In this document: positions 1 through 64,000 of the stretch, piece after piece
How positions within the stretch are numbered: the first letter of the stretch is position 1
How the letters are laid out: every line of letters begins with the position of its first letter
Source: Amaurobius ferox
Lineage: Eukaryota; Arthropoda; Arachnida; Araneae; Amaurobiidae
Direction of reading: 5' to 3'
Length of the DNA stretch: 64,000 bases
NCBI GenBank assembly: GCA_951213105.1
Contig: OX578140.1
Coordinates: 120,821,653 to 120,885,652, forward strand
Made by a program: the position numbers and the translations under genes
The notes under the pieces: model-generated
Told to the model about the DNA's origin: nothing
The model's input: the letters and a program-made list of their open reading frames with translations, nothing else
Database searches by the model: none

Positions 1-490
1 ATATTTTATTTTTGTATTTTTCTCACTTGAAATATGTTTTATATTGACATAAAAAATAAGAAAATTATAGAATATCAAATATTAACTTGTATTCATAAAT
101 TACACGATTATGAAGATAATAATACACTCTGTTGCAAAAGAAGATACGCACCCATAAAAAAAAATTGAGTTGCTGTTGTAACTGATCAGTTGTAACATTT
201 GTGACAGAATCTTCCGAAGAGGGACATAAGCAACTGAATTGACTCTATGCCACACCGAATATCGGTTTGTAAAGCTACCAGGGGTGGATTTACCACTTGC
301 TAAAATGCCATCGTCTTCTTGCCACCATTTCTTAATAAAACGTTTTTTTGCTCCCAAATTCTAATCATTTGCATATTTCTTCAAACGATGCATACACGCC
401 GAGTTTTGCGACTGTAGCTCAATTTCTTATAGGTGCATTTTTTTATTTGTAGCAGAGTGTGATTTCTCACCAAAACCCCACGCAATTTTT
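1..490. other. AT-rich sequence, no gene seen
   Basis: The short open frames on the minus strand have no recognisable domain. A HINE-like repeat begins at 491. I see nothing else here. Confidence 0.5.
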
Positions 491-1433
491 ACTTTCCTTA
501 TATACATAATGTATAAGGAAAGTATTGTGACGGGGTCGAAAATTCGAATTCGAGTTTTCGACGGGAGAGCACGTTTCAAGCATCCCTGATCACGAATCAA
601 ACATTTTTGAAGTGATGTCTGTGTGTGTGTGTGTGAAAGTATGTGTGTGTGTGTGTCAGTGGGTCTGTGGAGACGATAACTGACGAACGAATGGACCGAT
701 TTGAACAAAATTTGGAACAAAAATCACAATCCGTAAACACTGGAAGCCTATTGTTTTTAAACGTAATCGAATGTTCAGAACCCCCCTAAATTTTGGAATG
801 AAATTTTGAAAAAATCGTTAAAAAATCAAAACCGCTAATAAAGTTACGAAAATAGACATTTCTTATGTAATTTTTCATTAGAAAACGATTGACATAAAAT
901 TTAGAACGCTAACATGAACCGTTCTCGAGATATTTCACATTTTTCAAAAAAAAAATTATCAAAAAGTCATATAAAATAAAAATATATATTTCCTATTGAG
1001 AAACATGTTCACTTTTCATATGTAATACCATGCGATAAATTGGGTGACATCCTTCTCGCGGATCTAGCTCGTTCCATTCATGGGAAAAGATACTTCGAGT
1101 AATACTTTTGTATTTGAACGCCAATAGCCATTTATCTGTTATAAGAATAACTTATTTCTCCGTCAGTAAAGTTTGGCGAGATTTTGGCGACTAATTTGGC
1201 GGAATGTCGCCAACTTGGCGACTTTTTGAAATGTTGTCAAATTAGCGAAAATCTCGCCAAATGGATTAAAATGACGCTAAATCAATGAAAATGACGACTC
1301 ATTGTCGAAAATTCAATATCTTGGAAAGAATATAAGTATTTACTATAAGAAAAACCTATTTTTTTATTGTAAAAGTAATAAATCCATTTCATTATATAAG
1401 GAAAGTCATGTGTTGGCCACATCAGATTTTTTT
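491..1433 (+). mobile_element. HINE-like (Helentron-derived) non-autonomous element, copy 1
   Basis: This is one of four ~920-950-bp copies sharing both ends. The left end starts ACTTTCCTTATA and, after about nine bases, reads TATAAGGAAAGT, so it can fold on itself. A TG-rich microsatellite follows. A conserved AT-rich body contains several short TTGGCGA-type motifs. Near the right end ATATAAGGAAAGT recurs as the inverse of the left terminus, then comes a short possible stem-loop (ATGTG...CACAT) and a terminal T run. Subterminal inverted repeats, a microsatellite near the left end, a 3' stem-loop and T-rich target sites match Helentron-associated (HINE/DINE-1-like) elements. That assignment is inference; the repeat itself is seen directly. 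No coding capacity. Confidence 0.6.
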
Positions 1434-1829
1434 TCTGGAAACGCTACTGGTATTAATAATTTAAATGGCTGCTAACGAATATAACGCATACGGTACAAGC
1501 TCAGAAATGCATGCTTAGAAGCTTAACAGATAACGGATATGAAACGCGTAGCGAACGATTTCTGGGAGCGGAATTCATTCTTAAATCGAGAGCTGTCTGT
1601 ATTATTCATCCTAACTAAAGAACAATTATTAAAATTTAAAGACATTTTATAAAATCTGGGCACGCTGGTAAAGTTTCTCGATGTATCATTGGAAGAATAT
1701 TTGTTGCCACATCATTCCACCTGCAAAAGAATAAAGGCCATCGCTCGAAAGCCCAGCATCATTGTAAAGGTTAAAAGACGTGCCATAACAACACTTTTCC
1801 TTAAAAGCTAGGTCCAAATTCCCAAATTA
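1434..1829. other. AT-rich sequence, no gene seen
   Basis: No open frame with a recognisable domain and no repeat shared with the rest of the window was noticed. Confidence 0.4.
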
Positions 1830-2350
1830 GTCCACTCATCAAAGTCAGGCATCCACCCAGCATTCCCCTCGCCACCCCTGGGCGTTTTCAATCGTTAACT
1901 AATCGCCTCGCTAAAAAGATTACGATGCCTCTTACCCACTCGCCAGCACACGCATCCAGGAAAGGGTGATTGCGGAACACAAAAAAGAAAAACCCTCCGA
2001 AATTCTTCTGGATTTGATAATTGCCGCCATCGACTGGTGGGTGCGGCCTAGGTTTACTAACATCAGAAATCGCGTGCCTAGCTGGTGTGGGTGGACCACA
2101 CCTAGATCACGTGACGTCGCCGTAAATATTCCTTTCCCACAAAAGGACCCCTGTCAGGTTTAAAAAAAAAAGTCCACTTTCTTACGATTTTTCGAGTAGT
2201 CATGACCTTCTTTTTGTCCGTTTTTTCCTGAATGCCCCTCAAGGATCGTTAAACGCTCTTTCGTGATCGCGACGTGTTCATGGTACGTGAACCCAGGCAG
2301 CGTGGCCCGGTCATCCGAGTGGGGGAATGCTTAATTGATTTCTGTTAGCG
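1830..2350. promoter_or_regulatory. GC-richer patch with E-box/CRE-like motif (possible regulatory region)
   Basis: This stretch is clearly richer in G+C and CpG than its AT-rich surroundings. It contains the overlapping motif TCACGTGACGTC near 2108-2119, which combines an E-box and a CRE-like core. A 65-codon frame at 1966-2163 has no recognisable domain. A promoter or first exon is possible, but a captured or repeat-derived GC segment is equally likely. No TATA box or downstream gene can be tied to it. Confidence 0.2.
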
Positions 2351-4739
2351 ATCTGGTTTTTGTGCGGAATGATACGGTTGGGGTGTCCGCAAGGAGAATG
2401 AAATATGTGTAGTGGAGTTGTACATCCCTTAGATAATACAAATTGCATTGTGTTGGAAGTCGGAAGTGATGAATAAATCAGGGGTCACGTCCAGCTCTCA
2501 GTAGCGTATGTTTAATTCTACGAAGTCGCAGTTATAGGATAAATGACTTTCTGCACAGCAAAAACCGCTTAATGAAATATCGATTAATGGAATATCCTTT
2601 TAATGGAATAATATTTATCATCTGCTGTCCATTATATGTATCATTGCAATGAACAGCAGCCATTCATTATAATGATAGAACTTTCCGGTTGAATGTTGAG
2701 AAAAGCCTGTTTTGTGATTAAATGTGTGTCGTCATAGTTAGAAATTTGTATCCATATCATTCCTTATTGTATCGATACTGTATCGCTTTGACGTCATTCA
2801 TATTCTGACCTAGATATTTAAATTTTTCGGAATTTTGAGTTTTGCTTTTAAAGGAGTAGGTGTAAAAACCATGTAGGTGCAACATGCCAAGAAAATTCTT
2901 AGAAAAATATGAAAATAGAACCTATAGCCTATTACGTACTTACTTTCACCTACACGTTATTTATTGCCTGTAAGAAAAAAAGAAAATATTTTTTCTTTGC
3001 ATACTTTAGTTTTAGGAAGAGCAAAAAAAAACAAAAACAGGATGGATTTACAGTAAAAATAAACTACTGCTTGTAAGATAACTTACAACTCCTTAGAACT
3101 TACAACTTGTAGAAACAGTCATAAGTTAGCTAGGTGACTACAATTGTTTTGAGGGCGCCATAAGTGCCCCTCTTCAGTTTAAAACAGAACAGCTAGAACA
3201 AACAGCATGCGCCCTTAATAAAAGCTGAGAGCGAACTACGAAGAAGCAAGCGATGAACAAACAAATCAAAAGAGCTTGGACACACACAATGAGAAATTCG
3301 CATGTGGGTGGTATCAGAATTGAAAAACGCCCATACACGTATCACCACGGACGATAAAAGGTCTCTCTCCAGCCCACGAAACAAGGTGAGTTGACACTGA
3401 AAATGAAATTTTAAACATTAATATGAGACCGAATTTCATGAAAATTCGTAGGTAGTCTTGAGATAGCTTCACTTAAAATTTAGTCTATGTTTCCAGTTTC
3501 TAAGAGCAGCGATGTTCCAGATTTTAATAAAAAACGAATTTTCCATAGATACAGCATTATGAAAATGATATATTTTTCGTACATTTATTATTGTAAAATT
3601 ATATCAGCAATGGAATTAAATCAAATGTGTTTACACTACAGACGATTTTTATTTAATTTTTCCAATTTAAATAATAAAGATAGTGATATTTTCAATATTT
3701 TACGTCATCTGTTTTATTTCAAATATTTTTCAACTCATATATAATGTTTAGCCAATAACTCATACATTGTGTTTGGTTAATTGCTGAAACAGAATATAAG
3801 TAGTACGGTTAATGCAATTTAGTATTTCTAATTAGCACTTCCAATGAAATTTTACCGGTTTTATTTTTGGAATATATTGATCCAATTTCATATATTTTGT
3901 AAATTTGTTCACAAACGAGACCAGAATGTTTTATTTTTCAGATCTTCCTATGAAGGTAATTTTGTATATATAATCCTTTTTCGCAGAAATTGACAAAATC
4001 GTTTTACAAACTTAGCAAATAAGTGGACTTTTATCCAGATATTTTGAACGTATTTCTCGAAGATGCAGTTATTTTCAAAATTCGAGATGCAGCTATTGTA
4101 GTTATTTTACACCATTTTTTGCGTGCCTGTTATGAAATAACAGGTTAAAAATTTTCTATGGTCAATTCATTTTAGTATAAACATTTTTTCTATTCCTGAA
4201 AAAATATAGGACCATGAATTTACAAAATTGTATCCAAAGCTATTGAATAGACACACACTGAGTGTCATATACAATTTTATCAATGTGAAATTTACTGATG
4301 TATCGTAACGTCATGTATATTGATACATCTATACAGTTGTATCGATACGTTCATCAGTATTTAAGATAGGGAATTCACTTTCCTATCGATTGGAATTTTC
4401 ATTGAATTTCGTGTTATAGATAACACCATAAATAGGCATACAATGTTAACAATTCATGATTTAACAATAGAAGTGATGGATTTTGCAAGAACGCTGGTAT
4501 CTATCTAATCTACACTGAAGAAAAGTTGCTGTTAAATGTTAACGAAATAAGTCGTTTTACTTTTGTATATAGGTCAGTCATATTGTAGAAGGTTGGTTTA
4601 CTCTTTGCAGTCATTCAAATGATGCAGTCTGAGTGTTCTTTATTGCAGAGTTAGAAAAGGATCAATTGGCTCAAAAGCTTTACGTACAGCATGGTTAATC
4701 ACTCCATGGAAACAAATCTAAATAATTGTCTAATGTGTT
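2351..4739. other. AT-rich sequence, no gene seen
   Basis: Open frames here are short, low in complexity and match no domain I know. No tandem array or terminal repeat is evident. Confidence 0.4.
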
Positions 4740-5095
4740 TTTATCTTTCGTGACCCTCCAGAAGCCACCCGGTAATCTAGAAGGCGGAATCGTTGCATAC
4801 TTATAGTATCAACTACACAGTAGAACCTAATGGAACCCGAATTTCGATTCCCTTCGGAGGTACATGAAATTGAGGAGGAGATTTAAAAAGTCTTTCCAGA
4901 CCTTCCAGATGCCCACCGGTGATGCAGAAGATTAAAACTTTGCACACTTATAGTATAGTTTTTCGAGACAGGGTTTAATGGAACCGGATTTTCGATTTCC
5001 CTCCCTAGGAGGTGAAGAAAGTGGGGGTTTCAAAAAGTATTTCCAGACCCTCTAGAAGCCCTTTGGTGGCAGAAGTCTGAAATTTAGCACACTTA
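4740..5095 (+). repeat. Diverged ~150-bp tandem repeats (TTTCCAGACCCTC family)
   Basis: Two to three diverged units of ~150 bp lie in tandem. Each has a CCAGACCCTCYAGAAGCC-like start, a CACACTTATAGTAT middle and an AACCGGATTTTCGATTTCC end. The same units recur at 6960-7228, 8165-8300, 14090-14298 and 14584-14930. The mariner at 5096 interrupts a CACACTTATA block, so the repeat predates the mariner. Confidence 0.6.
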
Positions 5096-6361
5096 TATGA
5101 CGGCCACACTGAAATTTTTGAGACAGGAGCAGACGATGTGCGCTAGAAAAAAATTATTGATCGGATATACACATTTGAAATCTGTTATGTCAGCAAACGA
5201 TTATTTGTGGCAACAATTACAATTTAGCTATCGTAGAATAAATTTTGAAAGAAAAGAAAATGGAGTTGACGCGAGAGCATTGCAGAGCTATAATTTTCTA
5301 TGATTTTAAAGTGGGGCTAAATCAAGAAGAATGTCTTCAACGTCTGCAATTAGCATATAGAAATGATGCTCCATCTCGCGCCACTGTATTCATATGGTTT
5401 ATAGAGTTTAGAAGAGGTCGAAATTATCTCCTGGATGAAGAACACACAGTAAGATCTTTGTCAGCTGTCGTCCCAGAAAATGTGTCGGCCATTCGAAAAA
5501 TGTTAATCGACGATAATCGCTGTTCCTACCAAATGATACAGAAGGAACTTAACATTGGATCCGCAGCTATACATAAAATTATTCATGAAGAACTGCATAT
5601 ATGAAAAACTTTGTTTGTCCTTGGATTCCCCCATAATTTAACAGAACACTAAAAATCGGAGCGTGTCAGAATCAGTAAAAAAACCCTAAATCAGTAAAAA
5701 AACCCTAAAAACCCTAAATAGTTATTTCTACATAAGTGGTGATGAAATATACATACCGTTTTCTGACGTTTCAACACGTCATGAAAGTAAAGTAAGAGTC
5801 TTTAAAGATGACTCCAAATCAACAATGGTGCAAAGACAACGAGCAATGAAAAATATAATGTATGCCATGTTCTTCAGAAGTATAGGTATGGTCAAAGCCA
5901 TAAAGCTGGAGAGACAGAAGACAAATAAAGCTAACTGGTACACTACTAAGTGTCTTTCAGAAATTCTTCAGGAAGTGATGTTAGGGGACTCATGCTTCAC
6001 CATGACAATGCATCTTCTCATTCAGCAAGGACAGCCGAATTTCTTGAACAAAAACCATCAAAGTGCAACATCCACCCTATTCTCTCCTGATCTTGATATG
6101 TGTGACTTTTGGCTACATTTTAGTCTAAAAAATTTACGTAGGCGTCGTTTTTATTCTGAAGATGAGATTGATGACGCTATAAAAGCATATTTTTCATCGA
6201 TTCCAAGAAATGGATGGCTTGAAGCATTTAATCTTTGGAAAATTCGCCTACAAAAGTGCATTGATGTTGGAGGGGAGTACTTTGAACACTCCTAAGAGTT
6301 GGTAAGTTTAACTTGTACCACTTAGCCGTATCTAAAAAATTTCAGTGTGATCCTTGTAGTA
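5096..6361 (+). mobile_element. mariner transposon, decayed
   Basis: The element is ~1.27 kb, the usual mariner size. Imperfect terminal inverted repeats share the core CACACTGAAATTTTT: it reads directly near 5106-5120 and in reverse near 6336-6349. Both ends abut TA, the mariner target. The left flank ends CACTTATA and the right flank continues TATCCACTACG, which together resemble the CACTTATAGTATCNAC block of the surrounding repeat family. Confidence 0.8.
5260..6295 (+). pseudogene. mariner transposase pseudogene
   Basis: The N-terminal half (from ATG at 5260) carries the mariner helix-turn-helix region, with REHCRAIIFYDFK and ending near GSAAIHKIIHEEL, before a stop at 5602. A degenerate stretch follows, containing a short duplication of AGTAAAAAAACCCTAAA near 5680-5720. 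The frame resumes at 5825 with the catalytic region: YTTKCLSEILQEV, then a frameshift that throws the second catalytic Asp region (HHDNASSH) into another frame, then SPDLDMCDFW, the third D of a mariner D,D34D triad, and a normal C-terminus ending GGEYFEH. The first catalytic Asp region is in the broken part. Intact mariners encode ~345 residues in one frame, so this copy is not expected to make transposase. Confidence 0.88.
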
Positions 6362-6820
6362 TCCACTACGAAACAAAACTGGGCTAATTTTCGATAAAAA
6401 CGATTATATTCTAGGGGTAATCTCGTCCCAGGCATGACTGCATTTTTCTTTATCTAGCTCTGCGCAAAAGATGTCAGTGGGATAGAAGACGCGCGCAGTT
6501 TGATCTAGGGCTCTCCAGAGAGACTGAACTTAAACGGTGACTGTCATCTTACCCCACTGACTTCACTAAATCCTTTTGGACGTCGCTGGGTAAAGTGTGC
6601 ACAGCACAATTAAAAATCTCCGTGCGTCTGGATATTGCCATTTCAAAATTAACAACCAATTTTTTAACTGTAATAATCTGAAAATTTACTGCGTTTTGTC
6701 AGCTTTTTTCAAAGACCTCCCTGAACCATGACATCACGAATGATGAAATTTTATGCCACTGAAACAACTTTTTTATTCATTGTCGATCTGACGGCCCAAC
6801 CGTATATTAAGGAACCTTGC
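6362..6820. other. Unassigned sequence after the mariner
   Basis: Apart from the end of the interrupted 150-bp repeat just after 6361, I recognise no coding region or repeat. Confidence 0.4.
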
Positions 6821-7228
6821 ATATTTTCGATACTAAGCGCCATATATTGTTAAACAAAATAAAACTTATTTTAAAAAAGTTAGAATTTGGCATTTCAAGC
6901 GTTTCAGTTTTCCGTCTTTAACAGGCCTAGGTACAGTCTATATAATAATTAACTTGTATTTGTCTTCTCAGACTCTCCAAAAGTCCCCCGCTGACTTTGC
7001 AGACTGAAACTTTGTCTTCAATTTATAGACCTCGGTACAAAACCTAACGGAACCGAATCCTCGATTCCTTTTCCCCCGTCCCCCCCCGGAGGGCTATGTG
7101 GAAGAAAATGGGGTTCTTCAAAAAGAAACAAGCCCTCCAAAAACCCCTCGTTGACCTAGAAGGCTCAATATGGGCACACTTATAGAACAATTTACACAAT
7201 AGATCCTAAAGGTGTTGGATTTCTAATT
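6821..7228 (+). repeat. TTTCCAGACCCTC-family repeats with AT-rich end piece
   Basis: Two diverged 150-bp units lie at 6960-7228. They are preceded by an AT-rich piece (TTTTCGATACTAAGCGCC) that is also found near 8310 and, more diverged, near 14950-15080. The HINE-like copy at 7229-8164 splits this repeat from its continuation at 8165-8420. Confidence 0.5.
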
Positions 7229-8164
7229 ACTTTCTTTATATACATATAATGTATAAGGAAAGTATTATGACGGGATCGAAAATTCGAATTCGAGTTTTTT
7301 CAACGGGAGAGCACGTTTCAAGCATCCCTGAACACAAATCAGGCGTTTTTGAGGTGATGTTTGTATGTGTGTGTGAAAGTATGTGTGTGTGTGTGTGTGT
7401 GTGTCGGTGAGCCTGTGGAGACGTTAACTGACGAACGAATGGACCGATTCGAACGAAATTTAGTACGAAAATTACAATCCGTAAATACTGGAAGCCTATT
7501 GTTTTAAAAACGCAATCGAATGTTCAGAACTCCCTAAATTTTCGAGTGAAATTTTGAAAAAATCATCAAAATTAAAACTTTTAATAAAGTTACGCAAATA
7601 GACATTTTGCATGCAATTTTTCCGTAGAAAGTGATTAACATAAACTTTAGAACGCTAGCACGAACCGTTCTCGAGATATTGCACATTTTTCAAATAAATT
7701 TATCAAAATATCCCCTAAATTAAAAAAAATTATTAACTGTTGAGAAACATGTTCACTTTTCATATGTAATATCATGCGATAAATTTGGTGGATTTAGCTC
7801 GTTCCATTCATGAGAAAAGATACTTTGAGTAATACTTTTGTATTTGAACGCCAATAATGATATATCTGCTATAAGAATAACTTATTTCTCCGTCCATAGC
7901 GCTTGGTGATTTTGGCGACGAATTTGGCTGAATGTTGCCAACTTGGCGACTTTTTTAAATGTTGCCAAATTAATGAAAATCTCGCCAAATGGATAAAAAT
8001 GATGCTAAATCAATGAAAATGACGCCTAATTGACGAAAATTCAATATCTTGGAGAGAATATAAGTATCTACTATAAGAATAACTTATTTTTTTTAACTGT
8101 AAAAGTAGTAAATTCATTGCATTATGAAAGGAAAGTCATGTGCTGCCCACATCAATTTTTTTTT
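7229..8164 (+). mobile_element. HINE-like element, copy 2
   Basis: This has the same layout as 491-1433: ACTTTC...GGAAAGT fold-back start, long TG microsatellite (7360-7405), conserved body, GGAAAGTCATGTGCTGCCC tail and a terminal T run ending at 8164. It is inserted inside the 150-bp repeat family. Confidence 0.6.
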
Positions 8165-8420
8165 ACTCAAGACGGGTAAATTGGGGAGTTTGAATTTTGT
8201 TTCCAGATCGCCCAGAACCTCACGGTGATATTGAAGGCTGAAATTTTGAACACTTATACTATTGATAACAGAACAACACCTAACTAGGACAATTTTGGAT
8301 TTAGATGACTTTTTTCGACGCTAAGTATCATTTATTATTAAACAACAGAAATGCAATATAAAAGGTGCAACTAATTTCTTTAAGAGAGTTAGTTTATCTG
8401 TCTTTACCAGGTTTAAATAC
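8165..8420 (+). repeat. Continuation of TTTCCAGACCCTC-family repeat
   Basis: One diverged unit and the AT-rich end piece TTTTTTCGACGCTAAGTATC follow the HINE-like insertion. They continue the repeat that stops at 7228. Confidence 0.45.
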
Positions 8421-9146
8421 CAGTGAGCAAATAAAAGAACAATGTGTGGACGAAAGAAATAATTGCGGAATATAAAGTTAGAAGAGATATGAGAGTGAGG
8501 GAGATGGGGGGGGGGGGACCTGCATCCGCAATGTTTTCAATATGGCAAAATCTGCAGGGACCGAAGCAAGTAATATAAAAAATGACGCAAAAAGAAGGTA
8601 AGTACATTGCAGGTACTATTAATAGGTTGTAGTGGATAATATGTCGCAGGAAGAAGTAGTAAAATGAGAAAAGTTATCAAAAAATTATAGAAGCATAATA
8701 AACTTAGCAATAAATAAAATAAATTAAATCCCTTAAACAAAACAAATAAGAAAAGTAGGGAAATTCACAAGGGAAATAGTATATACATTTATACTAATAT
8801 TAACATTATTAATTAAACAGTAATAAAATGTGCGTATAAATGCGATAATAAAATGTTTGTCAAATGTTGAAAACTATAAATACATGCAATTTAGAACAGT
8901 GTATTTTATTTTTAGAATTGCCCATCCTTTTCGAAACATTTTAATTGCTAAGCTTAAAAAGGAATATGTTAATGAGATGGAATAGTTGATTTCTATCTGG
9001 TACATTGTACCCTGCTCAACCGTTACTGGCAGCTAAACAAACATTCATGTTATTTCCAAATGTCCTCTTCGTTATTTCGCTTTTATGTATTCATCTGAAT
9101 AGAAATCTCATTTTACGACAGAGCATGAAGAAGTCTGAGTTATACG
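8421..9146. other. AT-rich sequence with a G-run, no gene seen
   Basis: There is a G-only run near 8506-8517. No recognisable coding region was seen on either strand. Confidence 0.4.
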
Positions 9147-9634
9147 TTAAAACCATAGAAATATAAACAGTTAGTAATGCACATTGTGCTAAATTTATAT
9201 TAACATAGTTATTAATGCTACCGAAGTTTAATTTCGAAATTTAATGTCTGAAGTGTCCGTCATTCATGTTAAAACCATAGAAATGTAAACAGTTAGTAAT
9301 ACACATTTTGCTCTACTTATATTAATATAGTTGCTAATGCTACCGAAGTCTCCTTTCGAAATCTAATGTCTGACGTGTCCGTCATTCATATTAAAACCAT
9401 GGAAATGTAAACAGTTAGTAATGCATAGTTTGCTCTACTTATATGAACAGAGTTGCTAATGCTACCGAAGTCTCATTTCGAAATCAAATACCTGAAGTAT
9501 CCATCATTCGTATTAAAACCATAGAAATGTAAACAGTTAGTAATGCACATTTTTCTCAACTTATATTAACGCAGTTATTAATGCTACCGTAGTTTAATTT
9601 TCAAATTTAATGTCTAAAATGTCAGTCATTTATG
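9147..9634 (+). repeat. 122-bp tandem repeat, four units
   Basis: Units start with TTAAAACCAT at 9147, 9269, 9391 and 9513, a constant spacing of 122 bp. Each runs through AAACAGTTAGTAATGC and GCTACCGAAGT to GTCATTCAT. The units differ by scattered substitutions. It looks like a small satellite array and does not encode protein. Confidence 0.85.
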
Positions 9635-10421
9635 TTCCTTTTTTGTTAGACTGATTGATTGCTATCCAAAACAGTATTAGGAAATTTTAATAAACATCAT
9701 TGGATGAATTTTAGATCGCAGTACTTCTTAAAATTCGTTAAAAAAATCGCTTTTCAAGTTGGTTAATTGGATACATTAGTGTGATTTGTGATACTACATT
9801 ACTCTACTAAAATGCGCCTGACCACGCTATCTAGTATGCATGTACGTGTGTATGTACATCCTCCGATTTATAAAGCTAATTCTTGACCAAGAAACTCACC
9901 CTTTTTTGTTTTTAATGAGGTAATAATCTGGAGATTTGCAGAAAACACTAAAAAATAAATAATTATTTATTAAAAACTTACAAAAATGCCATACATTTAA
10001 TTTCTTTTCAATACTATTAAAATTACCTTAATTCTTGACCTAAATAACTCTTCATTTTACAAAAGGGAAGATAAATTATGTGGGCAGTTACAAAATACAG
10101 TCGAAAATTAAAAAAATGTTACTAGATTTATTAATATATACTTTAATTTATTACTAAAAGAATGGGAGATTAAAGAAACATTTATTGTTTATTAAATTTC
10201 CGTATTGACGAAAGTCGACACAATTCAATAACGAAAATATGCTAACATTTTTTTAATTCTCTGTGAAAATAAAAATTTTGTTTCTAAGTTCACTTGGTGG
10301 ATTTTAGTTTAGGTACTGACGATTTTCGTTTCAAACGTTTCATGGAATCATTTCATTTCTACCCTTTTCTTCCGTAGATCTTCCTGGCGTCAAGTAAGCA
10401 TGCGCGGCACATGGACCGCGT
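9635..10421. other. AT-rich sequence, no gene seen
   Basis: I recognise no coding region, repeat or terminal motif. Confidence 0.4.
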
Positions 10422-11206
10422 GTGAGCGTCAGTAAATCTTTTGCCCTATTCGCGCTTTGTTAACTTTCGCAGAACACATTTTTTGCCGAAATTCTGCTCA
10501 AACAGTTGCGAAATATTTTCTGAAAAATAAAATGCAATGCTCAGATTATATTAAAACTAAATTTTTCATATTCAATAAAATATGGTATATGTATTTTATT
10601 TTAATCCAAAATATTTTTGGTGCTGCCATGTGTTGTCGTAATTTAATTCATACCCGACTATTTTCATTTTTTAATGAACATTTTTAAATGTTTATTCCTT
10701 CTAATACAGTATTAAATACAACAACAGATCATATATAATAATACCACAATCACGGAAAGGTAATTTCTCATTCTATAAATTTGATAAAGGGATCTGAATG
10801 TACATCACTGAGGACTGTAGCCTTGTCCTCAAATTCCTTTATCTTGAAGTCCAAGTTCAATGACCTTTTCGTGATTGTGGCATTATTATATATGATATGT
10901 TGTATTTGATAGCGTATTAGAAGGAATAGACATTTAAAAATGTTCATTAAAAAATAAAAATAGTCGGTATGAATTAAATTACAACAGATGGCAGCACCAA
11001 AAATATTTTGGATTAAAATAAAAAATATATTCTATATTTTATTGAGTATTAAATTTAGTTTTAATATAATCTAAGCATTGCATTTTATTTTTTAGAAAAT
11101 ATTTCATTACTGTTTGAGCAGAATTTCGGCAAAAAAAAAAAAAAAAAAACGGGTTCTGCGACAGTTAAGAAAGTGCGGATAGGGCAGAAGATTTACTGAC
11201 GCTCAC
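10422..11206. repeat. Long inverted repeat (fold-back element), ~340-bp arms
   Basis: The left arm (10422 to about 10760) starts GTGAGCGTCAGTAAATC, and the right arm (about 10864-11206) ends with its reverse complement GATTTACTGACGCTCAC. Matching continues inward, for example TTTTTGGTGCTGCCA at 10613-10627 against TGGCAGCACCAAAAA at 10990-11004, to ACAATCACG near the loop. The unpaired centre is ~103 bp. The right arm carries an 18-base A run absent from the left. It could be a fold-back transposon or an inverted duplication; a transcript would make a long hairpin. No clear target duplication was found. Confidence 0.8.
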
Positions 11207-12561
11207 GCTTAAGTACATTTGTAGAAACGGGTGTTCACTATGGCGTATATATTCGGTTGCAAGTTAGGAGTTTTTTCAAAAGGCGACCTGCTCGGGTATG
11301 TAGAAAGAATGGTCTGTAGAACTAAGCAGTCTGTAGAACTAACCGGTCTATAAGAAATGATCTGTAGGAAACCGGTTTGTTGAACAATTTAAATAAGGAA
11401 CATAAGGAGCGACAGCGCGAGTGCAATTTGGAAAAATTAAAAAAAAAAAAAAACTTTAAATAATAGAAAATTAGGCAATTTATTTCGTATTTTTTGTTAA
11501 TTACTTTTAAAAACTTGTTAATTACTAGTCTATATATTAGGGTTGGGCATTTTCTTCGATAAGAAAAGCCACATGGAACGTTTTCATATATTTTTTATTG
11601 AAGAGTCACAGAAAATATTACTTTAAAATTATTGTATTTATAAATAACAATAAATACAACTATATAACAGTCCTACTCACCAAAGGAAAATATGTTTAAT
11701 CTTTGTTCATTGAAGACTTCGATTGAGGCTTCATTTTCGCAGTTGATAGTTTAAAATCTGGCTGGTAGTATGTCAAACTGCTCTAAAAAGCTCACTGAAG
11801 TAGCTGTTAGTGAGGATGGCACGATATTTTGATTTGACAAATTCCATTACAGAGAAGAGAAATCTATAGCAATGAGTTGTACCAGAAACAAATGATATAT
11901 TTCAGTTTGAAAATTCAAGTTCTAAATTTTATACCGCTTGGGTTTATAGGAAACTTACTCTAGATCTTAATGGGTTGATATAAAATATAAATGAAACTCA
12001 ATATTGCTTCGGGAGCTCAAGGGTCGTATGTGATTCGAGAGCCGTAGTTTGCCCACTTTTACTATATATTAATAATCGTAGATGGAGTGGTTTCTGCACT
12101 CTAAAGTTGTACTGTTTCGGTTACAGGGACGAATTAGATATGAAACTGTCGGTCGTCATAGTGTGCAGAAGATATGAAATAGGTACATTTGAGGGTGTGA
12201 CTTTTGACAGAAGCACATGCCTTCAACCACAATCCCAAACGCTGATTCGTCTGGCAGCGCATCGACCAAGAAGTGTCGACTTCGGAAAATCATTAGAATA
12301 CTTGTAAAATATATTTCGGACATTTTTACATGCATTTAACATAGTTAGACATGCGTAGTCGAAGGACAAATGTGATGTATAAAACCGGTACCGAAACACT
12401 GTGTATAAAATGTTCAATGTATAAAATATTCGTGTGAGATAGAACCGGAGCATTGAAGGTATCCAATGATGATCTCGGATAGCCAGAGATTGCGGTTATA
12501 GTCGTAAGGCGCAATTCATTCATCATCGACATGCGTCACGACATGCGTAGACGAAGGTATT
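11207..12561. other. Unassigned sequence
   Basis: Weak short repeats with GGTCTGTAGAACTAA occur near 11310-11380. Short open frames at 12107-12532 have no known domain. Confidence 0.4.
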
Positions 12562-12744
12562 GTCCTCTGATAATCAGTGCAGCATTGAGCTCTGATGATC
12601 AGCGCAGTCCTCTGATAATCAGCGCAGTCCTCTGATAATCAGCGCAGCATTGATCTCTGATAATCAGCGCAGCATTGATCTCTGATAATCAGCGCAGCAT
12701 TGACCTCTGATAATCAGCAAAACATTGCCCTCTGATAATTAGCG
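12562..12744 (+). repeat. 20/25-bp minisatellite (CTCTGATAATCAGCGCAG)
   Basis: About eight units occur in two forms: a 20-bp unit ending in CAGTC and a 25-bp unit ending in CAGCATTGAT. Two repeats of the short form are followed by a series of the long form, as expected from slippage or unequal exchange. Confidence 0.8.
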
Positions 12745-13122
12745 TGATGCAGAATAATAGTGATGCAAAAAACGTCCCTGTGATATGGAACGCGAAGCGC
12801 TCCATACTTCCGGCGACAACTTCCAATACATCAGACGAAACCGGGCAAGTGTAAAGTATAAAATACTATTTATTTTATGTTAAAATGTGCTAAATATATT
12901 TTACATGCATTCTAGTGATTTTTTCGAGGTCGACGTCCAGACATCCGTACCTTCGCTTAATGAATCTGAACTTGGGATTGTGGCTACAGCTAGGGCATTT
13001 TGATTTTTTACTGAATGGTATTCTACATTTTGATACAACAAAGTGTATTTTCTTTTGACACATTGGTACATGGCATAAATTTGGAACATGTAACTCTTTC
13101 TTGAAGGTGCTGTTTAGTACGC
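12745..13122. other. Unassigned sequence between two minisatellites
   Basis: The minus-strand open frame at 12901-13089 has no recognisable domain. Nothing else was seen. Confidence 0.35.
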
Positions 13123-13740
13123 GCGTTTTGTCAAAGAGACGTATTGAAATGGCGTTTTGTCAAAGAGACGTATTGAAATGGCGTTTTGTCAAAGAGACGT
13201 ATTGAAATGGCGTTTTGTCAAAGAGACGTATTGAAATGGCGTTTTGTCAAAGAGACGTATTGAAATGGCGTTTTGTCAAAGAGACGTATTGAAATGGCGT
13301 TTTGTCAAAGAGACGTATTGAAATGGCGTTTTGTCAAAGAGACGTATTGAAATGGCGTTTTGTCAAAGAGACGTATTGAAATGGCGTTTTGTCAAAGAGA
13401 GGTATTGAAATGGCGTTTTGTCAAAGAGACGTATTGAAATGGCGTTTTGTCAAAGAGACGTATTGAAATGGCGTTTTGTCAAAGAGACGTATTGAAATGG
13501 CGTTTTGTCAAAGAGACGTATTGAAATGGCGTTTTGTCAAAGAGACGTATTGAAATGGCGTTTTGTCAAAGAGACGTATTGAAATGGCGTTTTGTCAAAG
13601 AGAGGTATTGAAATGGCGTTTTGTCAAAGAGACGTATTGAAATGGCGTTTTGTCAAAGAGACGTATTGAAATGGCGTTTTGTCAAAGAGACGTATTGAAA
13701 TGGCGTTTTGTCAAAGAGACGTACTGAAATGGCGTTTTGT
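13123..13740 (+). repeat. 29-bp minisatellite, ~21 near-identical units
   Basis: The unit GCGTTTTGTCAAAGAGACG plus TATTGAAATG (29 bp) repeats about 21 times with almost no divergence. The first copy is partial and the last ends in GTAAGG. A single-base variant (GAGAGG for GAGACG) occurs at 13401 and again 203 bp on, exactly seven units later, so part of the array probably spread as multi-unit blocks. There are no unique spacers, so it is not a CRISPR array. The near identity implies recent homogenisation. Confidence 0.92.
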
Positions 13741-14089
13741 AAGGAGGTACAAGAAGTTGTATAGTAATTGTATACATTATTAGGGGGCATAAGAAGTCAC
13801 ATAACAATCTCGCTTTCAAAGGGACTGTATAGTAAGTAATAATATCGATCAAGAGAGATAGGTGATCCGTGAATTTATTTTATGAGAGTCAGCGTTACAG
13901 GCTGCTGTATAGGAGACAATACTTTAACTTTACCCTACATCATAGGACGGACTCAACCACTAGTACTATTTCAACTATTTAAATACCCGTTAATCCACAG
14001 CACAGTTCAAACTGTCGTTTTTCCTTATAGACTATCACGCCACTGTTGCTCCTAGAGTTATCATTGTTTGAGTATAGAGAATCTAATAA
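13741..14089. other. Unassigned sequence
   Basis: No gene or shared repeat was recognised here. Confidence 0.35.
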
Positions 14090-14298
14090 TTGTTTAATGT
14101 GCTTATGTCTTTCCAAATACCCCTCAAAAGGCCCTCGGTGACCTACAAGACCATTTGAACACACTTATAGTAGTATGCACGTGACAAACCTTGATGATGC
14201 CATATTTTTGATTTCGAGGGGGGTTTCTGTAAAGTCTTTCTAGACCCTCCCTTACTCGATGACCTAGAATGCCAAATATTTACACAATTGTACTACAG
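14090..14298 (+). repeat. TTTCCAGACCCTC-family repeats
   Basis: Two diverged units of the 150-bp family lie here. The second is interrupted at 14299 by a SINE and resumes after 14596. Confidence 0.55.
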
Positions 14299-14583
14299 GG
14301 CGCGGTAGCCCATTGGTTAGCGCGCTGGAGTTGCACTCGGTAGGCTCGGGTTCGATTCCAGCCGCTGCCAAAACTGCCGCCGTGTTCACGCGGAGTACGA
14401 TCACGTTAAACATGTGGGTCCGTGTGTCCTTCCGAGAGGTTGGTGGTAATGGAAGGAGGGTACGGTCCCTGTGGATGCCTCCCCCACTGGGTTCCAGTCT
14501 AAATTGGGTGGCACTTCCCGGCCGTCCAAACAGTTACCTTACACCTTTCTGGTAGGTCGGACGGTCTGGGTCTCAACAACAAC
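14299..14583 (+). mobile_element. tRNA-derived SINE, full length
   Basis: This is the best full-length copy of the window's main SINE (~285 bp). The head has an A-box-like GGTAGCCCATTGGTTAGCGC and a B box GGTTCGATTCC, the internal RNA polymerase III promoter expected of a tRNA-derived SINE. The body includes TTCCGAGAGGTTGGTGG and CCCCCACTGGGTTCCAG. The tail is GGTCGGACGGTCTGGG followed by an (AAC)n end. A 13-bp flanking repeat, AATTGTACTACAG on the left (14286-14298) and AATTGTAGTACAG on the right (14584-14596), is a target-site duplication with one mismatch. It shows LINE-type retrotransposition into the 150-bp repeat. Confidence 0.88.
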
Positions 14584-14596
14584 AATTGTAGTACAG

Positions 14597-15080
14597 ACCA
14601 CGGAACAGAACCGAACGAAACAAAATTTTCGATTTTTTTACCACTGTGGGCTGAGAAAAAGGGGTGGTTCGAAAATTCTTTCCAGACCCTTCCAGACTGT
14701 TCAGGTCGAAGACCCTTCTCCCCTGCTTTTTGGGAGAAAATCCAGTCTTTCACCAGAAGTCCAAATCTTTGTACACTTATAGTATCGTCCACGGGATAGA
14801 ACCTAATGAAGACGGATTTTCGATTTCACTCCTGGGCGGGGAAATGGGGGAGGGGGCAGGTCTGAAGGTTTATTCAGACCCTTTAGAAGCCTCTTGGTGA
14901 TCTAGAAGGTTTGCACACTTTAAGCACCAAGCCCGCGATCTAAAAGTGAACCGGTTTTCAATTAAGATGAATACTTTCAGTATACTGTGCATTTTTAAAT
15001 AAAATAAACCCTATTAAAATAACTTCAGCTTAATTTTTTAAGAGTGTTAGTTTCTTTGCCCTTGACACCATTAAATACTA
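14597..15080 (+). repeat. TTTCCAGACCCTC-family repeats and end piece
   Basis: Two to three more diverged units follow the SINE, ending near 14935. An AT-rich end piece resembling those at 6821 and 8310 comes next. Confidence 0.5.
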
Positions 15081-15349
15081 GTAATATTATGAAAATCATG
15101 CGTTACTATCTTACTTGTTCTAAGTAAATACAAAAATAGCTATCTAATTATAGCTTTTTTGACATAAAGTGTGCATACATGACATTTGCTGACGACACAT
15201 GCAATCGTTTTCAAGTGTTCACAGCGTTCGCGTGCACATACACTCACACACGCACGCACACGTGTGAACATTATTCTGAAATCGTTTGCTATGTCTTGAA
15301 ATGTATAATCCCATCAAAATCTCTGCGAAAAAAATGATATTTCATCTGT

Positions 15350-15530
15350 ACTATAGTCTATACTGTAGATATATATACTGTAGTCTATACTGTGTACTGT
15401 AGTCTATAGTCTATACTGTAGTCTATACTATCTATATGGTAGTCTGTACTGTAGTCTATACAGTAGCATCTATACTGTAGATAGACTTTGCCTTCTTGAA
15501 AATGATATTTTATTTATACTGTAGTAGCCG
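15350..15530 (+). repeat. Short imperfect repeats of CTGTAGTCTATA
   Basis: About ten imperfect units of 8-16 bp built on ACTGTAGTCTATACTG are packed here, with an internal TATATATA piece. It is a cryptic microsatellite and non-coding. Confidence 0.7.
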
Positions 15531-15734
15531 AGGGGGCTCCTGATGGATCTAATGATGTCACGAACGCAAAAATTGTATCACTGCTATTTTTTACTACAAT
15601 CATTGAAACTGTTAAGTTTCAAGGCCATTGAGACATAAGTAACCCCTTTTATTATGCCAAATATTGTCCTATGTTACCATGTTAAGTAAATATAAAGCTT
15701 TTGCTCGAAGTTCAAAATATTATAATTCTAGATT

Positions 15735-15915
15735 TTTCGTTAACAAAGCTGGTAAAAAAGTTTCGTAAAACTTTTTTCACAGACAGACAGAGGGACGGAT
15801 ATTACTGTAAAAATAGCTAAAACATATTCAGGAGGTCCTAATACATGTATTGGCATCGAAATCTCGAAATCGAAAATTTTCTTGAAAACAATACTTTCTC
15901 TATATTCGATAGTAT
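15735..15915 (-). mobile_element. Fragment of a diverged HINE-like element (left end)
   Basis: Read on the minus strand, TTTTACTTTTCTCATACTAT...ATATAGAGAAAGTATTG resembles the fold-back left end of the HINE-like family. It is followed, as in that family, by a short region ending in an ACAGACAGACAG microsatellite. The body is lost or too diverged to recognise. Confidence 0.35.
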
Positions 15916-16008
15916 GAGAAAAGTAAAAACCAAACAGACTGTTGAAGTGATTTTCATATTTCAGTAAGTGAAAGCATATTTTCAAGACAGGAATCAAACA
16001 TTCTATTG

Positions 16009-16460
16009 TATTTTCCCCATTTATTTTTAATTAAAATTCTACCTTTCCATCGGCATCTTCTTGAAGATAGACTGGACAGGGAGTCACCTCTATCGATAAT
16101 TTTCTTCCATCACGCGATCTGCCAATCACTGAGCGACAATGCCTCGCGACACACTTTATGACTCCTACCGCAGGGGCGTAGTGACTTATATAGAGGAAAA
16201 GAGGGGGCGCACACACCACATTGGATATGGCCAGATAGACTTTGCGGGGGCTAAACAGCGGTAATGGATGAGCTAAGATTTGGCTTTAGAGAGAGAGAGA
16301 GATGTTTGATTGCTAGAAATATTTTAGCAAAATTATTTTGCTTCTTAGAAATAATGATTTGGAATAAACGGAAGTATTTTTATTTTAATGAAACTCCCGT
16401 GTATCTTAAATGTGCACATATGTGGGCACATTTATTAGATAGACTCAAGATAATATAAGA
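16009..16460. repeat. Dispersed repeat family R, copy 1
   Basis: The core has CTTTCCATCGGCATCTTC, a GACTGGACAGGGAGTCACCT block, ATCACGCGATCTGCCAATCA and GGGCGTAGTGACTTATATAG. It recurs at 18713-18960, 31205-31380, 43570-43710 and 45805-45970. A trailing part (GGCTTTAGAGAGAG to GCTTCTTAGAAATAATG) is shared with 18420-18560 and 19295-19380. No coding frame is conserved among the copies. The type of element is not recognised. Confidence 0.55.
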
Positions 16461-16672
16461 CAACTAATACTATACGGTTTCCGGAAAAATATGTTAAATT
16501 GGAAATGACACAAATGTAATGTTGTATATTAATTAATTGCAATCCATGCTTGGAAAATTTCTTATGTTATTCAAAAGAGGTTCTCTCGCTTTTCTGGTTG
16601 CACCTTTATCCGCAATATCGTTCCTTACTTTGAAAAGTAAGTCATGTCATTCTTGAACATCAAACCATTTTT

Positions 16673-17590
16673 ACTTTCCTTATATACATAATATATAAGG
16701 AAAGTATCGTGACGAAGTCGAAAATTCGAATTCGTGTTTTCGACGGGAGAGAACGTTTCAAGCATCTCTGATTACGAATCAAACATTTTTGAAGTGATGT
16801 CTGTGTGTGTGTCAGTGAGTCTGTGGAGACGATAACTGACGAACGAATGGGCCGATTCAAACGAAATTTGGTACAAAAATCACAATCCGTAAACACTGGA
16901 AGCCTGTTTTTTTTATACGCAATCGAATGTTCAGAATCCCCCTAAATTTTCGAGTGAAATTTTGAAAAAATCGTCAAAAAATCAAAACTGCTTATAAAGT
17001 TACGCAAATAGACATTTCTTATGTAATTTTTCATTAGAAAACGATTGACATAAATTTTAGAACGCTAACTCGAACCGTTCTTGAGATATTGCATATTTTT
17101 CAAAAAAAATTATCAAAAAATCATATAAAATAAAAGAAAATATTTCCTATTGAGAAACATGTTCACTTTTCATATGTAATACCATGCGATAAATTGGGTG
17201 ACATCATTCTCGTGGATCTAGCTCGTTCCATTCATGAAAAAAGATACTTTGAGTAATACTTTTGTATTTGAACTCCAATAGTCATTTATCTGCTGTAAGA
17301 ATAACTTATTTCTTCGTCTATAACGCTTGACGAGAGTTTGACGACGAATTTGGTGGAATATCGCCAACTTGGCAACTTTTTTCAATGTTGCTAAATTAAC
17401 GAAAAACTCGCCAAATGGATAAAAATGACGCTAAATCAATGAAAATGACGACTCATTGACGAAAATTCAATATCTTGGAAAGAATACAAATATCTACTAT
17501 AATAATAATCTATTTTTTTTTTTACTGTAAAAGTAGTAAATTCATTGCATTATATAAGGAAAGTCATGTGTTGCCCACATCAGATTTTTT
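16673..17590 (+). mobile_element. HINE-like element, copy 3
   Basis: It has the same ends as the 491 copy, a shorter TG tract, and the tail GGAAAGTCATGTGTTGCCC followed by T(6) ending at 17590. It is about 918 bp long. Confidence 0.6.
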
Positions 17591-17938
17591 AATTTCAAAT
17601 TATAACGCTGTTAGGATAGTAAAACTTTCATAATTGCATCACGAATAAGTATAAAATTTTTCTCCGATTGCTAGGGGGAGTGTTTGATAGGTATTATATA
17701 ACTTAAATATGCGCCTGCTTTTAGTTGAATAGCTCTTCCAGAACAGCTGAGCCTATATTTAGCGGAAACGAAGGGACCAGCTCTTCTTCGTCCTGCATGA
17801 AAACGTATATGAAAGAATTAATCTGATCAGCCTGCAACGAGTCCATGTTTCAGCAAAGCCTTTAAAAAATAAAAATAAATCAAACTCGTCTTTTAGGTGA
17901 TTTGTCATTCTTCAATAGTAGTAGTGCAGATTCAAACC
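17591..17938. other. Unassigned sequence
   Basis: I recognise no gene or repeat here. Confidence 0.35.
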
Positions 17939-17949
17939 AGTATCATGTA

Positions 17950-18101
17950 TGTTGTTGTTGAGACCCAGACCGTCCGACCTACCAGAAAGGTGTAAGGTAA
18001 CTGTTTGGACGGCCGGGAAGTGCCACCCAATTTAGACCGGAACCCAGTGGGGGAGGCATCCACAGGGACCGTACCCTACCACCAATCTCTCGGAAGGACT
18101 T
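17950..18101 (-). mobile_element. tRNA-derived SINE, 5'-truncated
   Basis: The reverse complement of the SINE tail and body runs from the (GTT)n end through CCGTCCGACCTACCAG to CTCTCGGAAGGACTTA. The tRNA-like head is missing. It is flanked by a 17-bp duplication, AGTATCATGTATGTTGT, at 17939-17955 and 18102-18118. The 5' truncation with an intact duplication points to incomplete reverse transcription at insertion. Confidence 0.85.
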
Positions 18102-18129
18102 AGTATCATGTATGTTGTATACTCTCAAT

Positions 18130-18565
18130 CAAAAATCCTCTTTTCAAACTATATCTTTTAAAAAGTAAACAGTACAAGGAGGAACCCCCCTTCGATTTCC
18201 CCGTGGTACTCCATAACACATATTAATTTCCAGAGCATAGCGAATTGTGTAGAAAAAGAAATGCCGACCACAGAATATAGTGATGAAATTACCGAGACAG
18301 AGCTTTACATGGACTAAGGTAAGAAAATGGAATACATAACGAGAATAGGGACTAACACACCACAGTGGATTTAACCAGATAGACATTTGCCGGAATTATT
18401 GAGCGATAAAGGAATGAGCTGGGATGGGATATGGCTTTAGTACAGCGAATTGATTGAATACATTTTAGATATTTGTGCATGGTGAAGATAATCTTGCTCC
18501 TCTGATAAATATTGTGGATAATAGAAATGGGTGTCCCATTTAATGAAGTTTCAAGATACACCTTA
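18130..18565. repeat. Dispersed repeat family R, copy 2 (partial)
   Basis: It shares CCACAGTGGATTTAACCAGA, GAGCGATAAAGGAATGAGC and GATATGGCTTTAGTA with copies 1 and 3, but lacks the CCATCGGCATCTTC start. Confidence 0.45.
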
Positions 18566-18699
18566 AAAACATATTATATAAGTTTATTCGGATACAAAAG
18601 AATATTAAAAATTACTAATACGTTTAAAGAATATATTTAATGTGAAATGCAGCAGATATGAATGAAAGTCCAAAATAAGAAATAAACATCTTACCGTAT

Positions 18700-19390
18700 T
18701 TTTTCCACATATATTTTCCATAAAAGTTCTCCCTTTCCATCGAAATCTTCTTTAAGATGATGATGGTAAAGTGAAACTGCATTGAGGAGTCACCTCTACT
18801 GGTATTTTCTTTTATCACGCAATTTGCCAATCACCGAGTGACGTTATAGTGCCTGGTGACATACTCTAACTCTTCCGCCGGGGCTTGTGGGTTACATAAA
18901 GGAAAATAGGGCCTAACATACCACAGTGGATTTGACCAGACAGACATTTGTGGGGGCTCCGGAGCGATAAAGGAATGAACAGGGGGAGAGATAGTCCATT
19001 GGTTAGAGTACGGGGATTGCACTCTGAGGACCCCAGTTCGATTCCCAGCGTTTTAAAAACTATCCCCGTTTCTACGTCGAGTACGAGCGCTTTAAATCTG
19101 TGGGTTCAAAAGTATTTTTGAAAGGTTGGGAGCAGGGGAGAGAGGGTAAGGTCCATGTGGAAATCATCCTCACTGAGTTCCAGTCTAAATTAGATGACAC
19201 TGTTCCAACCGTCCAAACCGATACCTTACACCTTTTGGAAGGTCGGACGATCTGGTTCGAAAGAAAGGCAGGAATAAGCAGGGACTTGGTTTAGCTGAGA
19301 GCTTTTTGGTTGCTAAAGATGATTCAAAGAAATATTTTTGTTTCTTTAAAATAATCTTTAACAAAAGAAAGTATTATTTTTGATGTGAAT
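18700..19390. repeat. Dispersed repeat family R, copy 3, split by a SINE
   Basis: The core (18713-18985) ends GATAAAGGAATGAACAGGG and continues after the SINE with GGAATAAGCAGGGACTTGG. Up to 13 bases are repeated imperfectly on both sides, as for an old target duplication. Confidence 0.5.
18986..19270 (+). mobile_element. Older SINE of the same family, full length
   Basis: The A-box region reads GATAGTCCATTGGTTAGAGT and the B box AGTTCGATTCCC. The body and GGTCGGACGATCTGG tail are recognisable but much more diverged than at 14299, so this copy belongs to an older subfamily or wave. The imperfect duplication GGAATGAACAGGG / GGAATAAGCAGGG fits that age. Confidence 0.7.
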
Positions 19391-19944
19391 AATATCAATG
19401 CCTGGGGTTTCTGTGGCGGAAATTAGAGCGCTACGAAAAATGTAAACTCTTTGGAAACTTATACTTCCGAACCTAATAGATAACAAGAAAGATCAATCAT
19501 GCATAAGCATTGATTATGAAACACTTTCCAACTGAAATGCAATTTCATTTAAAAATTTCTAAAATGTGATACATTCAGTGGTGATATCTTTTACATTATC
19601 ACAGTACTACAGTAATTTATAATACTTAAATATTTAAAACTGTATCGAAATATAAATCATCTGATTCTCTATGCAAAATCAATGAATATTTCATTCATGT
19701 AACTTGTATTCCAGACTCCAGAGCTAAATAATTTTGTGTGAAAAAAATTCAGCAATTCTTATGTAACTCACCTTACAATCGCGTGACAAATTTGCATTCT
19801 GCATAAGTTAAAATTAGGCTTCGTTGAAGAAATAATAAAAGTTTAGGGATCATTTAAAATCACAACTATTGTAATTACGTAGGCACGGAATTTAGATACA
19901 CAGATAATACACAGATACACAGATAATATGTGTGTGTGTATATG
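19391..19944. other. AT-rich sequence, no gene seen
   Basis: Only short ACACAGATA repeats near 19898-19930 stand out. Confidence 0.35.
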
Positions 19945-20438
19945 TGTGTATGTATTCAAAGTATTGGAATTGTGCCGAAGATCGGAACTCGAATTTTCGA
20001 AGGATCTACACGTTTTGGGACTTCTAGAACACGGAAAAACTATTTTTAGGAAGACTATTTTTGCAAAATGGCTCGCAAAAATCGTTAAATATAAAAAAAA
20101 AGACTACGTGTGCTCAATTATATCAATTAAATTCCTATTTTATACGTGATTTTTGACAACAAAAAGAATAAGACTAACCCCATTACTCTAAAACTAGCCG
20201 TTCTTGAGATATTCTAGTTTTTTTGCGTTTTCGCTACGCCACCTTTGACAATAAGTCCAGCTATCAAATAAGAACCAAATTTAAGTTTAACGTGCAAATT
20301 CAATGTCATTTAAAATACTTATGACTATTATTTTGTGCAGATAAACTCAAATTATTATTGAAGAAATAAAGAGAACGTGAATATGAGTCTGCAGGGAAAG
20401 ACATGTGCTGCCCACATCAGAATTTTTAACAATATTAC
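19945..20438 (+). mobile_element. HINE-like element, second subfamily
   Basis: The left part has AAAGTATTGGAATTGTGCC and GGATCTACACGTTTTGGG. The right end is GGGAAAGACATGTGCTGCCC followed by ACATCAGAATTTTT, the same tail as copies 1-4. The interior (AACCCCATTACTC...CGCTACGCCACCTTTGAC) is shared with the minus-strand element at 53905-54640 and not with copies 1-4. So a different body carries the same tail. Confidence 0.5.
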
Positions 20439-21768
20439 AACAATGATTTATAGAAGTGAACTGGAATTATTTGCAGGCCATTTCGAAAAATATGTATGAT
20501 CTATATTTAAAGATCCACCAAATTTTTGTAGAATAAAATGTTCATCAAATTTAAGCTGTGTACCAAATTTTAACTCTCTAGGACGTAAGAAAGTGCATTA
20601 AAAATGCCATCAAATAAGTATATCACGAAGAGTTATATAAAATTAAAAATTTGAAAAAATTGTTATCTACCAAATTTATTTTAAAATGTGAAGCCTCTCT
20701 CATATACAAAATGATTAAACTCTTGGAAAGATAATTATTATATAATATATCTCTTTTTTCTTTCTGGGGGATATCCCAAAAGTCAGAATTTAATTGAATT
20801 TGTTTTCTTCACTATATTAAATAATTTTTAATTAAAGAAACTACTTAATATATTTTACTGAACTTTTTTTTATATATTTTATGGGATAATGTGAATATTT
20901 TCTAAAAATTTCGAAGCAATTTGTGAATTTTAAATTTGCTTAAAAAATGTTTGAAAAATTAGGTCACATAGGGTTCAATGCATTTTACTTTTTCAACCCG
21001 GGTTCAATAAAAAACTAATTGGGTGATATTATTTATTTATATTCCCATAGGTTCCACAGCCCGTCTGAAAAACATACTAAAATTTCATTTTGATAGTCAT
21101 TTTTATGGCAGTTATCGTGCTAACGGACAGACAGACAGACAGACAGAATGAACAAAGTCATAAACACTTTTCAACTATGTTGTAAAGTGTTAAAAATGTA
21201 AATATTTTTTTATTGTTTTGTCTGAAATGGGATCCATATTATGAGTATATAAAAATGATTTTAATGCTTTAATATTTTTAAATTTTCTTATTCAAAAAAA
21301 CTTAAAACAGTAACCGTCTGAGAGAGTGTTTTTTTTTTTTTTCATTTTTGGTCAAAATATATTCGAAACAATAGATATAAATAGTAAAAATAACAATATG
21401 CATTAGGAAATTTAGTTTATAAATCTATATTTATTTTTTAAAAATGCTCTTACAGTTTTCGAGGAATTAGTCAAGTTGAAGTAAATGGAAATTTTTCCGT
21501 TGATCAAGTTTATATAAAAAAAATAAAATGCTAGCTATAAAGAATAAGCAAGAATCGCTCTTTGAAAACTCTACAAGTGTATATAGTAATTGGATTTTGG
21601 ATCGAGCTTCTAGTTTTCGAAGTATAGTGGTTACGATTTCAATATTTTAGTATTTTAACCTGGATTTTCCAATGTGTGGAAAAACAGTAATACCTCAAAT
21701 GTCACGATTGTTGCAGCTCAATCTATTTACTTACTCTTTGGCGAAATATTGATGAATAATCAATATAA
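20439..21768. other. AT-rich sequence with a short (ACAG)n tract
   Basis: No gene was seen. A tract of five ACAG units lies near 21127-21146, after a phrase (CATTTTTATGGCAGTTATCG) that I do not recognise. Confidence 0.35.
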
Positions 21769-21872
21769 ACATATTTAATTTTAACAATATAATCATATTT
21801 AATTTTAACTATATAATCATATTTAATTTTAACAATATAATCATACTTAATATACTAATCATATTTAATTTT
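21769..21872 (+). repeat. 24-bp AT-rich tandem repeat
   Basis: The unit CATATTTAATTTTAACAATA plus TAAT repeats about four times, with the last units decayed. Confidence 0.75.
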
Positions 21873-21877
21873 GTTGA

Positions 21878-22088
21878 AAAAGAAAGTTAAATGAATTTGG
21901 GGATTCTAAAGATGTTTAATGATTGGTGATCTGAACAGAATCAATGAAAATATGAGTATGCAAGTACAACAGGTATTTATAGACTCACTAGAATGTGAAA
22001 TCTCGTCAGATTGTATAAGTTTAATTCATATACCGCCAAGTGAAAAAAAAGGTTAAATGAACTTGGGGATTCTAAAGATATTTAGTGA
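21878..22088 (+). repeat. Duplicated host segment carrying the Helitron empty site
   Basis: The phrase GGGGATTCTAAAGAT occurs at 21898 and again at 22065. The first unit reads straight through TTTAATGATTGGTGATCTG. The second reads TTTAGTGA and is then interrupted by the Helitron at 22089. Its continuation TTGGTGATCTGAACTGATTC resumes at 24060 and runs to about 24200 (CTCGTCAGATT, CATATACCGCCAAG). Confidence 0.8.
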
Positions 22089-22207
22089 CTAGCAGCGATT
22101 ACCCGCCGTTGCTCGGGATTTACGATGCAAAACTCTTTCGGTTCAACCGTTCTCCCGTGATGTTGGATCATACATACATACATATTTTTCTTCATTATAT
22201 ATATAGA

Positions 22208-23378
22208 TTCTGCGAAACCAGAAATAGATCTCACACGTGTTTTAGTGAGACAGTTTTATGCCAATTATTTATTGATCTGAAACTTCGGACAATACCTCCA
22301 GTCTGAGTGACGCCAAGGTTTACGACATACTGAACCCAAAGGTCAGAAAACCATAAATTTAGGGGCGTCAAGACAGAGGGAGCCAAACGAACTCTTACAA
22401 AAATGTGAAGTAACGACATTGGATGGAAAGGCAAGCCAATGGAGAAAGTGCTTGTTGCGTCACCCTGAATTCTGCAAATCAGAGAAAAGGGGGAGTGACA
22501 GTCTCGAGGCAAATGAGCCACAATCTGTGACATAAGAAGGAGACTTAAGAAAGATAGCGATATAGAAGCACGATGACTTGGTTAATAAGAACGACAATAC
22601 TTGTTCGACATTATGACTAGAACGACGATGACTTGGTTAATACTGACTTAAGAGATTATCAGCTCGAAATTAAGGAGCACGTAACTTAGAGAGATGTGTC
22701 TAGCGATGTAGTGAACGACTTTGATGGCTAGATCAATTTGCAGTGCAATCAGAAGTACGAGATGGAGCCAAACACCCTGAGTTACGGCCAGTACGAGTTA
22801 CTGATGCAAGCTTTATGGTCTATGGTCAAAACAGACTTGAAGGTATGTGTTCCTCAAATATGATATCTGGTCCTAACTACATTTTAGGCATTTTCATACT
22901 GGTCTCACATGGTCTCTCCGCCGAAATAATTAATGAGAAGAATAATTGCGGTAATTAAATAATTAAGTATTTTATGTTGTTAATAAATGTTTTATTGTTA
23001 AAGTTAAAATGGTGTAATCCATTTAGTACTATATTAATAATAATTCCTTTACAGAACTCTCGCGAAAGGTAAACAATTGGAGGGTTAATAGCGGCACATA
23101 ATGTATATTAAGTTTAATTTAACAGAAGTATTATATTAACTAATAGTAGTATTTTTATACTAATTTAATTTCCTTTTCCACAGATTCAAATTAATAAAAT
23201 TTGTTGAGTAAGCCTGTGAAAAATAAACCATGGTGATAAAGTTTCCATTTAAATTCATATTTCAAACCTCCGACTTTCAAAAATGACTAATACGTTCAAT
23301 AAACTCTCACAAAACTCAGAGATTTAATTGACTTTCACGTTTTAAACCAACGATATCCAACCTTTTTCGTTGCGAATC
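22208..23378. other. Internal cargo of the Helitron
   Basis: This holds ~1.2 kb that is neither Helitron terminus nor SINE. ACGATGACTTGGTTAATA occurs twice (near 22571 and 22625). A 100-codon minus-strand frame at 22231-22533 has no known domain. A possible captured exon lies at 22744-22842. Confidence 0.45.
22744..22842 (+). other. Possible captured exon inside the Helitron
   Basis: A 99-base (33-codon) open segment is preceded by a polypyrimidine-poor but AG-ending TTTGCAG and followed by a strong donor AAG|GTATGT. Its translation includes YEMEPNTLSYGQYELLMQA, which has varied, non-repetitive composition. I do not recognise the gene. A second frame is also open across it, so the coding evidence is weak. 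Confidence 0.22.
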
Positions 23379-23393
23379 ATGGAATTAGAGAGT

Positions 23394-23690
23394 TGTTGTT
23401 GTTGTTGTTGTTGAAACCCAGACCATCCGACCTACCAGAAAGGTGTAAGGTAACTGTATGGACGGTCGGGAAGTGCCACCCAATTTAGACCGGAACCCAG
23501 TGGGGGAGGCATCCACAGGGACCGTACCCTCCTTCCCCTACCACCAACTTCTCGGAAGGACTTTCGGACCCACATGTTTTAACGTGATCGTACTCCGCAT
23601 GAACACGGCGGCAGTTTTGGCAGTGGCTGGAATCGAACCCGGGCCTACCGAGTGCAACTCCAGCGCGCTAACCATGGGCTACCGCGCCCC
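23394..23690 (-). mobile_element. tRNA-derived SINE, full length
   Basis: It has a (GTT)n end, CCATCCGACCTACCAG, the full body and a reverse-complement head with B box GGAATCGAACC and the A-box region GGGCTACCGCGCC. The 15-bp duplication ATGGAATTAGAGAGT flanks it exactly (23379-23393 and 23691-23705). It is nested in the Helitron, so it inserted later. Confidence 0.9.
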
Positions 23691-24592
23691 ATGGAATTAG
23701 AGAGTAGAACTCCTAGGAAAAAGTTTCGTTTCCATTAATATCACGATAACTCCTGTTCTTAGAAACTCGAAACTTGGACTAAATTTATGGGAGGCTATTT
23801 TAAAGCTACCCACAAAATTTCTTTAAATTTGGTGCAGCTGTTCTCCCGTGATGATGAGACAAACGAAAGTTTCGTTTTTCATTAATATCGCGAGAACCCC
23901 TGGTGTCAGGAACACGAGACATGAACTAAATTTTAAGTGGGGCTATTTCAACACTACCTACTAAATTTCATCAAATTCGGTTCAGCCGTTCTCCTATGAT
24001 GTTGGATCATATACATACATACGTCATACAGACATACTTTTCTTCTTTATATATATAGATTGGTGATCTGAACTGATTCAATGAAAATATGCGCATGAAA
24101 GTACGTATTTATATGCCGCCAGGCAAATTTATAGACTCACTAGAATGTAAAATCTCGTCAGATTTCATAATTTAATTCATATACCGCCAAGCAAGTTAGT
24201 AAAATGATACGATATTTTGATGTGAAGTCTATGGTTCGAGCATCCAGACGAAATTGGGACGAAAACTAAGTGTGCTACCTATAAACTCTCTAGTGTCTAA
24301 AGCCATCTAATATTGTTTTATATAAATTACTTACATATCCACTCTGAAAAAATTGTGCACTCAATCGAATTTTCAAAATTTGGTTATCAAAAATGGAGGA
24401 CCTATTTGAAAGGGGGGGGGGGATTGTGTATCTGTAGTTTCACGCCCCAGTATACCAAGGAGCCTCCAATTAAATATTTGTGAAGAAAATAGATTTTAGC
24501 AGTCACTTAAACTAATATTTAAAAAAAAATAATTTTCATTTTATGAGGAACCAAACTTCAATATGCGACGGTTAAATATTGTTATATGTATT

Positions 24593-25546
24593 ACTTTCCT
24601 TATATACATAATGTATAAGAAAAGTATTGTGACGGGGTCGAAATTTCGAATTCGAGTTTTCGACGGGAGAGCACGTTTCAAGCAACCCTGATCACGAATC
24701 GAACATTTTTGAGGTGATGTCTGTGTGTTTGTGTGTGTGTGTGTGTGTGAAAGTATATGTGTGTGTGTGTCAGTGAGTCTGTGGAGACGATAACTGACGA
24801 AGGAATGGACTGATTCGAATGAAATTTGGTACAAAAATCACAGTCCATGAATACTGGAAGTCTATTGTTTTAAAACACAATCGAATGTTCAGAACCCCCC
24901 TAAATTCTCGAGTGAAATTTTGAAAAAATCATCAAAAATTCAAAACCTTTAATAAAGTTACGCAAATAGATATTTCTTATGTAATTTTCCTTAGAGAAAG
25001 ATTGACATAAACTTTAAAACGCTAGCATAAACCGTTCTTGAGATATTGCTTATTTTTCTTATAAATTTATCAAAAAAATCCCATAAATTAAAAAAAAAAT
25101 AGTAACTGTTGAGAAACATGTTTACTTTTCATATGTAATATCATGCGATAAATTTGGTGACATTTTCATGGATCTAACTCGTTCCATTCACGAGAAAATA
25201 TACTTTGAGTAATACTTTTGTATTTGAACTCCAATAGTAATTTATCTGCTGTAAGAATAACTTATTTCTCCGTCCACAACGCTTGGCGAGATTTTGGCGA
25301 CGAATTTAACGAAATGTCGCCAACTTGGCGACATTTTTAAATGTTGCCAAATTAACGAAAATCTCGCCGAATGGATAAAAATGACGTTAAATCAATGAAA
25401 ATGAAGACTCATTGAAGACAATTCAATATCTTGGAAATAATATAATTATCTACTATAAGAATAACATTTTTTTTTAAACTGTAAATGTAGTAAATTCATT
25501 GCATTATATAAGGAAAGTCATGTGTTGCCCATATCAGATTTTTTTT
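24593..25546 (+). mobile_element. HINE-like element, copy 4
   Basis: It has the same fold-back start, TG tract, body and GGAAAGTCATGTGTTGCCC tail with a T(8) end. ATATGTAT occurs just outside both ends (near 24583 and 25549), but the other copies show no comparable flank repeat. Confidence 0.6.
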
Positions 25547-26790
25547 AGATATGTATATTGATATAAGGCTATCTTATACAAAGAGCTAAAAATGTAATTT
25601 AGTATTAATAATGCTGGTAGAACAACCTTTAACAAAGCAGGCTTAATTGCATGCATTGATGTCTCTAGTAGCGTAGTGTGAGATTTTTGACCGGGGAGGC
25701 TGAAAATTTGGCAAACAATTTGGTATTACAAGTGTAATTTATATTTTAATTCGCATTTTCACAAGCCATATTTCAATAAGTTTATTTATTGCTAAATAAA
25801 ATAAAATAATTTTACATAAAAATGCAAAGAGTGGATGAAATGCACAAGATTTTAAAATGTTACCCACAAATACATACAAGATATAACATTTTAAATGTTT
25901 TCTTATTTTTATAAATTAGATGAATTTTTACAAACATTTTATTAATTAAATATGAAGTCATGGTCGTTTATAGGGGGAGGTAAGAAGGTGTCACACTCCC
26001 CCTTGGACATTCAATATAACAAAGGCGAGCATCAAGCCAGTCGATGTTGTACATCATGTGCTCGAGGTTACTTTACAGGCGCCTATGCTTGAAGTAAAAA
26101 CATATTAGAATATTATTAGTAAGTGATAGAAAAATATATCAGTTTTGTAAATATAAACAGTTAGAACTAACGCAATAAAGCAATTCAAAGGAGTGCATTG
26201 AAAATGGGTGAGAAATATATCTGGAACATAAGCTTAGATGAAAATCACTATAGTCAACAATGTCTTTAAACAATTTTGTATATTAATTATTTACAAATAC
26301 TATACTTTGAAAACTTAAAAATATCTTAACCACAATATGCTAAAAATCCGCTAGAAAATTATCAATGGCTTTTGTTTAGCAGAGATTCCTGTGTAACGTG
26401 ATTTTTAAAGGACAATCAGATTTATTCTTTCTAAAACTCCCAAATATGCAAGAGGATGCTTCGCCATTTTGTTGCTGTGACTAAGTCTACTTCACAAACT
26501 ACTGAAGTTTAATGGTAGTCATAGTATGAAGTTTAATGGCAGTCATAGCAGACCTAGTATGTTTCTTCGTCTTTACATTCTTTAAATTTAAATGAATGTC
26601 ATGTTATTCGTGGAAAATGCCTCATATATTTTAGTATTACATATGACTATTTTCTGCGAAGATTAATTAATAGAACCATGTTTGACCCAAAATGGCGGAT
26701 CTCTCAGCCTTGCCCAAGAAATTTTCCTTCATGAGACGTTACGTCCCATATCCATCCATTGTCTGTTTATAAAGGGTTGAAAATGTATGT
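25547..26790. other. AT-rich sequence, no gene seen
   Basis: No coding domain or shared repeat was recognised. A GGGGGAGG / CCCCC pair near 25973-26004 can form a weak hairpin. Confidence 0.35.
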
Positions 26791-26811
26791 AATCAATAGT
26801 TACACATTTAT

Positions 26812-26860
26812 TCCAGAAATGTGTAACTATTGATGTAATCAATAGTTACACATTTCTGGA
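26812..26860. repeat. Perfect 23-bp palindrome with 3-base loop
   Basis: TCCAGAAATGTGTAACTATT plus GAT is followed by GTA and then by its exact reverse complement. A third, partial copy of one arm (ATCAATAGTTACACATTT) lies just upstream at 26792-26809. A hairpin or cruciform is possible. Confidence 0.85.
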
Positions 26861-26997
26861 AGCTAGCTTATCAGCCAGGGCGGAGTTTAACAGGTGGGCG
26901 GTTCTAATACCACATTTCTTTCAATGCACCGTCAAGTTCTAGATATACGTTTTAATGGGAAAAATACTTTGAAACGTTTCATTTTAAGTCAGTAAAG

Positions 26998-27262
26998 TTG
27001 TTGTTGAGACCCATGACATCCAGATCGTCCGACTTACCAGAAAGGTGTAAGGTAACTGTTTGGACGACCGGGAAGTGCCACCCAATTTAGACCGGAACCC
27101 AGTGGGGGAGGCATCTACAGGGACCATACCCTCCTTCCCCTACCACCAACCTCTCGGAAGAACTTACGAACCCACATGTTTAACGTGATCGTACTCCGCA
27201 TGAACACGACGGCAGTTGTGGCAGCGTGCAAATCCAGCGCAAAGCACCGGTATACCGCGCCC
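26998..27262 (-). mobile_element. tRNA-derived SINE with damaged head
   Basis: The tail, body and AACGTGATCGTACTCCGC block match the family on the minus strand. The head is altered: the B-box block is deleted and GCTAACCAATGGG is replaced by AAAGCACCGGTA, although the terminal TACCGCGCCC remains. No clear target duplication is visible. Confidence 0.75.
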
Positions 27263-27269
27263 GAAATGC

Positions 27270-27340
27270 GCCAACAGCACGCGGTGTTCCCAGGTGGTCA
27301 CCCACCCAAGTACTAACCGCGCCCTTTCGCTACTATGCTG
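27270..27340 (-). pseudogene. 5S rRNA-derived fragment (3' half)
   Basis: The minus strand reads GGTTAGTACTTGGGTGGGTG, then ACCACCTGGGAACACCGCG and TGCTGTTGGC, which is the 3' half of a 5S rRNA gene including the C box of its internal promoter. The 5' half is missing or unrecognisable beyond about 27340. It lies seven bases from the head end of the SINE in the same orientation, so it may be a 5S-SINE chimera, a 5S-headed SINE, or a chance neighbour. Confidence 0.7.
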
Positions 27341-27672
27341 GGTTTTGTTGTTTAGCCTCTTTTTGTTTAGCCGATATAGTCTAATATTCATTTGGGCATT
27401 CAGATCCAGGCTTATGTGCATTTAAGAAGGAAATCCGAAGAAACGAACGTCTGTATTTCTGACACGTACATCTGCTTAACATTATTTTCGCTACATTTTA
27501 TGTTGTAATGAATTGATTATTGTGCTTAAAGTCAAGTTCTATATTTATTTATAGTTGTATCATAGATAATCTCGGTCTGAGTTAGGTCTCGGTTTGAATG
27601 AATACCAATTTGCATACCTATAAATGTTTATATTGGTATAAAATTGTAATCATTCCCAATTTTGCATTAAAC

Positions 27673-29814
27673 CACAGCCGGTTTACACACAGGCCGTGGC
27701 ACCACTGAGGAGAAATTGTCGTGACGTCACGGTAAGAGGGGAGCATTCGGAAAGAAGAGAACAAAAATCCAAGCGCGATCAGCGTCCCTCGTGGAGTGGT
27801 TGATGATTGCAAAATGATTTTGAGGTTTTCGGAATGTTCTATTAGTTTTATAGCACCGTGTTTTGTGCATAATAAGTTGTTCTTATGTTTTATTACCATT
27901 TAACTGGCTGCTTTAGAGCCATTTTTTAAATAGTTTATATCTGCGTAATTATCAATGCCTCGCACGTGTTCCGTTCCCGGTTGTCGGTCGAACTATACCG
28001 CAATTTCTAAAAGTATAATGACTTTTCAACAAGAGCAGCAAAACAGCAGCCTGCCAACTTTAGAAGATATCAAGGTTTATTTTTGTACTATTCAAGGAGA
28101 AAATTGGACCCACCTTTCAATCGATGACAAGCTGTATCTTTTTAAAGTTCGCATTAATGTATCATCTGTGCCATGTGTTATTGCGAGTATCAGCATATGG
28201 CAAAAAAAACGTTCGATGTGTTTTTTGAAAATCTCCAGTGCAGTGAGAGGCAGCTACAAAAATGTGGAATACAATTTAGCCTAATTAAAAATAAACGTGA
28301 TCTGGATTTATTAATAATTGCATGTGAAACTGTGCATTCTACTCCATCACAACTTAATTATATCGAAGCCGCAGTGAAGCTGTTGGAGAAACAGAAGCAG
28401 GTATGTTTAGAAATTTGCACCGCCAAATTAGACTTTTTAATTGAACAAGTAAAACTGCTAGGAAAACCAAAAAATCAGCTTCGATTTTCACAAAAACTAT
28501 TTATTCTATGCTTTAAAATATACTTATCTAGTTTTTCGTGCTATAAGGTATTTAGAAATTCAAAGGTGTTGACATTGCCCCATGTGAGAACATTAAGTAG
28601 AATTTCAAAAAAGTTAAATGTGGATTCAGATTTTTTTAATCCGTGTAATAGTTATTTAAAACGTAGGGTACAATGTTTAAACGAAGACCAAAAATTTGTC
28701 TCTCTCTTAATTGATGAGATTTATGTTGATCCTAGGTATACGTTTAAATGTGGTAAATTTACCGGTGATTGTTTGGATAGTAATGAAAAAGCAAAAACTG
28801 TCCAACTGTTTTTGTTTACATCTACGTTTTCGAATTATAAGGATGTAATAGCAGTTGCCCCAGTTTCAACATTTACGGGACAAAAGCTCTATAATTTGGC
28901 ATCTATGTTAATTTGCAAGTTAAAAGAACTTGAACTTAATGTATTGTCTGTTATTAGTGATAACAACAATATTAATATAAGCATGTTTGCTTTTTTTAAG
29001 AAACACGATAAATTTAATGATGCTGTATATAATCCAAGTAATCCTGATATTCCTCTGTATTTGATGTATGATCCTGTTCATTTATTAAAATCTATAAGAA
29101 ATAATTAGTTAAATGTAAAAGACACTAAATTGCAGTACCCTGATTTCCAAAATAATGAAAACCTTAAAGAGGCACATTTTTCTGATTTACGGAATTTATA
29201 CAACTTTGAAAGATGTAAACTCCTTAAATTTTCTCACGTGTTAACATTAAAATTATTATATCTATCTAACATTGAGAGGCAAAAAGTATTCCTTGCATTA
29301 AAAGTATTCAATATTCAAAATTCTAATATTTATTAAAAATCAATTGAAGTGATTTTTCTCATCAGCAATGTGAAAATATTTCAAATTATATGTAAAAATA
29401 GAATTGTCACACAATATTTTTTGCTATTATACATATGGTTGTAGAAATTTTGATTTCATATTAATTGCATTGTTTACAGTAGTAGAAAAAAAAATGAAAG
29501 CTACTTAATATTCATTAACACTGGGTTTGTAACTGTAAAAGGATCTAGATTATATATAATTTTGTAATCATTTAGACAGAGTAGTTCTTGTTTTGTGGGA
29601 GCTCCAGTAAATGAATATACTCCCCCCCATCTAAGTTTAGATAATCTGTATGAAATTAACTGTGCTAAAATTTAGGCATAGAAATGAGTAAAAGTGTAAT
29701 TATTTTGAAATATTTTTAACTCTCAATTTGCAAGTTTTCCCGAATTAGCGAGAGTTCCCCTTCTAGCGTCACGTCATGATACTGGCGCCACGGCCTGTGT
29801 GTAGATCGGCTGTG
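27673..29814 (+). mobile_element. P-like DNA transposon, internally deleted
   Basis: 32-bp terminal inverted repeats start CACAGCCG, share TACACACAGGCCGTGG, and differ at three positions. The flanking host sequence ATTAAAC occurs on both sides (27666-27672 and 29815-29821), or eight bases ATTAAACC if the junction C is shared, which fits the 8-bp duplication of P elements. Subterminal GTGACGTCACG and GTCACGTCATG lie near the two ends. At 2142 bp with a truncated gene it is non-autonomous. The C-terminal part of the transposase is not present. Confidence 0.88.
27955..29336 (+). pseudogene. P-like (THAP/Transposase_P) transposase pseudogene
   Basis: It starts MPRTCSVPGCRSNY, the first Cys pair of a THAP zinc-binding domain, but the rest of the C2CH domain (conserved Trp, Pro, Cys-His) is missing, as if deleted. 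The frame runs through WTHLSIDDKLYLFKVRINVS until a one-base frameshift near the A run at about 28202. It then continues in the ATG-28173 frame with LLIDEIYVDPRYTFKCGKF, the RNase H-like core containing a catalytic Asp of P/THAP9-type transposases, and YDPVHLLKSIRNN. There an expected Trp codon is TAG (29106-29108). The same frame stays open to 29336. So it has a deletion, a frameshift, a nonsense codon and a lost C-terminus. Confidence 0.88.
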
Positions 29815-30747
29815 ATTAAACCCCTAAATTATCCACTAAGGGGCGTTGCAATAACTTTTATTTGATCGGGGATGGTTACTTTATTCTAGATAGTTCTAAC
29901 GTGTACATTCATGCACCTTTTCTTACAAAGTTATTGGGGTACGTAAGGACTTTAAGAACCTTGTATTTTATTGAAATATTTCACTTTATGACTGTACTCA
30001 TTTTATTGTTATATTTATGCGTCGTTACTTTTTCAATTCCAGGTCATAATTTCAAAGAAATTTGGAATCCAAACTGAACTTGAAACCATCGGTGCTGGAA
30101 GCTGGAATGTTTCAAGCTCTAAAATCATTTTGGAAGATACGACTTCGGAGAATGTCGTCGTTGATTTCTTATACATCTCTGGCGTAATTTATATAATGTA
30201 ATATTTAATTAAATTAAATACTCGTCTTTTAATATTTATATTTTAAAATATAAGATTTATTGCGTTCGTATAATATAGTGTATTGTATGTTTCCACAATA
30301 ACCCCCAATTTATCTTACAAGTGCGAGCTCACTTACTGCAGCTGAAAATTAACTCATTGCCCGTTAATCACAAACTTTATCTTTTAAATTATATTTATTT
30401 ATGTACACAAATTATTGATATGCATTTTCACAATAACCATTAATAACTAATTAATTTAAGATAATCATTGATTCTATTTCTTTTAGAAATGACCTAGGAG
30501 GTTATGTGAGACCTTAATTATAACTGAAAATTGAAAGGATTTGAGCTCGACATTTGCAATTATATTTTCTTGATACATTCCTCTTTTCATGAAATTACGC
30601 TGTATTAATGGACATGGCTTAGCTGGGGATATATAGCACTAACATCGAGTTGATATTCACAGCATATACGTTCTTCTTCTTTTTATAGGAGCCTTTCATT
30701 TTCGTGTCACAACCAACATTTTTGCTGAAATGATAACAGAGAAGAGT
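29815..30747. other. AT-rich sequence after the P-like element
   Basis: The short frame at 29862-30077 has no known domain. Nothing else was recognised. Confidence 0.35.
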
Positions 30748-30989
30748 AATAATGGAGATGAAACATGGGAAGTTTCTTAAGCAATAATGAAGATGAAACA
30801 TGAAAAGTTTCACAAGCAATTATGCCGATGAAACATAAAATGTTTCTTGGGCAATAATGAAGACGAAACATGAAAAGTTTCTGAATTAATAATGAAGATG
30901 AAACATGAGAAGTTTATTAAGCAATAAAGATGAAACATGAAAAGTTTCTGAAGCAATAATGAAGATGAAACATGAAAACTATCTCAAGC
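30748..30989 (+). repeat. 35-bp tandem repeat, seven units
   Basis: The unit AATAATGAAGATGAAACATG plus AAAAGTTTCTTAAGC repeats seven times. One unit is three bases shorter and all show scattered changes. It is moderately old and non-coding. Confidence 0.85.
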
Positions 30990-31199
30990 AATTACATTAG
31001 TCAAAGCAATCATTAGTGTAGAGGATCTTAAATTTCTTGGTTAATTTTCAAGCAAACAAATTACTTTCTATCAGTTAAATTACACACAAAATGCTTGAAA
31101 TTTATTTCAATCGAAAATGCAAGTAAATAACAGCCTCTTGAGTATACATTTTTGCAGGTATACTGATACTTTGAGAAACAGATAAAGGGTGTGTTTCAC

Positions 31200-31395
31200 A
31201 GTATGTCTATTCTAAAATTTTCTCTTCCATCGGCATCTTCTGAAAGATGGACTGGACAGACAATCACCTCAATTGATATTTTACGTTTCTCACGCTATTT
31301 ACCAATCACTGAGCAATATTTTAGTGTTCCATGACACTGTTCAACTCATCGCTGCGCGTAATGAGTTACATAGAGGTCTAACAGAGAAAGTACCT
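31200..31395. repeat. Dispersed repeat family R, copy 4
   Basis: CTCTTCCATCGGCATCTTC, GATGGACTGGACAGACAATC and TTTACCAATCACTGAGCAA match the core of copy 1 at 16043. Confidence 0.5.
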
Positions 31396-34195
31396 GCTTC
31401 TTGAACGGGATGAATTGACTTTTAGTCGTAGTTGTAGATTTTTCAATATAGCAGAAATCTCAGCATGATGCAAACTAGCAAAAAGTTACAGTGCTTAAAC
31501 CATCCAACCATCCTACTTCTTCTCATAAGCTTTGGTGGGGGTTACAAAAATACCCATTTTTGTGATAAATACAAAGCATTTCTGAAAAAAAAAAGAATCA
31601 CGTCTCTAGCTCAAGCGGTTCTAGAGATGCCGTTCTGGAGAGTGATGCTCTAGCAATTATTTATTTGATCATGCTGCTCGGTTATCCCATCTAGTCTTAG
31701 TAATCTCCTCTAGTTATTGATAAATATATGATCATGTTCCTCGTTTATCTCACCCGGAAATAATTCTTATTATTTACATCTGATTAATGCGAAACACCTT
31801 TTTAAAAAAACCAGGCCTTTAGTACGAGTGGTTTTGGATAAGGCTGTTAAATATACAGGCTGGTGCAAAAGCGGTCATCTTGAGTCTTAGTTGAAGTGAT
31901 GGCTGTACATGTCGGAAAGAGGATTGTTTATTTCTCAAATTTTCTCGGGATCTTAAGGAAATTTAAACATCCTTGACTATTTTCTAGCTAGAATGATTGG
32001 GTACCCTTTTTGGAAAGCAGAAGCACCTGTTTCGTATCTAAGTTGCACATCAAGTATCAGTCATGTAACATGCGCGTACCATTGAAATAGCACAGACAGA
32101 TTATAACTGACTCTTCTGGTTGGAGTCAAAATGGCGGTTGCGTCAGCTTGTATATTTAGGAGCCATAGTTCTGGAGATACAGAAAGCAATGCGCTTGGAC
32201 ATTCCACCCTTTCTTTAGTCTTTAGGGATGGGTAATGGAATTACAGATTAATCTTTTCAGATCGGCTGACGAAAAACTTCTTCTATTGAAGAAAAACTTT
32301 AATATTGATTACAACGTCATTAGACTTAGCGAGAGCAGCGAGGTGTCAAAGAAAGTGAATACAAATCTTTTTCCGGAGAAAATACTAAAACTGTCTTTAT
32401 TCAAAGAACAGTGTCTTGCCACATACAATGGATAGTTGCTTTAAATATAGGTAACAAAACATATATACATAAGAGCTTGTTGTTGATGATTGCATTAAAG
32501 GTTCCATAAGAAAATGCAGGATGAAACAGTAAGTCATATTACATTTGCTGATATACAATTCATCTTCCACCACCTGCAGGTCGCATATCTGGAATAATAC
32601 ATATTCCTTAAGTTTTAACGTTAAAGCGACACACAATGATCAGTCATCACTTAATAGATGCGTAAATTTCTATGGAAAAACGAACTTATATTTACTTGAG
32701 TTTAAAACACATTTTCACCGGTAGATTATGATTAAAACTAACTGTGACTTAAACCATCATCAACAGATTAAATCGTCTGATACTCATTACTAATCTCCTT
32801 CACCGGTTTCCATCTGATCATATGCGTTTAGAAGATGAGGTAGAACAAGACCTCTGATCCAACTCGCGAATCAACTTCTGATTCCGCTCTTAATTCAGCT
32901 CTTACTACCTATCCTGTTCCCATACCGAACCTTTTATATACACTAGGATGGGTACCTCTCAGAATATTACATTATCCGGGGTCTATCCTAATTATACAAA
33001 TGAGTTTGTATACGGGTCGCATACTTAAGTTGCATGAAGACTTCTGCTGCTGAAAGAACGCCGGGAGTCACTCCCGAGAGCGAAGTAAGTGGTTCAAAAC
33101 TAAGTTTGTGTGTTTATAAACTTAGTCCATGGGGGAAATAGTGAGCCACGATGTTTATTTACATTCTTTCAGCAAATTTTTGGTGATTACCTTTAGCATT
33201 TGAAGAACATCCGTAAAAAATTTCAGATTCATGGGTAGAGCAGTTGAGAAAATACGCATATATCGCCACTCAGTCATCGCACTTCTTCCCGTCCACTTAG
33301 TGGCGAGTAGATCAAAAAATCCATTTCAGACTTTCATTATAATCATCGAGAAATATCCCAAAACATTTTCAGGTACCTAACTCAAGGAGGTGGAGAGATG
33401 CTATGATTCTGACGCTCGGTGGTACCTCCTTACCATTTCTCACCTCCTTAGGTACCCCTTCTCATCCTCAAAAGTATATTTTCTTATTGTCACTTATGAT
33501 GAACGTTATTGAACATTTTTATGTTCCTATCTCGGAGGTTTCGCGAAATATATACTGGGTCCCTATCTCTCGTTCCAAACTTTTAATGATGGATTACAGA
33601 AACGCCTGTAAAATTTCAGGTCCCTAGCTTGGGGGCTATTTAGATATGACTTCCTGATCCTCCTTCATCATACCCATTTCTCTCTCACTCCCTTAGGGGT
33701 GGGTTATAGAAGTATTATTACTTAGTGTGTGTTACTTGAATTTTGAGTCACAATGCAATATTACAGTTTCGGAAGAGGAAGCTGGACCTAAGAAGATGGT
33801 TTCTGAAACAGAGATGCAATATCTTTAAACTTCCCTGGAGCACACGTGCACTGGATGTGGATCAGGAGAACAACGGACGCTCTTGAATTTCAAGGGGGCT
33901 CTGATGCTGGCCGAGCGGAAGGGGCTGACCCGGAAGGTCAAGGGATATCATATTGAACGCGGGACAGTTAACGTGAGAATTTTTCACAAACGAAACAAAT
34001 ATTTGGTTCCTAGAATTTCAATAACAAAATCAAGCCAATAATATTGCCGTAAGGCGTGTTCTGAATATTTGGTTAGCCAATAATAAACAGGGGCAAGTTG
34101 AAGTTTTAAAATGTAAAAATCGAGAACTTGAAATGAAGTGTTGATCAGGAACGGTCGCAGGGAGAGACGCTCGGACCTGACCCTTTCGCGGAGAC
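31396..34195. other. Unassigned sequence
   Basis: No gene was recognised. Short frames near 32235 and 33403 carry no known domain. CGGGAGTCACTCCCG near 33061 is a small palindrome. The GC-richer stretch 33770-33960 could be decayed coding sequence but matches no family I know. Confidence 0.35.
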
Positions 34196-34239
34196 AAAAC
34201 CTCTGAGAGCCCTGGATCTCAACGGTCCGATGGAAGTAG

Positions 34240-34335
34240 GCCTTTTCACACTCGCATAAAGGTTGCATACTCGCATGCATACTCGCATTAAGGTTTGCAT
34301 AACTCGCATATATGCATACTCGCATGAAGGTTTTC
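34240..34335 (+). repeat. Short repeats of TACTCGCAT
   Basis: Six or so copies of ACTCGCAT, alternating with AAGGTTTGCATA-like pieces, lie within ~95 bp. It is an irregular minisatellite. Confidence 0.6.
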
Positions 34336-35039
34336 CTAACACTCTCTAATCCCTCTACTTTGGCTATCCTAAACCAAAAGGAGATGGCAATTGACACGGC
34401 ATTAAGATAATGTTGGGAATTATTATTATATTGAAATCATATGTAAGTAATAACGGGTAATTAGAATTCATATTTTGAGTGTATTGTTTGAAATGAATAT
34501 CACGATCTCTGGGATAATGAACTTAGTGTAAATATATATGCCAAAATGTTAATAGTAGATGATACCTTAATATGCGGATTATCCCAAATAAATGTTATTG
34601 TTTTATTATTAATTACTAGTCTTCATTTTAAGTGCTTGTGCAGTTGTTTTGATTGAAGTATTTCTACGATCACGGCCTTCTTCGCGTCCTTACCGGACGT
34701 GTGGGATTCCTACGTAGCAGTGTGTACCTATGACACATGTACTTTCTTGAAAAAATGCAGGTCACTAGCTGAAGTGGTTGGGGAGGTATGGGATAAGTAA
34801 ATCATCTATTCTGTTAGTCAATAAGGGCTTTGCCTTTCATATACATACACTGCTTGGCCAGAAAATGTAGCTGTTTGAATTGAAATATATCAAACTTAGC
34901 TATTGATTTAATCAGTATTGTAGTGCTTTTTAAATGTTTCTACTGAAAATTCACCCTTAACATGAATAAGTAAATAGCACTTCGTGCAAAGGATAAGAAA
35001 CTTCAACGACCTATTTTTATACAAATAAGTTAATGAAGC
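34336..35039. other. AT-rich sequence, no gene seen
   Basis: Nothing was recognised before the start of the Penelope-like fragments. Confidence 0.35.
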
Positions 35040-35559
35040 ATATAGATGCTTCGAGGATACGCTGCATTCCCTTAGTTAGTGCAAGAGAACCAAGAAATCC
35101 GAAGTCAAAAAGACTAAATCTAAGGTATCCAAGACATTTTTTTTTCGGGGCACCTGTGAGAAAATTCACGTATCCCCCCATTGAAACTAGAGATCTTATA
35201 CGTAGTTTGGAGTTATTGATGGATGTGAAACATTCCATTATCTAAGACTAATGGGCTCAGGGGAGAAGCAGAAGGGTTTATATATCCAAGACCAAGATTA
35301 AGAGTTTACTTTAGAGAGCCAATCAGAAAGCAGAATAAAGAACAGTCCATTCAATCCAAAACGAGAAGTAACACATAAGATTGGCCTACGCTTGCACATA
35401 GCAGTAATACCCCGACAAGACGACTCAAGCCTGAATAAGAATAGATTTGACCCAAGACAAAAAGTAAATTAAAACGACATAAGAGCTCCAAAGGTTAAGA
35501 AATGGAAACAAAGAAAGTGAAAACATTTACAAGTCACTCCACTAGACAGCGGACAATAA

Positions 35560-36560
35560 TGGAGTACTAGACATGTCATTAACTAAATTTCTAGAAATTT
35601 TCCTGGATATGGAAGGCTTCAAAGAAGTCAAGATCATAGACCGACGAGCACTTTTGTATGATCATTGCTGAAGAAAGCTCTAAACGGTGGTCAATAGACA
35701 GCAATGTTTAGAAATTGGTTTTACTAAATCCATGTTTTTCGACATAGTTTTCATGTTTTTTAAACGGAATTTTAAAGCACGTTTAGTTTGAGCAATATTA
35801 AAAAGGCGATAAATGCTGTAAATTAGAAATTTTGAAGTTTAGAAAATCTGAGATTATTAAACGGTTTAAATACATCAATATAGAATTTTAACTTTTCATG
35901 GATTTTAGCAATCTGCTGACTGATTTTTGGGAAAAAATGGTAAAATTATAGTGTTGTTGAAATCTATTTCAGAAAAAGTTTAGAGGAATTTTTAGAAAAT
36001 TTTTTAATAGAACGATCAACAGAATTGAGAGCAAAACCACGATTGACAACAACATCTTTTAAATTATTGATCTCAGAATTGAGCAAATCTATAATAGAAT
36101 AAACGTTTAAGGCACGATGGTTAAACGTATTGAAAGCAATTTTCTGGTTAAGCGGATGGTGGGAATTTTTATATGGAGGTGGAGAGACCAAAACAGGTTT
36201 ATGAAGGACTGTACAGAGAAATTGGTCATCGTTGTGGATGGCCAAGACATTCAAAAACGCAAGACGATTGTTGTTTTCCATTTCAGAGGTAAACTAAATG
36301 CAAGGATTAATGTAATTCAAAATAGTATCTAAAATACCATCAACATCATCAGGAGAGTGATACAGGAAAGCAAAACTGTCACCAATATAAAGAGTATGAA
36401 AAACAAATTGAATAATTTCAAAAAGCTTAATTTCAAAATAATGCCTATAAATGTCACTGAGAATAGGACTGAGTGAATTACCCATGGCTAAGCCATCAGG
36501 TATACTGTAGAATTTATTAGGGAAAACAAAAGAATTTTGCAACAAATAAGTATTGATGTA
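35560..36560 (-). pseudogene. Canonical Penelope-like element remnant (RT plus C-terminal GIY-YIG)
   Basis: Read on the minus strand, the RT end comes first. GLAMGNSLSPILSDIY (motif B) lies near 36500-36450, followed by a degraded catalytic box YIGDSFAF where YVDD is expected. A linker (ENNNRLAFLNVLAIHNDDQF, FNHRALNVYSIIDLLNSEIN) runs to about 35965. Further downstream (35830-35595), in broken frames, are KRALKFRLK, YVEKHGFSKTN and VYDLDFFEAFHIQEN, the C-terminal part of a GIY-YIG endonuclease. RT before endonuclease is the order of canonical endonuclease-bearing Penelope-like elements and the opposite of the Naiad at 57-63 kb. Frameshifts, stops and a lost N-terminus make it inactive. Confidence 0.8.
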
Positions 36561-36689
36561 CTTGTATTGATGTACTTGTAAGTATTGATTGACTTCGGAA
36601 TTGGTGGTTCTCTTGCACTAATGAAGGGTCTCCAGCGTATCGTCGAAATAGCTGTATGCTGCAATAATATCTTATCTGTGCTTAAATAC

Positions 36690-36768
36690 GTTGCTCAAGT
36701 TTTTTACTCTTAACATTGTAGGATGTAGCTTATTTTGTTTTAAATAACCACGAATAATAGTAAAATGA
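36690..36768 (-). pseudogene. Second Penelope-like fragment, part beyond the Helitron
   Basis: The end of this segment (TAGTAAAATGA) aligns with TGGTAAAATTA at 35939-35949 in the first fragment. The match continues across the Helitron at 38359. It is short and diverged. Confidence 0.45.
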
Positions 36769-37100
36769 CTAGCCGAATACCCGTTGAATATCAACGGTCT
36801 CGCAATAAGCAATCCCTCAGTAATGTAAATTTTTGAATAATTCGCGTTTCACATTTATTCGCCAAATCTAATATTTTGGTGTGCAGAACCCTCTAAAGAA
36901 GAAAATATTAGGAAACTTAATTTGCTCATTTCTTCCTTTGGAACTGTTTACCCTTACACCACATTAAAGTTATCTCTTCCCGAAGCATGCTATTTTATTA
37001 TTTCTCCTTTCGAACGTTTTTCTGTGAAGCACACCCGTAAATGAACATTTCAAAATAACTCTGTTTGTCTTGGGTTTTTTATCAGATGATTGGCTCATAT

Positions 37101-37158
<58 letters not shown>

Positions 37159-38358
37159 GCCTCTATCACATCTAAAAGGAAACGTGCCTCATTTATTTGG
37201 AAAATCGAACATATTAGTGAGCGGCTCCCCTTAAAGTAGCAAATATTGGAAATCTGAAATTTCACACTTTCTTTCTTTCAAACTATCTACCCGTACACCA
37301 AATTTGAAGTCTCTATCCTATCGCGGAGCATGTTTTTCTACCACCTCACCTTCGAACGTTTTTCTGTGTAGCACTCCGTTAATGAACATTTTTGTCAAAC
37401 CGTATTCATCTTTGTTTTTTTGTCAAATAGTTAGCCCATATACTAAGTTTTAAGCCTCTATCACATTGTAAAGGAGACGTTTTTCATTTGTTCGGCAAAT
37501 CGAACATTTTAGTGAGCGGCATTCTCTACAATAGCAAATGTCGGAAAACTGAAATTGCATACTTTCTTCCTTTCCAACTTTTTACCAGTACACCAAATTA
37601 GAAGTCTATATCTCATCAGGGAGCATGCTTTTCTAGATTTTCACCTTTCGAATGTTTTTGTGTGGAGTACCCACCTCCATAAATATACATTTTTGAAAAA
37701 CTCTATTCTTCTTGTGATTTCTATCAGATGATTTGCCCATATACCAAATATCAAGCCTTTATCATGTTTTAAATGGGGAGTTAGTTCATTTTGGTGTGCG
37801 CCACCCCCTAAAGTAGAAAATATTGGTAAACTGAAATTGTACACTTTCTTCCTTCCAAACTATCTATCCCTACTCCAAATTTGATATCTCTATCTCATCC
37901 CGAAGCATGTTTTTTTATCAATTCACTTTTCGAACGTTTTTCTCTGGAGCACCTCCTTAAATGAACATTTTTACAACATTTTTACACATGCGGCACCCCT
38001 TAAGAAGAAAATATTGGAAATCTGAAATTGCACACTTTCTTCCTTTCAAACGATTTACCCATACACCAAATTTGAAGTCTCTATCTTATAGCAAAGCATG
38101 CTTTCCTATCATTTCACTTTTCGAACGTTTTGTTATGGAGCATCCCCCCCCCCCCCTTAGAGAACGTTTTCGAAAAATTTGATTTTTACAGGGTTTTTTA
38201 TCAAACGACCGAGCCGTGTACCAAATTGCAAGTCTCTATCTATTCGTGAAGTGCCTAAAAATGCGTGACAGACGGACAGACGGACGGACAGGCAGACAGA
38301 CAGACAGGCAGACAGACAGACAGACAGACGGACACTTGGCAATTAGTATATATATAGA
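36769..38358 (-). mobile_element. Helitron A with internal ~297-bp repeats
   Basis: On the minus strand it starts TCTATATATATACTAATTGC (38358) with a (GTCTGTC)n tract and ends CAACGGGTATTCGGCTAG (36769), where CCGTTGA-TAT-TCAACGG forms a perfect terminal stem-loop before CTAG. Host A precedes TC and host T follows CTAG, with no duplication. The first Penelope-like fragment supplies an empty-site paralogue. The body is made of about five ~290-bp units, each of two related halves (GATAGAGRCTTSAAATTTGG). A (CT)n tract at 37107-37157 has grown inside one unit. There is no Rep/helicase. Confidence 0.88.
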
Positions 38359-38720
38359 TAGTATTGTTGATGTATCTTTCAGAAATAAGTTTACAGGAAG
38401 ATTTGGAAAATTTTTAAATAGCACGATCGACTCTGCTAGGAGAGAAACGACGATCAACAGCAACAACTTTTAAATAATTGATCTGCGAATTGAGCAAATC
38501 CACAGTGGAACAAACTTTCAAAGCACGATGGACAAACGTATTGAAAACAGCTAGTTTTCGATTGGGTAGATGGGAGGAGTTTTTAAGTGGAGGTAAAGAG
38601 ACCGAAAAAGGTTTACACTAAAACCGTGGGTAGAAATTAATTATCTTTATGGGTCACCAAAACATCCAAAAATACAATACGATTGTTGTTTTCTATTTCA
38701 TAAATAAATTGGATATAAGG
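38359..38720 (-). pseudogene. Second Penelope-like fragment, linker region
   Basis: This is collinear with 35950-36290: TTTCAGAAATAAGTTTACAG, AGCACGATGGACAAACGTATTGAAA and CAATACGATTGTTGTTTTCT match the first copy at the same spacing. It encodes the post-RT linker in decayed form. Helitron A is inserted at its left edge. Confidence 0.65.
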
Positions 38721-39317
38721 ATAAAAAGAATTCAGAAAGAAATTGGTTTTGATTTTATTGAAACTCGATTATATACATTAAATTTGCATTATATGGGATT
38801 GTTTGGAAGACAGGAAATAATAAGACCGAATAAAAATGGTTTATAAAATAAAAATTATGGTTTAATAAAATTATACCATAATTAATTAACAAGAATAAAT
38901 TTATGAAATTGGGGGGTTTAGAAATGGTCTGTTTAATATAAAATGCATTAGACATAATATCATTTTGTATGTGTTAATTTTAAATTATGTTAAAAATATA
39001 GTATATATCTTACTGGTTAGGCATTTGAATACTGTTCTTTTCCTCTACTGTTCTCTTATTTTCTTAGTTGTCATTCCTATATATTATTGTATTTCATTGT
39101 AATACAATAATATATAATAGTATTTCTTTTATTTATAAGATCTTACTGTAAAAGTAAATTGCATTTTCTAATTACTAATTAAAAATCTGCTATGGTAATG
39201 AGTTAAATTCCAATCATTGCATCATGTAAAATGAAGTGATTCATATATGTGTTTCTTAGACGGCTGTAAATAAAATGTAAAATATATTTTAGAACTTAAA
39301 TCTGTTTTTACTAACAA
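38721..39317. other. AT-rich sequence with a palindrome
   Basis: A 16-bp perfect inverted repeat, TATATATTATTGTATT with a 7-base loop, lies at 39078-39116. No gene was seen. Confidence 0.45.
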
Positions 39318-41684
39318 TCTATAGTATATACTAATTGTCAAGTGTCCGTCTGTCCGCCTGTCACGCTCTTTTTAGGCACTTCCCAAATAGATAGAGACTT
39401 GCAATTTGATACACGGCTCGGTCGTTCGATAAACCCCCCTGGAAAAATGGAATTTTTCGCAAACGTTCTCTAGAGGGGGTGCTCCACACCAAAATGTTTG
39501 AAAAGTGAAATGATAGGAAAGTATACTTTGTGCGAGATAGAGACTTCAAATTTAGTGTATGCGTAAACCGTTCGAAAGAAAGAAAGTGTGCAATTTCAGA
39601 TTTTCAATATTTACTACTCTAGGGGGTGTCGCGAGCTCAAATATTCGATTTTCAGAAAAATTAGAAGCGCTTGCTTTAAAATTCGACAGAGGCTTGAAAT
39701 TTAGTATATGGGCTAATCATTTAATGAAAACACCCAATACAAAAGAGTTTTTAAAAAATGTTCGTTTATGAGGATGCTCCAAAGAAAAGCGTTCGAAAGG
39801 TGAAATGACGAGACGAGAAACCACGCTTCGAGATGCGATAGAGACTTCAAATTTGGTGTATGGGTAGATCGTTCGAAAGGAAGAGCATATGCAATTTCAG
39901 TTTTTCGATATTTTCTACTTTAGGGGGTTCCGCAAACTCAAATGTTTGATTTTCTGAGTAAATGAGAAACGCCTCCTTTAAAAATGTAAGAGACTTGATA
40001 TTTGGTATATGGGGAAATCATCTGAAAGAAACAAAATAAAGTTTTTCAAAATTGTTCTTTTAAGGGAGTGGCTGGCTACTCCACACAAAAGCGTTCGAAA
40101 AGTAAAATGATAGTAAAAATATGCTTCGCTAGGGTCTAGAAACTTCAAATTTGGTACATAGGTAGATAGTTCAAAAGAAAGAAAGCGTGCAATAGAAAAT
40201 TTCCGATATTTGCAATTTTGAGGGGTTCCGCACACCAAAACGCTCGAAAAGGGAAATGATTTAGAAACATACTTTGCGATGAGATAGAGACTTCAAATTT
40301 GGTGTTTGGGTAAACCGTTCGAAAGTAAGAAAGTGTGCAATTTCAGATTTGTAATATTTTCTACTTAGTGGGAGCCGCACACCAAAATGTTCGATTTTAC
40401 GGAAAAATGAGAAACGACTTCTTCAAAATTTGATAGAGGCTTGAAATTTGGTATATGGACTAATCATTTGATTAAAACACCCAAGACGAATATAGTTTTT
40501 CAAAAATGTTCGTTTAAGGGGGGGGGGGGAGACGGAGGAGGAAAACGTTTGAAAGGTGAATTGATGACAAAACATGCTTTGGAAAATGAGATAGATATTT
40601 CAAATTTGGTGTACGGGTAGATAGTTTGGAAGGAAGAATGTGTACACTTTCAGTTTTCCAATATTTTCTCCTTAAGAGGGTGCGGCTCACAAAATTTTCG
40701 AAATAAAGGAGAAACGCCCCTTTTAAAACGTGATAGAGGCTTGATATTTCATATATGGGCGAATCATCTGATGGAAAACCCAAGAATAATGGAGATTTTC
40801 AAAAATGTTCATTTAAGGGGATGGGTACTCAACACAAAAAACTTTCGAAAGGTGAAATGATAGAAAAGGCATGCTTCGCGATGAGATAGAAACATCTTAT
40901 TTGATGTACGGGTAGATTGTTGCATTGGAAGAAAGTGTGTAATTTTATTGTTCCAACATTTGTTATAGTAGGGAGTGCCGCACATTGAAATATTCGATTT
41001 CACGAACAAATGAAAAACGCTTCCCTTACAATGTGATAGCGACTTGAAATTTGATATATGGTCTGATCATTTGATAAGTACATTTGGTGCATACGTTTTT
41101 TCATAAATGTTCATTTGAGGGGATGCTACACAGAAAAACGTTCGAAAGTTGTAATGACAGTAAATGCGTACTTCGTGATAAGATAAAGATTTCAAATTTG
41201 GTGTACGGGTAGATAGTTTGAAAGGAAGAAAGTATGCAATTTCAGATTTCCAATATTTGCTACTTTAGGGGGTGCCGCACGCCAAAATGTTCGATTTTTC
41301 GAATAAGTTATACACTCTTTTTTTAAAATGTGATAGAGGTTTGATATTTAGTATATGGGCCAATCATCTGATAAAAAACCCAAGACGAATAAAGTTTTCC
41401 TAAATGTCCATTTATGGGTGTGCTTCAAAGAAAGACGTTCGAATGGAGAAATGATAAAGTAACATGCTTCGGGGTGAGATAGAGACCTTAATTTTGTGTA
41501 TGGGTAGATAGTTCGAAAGGAAGAAGTGTGCAATTTTAATTTTCCAATATTTTCTTTAAGGGGTTCTGCATACCAAAATATTCGATTTGCCGATTAAATG
41601 CGAAACGCGAATTATTCAAAAATTTACATTATTCGGGGGGTTGCTTATAACGAGACCGTTGATTTTCAGCGGGTATTCAGCTAG
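39318..41684 (+). mobile_element. Helitron B with eight internal ~297-bp repeat blocks
   Basis: It starts TCTATAGTATATACTAATTG after host A (39317), followed by a GTCCGTCTGTCC tract, and ends with the stem-loop CCGTTGATTTTCAGCGGG then TATTCAGCTAG at 41684. The block ATGCTTCGCGATGAGATAG recurs at about 39530, 39825, 40120, 40266, 40573, 40870, 41167 and 41462. Spacing is ~295-307 bp except for one internal deletion. Its last base is followed directly by the TC of Helitron C. It is non-autonomous. Confidence 0.88.
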
Positions 41685-43316
41685 TCTATATATACTAATT
41701 GCCAAGTGTCCGTATGTCTGTCTGTCTTTCTGTCACGCCTTTTTTAGGCACTTCCCGAATAGACAGAGACTTGCAATTTGATAAACGGGTCGATCATTCG
41801 ATAAAACCGGCTGGAAAAATCGAACTTTTCGAAAATGTTCTATAGAGAGGTTGCCCCACATCAAAACGTTCGAAAAGTAAAATAATAGAAAAGCATGCTT
41901 TGCAATGAGATAGAGATGTCAAATTTGGTGTATGGGAAAATCGTTCGAAAGGAAGAAAGTGTGCAATTTCAGATTTTCAAATATTCTAGTGCATTTTCAA
42001 ATATTCTAATTTAGGGGGTGCCGCAAACCCAAATATTCGATTTTCCAAATAAATGAGAAACGCATCCTTTGAATTTTGATAGAGGCTTGAAATTTGGTAT
42101 ATTTGCTAATAATGAAAACATCCAAAACGAATAGAGATTCTCAAAAATGTTCGATTAAGGGGGTGCTGCAGAGAAAAACGTTCGAAATATGAAATGATAA
42201 AAACATGTTTCAGGATGAGAGAGAGATTTCAAATTTGGTGTACTGGTAGATAATTTGGAAGAAAGTGTACAATTGAAGTTTTTCAATATTTTCTAATCTA
42301 GGGGGTTGCGCTCACCAAAGTGTTCGATTTTCGGAATAAAGGAGAAACGCCCTTTTTAAAACGTGACAGAGGCTTGATATTTTATATATGGTCGAATCAT
42401 CTGATAGAAATCCCAAGAAAAATTGAGATTTTCAAAAATGCTCATTTAAGTGGGTGGGTACTTCACGCAAAAACATTCGGAAGATGAAATGATAGAAAAG
42501 CATGCTTCGCGATTAGATAGGGACTTCTAATTTGGTGTACGAGTAAGTTGTTGGAAAGGAAGAAAGTGAGCAATTTCTGTTTTCCGACATTTGCTATTGT
42601 AGAGAATGCCGCTCACTAAAATATTCGATTTAACAAACAAATAAGAAACGCCTCCTTTACAATGTGATAGCTGTTTGAAATTTGGTATATGGACTAATCA
42701 TTTGATAAAAAACCCAAGATGAATGCAATTTTTAAAAATGTTCATTTAAGGGGATGCTACACAGGAAAACGTTCGGAAGGTGAAATGATAGTAAAAGCAT
42801 GCTTCGCGATCGGATAAAGACTTCAAATTTGTTGTACGGGTAGATAGTTGGAAAGAAAGGAAGTGTGCAATTTCAGATTTCCAATATTTACTTTAGGGTA
42901 CCTTACACCAAAATGTTCGATTTTTCGAATAAGTTATATACGTTTCCTTTTAAATGTGATATATGCTTGATATTTGGTATATGGGCCAATCATCTGATAA
43001 AAACCCCGAGACAAATAGAGTTTTTTTCCTAAATGTCCATTTATGCCTGTGCTACACAGTAAAATGTTCGAAAGGGGAAATGATAAAATAGCAAGCTTCG
43101 GGATAAGATAAATACTTTAATTTTGAGTACTGATAGATAGTTCGATAAGAAAAAGAGTGCAATTTAAGTTTTCTATTATTTTTCTCTTTAAGGGGTTCTG
43201 CACACCAAAATATTCGATTTGCCGAATAAATGTGAATCGCGAATTATTCAAAAATTTACATTATTCGGGGGGTTGCTTATTGCGAGACCATTGATTTTCA
43301 ATGGGTATTCGGCTAG
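41685..43316 (+). mobile_element. Helitron C, head-to-tail with Helitron B
   Basis: TCTATATATACTAATTGCC at 41685 abuts the CTAG of Helitron B without a spacer base. Five ~292-310-bp internal blocks follow (near 41893, 42203, 42502, 42798 and 43090). The end is CCATTGATTTTCAATGGG, a stem-loop in which a compensating change keeps pairing, then TATTCGGCTAG at 43316. The next host base is A, not T. It belongs to the same family as A and B. Confidence 0.88.
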
Positions 43317-43544
43317 ATCATATTTATTTTCAGTAAGAGTGAACTTATTTATAAAGGAAGGGAGGTATTTACCACTCTGTATTCTTGAACCCTGATGCAA
43401 ATCCAATCAATCTGAAACCGGTCCCTCAATTCTACAAAAAATTTAAAACATAAAAATTCAACGAAATCCCTCTTAAGGTCATTTTTCCAATTTCAATACC
43501 GAAAGTGGAGTTTCCAGGCAGGACTGAAATCTCTTTTCTTAAAT

Positions 43545-43720
43545 TCTCCCATTTATTTTCAATCAAAAATCTCCATTTTCATCAGCATCTTTCGGAAGAT
43601 GGACTAGACAGGGGGAATCATCCCTAATAGTAATTTTCTTGTAGCACGCAATCTGCCAATCACGACATACTTTTAACTCCCACCGCTAGGAGTGACATAG
43701 AGAAAAATAATGGTGTACAA
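43545..43720. repeat. Dispersed repeat family R, copy 5
   Basis: CCATTTTCATCAGCATCTTTC, AGATGGACTAGACAGGGGG and AGCACGCAATCTGCCAATCA match the core of the family. Confidence 0.5.
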
Positions 43721-44023
43721 TGGGATCAAATAAGATATATATACCGCTTAGGATGGATGATATTTTTTCCTCTAAGTAATAACTACCTCGAAAATAAATA
43801 ATTTAGCTCCAATGTCAACGAAATATCCTAGTTCCAATTAAAATTTTAGCTAAATAATTCCAATTTATTCCAATTTATAATCCAAACTTAAGAGATAAGA
43901 TATTTCGCAATGAATATTTTTGATATTTTTATCAAAATCATAGTTATCTCGAAATCATATAAATTCGTATCAATATCTATTAAATATGCCAGTTAGAAAT
44001 TCTTCGATATTTGAACAGCGATT
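43721..44023. other. AT-rich sequence, no gene seen
   Basis: Nothing was recognised between the family R copy and the palindrome. Confidence 0.35.
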
Positions 44024-44065
44024 TTTGCATAACTCATAAAACTGTCGTTTTATGAGTTATGCAAA
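44024..44065. repeat. Perfect 19-bp palindrome with 4-base loop
   Basis: TTTGCATAACTCATAAAAC, then TGTC, then its exact reverse complement. It lies 150 bp upstream of a Tc1-like relic and could be part of its terminal structure, though this is not shown. Confidence 0.8.
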
Positions 44066-44215
44066 TGATCAAACTGTCAGCGCTATTGATGTTATTGGGC
44101 TTATGCAACTCGCATGAGAACGACGCATCCTGCAGCATTTAAAACGACCAGTGTTCTCACTCACGAACAATTGGAACTGTATTTTCTGCTTTGATACTGC
44201 AAGTTGTGCATAAGT

Positions 44216-44473
44216 ATGCCTTTGAGACGTATTCAGTGACGCTACGGACGATTGTCGGATTTAGAGAGAGGTCACATCATAGGCCTAAGGAAAGCTGCTT
44301 GGTCCAACATGTGTATCAGTCGATATCTTGGTCAGAGCGACACTGTAATTACTCGGTGCTGACAGTGGAACAGAGAAGGTACAAAGAAGGCTCTGAACAC
44401 TCTAGGTAGACAACTAAGGGAGAGGAGCCACATTCACACCAGTGACGTCACTATCAGTCATTTGAAAGCATAC
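44216..44473 (+). pseudogene. Tc1-like transposase relic (N-terminal DNA-binding part)
   Basis: From ATG at 44216 the frame gives MPLRRIQ, then TGA (44237), then GRLSDLERGHIIGLRKAAW, NMCISRYLGQSDTVITRC, then TGA (44360), then QWNREGTKKAL. This is the paired helix-turn-helix region of a Tc1/Bari-type transposase; the second TGA replaces an expected Trp. No catalytic DDE region follows. It resembles, but is not the same copy as, the element at 50.8-52.2 kb. Confidence 0.75.
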
Positions 44474-44631
44474 ACCATTCTCCATGTATCCTGAGTCAAG
44501 GGATACTATTCGGTGGCAACTTAGTACTAGTACGAGGCACATTAACAGCAGAGAGATGCTATATATAACAGATCCTGCTGCCACTTGTTTAGCATTTTAT
44601 ATCACGTCTGCAAGGACCCATTTTCCAGTTT

Positions 44632-44760
44632 AGGAACGGATGTTGCCAGGCCCGAACCAGAGACCCGGTGCTTACAAGACCGACATTATAAGATTAGAGC
44701 AAAAGCTAGCTTCCACTTCGAACTTATAATTCGGGTTAATGTTCCTATCATATTCGAGAC
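44632..44760 (-). repeat. Direct repeat with tRNA-like core, copy 1
   Basis: It is paired with 45042-45165 (~90% alike by eye). On the minus strand GTCTTGTAAGCACCGGGTCT followed by CTGGTTCGGGCC looks like the anticodon arm (TGT, threonine-like) and T arm of a tRNA. The acceptor and D arms are not recognisable, so it is a tRNA-derived repeat and not a tRNA gene. Confidence 0.5.
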
Positions 44761-45041
44761 TCTGCTCCTGCCACACACTCCCCCGCCTGATGAGAAGCCT
44801 CGGTCGAATTTCGGCGAAGAGGGGGCCCATCCAGAACCCCCTCCCCCCCGCGTCCCCATCCGAAACTCAGTCGAGGGGCTGAATAGCCGGGAGGCTTGTC
44901 GTACTTCGGGCGTGACGTCAGTCGTGGTCAACCAGGAAGGGAGTGGTAGCGCCCCTGTCTCCGTGTGGTGCTGCCATCTCGGGTTGAGATGGTGAGAGTG
45001 AAGGTTGCGTACTTCAAACATCCAGGGTCATCAATTGTAGG
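44761..45041. other. GC-rich segment between direct repeats
   Basis: It has CCCCC-rich low-complexity stretches and open frames on both strands (44585-44995 plus, 44686-45021 minus), neither with a recognisable domain. CGTGACGTCAG near 44921 is a CRE-like motif. Confidence 0.3.
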
Positions 45042-45165
45042 AACGAATGTTGCCAGACCCGAACCAGGGACCCGGTGCTTACAAGACTGACATTATAAGA
45101 TTAGAGCAAAAGCTAGCTTCCACTCAGAATTTATAATTTGGGTTTATGTTCCTATCATATTCGAT
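45042..45165 (-). repeat. Direct repeat with tRNA-like core, copy 2
   Basis: It repeats 44632-44760 with a few substitutions, including CTTACAAGACTGACATTATA for CTTACAAGACCGACATTATA. Confidence 0.5.
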
Positions 45166-45166
45166 C

Positions 45167-45336
45167 GATGTCTTTGGCAGGAGCAGTGTCGGCTGCTGCC
45201 ACACCAGTATAACGCCCGTCCTCACACGGTTGGTCTCTTTCAGGCGTACCATCGTGGTGTCCTTGGCCATCCAGATACCCAGACTATAACGAGCATATCT
45301 GAGATATGCTGGGATGGGGACATCAATTCCTGCTAT
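45167..45336 (-). other. Possible exon or exon relic
   Basis: The minus strand gives an open segment with GC-richer, non-repetitive codon use (PIPAYLRYARYSLGIWMAKD, VRTGVILVWQQPTLLLPK), preceded by GATAGCAG, an acceptable splice acceptor. I do not recognise the protein. It borders the direct repeat, so it could instead be part of that repeat. Confidence 0.2.
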
Positions 45337-45774
45337 CACAAAATATCAAGGTTCCGGATAAGCAACTTCGAAACGCTCCCCCCAATAACATGGAGGCATT
45401 ATTACTTATGAATTTGTAACTATCAAGATGTAACTGTTCCAAAAAATAATGCCTTGGATTTGATATTGTATTCATTACTTTATTACTTTATCTACACTAC
45501 ACGTTCTATAAATAACATTCAGGTTGCGGATGCTTGATAATCTGCTCTATGTCATTTTATTTGCACGGCCATTCACTGTGTGATTTCTTTATTTTAAATG
45601 TTCATTACTGCATGCATCTTACTGCAAAAATATATCTTACTGCAAATGTATCTTACTCACAAATGTATCTTACTTATTTAAATGCAGAACATAGGTGTTT
45701 GTGTGATGAAATATGCTGGAAGATCAAAGACAGTGGAGGCCTATTTTCTATAAAAAATTAAATATTCTATTACA

Positions 45775-45990
45775 TTTTCCCTTCATCAATTATCAATCAA
45801 AAATTTCCCTTTCCATCAGTATTTCCTGGAAGATGTACTAGACAAAAAGTATCTGGATTTTCCTTGTAGCACGCTATCTGCCAATCACCGAGTGACGTTT
45901 TAGTGCGTCCTAACACACTTTAACTTCTACCTCTGGGCGTAGTGAGTTAGTTATATAGAGGAAAATGCGCACAGCATATTAGAATTGTCC
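45775..45990. repeat. Dispersed repeat family R, copy 6
   Basis: CCCTTTCCATCAGTATTTCC, GCACGCTATCTGCCAATCA and GGGCGTAGTGAGTTAG match the family R core. The trailing part may continue to about 46100. Confidence 0.5.
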
Positions 45991-46199
45991 TGATTTTCCA
46001 GGATTTATGGAGTGGTAATAAAATTAATTTAGATTAATTAAGAGAGAACCTTGATTGCTGATGAAATTTCAGCAAATATATTATTAGTTAGGAAAATCTT
46101 TTGTTTCCATGACAGATTTCTGAGTAGAAGAAATTCCAGTAAAATCGCCAAAGATGTGTTTACTTTTATCAAAAAAGGACAGGAAATTGGTAAAAATCT

Positions 46200-46226
46200 G
46201 ATGTGGCCCGCACATGACTTTCCCTA
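46200..46226 (-). mobile_element. Isolated HINE-like tail
   Basis: The plus strand reads CTGATGTGGCCCGCACATGA then CTTTCCC, the reverse complement of the shared HINE-like 3' tail. The rest of an element was not recognised. It sits directly before the duplicated segment at 46242. Confidence 0.4.
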
Positions 46227-46241
46227 TACCCCATGAATTTC

Positions 46242-46512
46242 CCGAAAAACCAAAGGTATTTGGTTGTATTGTTCACTGACGTATAACAAGAAAATAATTA
46301 CCTACCTTGGTCAATCTTAAAAGAGAAAGTTTCCTTCCACTTATGGTCCGCAATGACACCAATCGTATAATTTAAGCCTATCTTGAGGAGGTGAAAGGTG
46401 TGGGCAGCCAAAATTATTTGGTCTGTGGTTCACGGACATTTAAGAAATCATTGCCTGTCTTGATAAATCTTGAAAGGAAAAGTCTCCGCCCACCTATGGT
46501 GTCTTTATGATA
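46242..46512 (+). repeat. Segmental duplication, copy 1 first block
   Basis: It shares AATTATTTGGTCTGTGGTTC, AAGCCTATCTTGAGGA and CACCTATGGTGTCTTTATGAT with 48727-49095. Confidence 0.65.
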
Positions 46513-46719
46513 AATCATAACTATTTTGCGATGAAAATTAGGATTTAATTGTTATCCTGCGCATCAATTATATAATTTATTGTTGTAAATCTCTCTATAC
46601 TGAAAACATAGCACAATATTTACCACTATATTACGAACAAACGACATAACTTACAGTTATGAAATTCTGCCGTATGTCCGTAATACAGTAAGCAATCGTT
46701 CGTAATAGCAGGTGGCACG

Positions 46720-47215
46720 AAAGAGTTAGCGATGCAGGCTCAGCGAGTGCCAGGAAAAAGGAGACGAAGCCTCTCACTTCAAGAAGCGAGTTGCGTTGTC
46801 TAGTGGCGAGTTGCATGAGTATAACTAGATGGGGGGTCTAGGGTCTAAGCTTACTGAAATTGTTCCGGAAGGGAGTTGGTGAGCGTCGACTAATAAAGGG
46901 GCGTAGCCACAATGTATGCGTTACACCTGACTTGAGATCCGATTAATGATCTGCAGAGAACGAGGCCGTAGTCCTGGAGTTTTGCAAGAGTCCATAAGCA
47001 TAGGACATGTAGGTGGTTGTGTAACCCTGCCGGTCTGAGCATCAGTGGCGAGTGTCAGTTAATTAGAGACTGTGTTCAATCGAGCGTATTTCGCCTGCAA
47101 AGCAGATAGTATGAAAGTTTTCGTGGAACAAGTTCAGCGATCGGCTGTGAGTAGGAGACGAAACCTCTCGACTCGCGAAGCGGGTTACGGTGCTTGGCGA
47201 GAGTAGCCCCCCTAG
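46720..47215 (+). repeat. GC-rich repeat pair (GGAGACGAARCCTCTC)
   Basis: AGGAGACGAAGCCTCTCACT and AGGAGACGAAACCTCTCGAC, each followed by an AAGCGRGTTRCGGTGYTTGGCGAG-like string, lie ~400 bp apart. This is a diverged two-unit repeat absent from the second segmental copy. No gene was seen. Confidence 0.45.
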
Positions 47216-48235
47216 TATTAACTAATTAAATAATGAATACAGCTGTGGATTTCACTAAAAATGCCATCGTTGTTGGATTACTACTTGTGGCATTACCAAG
47301 ATTCAAACTTTTTTCCTTATGAAATATCCCATGCTTTATCAGCAAATTTTGCTTAACTCAAAATTCGAATAATATTACCTCCCTACTTGCTTAGTATAAT
47401 TTATAGAAGGAAGAATTTGTACGGGATCCATAAGTTGAATCCTAGTTCTCAACGTATTTACGAGTATTTTTTTCATCCTTGTTCTCGAACCGCATATTGT
47501 TGAAGTGATATCTGTGGGTATGTTTGTGTCTGCCCTTCAGACTTAACTCTAAATCACGGGAATGCATAGAACGTTTTGAATGATATTTGGTACTTTAATG
47601 CCTATTTTAAATATTGGAATCCTATTAATATTAAACTCAGTCAAACATCTGTGAGTCCCTGAATATTTGTTTCTAGGATATATTTCTATTATTACTTGAG
47701 CAATAGTTGCGAGTCTTTATCAGATTCTATGGTAGATATGAAAATAACAGGAGCAGCAACAAATGTTGGTATTGGAATAAATAAAACCAGATATTTTAAA
47801 GGTCCGCTAAAATAGGAAAGAAAAGCTGAATATTCAGAAATGCGTCATTTAAATATTGATTTGATGCGTTTTACATTATAAAGTAAAAGTGACTCTATCT
47901 CCTGCATATTTTGTTGTCTAGAAATGTTAATTTTTTTTAAAATTATAGCAAAGTTTTTAGCATGCTCCATATCACAAAATAAAAAAATATTTCTATAACT
48001 AAAGATGTAATATAATTAAAACAATATATGTATTTCATGTTCTAAAGAAATATTAGATATAAACATTATGATCCTGTTCTGACGTTATAAAAATAATTAT
48101 GTCTTCAGCCTTTACCTCCACTCCGATTTAAGGGCCCTAAAATAATAAATCTGGGACTATGAATATTGCATAAGTACTATATTGATTTTTAAATTATTGT
48201 GTTAATTATGAATTTTTATTATTTGATTTCATACG
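47216..48235 (+). repeat. Segmental duplication, copy 1 second block
   Basis: CTAATTAAATAATGAATACA, CTCAAAATTCGAATAATAT and GAAATATTAGATATAAACAT align with 49628-50115. About 500 bp near 47400-47900, including a decayed HINE-like left end, is present only in this copy. Confidence 0.55.
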
Positions 48236-48726
48236 GCTGCATGTTAAGTTGAAGCAACAAATATTACAGTTCCTTTATTCAGTGTGCATTTAATTTTAAT
48301 CGATAGCTAGCTACTCACTATTTTTTCTGAGTGAAAAAAAGACTCTCCGTAGAGATTAAATTTATGTTAAGTAAAACATTTTATCACAGATAAAGAGGAA
48401 AGAATACCTTACAGCACATTATTGCAAGAGTCATTTGTTTAAGAAAATTCGAAAATTAATTAATATTTTACATAATGTTTGAATAAGTGCCATAAATATT
48501 TTATTTCACAAAAATAATGTTGTTTAAAATCAGAACGAACTAAGAGTATTGGGCCTTGATAGTCGAATCCTTGAATGGAATCCTTGAATGGTATTCTGAA
48601 GAGTATAAGACGCAGACGATAAATCCGGAGAGCTCGTTTGCCCAGTCAGTTGAGAAACACTTAAAGGTCTGCTGTCTGGATGTTATGATATGATAATTAA
48701 TGACGTCAGTCATATAAGTCCCTTAC
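48236..48726. other. Unassigned sequence
   Basis: Nothing was recognised apart from GGAATCCTTGAATGGTATTC-type short repeats near 48570. Confidence 0.35.
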
Positions 48727-49095
48727 GCGAAAAATCAAAGGTATTTGGTTGTGTGGTTCACGGACATATAATTCAAGAAAATAATTACCTACCTTGGTCA
48801 ATCTTAAAAGAGTCAAGAAAATAATTACCTACTTTGGTCAATCTTGAAAGAGTCAAGAAAATAATTACCTACCTTGGTCAATCTCGAAAGAGAAAGTCTC
48901 CGTCCACTTATGGTGAGCAATGACATTAATCGTATAATTTAAGCCTATCTTGAGGATGTGAAAGGTGGGGGTCCACATAAAAGCCAAAATTATTTGGTCT
49001 GTGGTTCACGGACATTTAAGAAAACATTGCCTGTCTCGGAAAATCTTGAAAGGAAAAGTCTCCGTCCACCTATGGTGTCTTTATGATCAATCATT
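48727..49095 (+). repeat. Segmental duplication, copy 2 first block with 3 x 40-bp expansion
   Basis: It aligns with 46242-46512. The 40-bp piece starting TCAAGAAAATAATTACCTAC occurs once in copy 1 but three times here (48773, 48813, 48853). Confidence 0.75.
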
Positions 49096-49627
49096 CCGAC
49101 ATCATGGTCATTGTAGCACCATAACTATACCACGGCAAGGGGTGAAAGTGGGAGGTCAATAACCAGTTAATCTCAAGTTGACTGTATAAGTGGTTCACGG
49201 ACTTCAAATTCAAGAAAAGAATTATACCGTTTATCTCGATAGTTCCTATCTAGAATTTGGAGGTTGGCTCCCATTTCTGTGGTAGTAAGGATTCTGTCTT
49301 GAAATGCTTTAGTCATTTCCCAAAATTTTAGCATTCAGGTTCCGTTTAATAATCTTAATTATCCTCAAATACTTCCTACATCAAGGGAGTAGTCATATGA
49401 TTAAACTTCCGCACAGGCAGTACGTGATGTCAACTTTTACTCCACTTCTGGTGGTAAGGACTCTGTCATGAAATGCTTTAGTCAATGATTTCCAAAATAT
49501 CAGCATTCGTGTTTTGTTTAATCACTTTTATTATCCTAAAGTACTCCCTATGCCAAGAGAGCGGATAGTTATATCATTAAAACATCCGAACATGTAGTAA
49601 ATGACCTCAACTTTTGCTTACTTTTTA
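49096..49627 (+). repeat. Internal ~200-bp duplication
   Basis: GATTCTGTCTTGAAATGCTTTAGTCA (~49290) and the similar GACTCTGTCATGAAATGCTTTAGTCA (~49449), with their flanks, form a diverged tandem pair ~160 bp apart. No gene was seen. Confidence 0.45.
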
Positions 49628-50115
49628 CATATTAACTAATTAAATAATGAATACAGTTGCAAATTTTGCAATACTTTGAACCGTTATTCTCTAGAAATAA
49701 TTCATGCTTCGTCAGGAAATTATTGTAATTGCATAACTCAAAATTCTAATAATATATTATTCTAAATCTCTTTTTCTCTACTATATTTCTTGCTCGATAA
49801 ATGTTCCTTTTTTTCAAATTTTAACAATGTTATTCTAAATAAGCATGATCCATAACACAAAATGAAAAATCTTTTTTTAACTGAAAACTTAATTTAATTA
49901 AAACAGTATAGTGTATTTCATGTTCTACAGAAATATTAGATATAAACATTATGACTATTTTCTGACGTTTTAAAAATAATTATGTCTTCAGTCTTCACCC
50001 TTATTCTGAACAAGATTTAAGTGGCTTAAAACAATAATTCTGCCACTATGAGTATAAATATATTCATTATAAAATATTTATGTTGATTATGAATTCTTTA
50101 TATTTGATAATAGTT
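49628..50115 (+). repeat. Segmental duplication, copy 2 second block
   Basis: It is collinear with 47216-48235 but lacks that copy's ~500-bp extra piece. Confidence 0.55.
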
Positions 50116-50815
50116 AAGAATGGAGAGTTCTATCACCGCAGGCGAAGCAATTCCGCCTGTAGTGACGTCATAGGTCATTGAAGAATGGCAGATAAAAGAA
50201 TGGCAGGCAGTAATGCAGGATATTTGAATATTTCCGTCAACTAGCGGATTTTTAGTGAACTAGGGGCGCGTTTTGTGGAGTTTAAAACATTTTTCTTTTA
50301 AAAAATAGCAATTTTTGCATTAATATAGGAAATGCAACGACACCTAGCGGATTTTCGGGGAATTAGGGGCGCGTTTTGGTTTTCCAAAGAGTTTATTTAT
50401 TTATTTATTTTTATTGTGATTTCTTATAATAAATGTTACATTTTTAGTTCGAATATTGGGAGTACTAAATTTCGCTGCTGTAGGGGTGGTGTAAAACCAA
50501 TCGATTCTTAATGAATGAAATGTAGACAGACCAGCAAAGGCAAGGCGTTTCGAGAGTTGATTTTTAGAAATCTTTAACCTATTGAGATCTAATTTTTAAT
50601 TAATAAGTGAATACAAAGAGATACATTTCAAGAAAAATAAAATCATAACATACCACCATATTTTAACACTTGCAGCTTTTCTAAGAAGAATTATTTGTAT
50701 CCATTCGATTTAAGCGTAGCTACTTATCAGTTGAAATTCCAAAAACTCTGCTAATCATTTATCGCCTGACACTATTGACCGCCTGATTTCGAGTATCTGC
50801 AAAAGTTGTCGAATA
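50116..50815. other. Unassigned sequence
   Basis: A diverged doublet built on CTAGCGGATTTTYRGKGAAYTAGGGGCGCGTTTTG (near 50235 and 50345) occurs. A TTTA run lies near 50393-50410. No gene was seen. Confidence 0.35.
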
Positions 50816-52211
50816 TACTCATTGCCATAAAAATTTGCGCACCAAGAAAGAGTTGTCAGAATCGAGCAAAATTTTATATATGTGAGTGCAACGTTGATAT
50901 AAGTGATACAAAATCAAAGCAGAAGGATCATTTATTACAGGAAAAACAACAAATGAATGGAGGTTCTAGTGCCCTGTTGGACCACCTCCAGCGTGAGTAC
51001 ACGATGCGATACGGGCGGGCATTGAGTCATACAGGTCCCGTATGGAATCATCTCATGCCACAGTTGTTGTAAGGGTGCCTCTAGTTCAACCAAACTCGTA
51101 GGCTGTTTAACTTGCCGTCCCAAGTGATCCCAGACATGCTCGATCGCTGACAAATCTGGGGATCGGCCAGGCCAGGGAAAGGAGGTAATGTGTGGAAGGC
51201 ATTCCTGTGACACCCTTGCTGTGTGTGGCCGAGCACTGTCCTGTTGAAAAATGCCTTCTGTGAGCCTTGCCATGAGTGGCAACACATGTGGCTGAAGGAT
51301 GTCACGAACGTACTGTTGGGCTCTCATGGTTCCATGGATCAATATTAGTGATGACAGGGTGTCGTATGTGACGGCACCCCATACCATCACACCAGCTGTG
51401 GGAGCGGTATGCCGCTGTAAAGCAAAGGCAAGATTGAGACGTTTACCACGGGACCTCCACACACGTACACGGTTGTCATCACTGCCCAAATTGAATCTCG
51501 ATTCATCGCGGAAGACGACCTAGTTCCATTCGATTGCAGTTCAATCCCATCGAGAGCGACACCACGCCAAACGGAGGAAACGGTGGGTGGATGACATTGG
51601 CAGCACACGTAATAGGCACCGCGATACCAAATGTCCTTCAGCCAGCTGACTCGTGATGGTACGGACAGACACAGGGGCTCGTAGTGAAGGTGCTGCCTGT
51701 GTCCGGATGGCGGACAATGATGCAGTTGGCCCTGCGCGTGCGTGTGGGTGATGTAACGGTCTTCTCGGCTATTGGTCTGCCGAGGGCATCTTGAGCCTGG
51801 CCGCCGAGTATGCGACCTCTCTCTCGTCCACTGGTCCCAGCACCTCCTCACAGTAAAGTCAGAACAGTCTAGGTGGCGGGCTACTGACCGAGCTGACCAC
51901 CCGGCTACCATCATCCCGATGATTCTTCCCCTCTCGAACTCTGACAGCTGATCATGTTATATTCGATGGCGGCGTAACGGCATCCCTAATGAAAAAGCGT
52001 CCCTCTGCAACAGATTTAATACAGGCAAAAAGCCTCTGCGTACCTTTTTTCTGCTCCAGGGAGAACGACGTTCAACGCCCTCTGGTGGCATTACATAATC
52101 ACGCTGTATTTCTAATCATTTGCTATCTGCCTGACACGCATCTTCATTCCAAATTTCGTTACGATCTCACAATTACTTCTTGGTGTGCAAATTTTCATGG
52201 CATTGGGGGTA
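50816..52211 (-). mobile_element. Tc1-like transposon, decayed
   Basis: Terminal inverted repeats start TACTCATTGCCATAAAAATT on the left and, reversed, TACCCCCAATGCCATGAAAA on the right. Both continue through TTTGCRCACCAAGAA. The ends lie on TA. The length of ~1.4 kb is typical of the Tc1 group. Confidence 0.85.
50935..51983 (-). pseudogene. Tc1-like transposase pseudogene
   Basis: The gene starts at 51983 with MPLRRHRI, is cut by TAA at codon 9 (51959-51957), and continues QLSEFERGRIIGMMVAGW and DCSDFTVRRCWDQW, the paired helix-turn-helix DNA-binding region. After a frameshift the catalytic part follows in another frame: VVFRDESRFNLG (first Asp), GVMVWGAV, FQQDSARPHTA (second Asp) and SPDLSAIEHVWD (Glu), i.e. 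a DDE triad with the last two residues just over 30 apart. The C-terminus runs to 50935. All three catalytic residues survive, but the stop and frameshift separate the two domains. Confidence 0.9.
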
Positions 52212-53280
52212 TTTCGTGTTAGTGAATGGAACGCCACCTAGAGGTGATTTTTAACGAGTATGTGGGAAGAATTATAGAATATTTGACATTGCACTTAAAT
52301 GTATGTATTGCAAGCGCTCACTCTCGCAGAGAGGGAAGGTGGAGCCCATTTGAATGTGTCCATTTTAATAAAGTGTGGAAAATGACAAAGCGAAACTGAG
52401 ATCTACGACAAAATTTGCGTTTCTTAAAACATGAATCCCTCCCACTAGATTTTCAGGAAACTAGGGTCGAGTTTTCAGGGTTTCTTTAGAGTTTCAGACC
52501 CTCTTGTTTACAAATCTTCATACTTTTTAGAGAATAGAACGTAACTTAGTAACTATTTTTAATGAATAAGGGGAAATATTTTCAGAATTTTAACATTGAA
52601 CATATCTTAATGAATGGAACCCTATGTAAGGTGCAACTATCTTTCGTTACGGAAGTCAAACTGTGAAACAGTGGACATTTAATGCAATTCGAATAAATTT
52701 CTTTTAAATTTTTAAAAAGACAGAGTAGAAAATCCAGTACGTTTGAATGTGATAGTAATAAACAATATGTGAAATGTACTTCCAATCTATTTTTTTTAAG
52801 TTGAAAAAAAAAAAGACAGATAAACCCAAGCAGCGAAAGCAAGTCCGTTTTTTAATGCTCTTAAAATAGTTCTTTTAATAGGAATGTGGTAACATACACC
52901 CTCTCTTCCATTGCCTGTTTTTTGGATAATGAACTGATAATTTCATAAAAACATAGTTTATTGAAAAGTGTCACAGTTTTTTTCTTATTTATTTTAGAAA
53001 GTATGATTTTAGTCTTTAAGACATTTTAATCTTCGAAAAAAACACTATTGTAGGAATCTAAACGTTTGATACTTTTCTTTTCATTAGATCTTTAATTTAC
53101 CAATAACCAATTTAAAACTAAATTCGTTAACAAATTCTTCAGATTCTCGTTAAATGTTTTCAGGAGAACCACATAAATGGAAGCTAAAAAATTCACGCTT
53201 TAAAATTTTTGTAATTCTTTTTTTTTTAATTGAATAACCCATATATGTGTTAAAATTTTATTTCTATACTTTCTATTCAA
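52212..53280. other. AT-rich sequence, no gene seen
   Basis: No recognisable coding region or element end. Confidence 0.35.
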
Positions 53281-53765
53281 AAACTTTCCATAACTGGCTA
53301 TTTCGTATAAAAAGGCAGGTTGTTATTTTCTAAATCATATCAAAATCTAAAAAGTACCAAAGTATCTTACAAGTGACTTATATACCAAATTTGAGGAAAT
53401 TTGGTCGATTAGCATATTAGCTAGAGTAGATACATAAGATATTTGTGGACCATTTCGCAAAAAAGAGCGAGTTATTTTATCCCGAATCCTACCCCAAACC
53501 AATCAGCACCAGGGTCGTACACAAGTGACTTACCTACTAAATTTTATGAATTTTGGTCCATTAGTTTTTGAGTTAGAGTGGATACATACATTGCACAGAC
53601 AGACAGACACGTAGACACACACACAGACGTTACGCTAAAAATGTTTTATTCTTATTTCAGTGGTGTCAAAACGTGTAGATCCGTGGAAAACTCGAGTTGC
53701 GATTTTCGACACGAAACCAATACTTTCCCTATACATTACTATGTATTGTAGGAAAAGTAAATATT
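53281..53765 (-). mobile_element. HINE-like second-subfamily fragment
   Basis: The left end (minus strand) lies at about 53765 with the fold-back TACAATACATAGTAATGTAT then AGGGAAAGTATTGG. Inward come GGATCTACACGTTTTGACAC, a short TGTGTGTCTACGTG tract, and repeated phrases such as AAATTTGGTAKATAAGTCAC. The tail was not found. Confidence 0.45.
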
Positions 53766-53904
53766 CAGTCTTTAATTTTTTTCTCTCCCCCCCCCCCCTA
53801 ATTAAATAACCCATATATGATAAAATTTTATTTTTGTACATTTTATACAAAAACTTTCCTTAAAATTTTTCCTAGATTTTGAATCTATTTAATATTAAAA
53901 AAAG

Positions 53905-54640
53905 CTGTTTTGGGCAGCACATGACTTTCCCTGCAGACTTATATCCATATTCTCTTTATTTTAATTAAATTTAATTCATTTTTAATTCAAGTTTCGTTCT
54001 CATTTGGTAACGGGACTTATTTTCAAAGGTGGCGTAGAAAAAAAACGAAAAAACTAAAATAACTCGAGAATGGCTAGTCCTAGTGTAATGGGGTTGGTGT
54101 TATTCTTTTCTTCGGTAAAAATTACTTATGAAATATTCAATGTATGTATTTGAGCATACGTAGTTTTTGATTTTAGTTTTGACGATTTTTGCCGGCCAAT
54201 TTGCAAAAAAAGGCAGGTTATTATTTTCCGAATCTTACCAAAACCTAATCAGCTCCAAAGTAACCCACAAGCGACTTATTTCCCGAATTTTGTGAGATTC
54301 GGTTCATCAATTTTTCAGGTAGAGTGGATACAGGCAATTTTTGCAGGCCATTTCGCAAAAAAGTCGGGTTCTTTTATTTCGAATCGTACTAAAAACTATT
54401 CAGCACCAGGGTCACACCCAAGTGATTTACCTAGCAAATTTTATGAAATTCGGTCCATTAGTTAGAGTTAGAGTGGATACATACATTGCACAGGCACACA
54501 CACACACACACACACAGACGTCACGCTAAAAATTGTATTTTCGTATTCTAGAGGTGTTGAAACGTGTAGATCCGTCGGAAACTCGAGTTGTGATTTTTGG
54601 CATGATTCCAATACTTTCCCTATACATTGCCATGTATTGC
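53905..54640 (-). mobile_element. HINE-like element, second subfamily, both ends present
   Basis: On the minus strand the left end is at about 54640 (CAATGTATAGGGAAAGTATT), followed by GGATCTACACGTTTCAACAC and a (TG)n tract. The right end at about 53905 is GGGAAAGTCATGTGCTGCCC then AAAACAGC. The interior CTAGCCATTCTCGAGTTATT and CTACGCCACCTTTGA matches 19945-20438. Confidence 0.55.
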
Positions 54641-55164
54641 AAGTAAAAATAGAAAAATCCTGCTTTTAAGTAGCGCAAGTTAAATAAAAATGAGTCGATA
54701 AATGTAAATAAAGAGCTCAGTTTGAAAAATGGAAAACATTTAATGTATCTAATGGTTACAGAATACACATTACTCATTCTTTGTTGTACATTTAAACAAA
54801 TAACTTAATATAATTTTCTTAAGGAACATTCATAGTCCTTTGATTTGAAAGACTTTAAAAAATTTCGATCATGTCAGTAAAAGACTCCTTCCCCGCGCAG
54901 TAAAGCTTTCATTGTTATGCTATCAATGTCAAGATTTAGAAGTACTTCTTCACGCACACTGTTGTACAAATTTTAAGGAATACTGTGAAGACATTCATGG
55001 TAACTTTGATCTTCAATTTGGGCAACAGAAATGACACATTTGAAAAGTTTTCTTACATAGCGGATTGCATTGTCATGAATACAAGAGATTAGATGATCGA
55101 ATGCACATTTTCTGTTACGCATAGTTTGTGGTAGAAAGGTTATAGTGTCCTTTACGTTTAATAT
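54641..55164. other. AT-rich sequence, no gene seen
   Basis: Nothing was recognised. Confidence 0.35.
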
Positions 55165-55400
55165 TTGAGCAGGAATCCAGTTTATGAATATGATTTTTCG
55201 AAACTTGTTTTTCTTTTTTTTTCAAATCAATCATATATAACCACTCGAGTTAAAAAACTAATTGACCAATTTTCACAAAATTTGGTAGATTTGTCACTTC
55301 GTGTTCGTGAGATATCGCGTCCACACACACACGGATACGTTTACTAACATATACACTAACATACACACATACATACATGCATACATACACACTATATACA

Positions 55401-55472
55401 AGTGCTTCCCGGCCGTCCAAATAGTTGCTCTTAGTCCTCTGGACGAGTCGGACGGTCTGGGTCTTCAACACT
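55401..55472 (+). mobile_element. SINE tail fragment 1 inside the microsatellite
   Basis: GTGCTTCCCGGCCGTCCAAA ... GAGTCGGACGGTCTGGGTCT matches the last ~70 bases of the tRNA-derived SINE. It ends in TCAACACTATATAC, and no head is present. Confidence 0.75.
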
Positions 55473-55582
55473 ATATACAAGCATATATACACACTAACAT
55501 ACATGCATACATACATACATGCATACATACACACTAACATACGTGCATACATACATACATGCATACATACACACTATATACA

Positions 55583-55652
55583 GGCCCGGCCGTCCAAATA
55601 GCTGCTCAAGTCTTTGGATGAGTCGGTCGATCTGGGTCTTCAACACTATATA
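55583..55652 (+). mobile_element. SINE tail fragment 2 inside the microsatellite
   Basis: CCCGGCCGTCCAAATAG ... GAGTCGGTCGATCTGGGTCT, followed by the same TCAACACTATATAC join as fragment 1. The shared join means fragment and array were duplicated together and not inserted twice. Confidence 0.7.
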
Positions 55653-55975
55653 CAGGCATATATACACACTAACATACACACATACATACATGCATACATA
55701 CACACTATATACAGGCATACATACACACTAATATACATGCATACATACATACATGCATACATACACACTAACATACCCAGACTCAAGGACGCACACTGAC
55801 ATACACATACACATACACACTAATCTACACACACACACACACATAGATATCACCTCATAAATGTTCAATTTGAGTTCAGGGATGCTATTGAAACGTGCTC
55901 TTCTGTAGAAAACTGTAATACGAATTTTCGACCCCGTCACAATACTTTCCTTATACATTATACTAGTAGGGAAAG

Positions 55976-57221
55976 TAATATTTAACAGGTAATCGACTGC
56001 ACTATTTTTAAAACATCACTAAAACACATCAAAAGTGAACTTTGTAAAGATTGTCCACACCCCCATCATTCTAAACTATGCGGAAGAAAAATTTTCTAAT
56101 GACCTACACATCGAAGAATCTCTTTTGCATGCTAAACAGTCCGCTTTTAGAACCCACCTTGGTCTGACATTTATGGGCAATTGTTGAACCCCAAGCGGGC
56201 GTTACCCTAATTGCTTGTTTTCTAGCTCCGTAATAGGCACGCGATCTCGAAATCACTACACAGCTCGGATCGTGTTATGCGCTGCACATAATCTCATGAC
56301 TGCACAGTTACGACATAAAAATCCGGAATAGAAAGCGCCTGGTATTTATATATTTGCTCTGGTGTCCTGTTTTTGTTAGTATTCAGACTAGTTTAAAGTC
56401 TTCCAATGCCAAGAGAGTTATAAATTGTGTGTTAACAATCATGCGGTATTTTATGGTCTAGGCCGTGTACATTTGTTTCATTTTTCCGCAGAATGTGCTG
56501 GGAAAGTATTATACTTAGGTTTCTAAAATGGTAAAAAAGAGTTTTCGAATAATATATATGCTTTGTCTGTCTGGTCATCTGAATCGTCTGTAGCGGAAAA
56601 TGAAAATTTCGGACATCGGCGCTGTTTGTTACACACGTACTTAAAGTCCCCGGATGATGGGGCTTGGCGAAATGTTTTATGGTCGCAGTCTTTCTCCATT
56701 TTTTTTTTTTTTTTATTTGCTCCCCGCTATATCGATTTCAGACGCGCCCCCTCCATCTACAAACCATGCTAAAACAGCCGTAAAAAAGCAACATAATGGG
56801 TGTTTTCCCGGTAAGTACATACCTTCTGCGTTCCCTTTAGATATTTTGCGCCCCACAGGTTGAGAACTGCTAGTCTAGACGAAGAAGGGGCTGTTTCGCA
56901 AAGTCGTATTCAAATTATCGGCTTTCCAGCTTTCGGAGTTTGAAAGGTTTCGTTTTAATTTTTCTGTAATTTGGTATTATATTATCATTATGAGTATCAT
57001 ACTCATATTAGTAAAATTCTGATGAAAACTAACTGAGATAGCAATTATTTATTTATTTTTTATTTTTATTTTTCCGTGTTTTCATCTGCGTCTTGATATA
57101 TGTCATCCCTCGTCGATCGGTTGAACACGCAATTTTCACTGGAGTATGAGGCGCTTATTAACAAAGGACTCATTGGGGCAGAAGCGCTCTGTTCTAGTAC
57201 ATTTCGTAGTCGATAGTTTAT
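55976..57221. other. Unassigned sequence
   Basis: Short frames near 56563-56863 are driven by a T run and show no domain. No gene was seen. Confidence 0.35.
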
Positions 57222-57242
57222 TATATATATATATATATATAT
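57222..57242. repeat. (TA)n microsatellite at the edge of the Naiad element
   Basis: A pure TA run of about 21 bases abuts the 3' pseudo-LTR. Naiad-type elements are reported to favour microsatellite targets. Confidence 0.85.
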
Positions 57243-57434
57243 ACATATAAAAATAAGTTAATCACGAACGGAACTCCTATTTAAGTAAAGGAAAAAACAG
57301 AAACCTTACAGAGGATGTGGCGCTTAGCAGCTCTGCATCCAGAGTGGCATATAAGGATATAAACAAGAAGAAAAAATAAGCGAGAACAGGAGTGACCATA
57401 TGATTTGCATAGAATGGCAGGGGTGGATTGCGAC
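57241..57434 (-). repeat. Naiad pseudo-LTR, 3' copy
   Basis: Its 194 bp are identical to 63427-63620 except CAGCTCTGC here for CAGCTTTGC there. It lies downstream of the gene on the minus strand. Confidence 0.92.
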
Positions 57435-57694
57435 ACCCCTTTCCCGCTTAAAGCAGCTTTTACTACCCGGGCAACGCTCACGGCACCAATGTAACTCAAT
57501 GGTCAATCTCCCACATGTGCAAAGACAGAAGCACCCGAACGGACACAAAAGCAAAGATGGAACCAAGCATGGAAGAGATACACCCTACAATCCAGCTTGA
57601 AAACACAACATTTTATAAGGGAAAGTCGCACATGCGCGATAAGACTTCATGATGATAGGATCGCAGATATGAAAATATATATGATTAAGAATAC
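57435..57694 (-). other. 3' untranslated part of the Naiad element
   Basis: This lies between the end of the reading frame and the 3' pseudo-LTR. A SECIS-type hairpin would be expected here if the element encoded a selenoprotein; I could not identify one by eye. Confidence 0.5.
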
Positions 57695-57925
57695 TCATTT
57701 AGAATCAAACAATGCACAATTTCTTTCTTTGAAAAAGGAATAGTAATAATGTTGTAAAAAATATCTAGGGTAATTTCTTTTTAATGCATCATTTATTATT
57801 TTATTACATTCATAAATGGTCTTTTTTAAAAGTACTGTAGTTTCTGTTTCTTCTGAAGTACCCGACAATAATATTTCTGAATATATTTTTAGTGAGGTTT
57901 GAATTCCAATCAATAATATTATTAA
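57695..57925 (-). pseudogene. C-terminal part of the Naiad protein, beyond the Helitron
   Basis: From 57925 the interrupted frame resumes, completes the Ile codon split by the Helitron, and reads NNIIDWNSNLTKNIFRNII before TGA at 57812-57810. In the frame one base away, TVLLKKTIYECNKII and ALKRNYPRYFLQ continue to a stop at 57695 and look like the end of an RT thumb region. So one indel lies near 57850-57860. Whether it is a lesion or a sequence error cannot be told here. Confidence 0.65.
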
Positions 57926-57991
57926 CTAGCCGCCTTTGGCGACCAGCCTGTTCGCTACCCTTGAAAATTCTGACCGTGGCAAACTCGTTGG

Positions 57992-59415
57992 CGCGACCTA
58001 CCAGAAAGGTTTACAGTAACTGCTTGGAAGGCCAGGAAGTGCCACACAATTTAGACCGGAACCCAATGGGGGAGGCATCCAAAGAGACCGTACCCTCCTT
58101 CCCCTACCACAAACCTCTCGGAAGGACTTGCAGTCCCACACGTTTAACGTGATCGTACTCCGCGTGAACACGGCTGCAGTTTTGGCAATGGCGGGAATCG
58201 AACCCGGGCCTACCGAGTGAAATTCCCGCGCGCTAACCACTGGGCTACCGTGCCATCCGCGACAATCTCCATAACTTTATTTTTATTCGGCAATTTTGGG
58301 AATCGAACCCGGGCCTACCAAGTGCAAATCCCGCGCACTAACCACTGGGGTACTTCACCCTCCGCGATATTCGTCATAACTTATTTTTTATTCACCCAAT
58401 TTAGACCGGAACCAAGTGGGAGAAGCATCCACAGGGACCGTACCCTTCTTCCCCTACCACCAACCTCTCGGAAGGACTTACAGACCCACATGTTTAACGT
58501 GATCGTACTCCGCGTAAACACGGCGGCAATTTTGGGAATCGAACCAGGGCCTACCGAGTGCAATTTCCGCGCGCTAACCATTGGGCTACTTTGCCCTACG
58601 CGACAATCTCCATAACTTTCTTTTTATTCATCCAATTTAGACCGTACCCTCCTTCCCCTACCACCAACTTCTCGGAAGGACTCACGGACCCACATGTTTA
58701 ACGTGCTCGTACTCCGCGTAAACACGGCGGCAATTTTGGGAATCGAACCCGGGCCTGGTAACTGGTTGGACGGCCAGGATGTGCCACGCAATTTAGACCG
58801 GAACCCAGTGGGGGAGGCATCCACAGGGAACGTACCCTCCTTCCCCTACCACCAACCTCTCGGAAAAACATACGGACCCATATGTTTAACGTGATCGTAC
58901 TCCATGTCAGTGGCGGAAATCGAACCCGGGCCTACCGCGTGCAATTCTCGCGCGCTAACCACTGGGCTACTTCGCCCTCCGCGACAATCTCCATAACTTT
59001 CTTTTTATTCACCCAATTTAGACCGTACCCTCCTTCCCCTACCACCAACCTCTCGGAAGGACTCACGAACCCACATGTTTAACGTGATCGTACTCTGCGT
59101 GAACGTGGCGTAAGTTTTGGCAGTGGCGGGAATCGAACCCTGGCCTACTGAGTGCAATTCCCGCGCGCTAACCACTGGGCTGCCGCGCCCTCCGCGACAA
59201 TCTCCATAACTTTCTACATATTCACCCAATTTAGACGGGAACCCAGTGGGGGAGGCATCCACAGGGGCCGTATCCTCCTTCCCCTACCACCAACCTCTCG
59301 GAAGGACTTACGGACCCACATATTTAACGTGATCGTATTCCACGTAAACACGGCGGCAGTTTTGGCAGTGGCGGGAATCGAACCCGGGCCTACCGCTAAC
59401 TTCCCGCGCGCTAAT
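57992..59415 (-). repeat. Irregular tandem array of SINE-derived units
   Basis: At least six SINE-derived units in the same orientation are separated by a recurring ~33-bp spacer (TCCGCGACAATCTCCATAAC plus TTTCTTTTTATTC) near 58254, 58355, 58592, 58978 and 59191. Most units lack the SINE tail and start at CCCAATTTAGACC. Only the first (57992-58252) and a block from about 58757 retain more of the 3' part. Each repeats the B box (GGGAATCGAACCC) and A-box region (GCTAACCACTGGGCTAC), so the array carries several polymerase III promoter remnants. Common spacers show unit-by-unit amplification, not independent SINE insertions. Confidence 0.85.
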
Positions 59416-59429
59416 TTGCAATTTAAAAT

Positions 59430-59590
59430 GACCATATGCTTAATTCCATCATCCTCATTCCATTGTTTCATTGTTCTATCATTTAAAATATCCATAAAAT
59501 TAAAATATCCATTTAAAATATCCAAAAGTTAAAATATACATTTAAAAAATCCAGATCGTCCCATCATTTAAAATATAAATATAATAATTT
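59430..59590 (+). repeat. AT-rich short repeats (TTTAAAATATCCAT)
   Basis: About eight imperfect copies of ATTTAAAATATCCA occur in a row inside Helitron D. Non-coding. Confidence 0.6.
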
Positions 59591-60110
59591 ATATAGAGCA
59601 AAGGCGCTCTATTCAGAACCGTGACGTCACCTCCACCTTGACGTCCCCACCCACCACCTTCCCTGCTTCAGCGGGGGAGAAACGAACGGAACGCCGAGAA
59701 ATTTAAAATCATGGCGTCTTTAAAATTGCCATCCTGAAGGCAATTTTCATTATTTCTGGACCACATTAGACTTGTAAAAATGCCAGATATTTCAGCTTTC
59801 TAAAAATGTAAATTATTAGTCGAAATTATGAGTACTTTTCACGATGCGAGAATTTAAAAACCAAAAATTGATTTTTTGAGCCAAAAGTGAGTTTTGTTTT
59901 AAAATCTTTAAAACATATTAGAAATCGAAATTCAGATTTGAAATTGATATATTTTTACTCGAAATTCTCTGCTCTTTCCGATGGTGTAATTTGTTTTTTT
60001 CTACGATGTCTGGATCGTGGAGAAAAAAGGGCAAAAAGGGCAAAAAACGGTCGAAATCGCATAAAACATTAAATAAATAAAAAAATAATTAAAATTTTCA
60101 AAATCGGTTT

Positions 60111-62681
60111 TCACGTGTCCCCTTCCCTCCCCCCCGGGTCTCCGATTGCCAAATTTCGTAGCTCTCCGACGCGCGGTCGCGAAACGTATAGTGTATAAGA
60201 CAGACACACAGACACACAGACATTGCCTTTTATTATATAGATTTTGATATTGTATGAATTTCTCTTGTCGTGTATGGTTGTATAAATTCCATACTGTTGG
60301 TGTTTTCTTATTGACAAGTCCAGGAAGTCTGTCGATCCATCCTCATTGATCGGGTTTTCAATTAAGTCTAATTCCCTTGGGTAGAATGCAAAATCTATGT
60401 CAGGGGTGTTTTCATAACCCCCTAATATCACATCGTCAACATAACGGAAATAAGGTATTTCCGATAATATATGGGTTCCTCTTTCATATTTGGATAGATA
60501 AATATCCGCCAATATTGATGAACATGCACCACCCATGGGTATGCCTTTGACCTGTTTGTAGTAATGCGTACCGTCATATAGTATGTTTTCATTCAATACC
60601 AACTCAATCAAATCCAAATATCTTCTGAGAGTTATATATGGTTTTAAATTATATTCCTCATGTAATTCTTTCAAGATCATTTGTAGGTTTGTTAAATCGA
60701 TGTTATTAAACAGATCCCGGAAATCGTAGCTTCTGAAGTTCAAATCTTTATGGCAAAATTTCAGTCGGTCTATCAATTCCTGTCCGTTTTTTAACATTAT
60801 GGAGTTTTGCTTCTTAATATCAGTTATAACATATTGGAGTAATTTCAGAAGTTTTTTATTTGCTTGTTCCAGGTACGATCCGCATCCCACTGTTACAGTA
60901 CGGAACTTGACTGGTTTTTTGTGTAACTTGGGAATAAGGATCAAGTATGGAAATTTTACTGATTTAATATCCATACCAATTCTTTTATACAGTGCTTTTA
61001 TTCTATTAGTGATGATTGATTCGTTGCTAGGAATTAAGGTATACATGGCACTATCCTTATAGCATTGTGTTAAAGTATCGACATAGAATTTTTTACACGT
61101 GAATGCAAAATTCGATACGATTTTGTCGGTGTATGTCATTACGAATTCTTCATTAAAATGTTTGATTGAAGACGGAAATCGAGAACCTCCTGAATCCTTG
61201 TTTCTTCTCGGGTAGAATTGGCAAAAAGCACTGTAAAAGGCATATTTCCATGCGTTAAAAGTTTGTACAGGTATACTGTGTTTGACTGCCATCTTGTATA
61301 TGAAGGTTTCCAGATCGTAATTAAATTCATTATAAATATTATTAAATTCTTGTATTCGGTACTTAGTACCAAGTTGTAATAAGTTTTTGAGTTTATTATC
61401 TTTTATAAAATCTAAGTTTCCAGTAATTATATGCTTGTGGTAGGGATCACAATGTATATTTTTATGACATTGACAGGATTCAATATTAAATGAAGACACA
61501 GTTTTACATAATTTATTGTAGTTGAGTAATCTTCTTCCGTTGGTTCTTACAAAGCGATAGGATATCTTAATATTTAGATTAGGCAAAGGAAGACGTTCTT
61601 CTATATTATGTAATATATGGTTGAATGGAATATTTTCGAACATTTTATTCTTAAATGTTGTGATAAAAAATTCTTTTGATTTGTTAATTTGATATTTTGG
61701 TTCAAGTGCTACATTATATTTTGCGGCTCTGAGTTTAATTAAATCCAGAATGATGTCTATATTAGTGTTTTTATCTTCTGTATTGCAGTTATTTTCACTT
61801 AAATTGAAATTTATAATAAAATTCCATATACGTTGTAAGTATTTGATCTTTATACTGTTGGCTATATTCTTGATCCATCCGAATTTCACCGTTATTTCTG
61901 TTTTTATGAAGTCTGAGATTTTTTCTTCTGTTTTGATGTAATTAAATTGTTGCTTTTTATTTCCTCTTTGGTGTCTATAAGTTTTCTTAGGTATTGAATT
62001 TTCAAAGAGAGAGTATGTTTGACTATTCCTGCATCTTTCTTTATTGCAATTTTCCTTGAATAATAAAGTATTCAGACCATATGGATATGCAGAATTATAT
62101 TGCTTTATATGGGTGTTTTCCCACCACAAGCGTTCAGAAAGTTCTGGTACTATATCAATAATAGTTACCATAATATTGCTGAAGGGGTGTACTTGAAAAT
62201 GCCGTATTTCTAAGTTATTATTGGTGGATAGCTGTTGGATTTTGCCCACTTGACTTCGGTGCAAATTTATACGGATATTCAGGGAATTCTGCGTCTGTCC
62301 TATATATTTCGCCTGACAAGCAAGGCATGATATGCAATATACCACATTAAAAGTCTTGCAAAAGATTTTTATATTGTCCTTTTTTGTAGAAATTTGGTGT
62401 GGATTGGCTACGGGACAAAGCTTACATCGCTTAGAATTGCATTTCTTGAATTTGAAGTTCTTCATATGGTGGTAGTGTTGATAAAAGTCGTTAAAAAAAG
62501 ATGATCGGTTATAGATCGTGTCATTCATTACGAAAGAATTTACATTTTTTATGTTTGTCACAGCATTATCAAGGACAATTGTACAAGGCTTAGAAACACT
62601 GCTCATCACTTGCTTCAATATAAAGATTAGGGTAACTGTATTTCGATAACACATATACCCTGATAATGTGTCACCGGGCAT
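60111..62681 (-). CDS. Naiad-type protein: N-terminal GIY-YIG endonuclease and reverse transcriptase, tail replaced by Helitron sequence
   Basis: An 856-codon frame starts at 62681, ten codons after a TAG. Cys-rich region at residues 81-123 (CNSKRCKLCP, CISCLAC) leads into the GIY-YIG domain: VVYC at 113-116, KYIGQTQNSLNIRINLHRS at 125-143, and Glu in RLWWENTHIKQYN (184-196). A linker carries the CxC motif ESCQC (401-405), diagnostic of the permuted Naiad/Chlamys group. RT motifs: LIPKLHKKP (582-590), SYDFRDLFNNIDL (651-663), KGIPMGGACSS (712-722) and catalytic YVDD (747-750). There are no in-frame TGA codons; this copy uses Cys throughout. Residues 814-856 are read from Helitron D and are not native. 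The protein would nick DNA and reverse-transcribe element RNA. The RT core looks intact, but the C-terminus is lost, so activity is doubtful. Confidence 0.92.
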   Translation of the reverse strand: MPGDTLSGYMCYRNTVTLIFILKQVMSSVSKPCTIVLDNAVTNIKNVNSFVMNDTIYNRSSFFNDFYQHYHHMKNFKFKKCNSKRCKLCPVANPHQISTKKDNIKIFCKTFNVVYCISCLACQAKYIGQTQNSLNIRINLHRSQVGKIQQLSTNNNLEIRHFQVHPFSNIMVTIIDIVPELSERLWWENTHIKQYNSAYPYGLNTLLFKENCNKERCRNSQTYSLFENSIPKKTYRHQRGNKKQQFNYIKTEEKISDFIKTEITVKFGWIKNIANSIKIKYLQRIWNFIINFNLSENNCNTEDKNTNIDIILDLIKLRAAKYNVALEPKYQINKSKEFFITTFKNKMFENIPFNHILHNIEERLPLPNLNIKISYRFVRTNGRRLLNYNKLCKTVSSFNIESCQCHKNIHCDPYHKHIITGNLDFIKDNKLKNLLQLGTKYRIQEFNNIYNEFNYDLETFIYKMAVKHSIPVQTFNAWKYAFYSAFCQFYPRRNKDSGGSRFPSSIKHFNEEFVMTYTDKIVSNFAFTCKKFYVDTLTQCYKDSAMYTLIPSNESIITNRIKALYKRIGMDIKSVKFPYLILIPKLHKKPVKFRTVTVGCGSYLEQANKKLLKLLQYVITDIKKQNSIMLKNGQELIDRLKFCHKDLNFRSYDFRDLFNNIDLTNLQMILKELHEEYNLKPYITLRRYLDLIELVLNENILYDGTHYYKQVKGIPMGGACSSILADIYLSKYERGTHILSEIPYFRYVDDVILGGYENTPDIDFAFYPRELDLIENPINEDGSTDFLDLSIRKHQQYGIYTTIHDKRNSYNIKIYIIKGNVCVSVCLSYTLYVSRPRVGELRNLAIGDPGGREGDT

Positions 62682-63426
62682 ATATTCAACATGGAATAAA
62701 TTTGCCAGTCGCTAAATTTATATATAGCCTTCATACATATTATATATCAACAGTTTTTTAACTCATGTTGAGGAGTAAGAACTTTAAAGTAAAAACAAAC
62801 GAAATGTTTTTTCATGTGCACTTTCAAATACAGTAAAAGCCTCATAGAACATTCAGGTATACTGCCTTCACTCTTGTCTATTTTATGCTGTATGACAAAT
62901 TTAAGCACTATTTTATACTTTTTTTGTAGTTATTTTGATTCATTCATAGAATTCGTTCTAAAATAGGTATTGAAAAATACCAGATTCAATAAAAGCGATA
63001 AAAATACTTAAAGCACTATTTTATACATTTTTTGTAGTTATTTAGATTCATTCATAGAATTCGTTCTAAAATAGGTATTGAAAAATACCAGATTCAATAA
63101 AAGCGATAAAAATACTTAAAAACACATAATTAAAAAATAAATGACTAAAGTACAGTGATTACACAAATGCATACCACACTATAATATACCACCATACATT
63201 TTCTCACAAGGTACAGAACTAAAATCAAAACATACGTAAAATGACTCTTACCGTCCTGATTACACCGCTCCAATATCCACCGGATGACTCCCATCCCACG
63301 ACACACGGAAGACCTACACTTCGCCAGTGTGGTCCGAGAAGTGGCCTTTACGTAGAAAGCTGAATTGGATGTGGTAAAATATGCACTATGTCCGCGCAAT
63401 GCAGCTGGATGTAGACATATTGATAA
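62682..63426 (-). other. 5' untranslated region of the Naiad element
   Basis: It contains a 108-bp perfect-looking tandem duplication at 62903-63118 (unit starts AAGCACTATTTTATAC). A 95-codon minus-strand frame at 63145-63432 ends at the pseudo-LTR and has no known domain. It probably serves as a leader or promoter; this is not shown. Confidence 0.5.
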
Positions 63427-63620
63427 ATACATATAAAAATAAGTTAATCACGAACGGAACTCCTATTTAAGTAAAGGAAAAAACAGAAACCTTACAGAGG
63501 ATGTGGCGCTTAGCAGCTTTGCATCCAGAGTGGCATATAAGGATATAAACAAGAAGAAAAAATAAGCGAGAACAGGAGTGACCATATGATTTGCATAGAA
63601 TGGCAGGGGTGGATTGCGAC
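63427..63620 (-). repeat. Naiad pseudo-LTR, 5' copy
   Basis: A 194-bp direct repeat of 57241-57434 with one substitution. Unrelated sequence (TAGTCCAATAC) begins at 63621. Confidence 0.92.
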
Positions 63621-64000
63621 TAGTCCAATACTTTACTCATTTTTAAGAAAATCACTTAATTTATCTTACAGACAGAGAATTGGGTATTACCCAAGAAAAT
63701 GCTGACAACAAATAAAGCGAAGCTTGAAATGATTGGATACACATTTAATGTAATATACATTATTAAAATTTATTCTTGCATTTCTTTACTTGCAAAATAG
63801 TCATCTATGACAGTTTGGTTACAGGTACTGAATCCTTTAATATCTATTACATTTTACAAATGAGCTAGGCGGATCCAAATGAACTTAATTTTGTGGCGAT
63901 AGTTTACTTTAAAACTCTGAATATTACCTTGGTCCAAAGGCTGTAACTTAGAAGTTGTGTTTGGTGGCATGAAATGAACTTTCACGGATTTTAATTTCGG
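63621..64000. other. Flanking sequence, no gene seen
   Basis: Host-side flank of the Naiad element, AT-rich, with no recognisable gene. Confidence 0.4.

What the first reader, a model, noticed from the sequence alone, without database searches (positions are those of the whole stretch)
57222..63620. Four-layer nest: (TA)n, Naiad retroelement, Helitron, SINE-derived array
Boundaries of each layer can be read directly: (TA)n against the pseudo-LTR, 194-bp pseudo-LTRs, Helitron TC/CTAG ends between A and T, and SINE units with common spacers inside the Helitron. This gives a relative insertion order. One mismatch between pseudo-LTRs suggests the Naiad is recent, so the Helitron insertion into it is more recent still and Helitrons may be active in this genome.
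Basis: partly seen in the sequence, partly recalled or inferred. Interest (0 to 1): 0.85.

Follow-up and report, generated by a model that had tools for sequence, protein, structure and literature searches.

The report
Helitron inside a Penelope-like retroelement
A short, apparently gene-less Helitron transposon carrying a tandem array made from SINE sequence has landed cleanly inside the reverse-transcriptase gene of a fairly recent Penelope-like (Naiad-type) retroelement; it is a well-preserved example of known processes, not a new kind of element.

Summary
The nest is real, and its main boundary is fixed to the base. A Penelope-like element with an N-terminal GIY-YIG domain (Naiad-type) lies on the minus strand between 194-bp direct pseudo-LTRs (57241-57434, 63427-63620; 1 mismatch). 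A 2,316-bp Helitron (57926-60241, minus; TC...CTAG, A|T target, no target duplication) interrupts the reverse-transcriptase frame. Joining the flanks restores the frame, and homology to relative P0001 stops and resumes at residue 798, so an assembly join is unlikely. The SINE part is probably not a fourth insertion at this locus. It is a tandem array of truncated tRNA-SINE plus a common spacer, with units 5-13% different, so it is probably older than the Naiad copy and came inside the Helitron. Stand-alone SINE copies lie elsewhere in the window, three with target duplications. The (TA)n 'layer' is not established: it touches one end only and may be the retroelement's own tail. 'Recent' is supported; 'currently active' is not shown. 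Copies elsewhere in the genome could not be sought. Tandem-repeat-bearing Helitron relatives, SINE-derived satellites and nested transposons are known. A neat example of modest interest.

The parts
63427..63620 (-). Upstream (5') pseudo-LTR of the Penelope-like element
   Evidence: 193 of 194 identical to the other copy
62903..63120 (-). 108-bp tandem duplication (2 copies) between upstream pLTR and the ORF
   Evidence: 98% matches; 97% (D7)
60242..62711 (-). Main part of the GIY-YIG + reverse-transcriptase frame (823 codons from the previous stop to the insert), interrupted by the Helitron
   Evidence: Pfam GIY-YIG at residues 122-207 (19.9 bits, below the 22.6 cut-off) and RVT_1 at 597-764 (33.3 bits, cut-off 29.6); relatives P0001-P0005 at 32-43% identity over 93-98% of the query, aligned
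57926..60241 (-). Helitron, 2,316 bp, taken as non-autonomous: 5' TC at 60241-60240, 3' CTAG at 57929-57926, inserted between A and T
59415..60241 (-). Helitron 5' portion, A+T-rich (34% GC)
57994..59414 (-). SINE-derived tandem array (54% GC): 7 segments (59414-59223, 59190-59010, 58977-58757, 58756-58640, 58589-58393, 58353-58299, 58254-57994) and 5 copies of a common spacer
   Evidence: one search gave 8 BLAST rows; a 14-nt row was merged into the segment 59190-59010. Unit alignment; 7 B-box matches on the Helitron's own strand, none on the other
58183..58254 (-). tRNA-like head of the best-preserved SINE unit
   Evidence: Rfam tRNA RF00005, model positions 1-71, 25.7 bits, below the gathering score of 29; no tRNA gene by ARAGORN
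57926..57993 (-). Helitron 3' terminus with GTCGCC-AAA-GGCGGC hairpin and CTAG
   Evidence: hairpin predicted but not more stable than shuffles: z -0.80 for the last 40 nt, +0.68 for the last 68 nt
57435..57925 (-). Rest of the retroelement: RT frame after the insert (38 codons to a stop, counting the one across the join), then 3' part
   Evidence: frame 2 matches P0001 799-840, E 1.7e-9; the best in the other two frames is 0.089; no Pfam match in either downstream piece
57241..57434 (-). Downstream (3') pseudo-LTR
57212..57240 (-). (TA)n-containing stretch against the 3' pLTR; either AT-rich target or a 29-nt element tail next to a possible 5-bp target duplication (TAGTC, 57207-57211 and 63621-63625)
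   Evidence: that 5-mer occurs in 3.9% of 5000 shuffles of the 51-nt left flank, so weak

Best explanation
Sequence of events. (1) In a Helitron ancestor elsewhere in the genome, tRNA-derived SINE sequence without its (CAA)n tail became part of the element, and a truncated SINE plus a spacer of about 33 bp was multiplied in tandem, giving an internal satellite-like array (inferred). (2) A Naiad-type Penelope-like element inserted here, leaving a copy with direct 194-bp pLTRs (the copy is shown, the route is inferred). (3) The Helitron, already carrying the array and presumably driven by an autonomous partner, inserted by the usual Helitron route between A and T of an AAAA|TTAA site within the RT gene, without target duplication, and broke that gene (insertion shown by the restored frame; mechanism inferred from the family).
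For: Joining the flanks at A|T restores the frame, and only the in-register frame of the downstream flank matches relatives: P0001 E 1.7e-9, P0004 1.7e-6, P0002 7.6e-6, P0003 1.1e-4, i.e. 4 of the 7 relatives searched. tblastn of P0001 stops at residue 798 at 60240 and resumes at residue 798 at 57926. Termini TC...CTAG, A|T target, no duplication: the criteria given for canonical Helitrons in PMC4067079 (passages). Array: one orientation, 5 spacers (4 exact over a 17-nt core, 1 with 4 mismatches), internal junctions shared by three units. Units are 87-95% alike in the 14 of 21 pairs with at least 100 shared columns, against 193/194 for the pLTRs, so the array probably predates the Naiad copy. 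Stand-alone SINE copies at 14298, 17950 and 23402 have direct repeats and CAA tails.
Against: No second copy of this Helitron was seen: only SINE matches occur elsewhere in the window, and the genome search did not complete. Relatives P0005-P0007 give no significant match to the 3' flank, and in tblastn only P0001 of 7 gave a piece beyond the insert at E 1e-4. The 3' hairpin is no more stable than shuffled sequence (45 of 200 fold as well, last 40 nt; 150 of 200, last 68 nt) and lies nearer the end than the roughly 11 bp given for canonical elements. The units are no closer to each other (mean 89.5%, 14 pairs) than to the stand-alone SINEs (mean 90.1%, 20 of 28 pairs) and did not form a clade in the tree, so one founding SINE is not proven.
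Confidence: 0.85

Rival explanations
1. The Helitron inserted first with few SINE units and the array grew or was rearranged at this locus afterwards.
For: Units d, e and f share the shortened GATTCCCAAAATTGCC joint, so at least some duplication was local to the array.
Against: Units differ by 5-13% (14 of 21 pairs with at least 100 columns) while the host element's pLTRs differ at 1 of 194 sites; that needs more time than this insertion seems to have had, unless already divergent units were shuffled.
Confidence: 0.08
2. Each SINE unit is a separate SINE insertion into the Helitron (true nesting).
For: Copies of this SINE with target duplications lie in the window, and the units are as close to those as to each other (90.1% against 89.5% on average).
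Against: All units lie in one orientation, none has a CAA tail, and 4 of 5 spacer cores are identical; separate insertions would bring tails and their own target duplications.
Confidence: 0.03
3. An assembly error joins unrelated repeats.
For: Repeats and tandem arrays are places where assemblies fail.
Against: Both joins fall exactly at Helitron-type ends, and the coding frame and protein homology continue across the insert. The number of units in the array could still be wrong.
Confidence: 0.02
4. (TA)n was a pre-existing microsatellite into which the retroelement inserted, rather than part of the element's 3' tail.
For: A Penelope-like protein prefers AT-rich DNA for cleavage (PMC11167929, passages).
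Against: (TA)n touches only one end; a possible 5-bp duplication (TAGTC) would place it inside the insert, and a 31-bp 3' tail is described for a rotifer Penelope (PMC3846280, passages). The 5-mer is weak (3.9% of shuffles).
Confidence: 0.5

Closest known systems
Naiad clade of Penelope-like elements (definition recalled: Craig et al. 2021, paper not held; the name is listed in PMC10941475, passages)
   Same: GIY-YIG ahead of the RT; no GIY-YIG match after it in this copy's pieces or in P0001 and P0003; direct pLTRs
   Different: RT clade not tested against named references; no hammerhead ribozyme match (a feature of other Penelope-like elements)
Canonical Helitrons (criteria as in PMC4067079, passages)
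   Same: 5' TC, 3' CTAG (CTRR), A|T target, no target duplication, a palindrome at the 3' end
   Different: No Rep/helicase gene found; palindrome nearer the 3' end than about 11 bp
Tandem-repeat-bearing non-autonomous Helentrons (oyster Cg_HINE, PMC7492417, passages)
   Same: Rolling-circle-type element with a central satellite-like array
   Different: Here canonical Helitron ends, and repeat units made of a tRNA-SINE that is also present as stand-alone copies in the window
SINE-derived satellites of squamates (PMC10702118, passages)
   Same: Tandem arrays made of parts of a tRNA-SINE
   Different: Here the array rides within a Helitron and is short (7 segments) and mixed

Membership tests
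Canonical Helitron | 5' TC and 3' CTRR ends | tested here: met
   TC at 60241-60240, CTAG at 57929-57926
Canonical Helitron | Insertion between A and T without target duplication | tested here: met
   A 60242 | T 57925; restored coding frame
Canonical Helitron | Palindrome/hairpin near the 3' end | tested here: inconclusive
   6-9 bp stem predicted in the last 40 nt, z -0.80, 45 of 200 shuffles as stable; z +0.68 for the last 68 nt; closer to the end than about 11 bp
Canonical Helitron | Rep/helicase protein (autonomous members) | tested here: not met
   6 of 6 open frames of 100+ aa overlapping the Helitron (RT frame not counted) were scanned: no Rep or helicase family; two weak matches below their cut-offs (AKAP28 E 0.038, HlyIII E 0.017) are taken as chance. 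A non-autonomous member is therefore proposed
Canonical Helitron | Several copies with the same ends at different sites | not tested
   The genome search did not complete; no second 5' or 3' end in the window
Naiad (permuted Penelope-like elements; definition recalled) | N-terminal GIY-YIG domain ahead of the RT | tested here: met
   Pfam order GIY-YIG 122-207, RVT_1 597-764 (GIY-YIG below the curated cut-off here, above it in P0001 and P0003; RVT_1 of P0003 just below its cut-off). Y94, Y105-I106-G107, R116 and E167 are invariant in 6 of 6 aligned sequences; that these are the catalytic residues is recalled
Naiad (permuted Penelope-like elements; definition recalled) | Direct pseudo-LTRs | tested here: met
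   194 bp, 193 identical
Naiad (permuted Penelope-like elements; definition recalled) | RT groups with named Naiad references in a tree | not tested
Penelope-like elements in general | Hammerhead ribozyme in the pLTR (described for other members) | tested here: not met
   No Rfam hammerhead at E up to 5 in 57200-64000; none of the 8 core-pattern hits in the window lies there
tRNA-derived SINE (array units) | tRNA-like head with A and B boxes | tested here: met
   Full-length Rfam tRNA match in one unit, 25.7 bits, below the gathering score of 29; A box exact in 2 places, B box exact in 6 of 7 matches (box patterns recalled)
tRNA-derived SINE (array units) | 3' tail and target duplication | tested here: not met
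   Tail absent from the units; tails in 4 and direct repeats in 3 of the 4 close stand-alone copies

The most novel reading that the evidence does not exclude
A canonical CTAG Helitron family in this genome serves as a vehicle that turns a captured tRNA-SINE into a mobile satellite: a ready-made array with repeated pol III-type A/B boxes is multiplied within, and scattered by, a rolling-circle transposon that moved recently.
Probability: 0.3. Interest if true: 0.45.

Novelty: new member of a known kind. Interest (0 to 1): 0.27.

Why it matters
The insert is delimited to the base by an interrupted reading frame, so this copy is a reliable anchor for defining the ends of this Helitron family without a consensus. 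If sister copies carry the same array, it would give one clear example of a SINE becoming a dispersed satellite through a Helitron. Otherwise it is routine transposon nesting.

Tried and rejected
Separate SINE insertions inside the Helitron: disfavoured (one orientation, no tails, shared spacers). Helentron/HINE rather than Helitron: rejected on ends and target. Hammerhead ribozyme in the pLTR: none found. Rfam at gathering score on the whole window: nothing; ARAGORN: no tRNA gene. The weak Rfam lines for a viral pseudoknot and tmRNA are below their gathering scores and treated as chance. Solved structures by sequence: one weak match, 8bgj_A, an RNA-directed DNA polymerase, E 0.0026, of no further use. 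Public collections: two Helitron 5'-end patterns gave 0 in viral contigs, but neither was the exact end of this element (the first demanded extra flanking letters, the second a variant), so they test little; SINE body 0 in viral contigs and 0 in genome contigs; RT relatives 0 confirmed of 20 stretches in viral contigs and 0 of 68 in genome contigs. These collections hold viral or prokaryotic DNA, so this says little. One search used Helitron limits a few bases off (57929-60242), corrected from then on.

Papers: listings seen were 0 papers; 20 of 60; 7 of 7; 1 of 1; 20 of 30; 5 of 5; 4 of 4. No listed title or abstract start described a tRNA-SINE array inside a canonical Helitron, nor did the passages seen of PMC10702118, PMC9659126 and PMC12692304. 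The library is partial, so that is not proof of absence in print.

On rechecking, the confidence of the best explanation was lowered from 0.88 to 0.85 and the separate-insertion rival raised from 0.02 to 0.03, because one search showed the units to be no closer to each other than to the stand-alone SINEs.
Full report
What was checked. The region 57.2-63.6 kb was read, searched for repeats and open frames and compared with proteins, RNA families and the rest of the window. The direct repeats at its ends are 194 bp long (57241-57434 and 63427-63620) and differ at one site. Between them, on the minus strand, runs a frame open for 823 codons up to 60242, with a GIY-YIG domain ahead of a reverse transcriptase. 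A search of about 5.8 billion proteins scored 5726 candidates and gave 7 with E up to 0.001; five of them (P0001-P0005) are 32-43% identical over 93-98% of the query, the best with E 1.2e-190. P0001 and P0003, the two scanned, show the same domain order, and the GIY-YIG residues are invariant in the six aligned sequences. This is the arrangement I recall for Naiad-type Penelope-like elements; the defining paper is not in the library, and I saw the name only in a classification table (PMC10941475, passages). No tree with named references was made.

The Helitron. On the minus strand the frame runs to ...ATC AAA A and is then cut by TCTATATAATAAAAGGCAATGTCTGTGTG..., ending 2,316 bp later in ...GGTCGCCAAAGGCGGCTAG, followed by TTAATAATATT.... 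Joining the flanks gives ...RNSYNIK-INNIIDWNSNLTKNIFRNI..., against ...RTAFDVKINCLISWNSNLHKNIFRNI... in P0001. Of the three frames of the downstream flank alone, only the one that this join brings into register matches relatives: P0001, P0002, P0003 and P0004 at E 1.7e-9 to 1.1e-4, but not P0005-P0007; the best in the other frames is 0.089. tblastn with P0001 stops at residue 798 and resumes at residue 798 on the two sides; the other six gave no second piece at E 1e-4. An A|T target, TC...CTAG ends and no target duplication are the canonical Helitron criteria as stated in PMC4067079 (passages). The 5' end pattern occurs once in the window and in none of 100 shuffles. The 3' hairpin is predicted but is not exceptional in energy (z -0.80 for the last 40 nt, +0.68 for the last 68 nt). 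All 6 open frames of 100 or more codons that overlap the Helitron, the RT frame not counted, were scanned against Pfam: no Rep or helicase match, only two weak ones below their cut-offs. It is therefore taken as non-autonomous.

The SINE-derived array. Stand-alone SINE copies elsewhere in the window show the intact element. A 288-bp copy lies at 14298-14585 and others at 23402-23689, about 17950-18102 and 26997-27226, with a divergent relative near 18990-19250. The flanks of the copy at 23402 share a 16-bp exact word and those of 17950 a 15-bp one; those of 14298 share 9 bp exactly, or 15 with one mismatch as read; 26997 shows none of 5 bp or more, and 18990 only 6 bp. The four close copies end in CAA repeats. 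Within the Helitron, 7 segments match this SINE, all in the Helitron's own direction (8 BLAST rows, one of 14 nt merged). In units that keep the joint, SINE position about 213 is joined through GAATAAAAAGAAAGTTATGGAGATTGTCGCGGA, or a variant, to the tRNA-like 5' end of the next unit. The 17-nt spacer core was found 5 times, 4 without mismatch and 1 with 4. None of the units carries the tail. One unit gives a full-length tRNA match, below the Rfam gathering score (25.7 against 29). The units are 87-95% alike in the 14 of 21 pairs with at least 100 shared columns (mean 89.5%). Against a simple single-founder story, they are just as close to the stand-alone copies (mean 90.1%, 20 of 28 pairs), which are closer to each other (mean 94.9%, 6 of 6 pairs). 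At three columns nearly all units share a state that the close stand-alone copies lack, but the divergent relative has the units' state at all three, so these may be old states. The tree does not recover the units as one clade. The argument for tandem duplication rests on the shared spacers and joints, not on the tree.

Relative order. Nesting proves that the Helitron is younger than the Naiad copy. Since the array units are far more diverged from each other (5-13%) than the two pLTRs (0.5%), the array very probably existed before this insertion and came with the Helitron: cargo, not a fourth layer. The age of the Naiad copy should be read with care. pLTRs arise from (partial) tandem copies (PMC11167929, passages), so they are not a strict clock, and one change in 194 allows roughly 0.01-2.9% (my arithmetic). 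The long open frame supports recency. The frame shift implied after the insert (the in-register frame stops 38 codons on, and weak similarity to the relative's last part, E 0.089, lies in another frame) argues for some decay or a sequence error.

The (TA)n. It abuts only the 3' pLTR. A 5-bp repeat TAGTC (57207-57211 and 63621-63625) would put (TA)n inside the insertion, as part of a 29-nt tail; a 31-bp tail and short target duplications are described for a rotifer Penelope (PMC3846280, passages). That 5-mer turns up in 3.9% of 5000 shuffled flanks, so the matter is open at about even odds.

What is known. Helitron-group elements with central tandem arrays are well described (PMC7492417, passages; PMC12692304, passages), and so are satellites made from SINE parts (PMC10702118, passages). 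In the listings (20 of 30 papers shown; 5 of 5) no title or abstract start described a tRNA-SINE array inside a canonical Helitron, but the library is partial. The likely verdict is a new, cleanly delimited member of known kinds. Whether the array-bearing Helitron is a family or a single event needs the genome, which ten calls could not reach (8, 15, 20, 24, 33, 37, 47, 52, 58, 61).

Noticed in passing
14298-14585, 23402-23689, 17950-18102, 26997-27226: Stand-alone copies of a tRNA-derived SINE with CAA-repeat tails; three show direct repeats at their ends.
   Followed up: partly
485-1434, 7226-8165, 16667-17590, 24590-25547: A roughly 950-bp repeat in four copies, 83-89% alike pairwise, beginning with a motif like CTTTCCTTATATACATAATGTATAAGGAAAG; perhaps a non-autonomous DNA transposon family.
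   Followed up: no
13123-13740: A 29-bp tandem array, 21.3 copies, 99% matches.
   Followed up: no
36762-43316: A block of long, diverged, partly inverted repeats, including two copies of about 1.6 kb in tandem (40220-43316, 81% matches) and inverted relatives at about 36.8-38.3 kb.
   Followed up: no
50935-51956 (-): Two overlapping frames, one with a DDE_3 domain (E 1.8e-12), one with helix-turn-helix matches below their cut-offs, resembling a broken Tc1/mariner-type transposase (the Tc1/mariner label is recalled).
   Followed up: no
28158-29108 (+): Open frame of 316 codons with a TNP-like RNase H domain (PF21787, E 2e-13), perhaps a P-element-like transposase remnant (the P-element label is recalled).
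   Followed up: no
62903-63120: 108-bp duplication, 98% matches, between the upstream pLTR and the ORF of the retroelement; its role is unknown.
   Followed up: no
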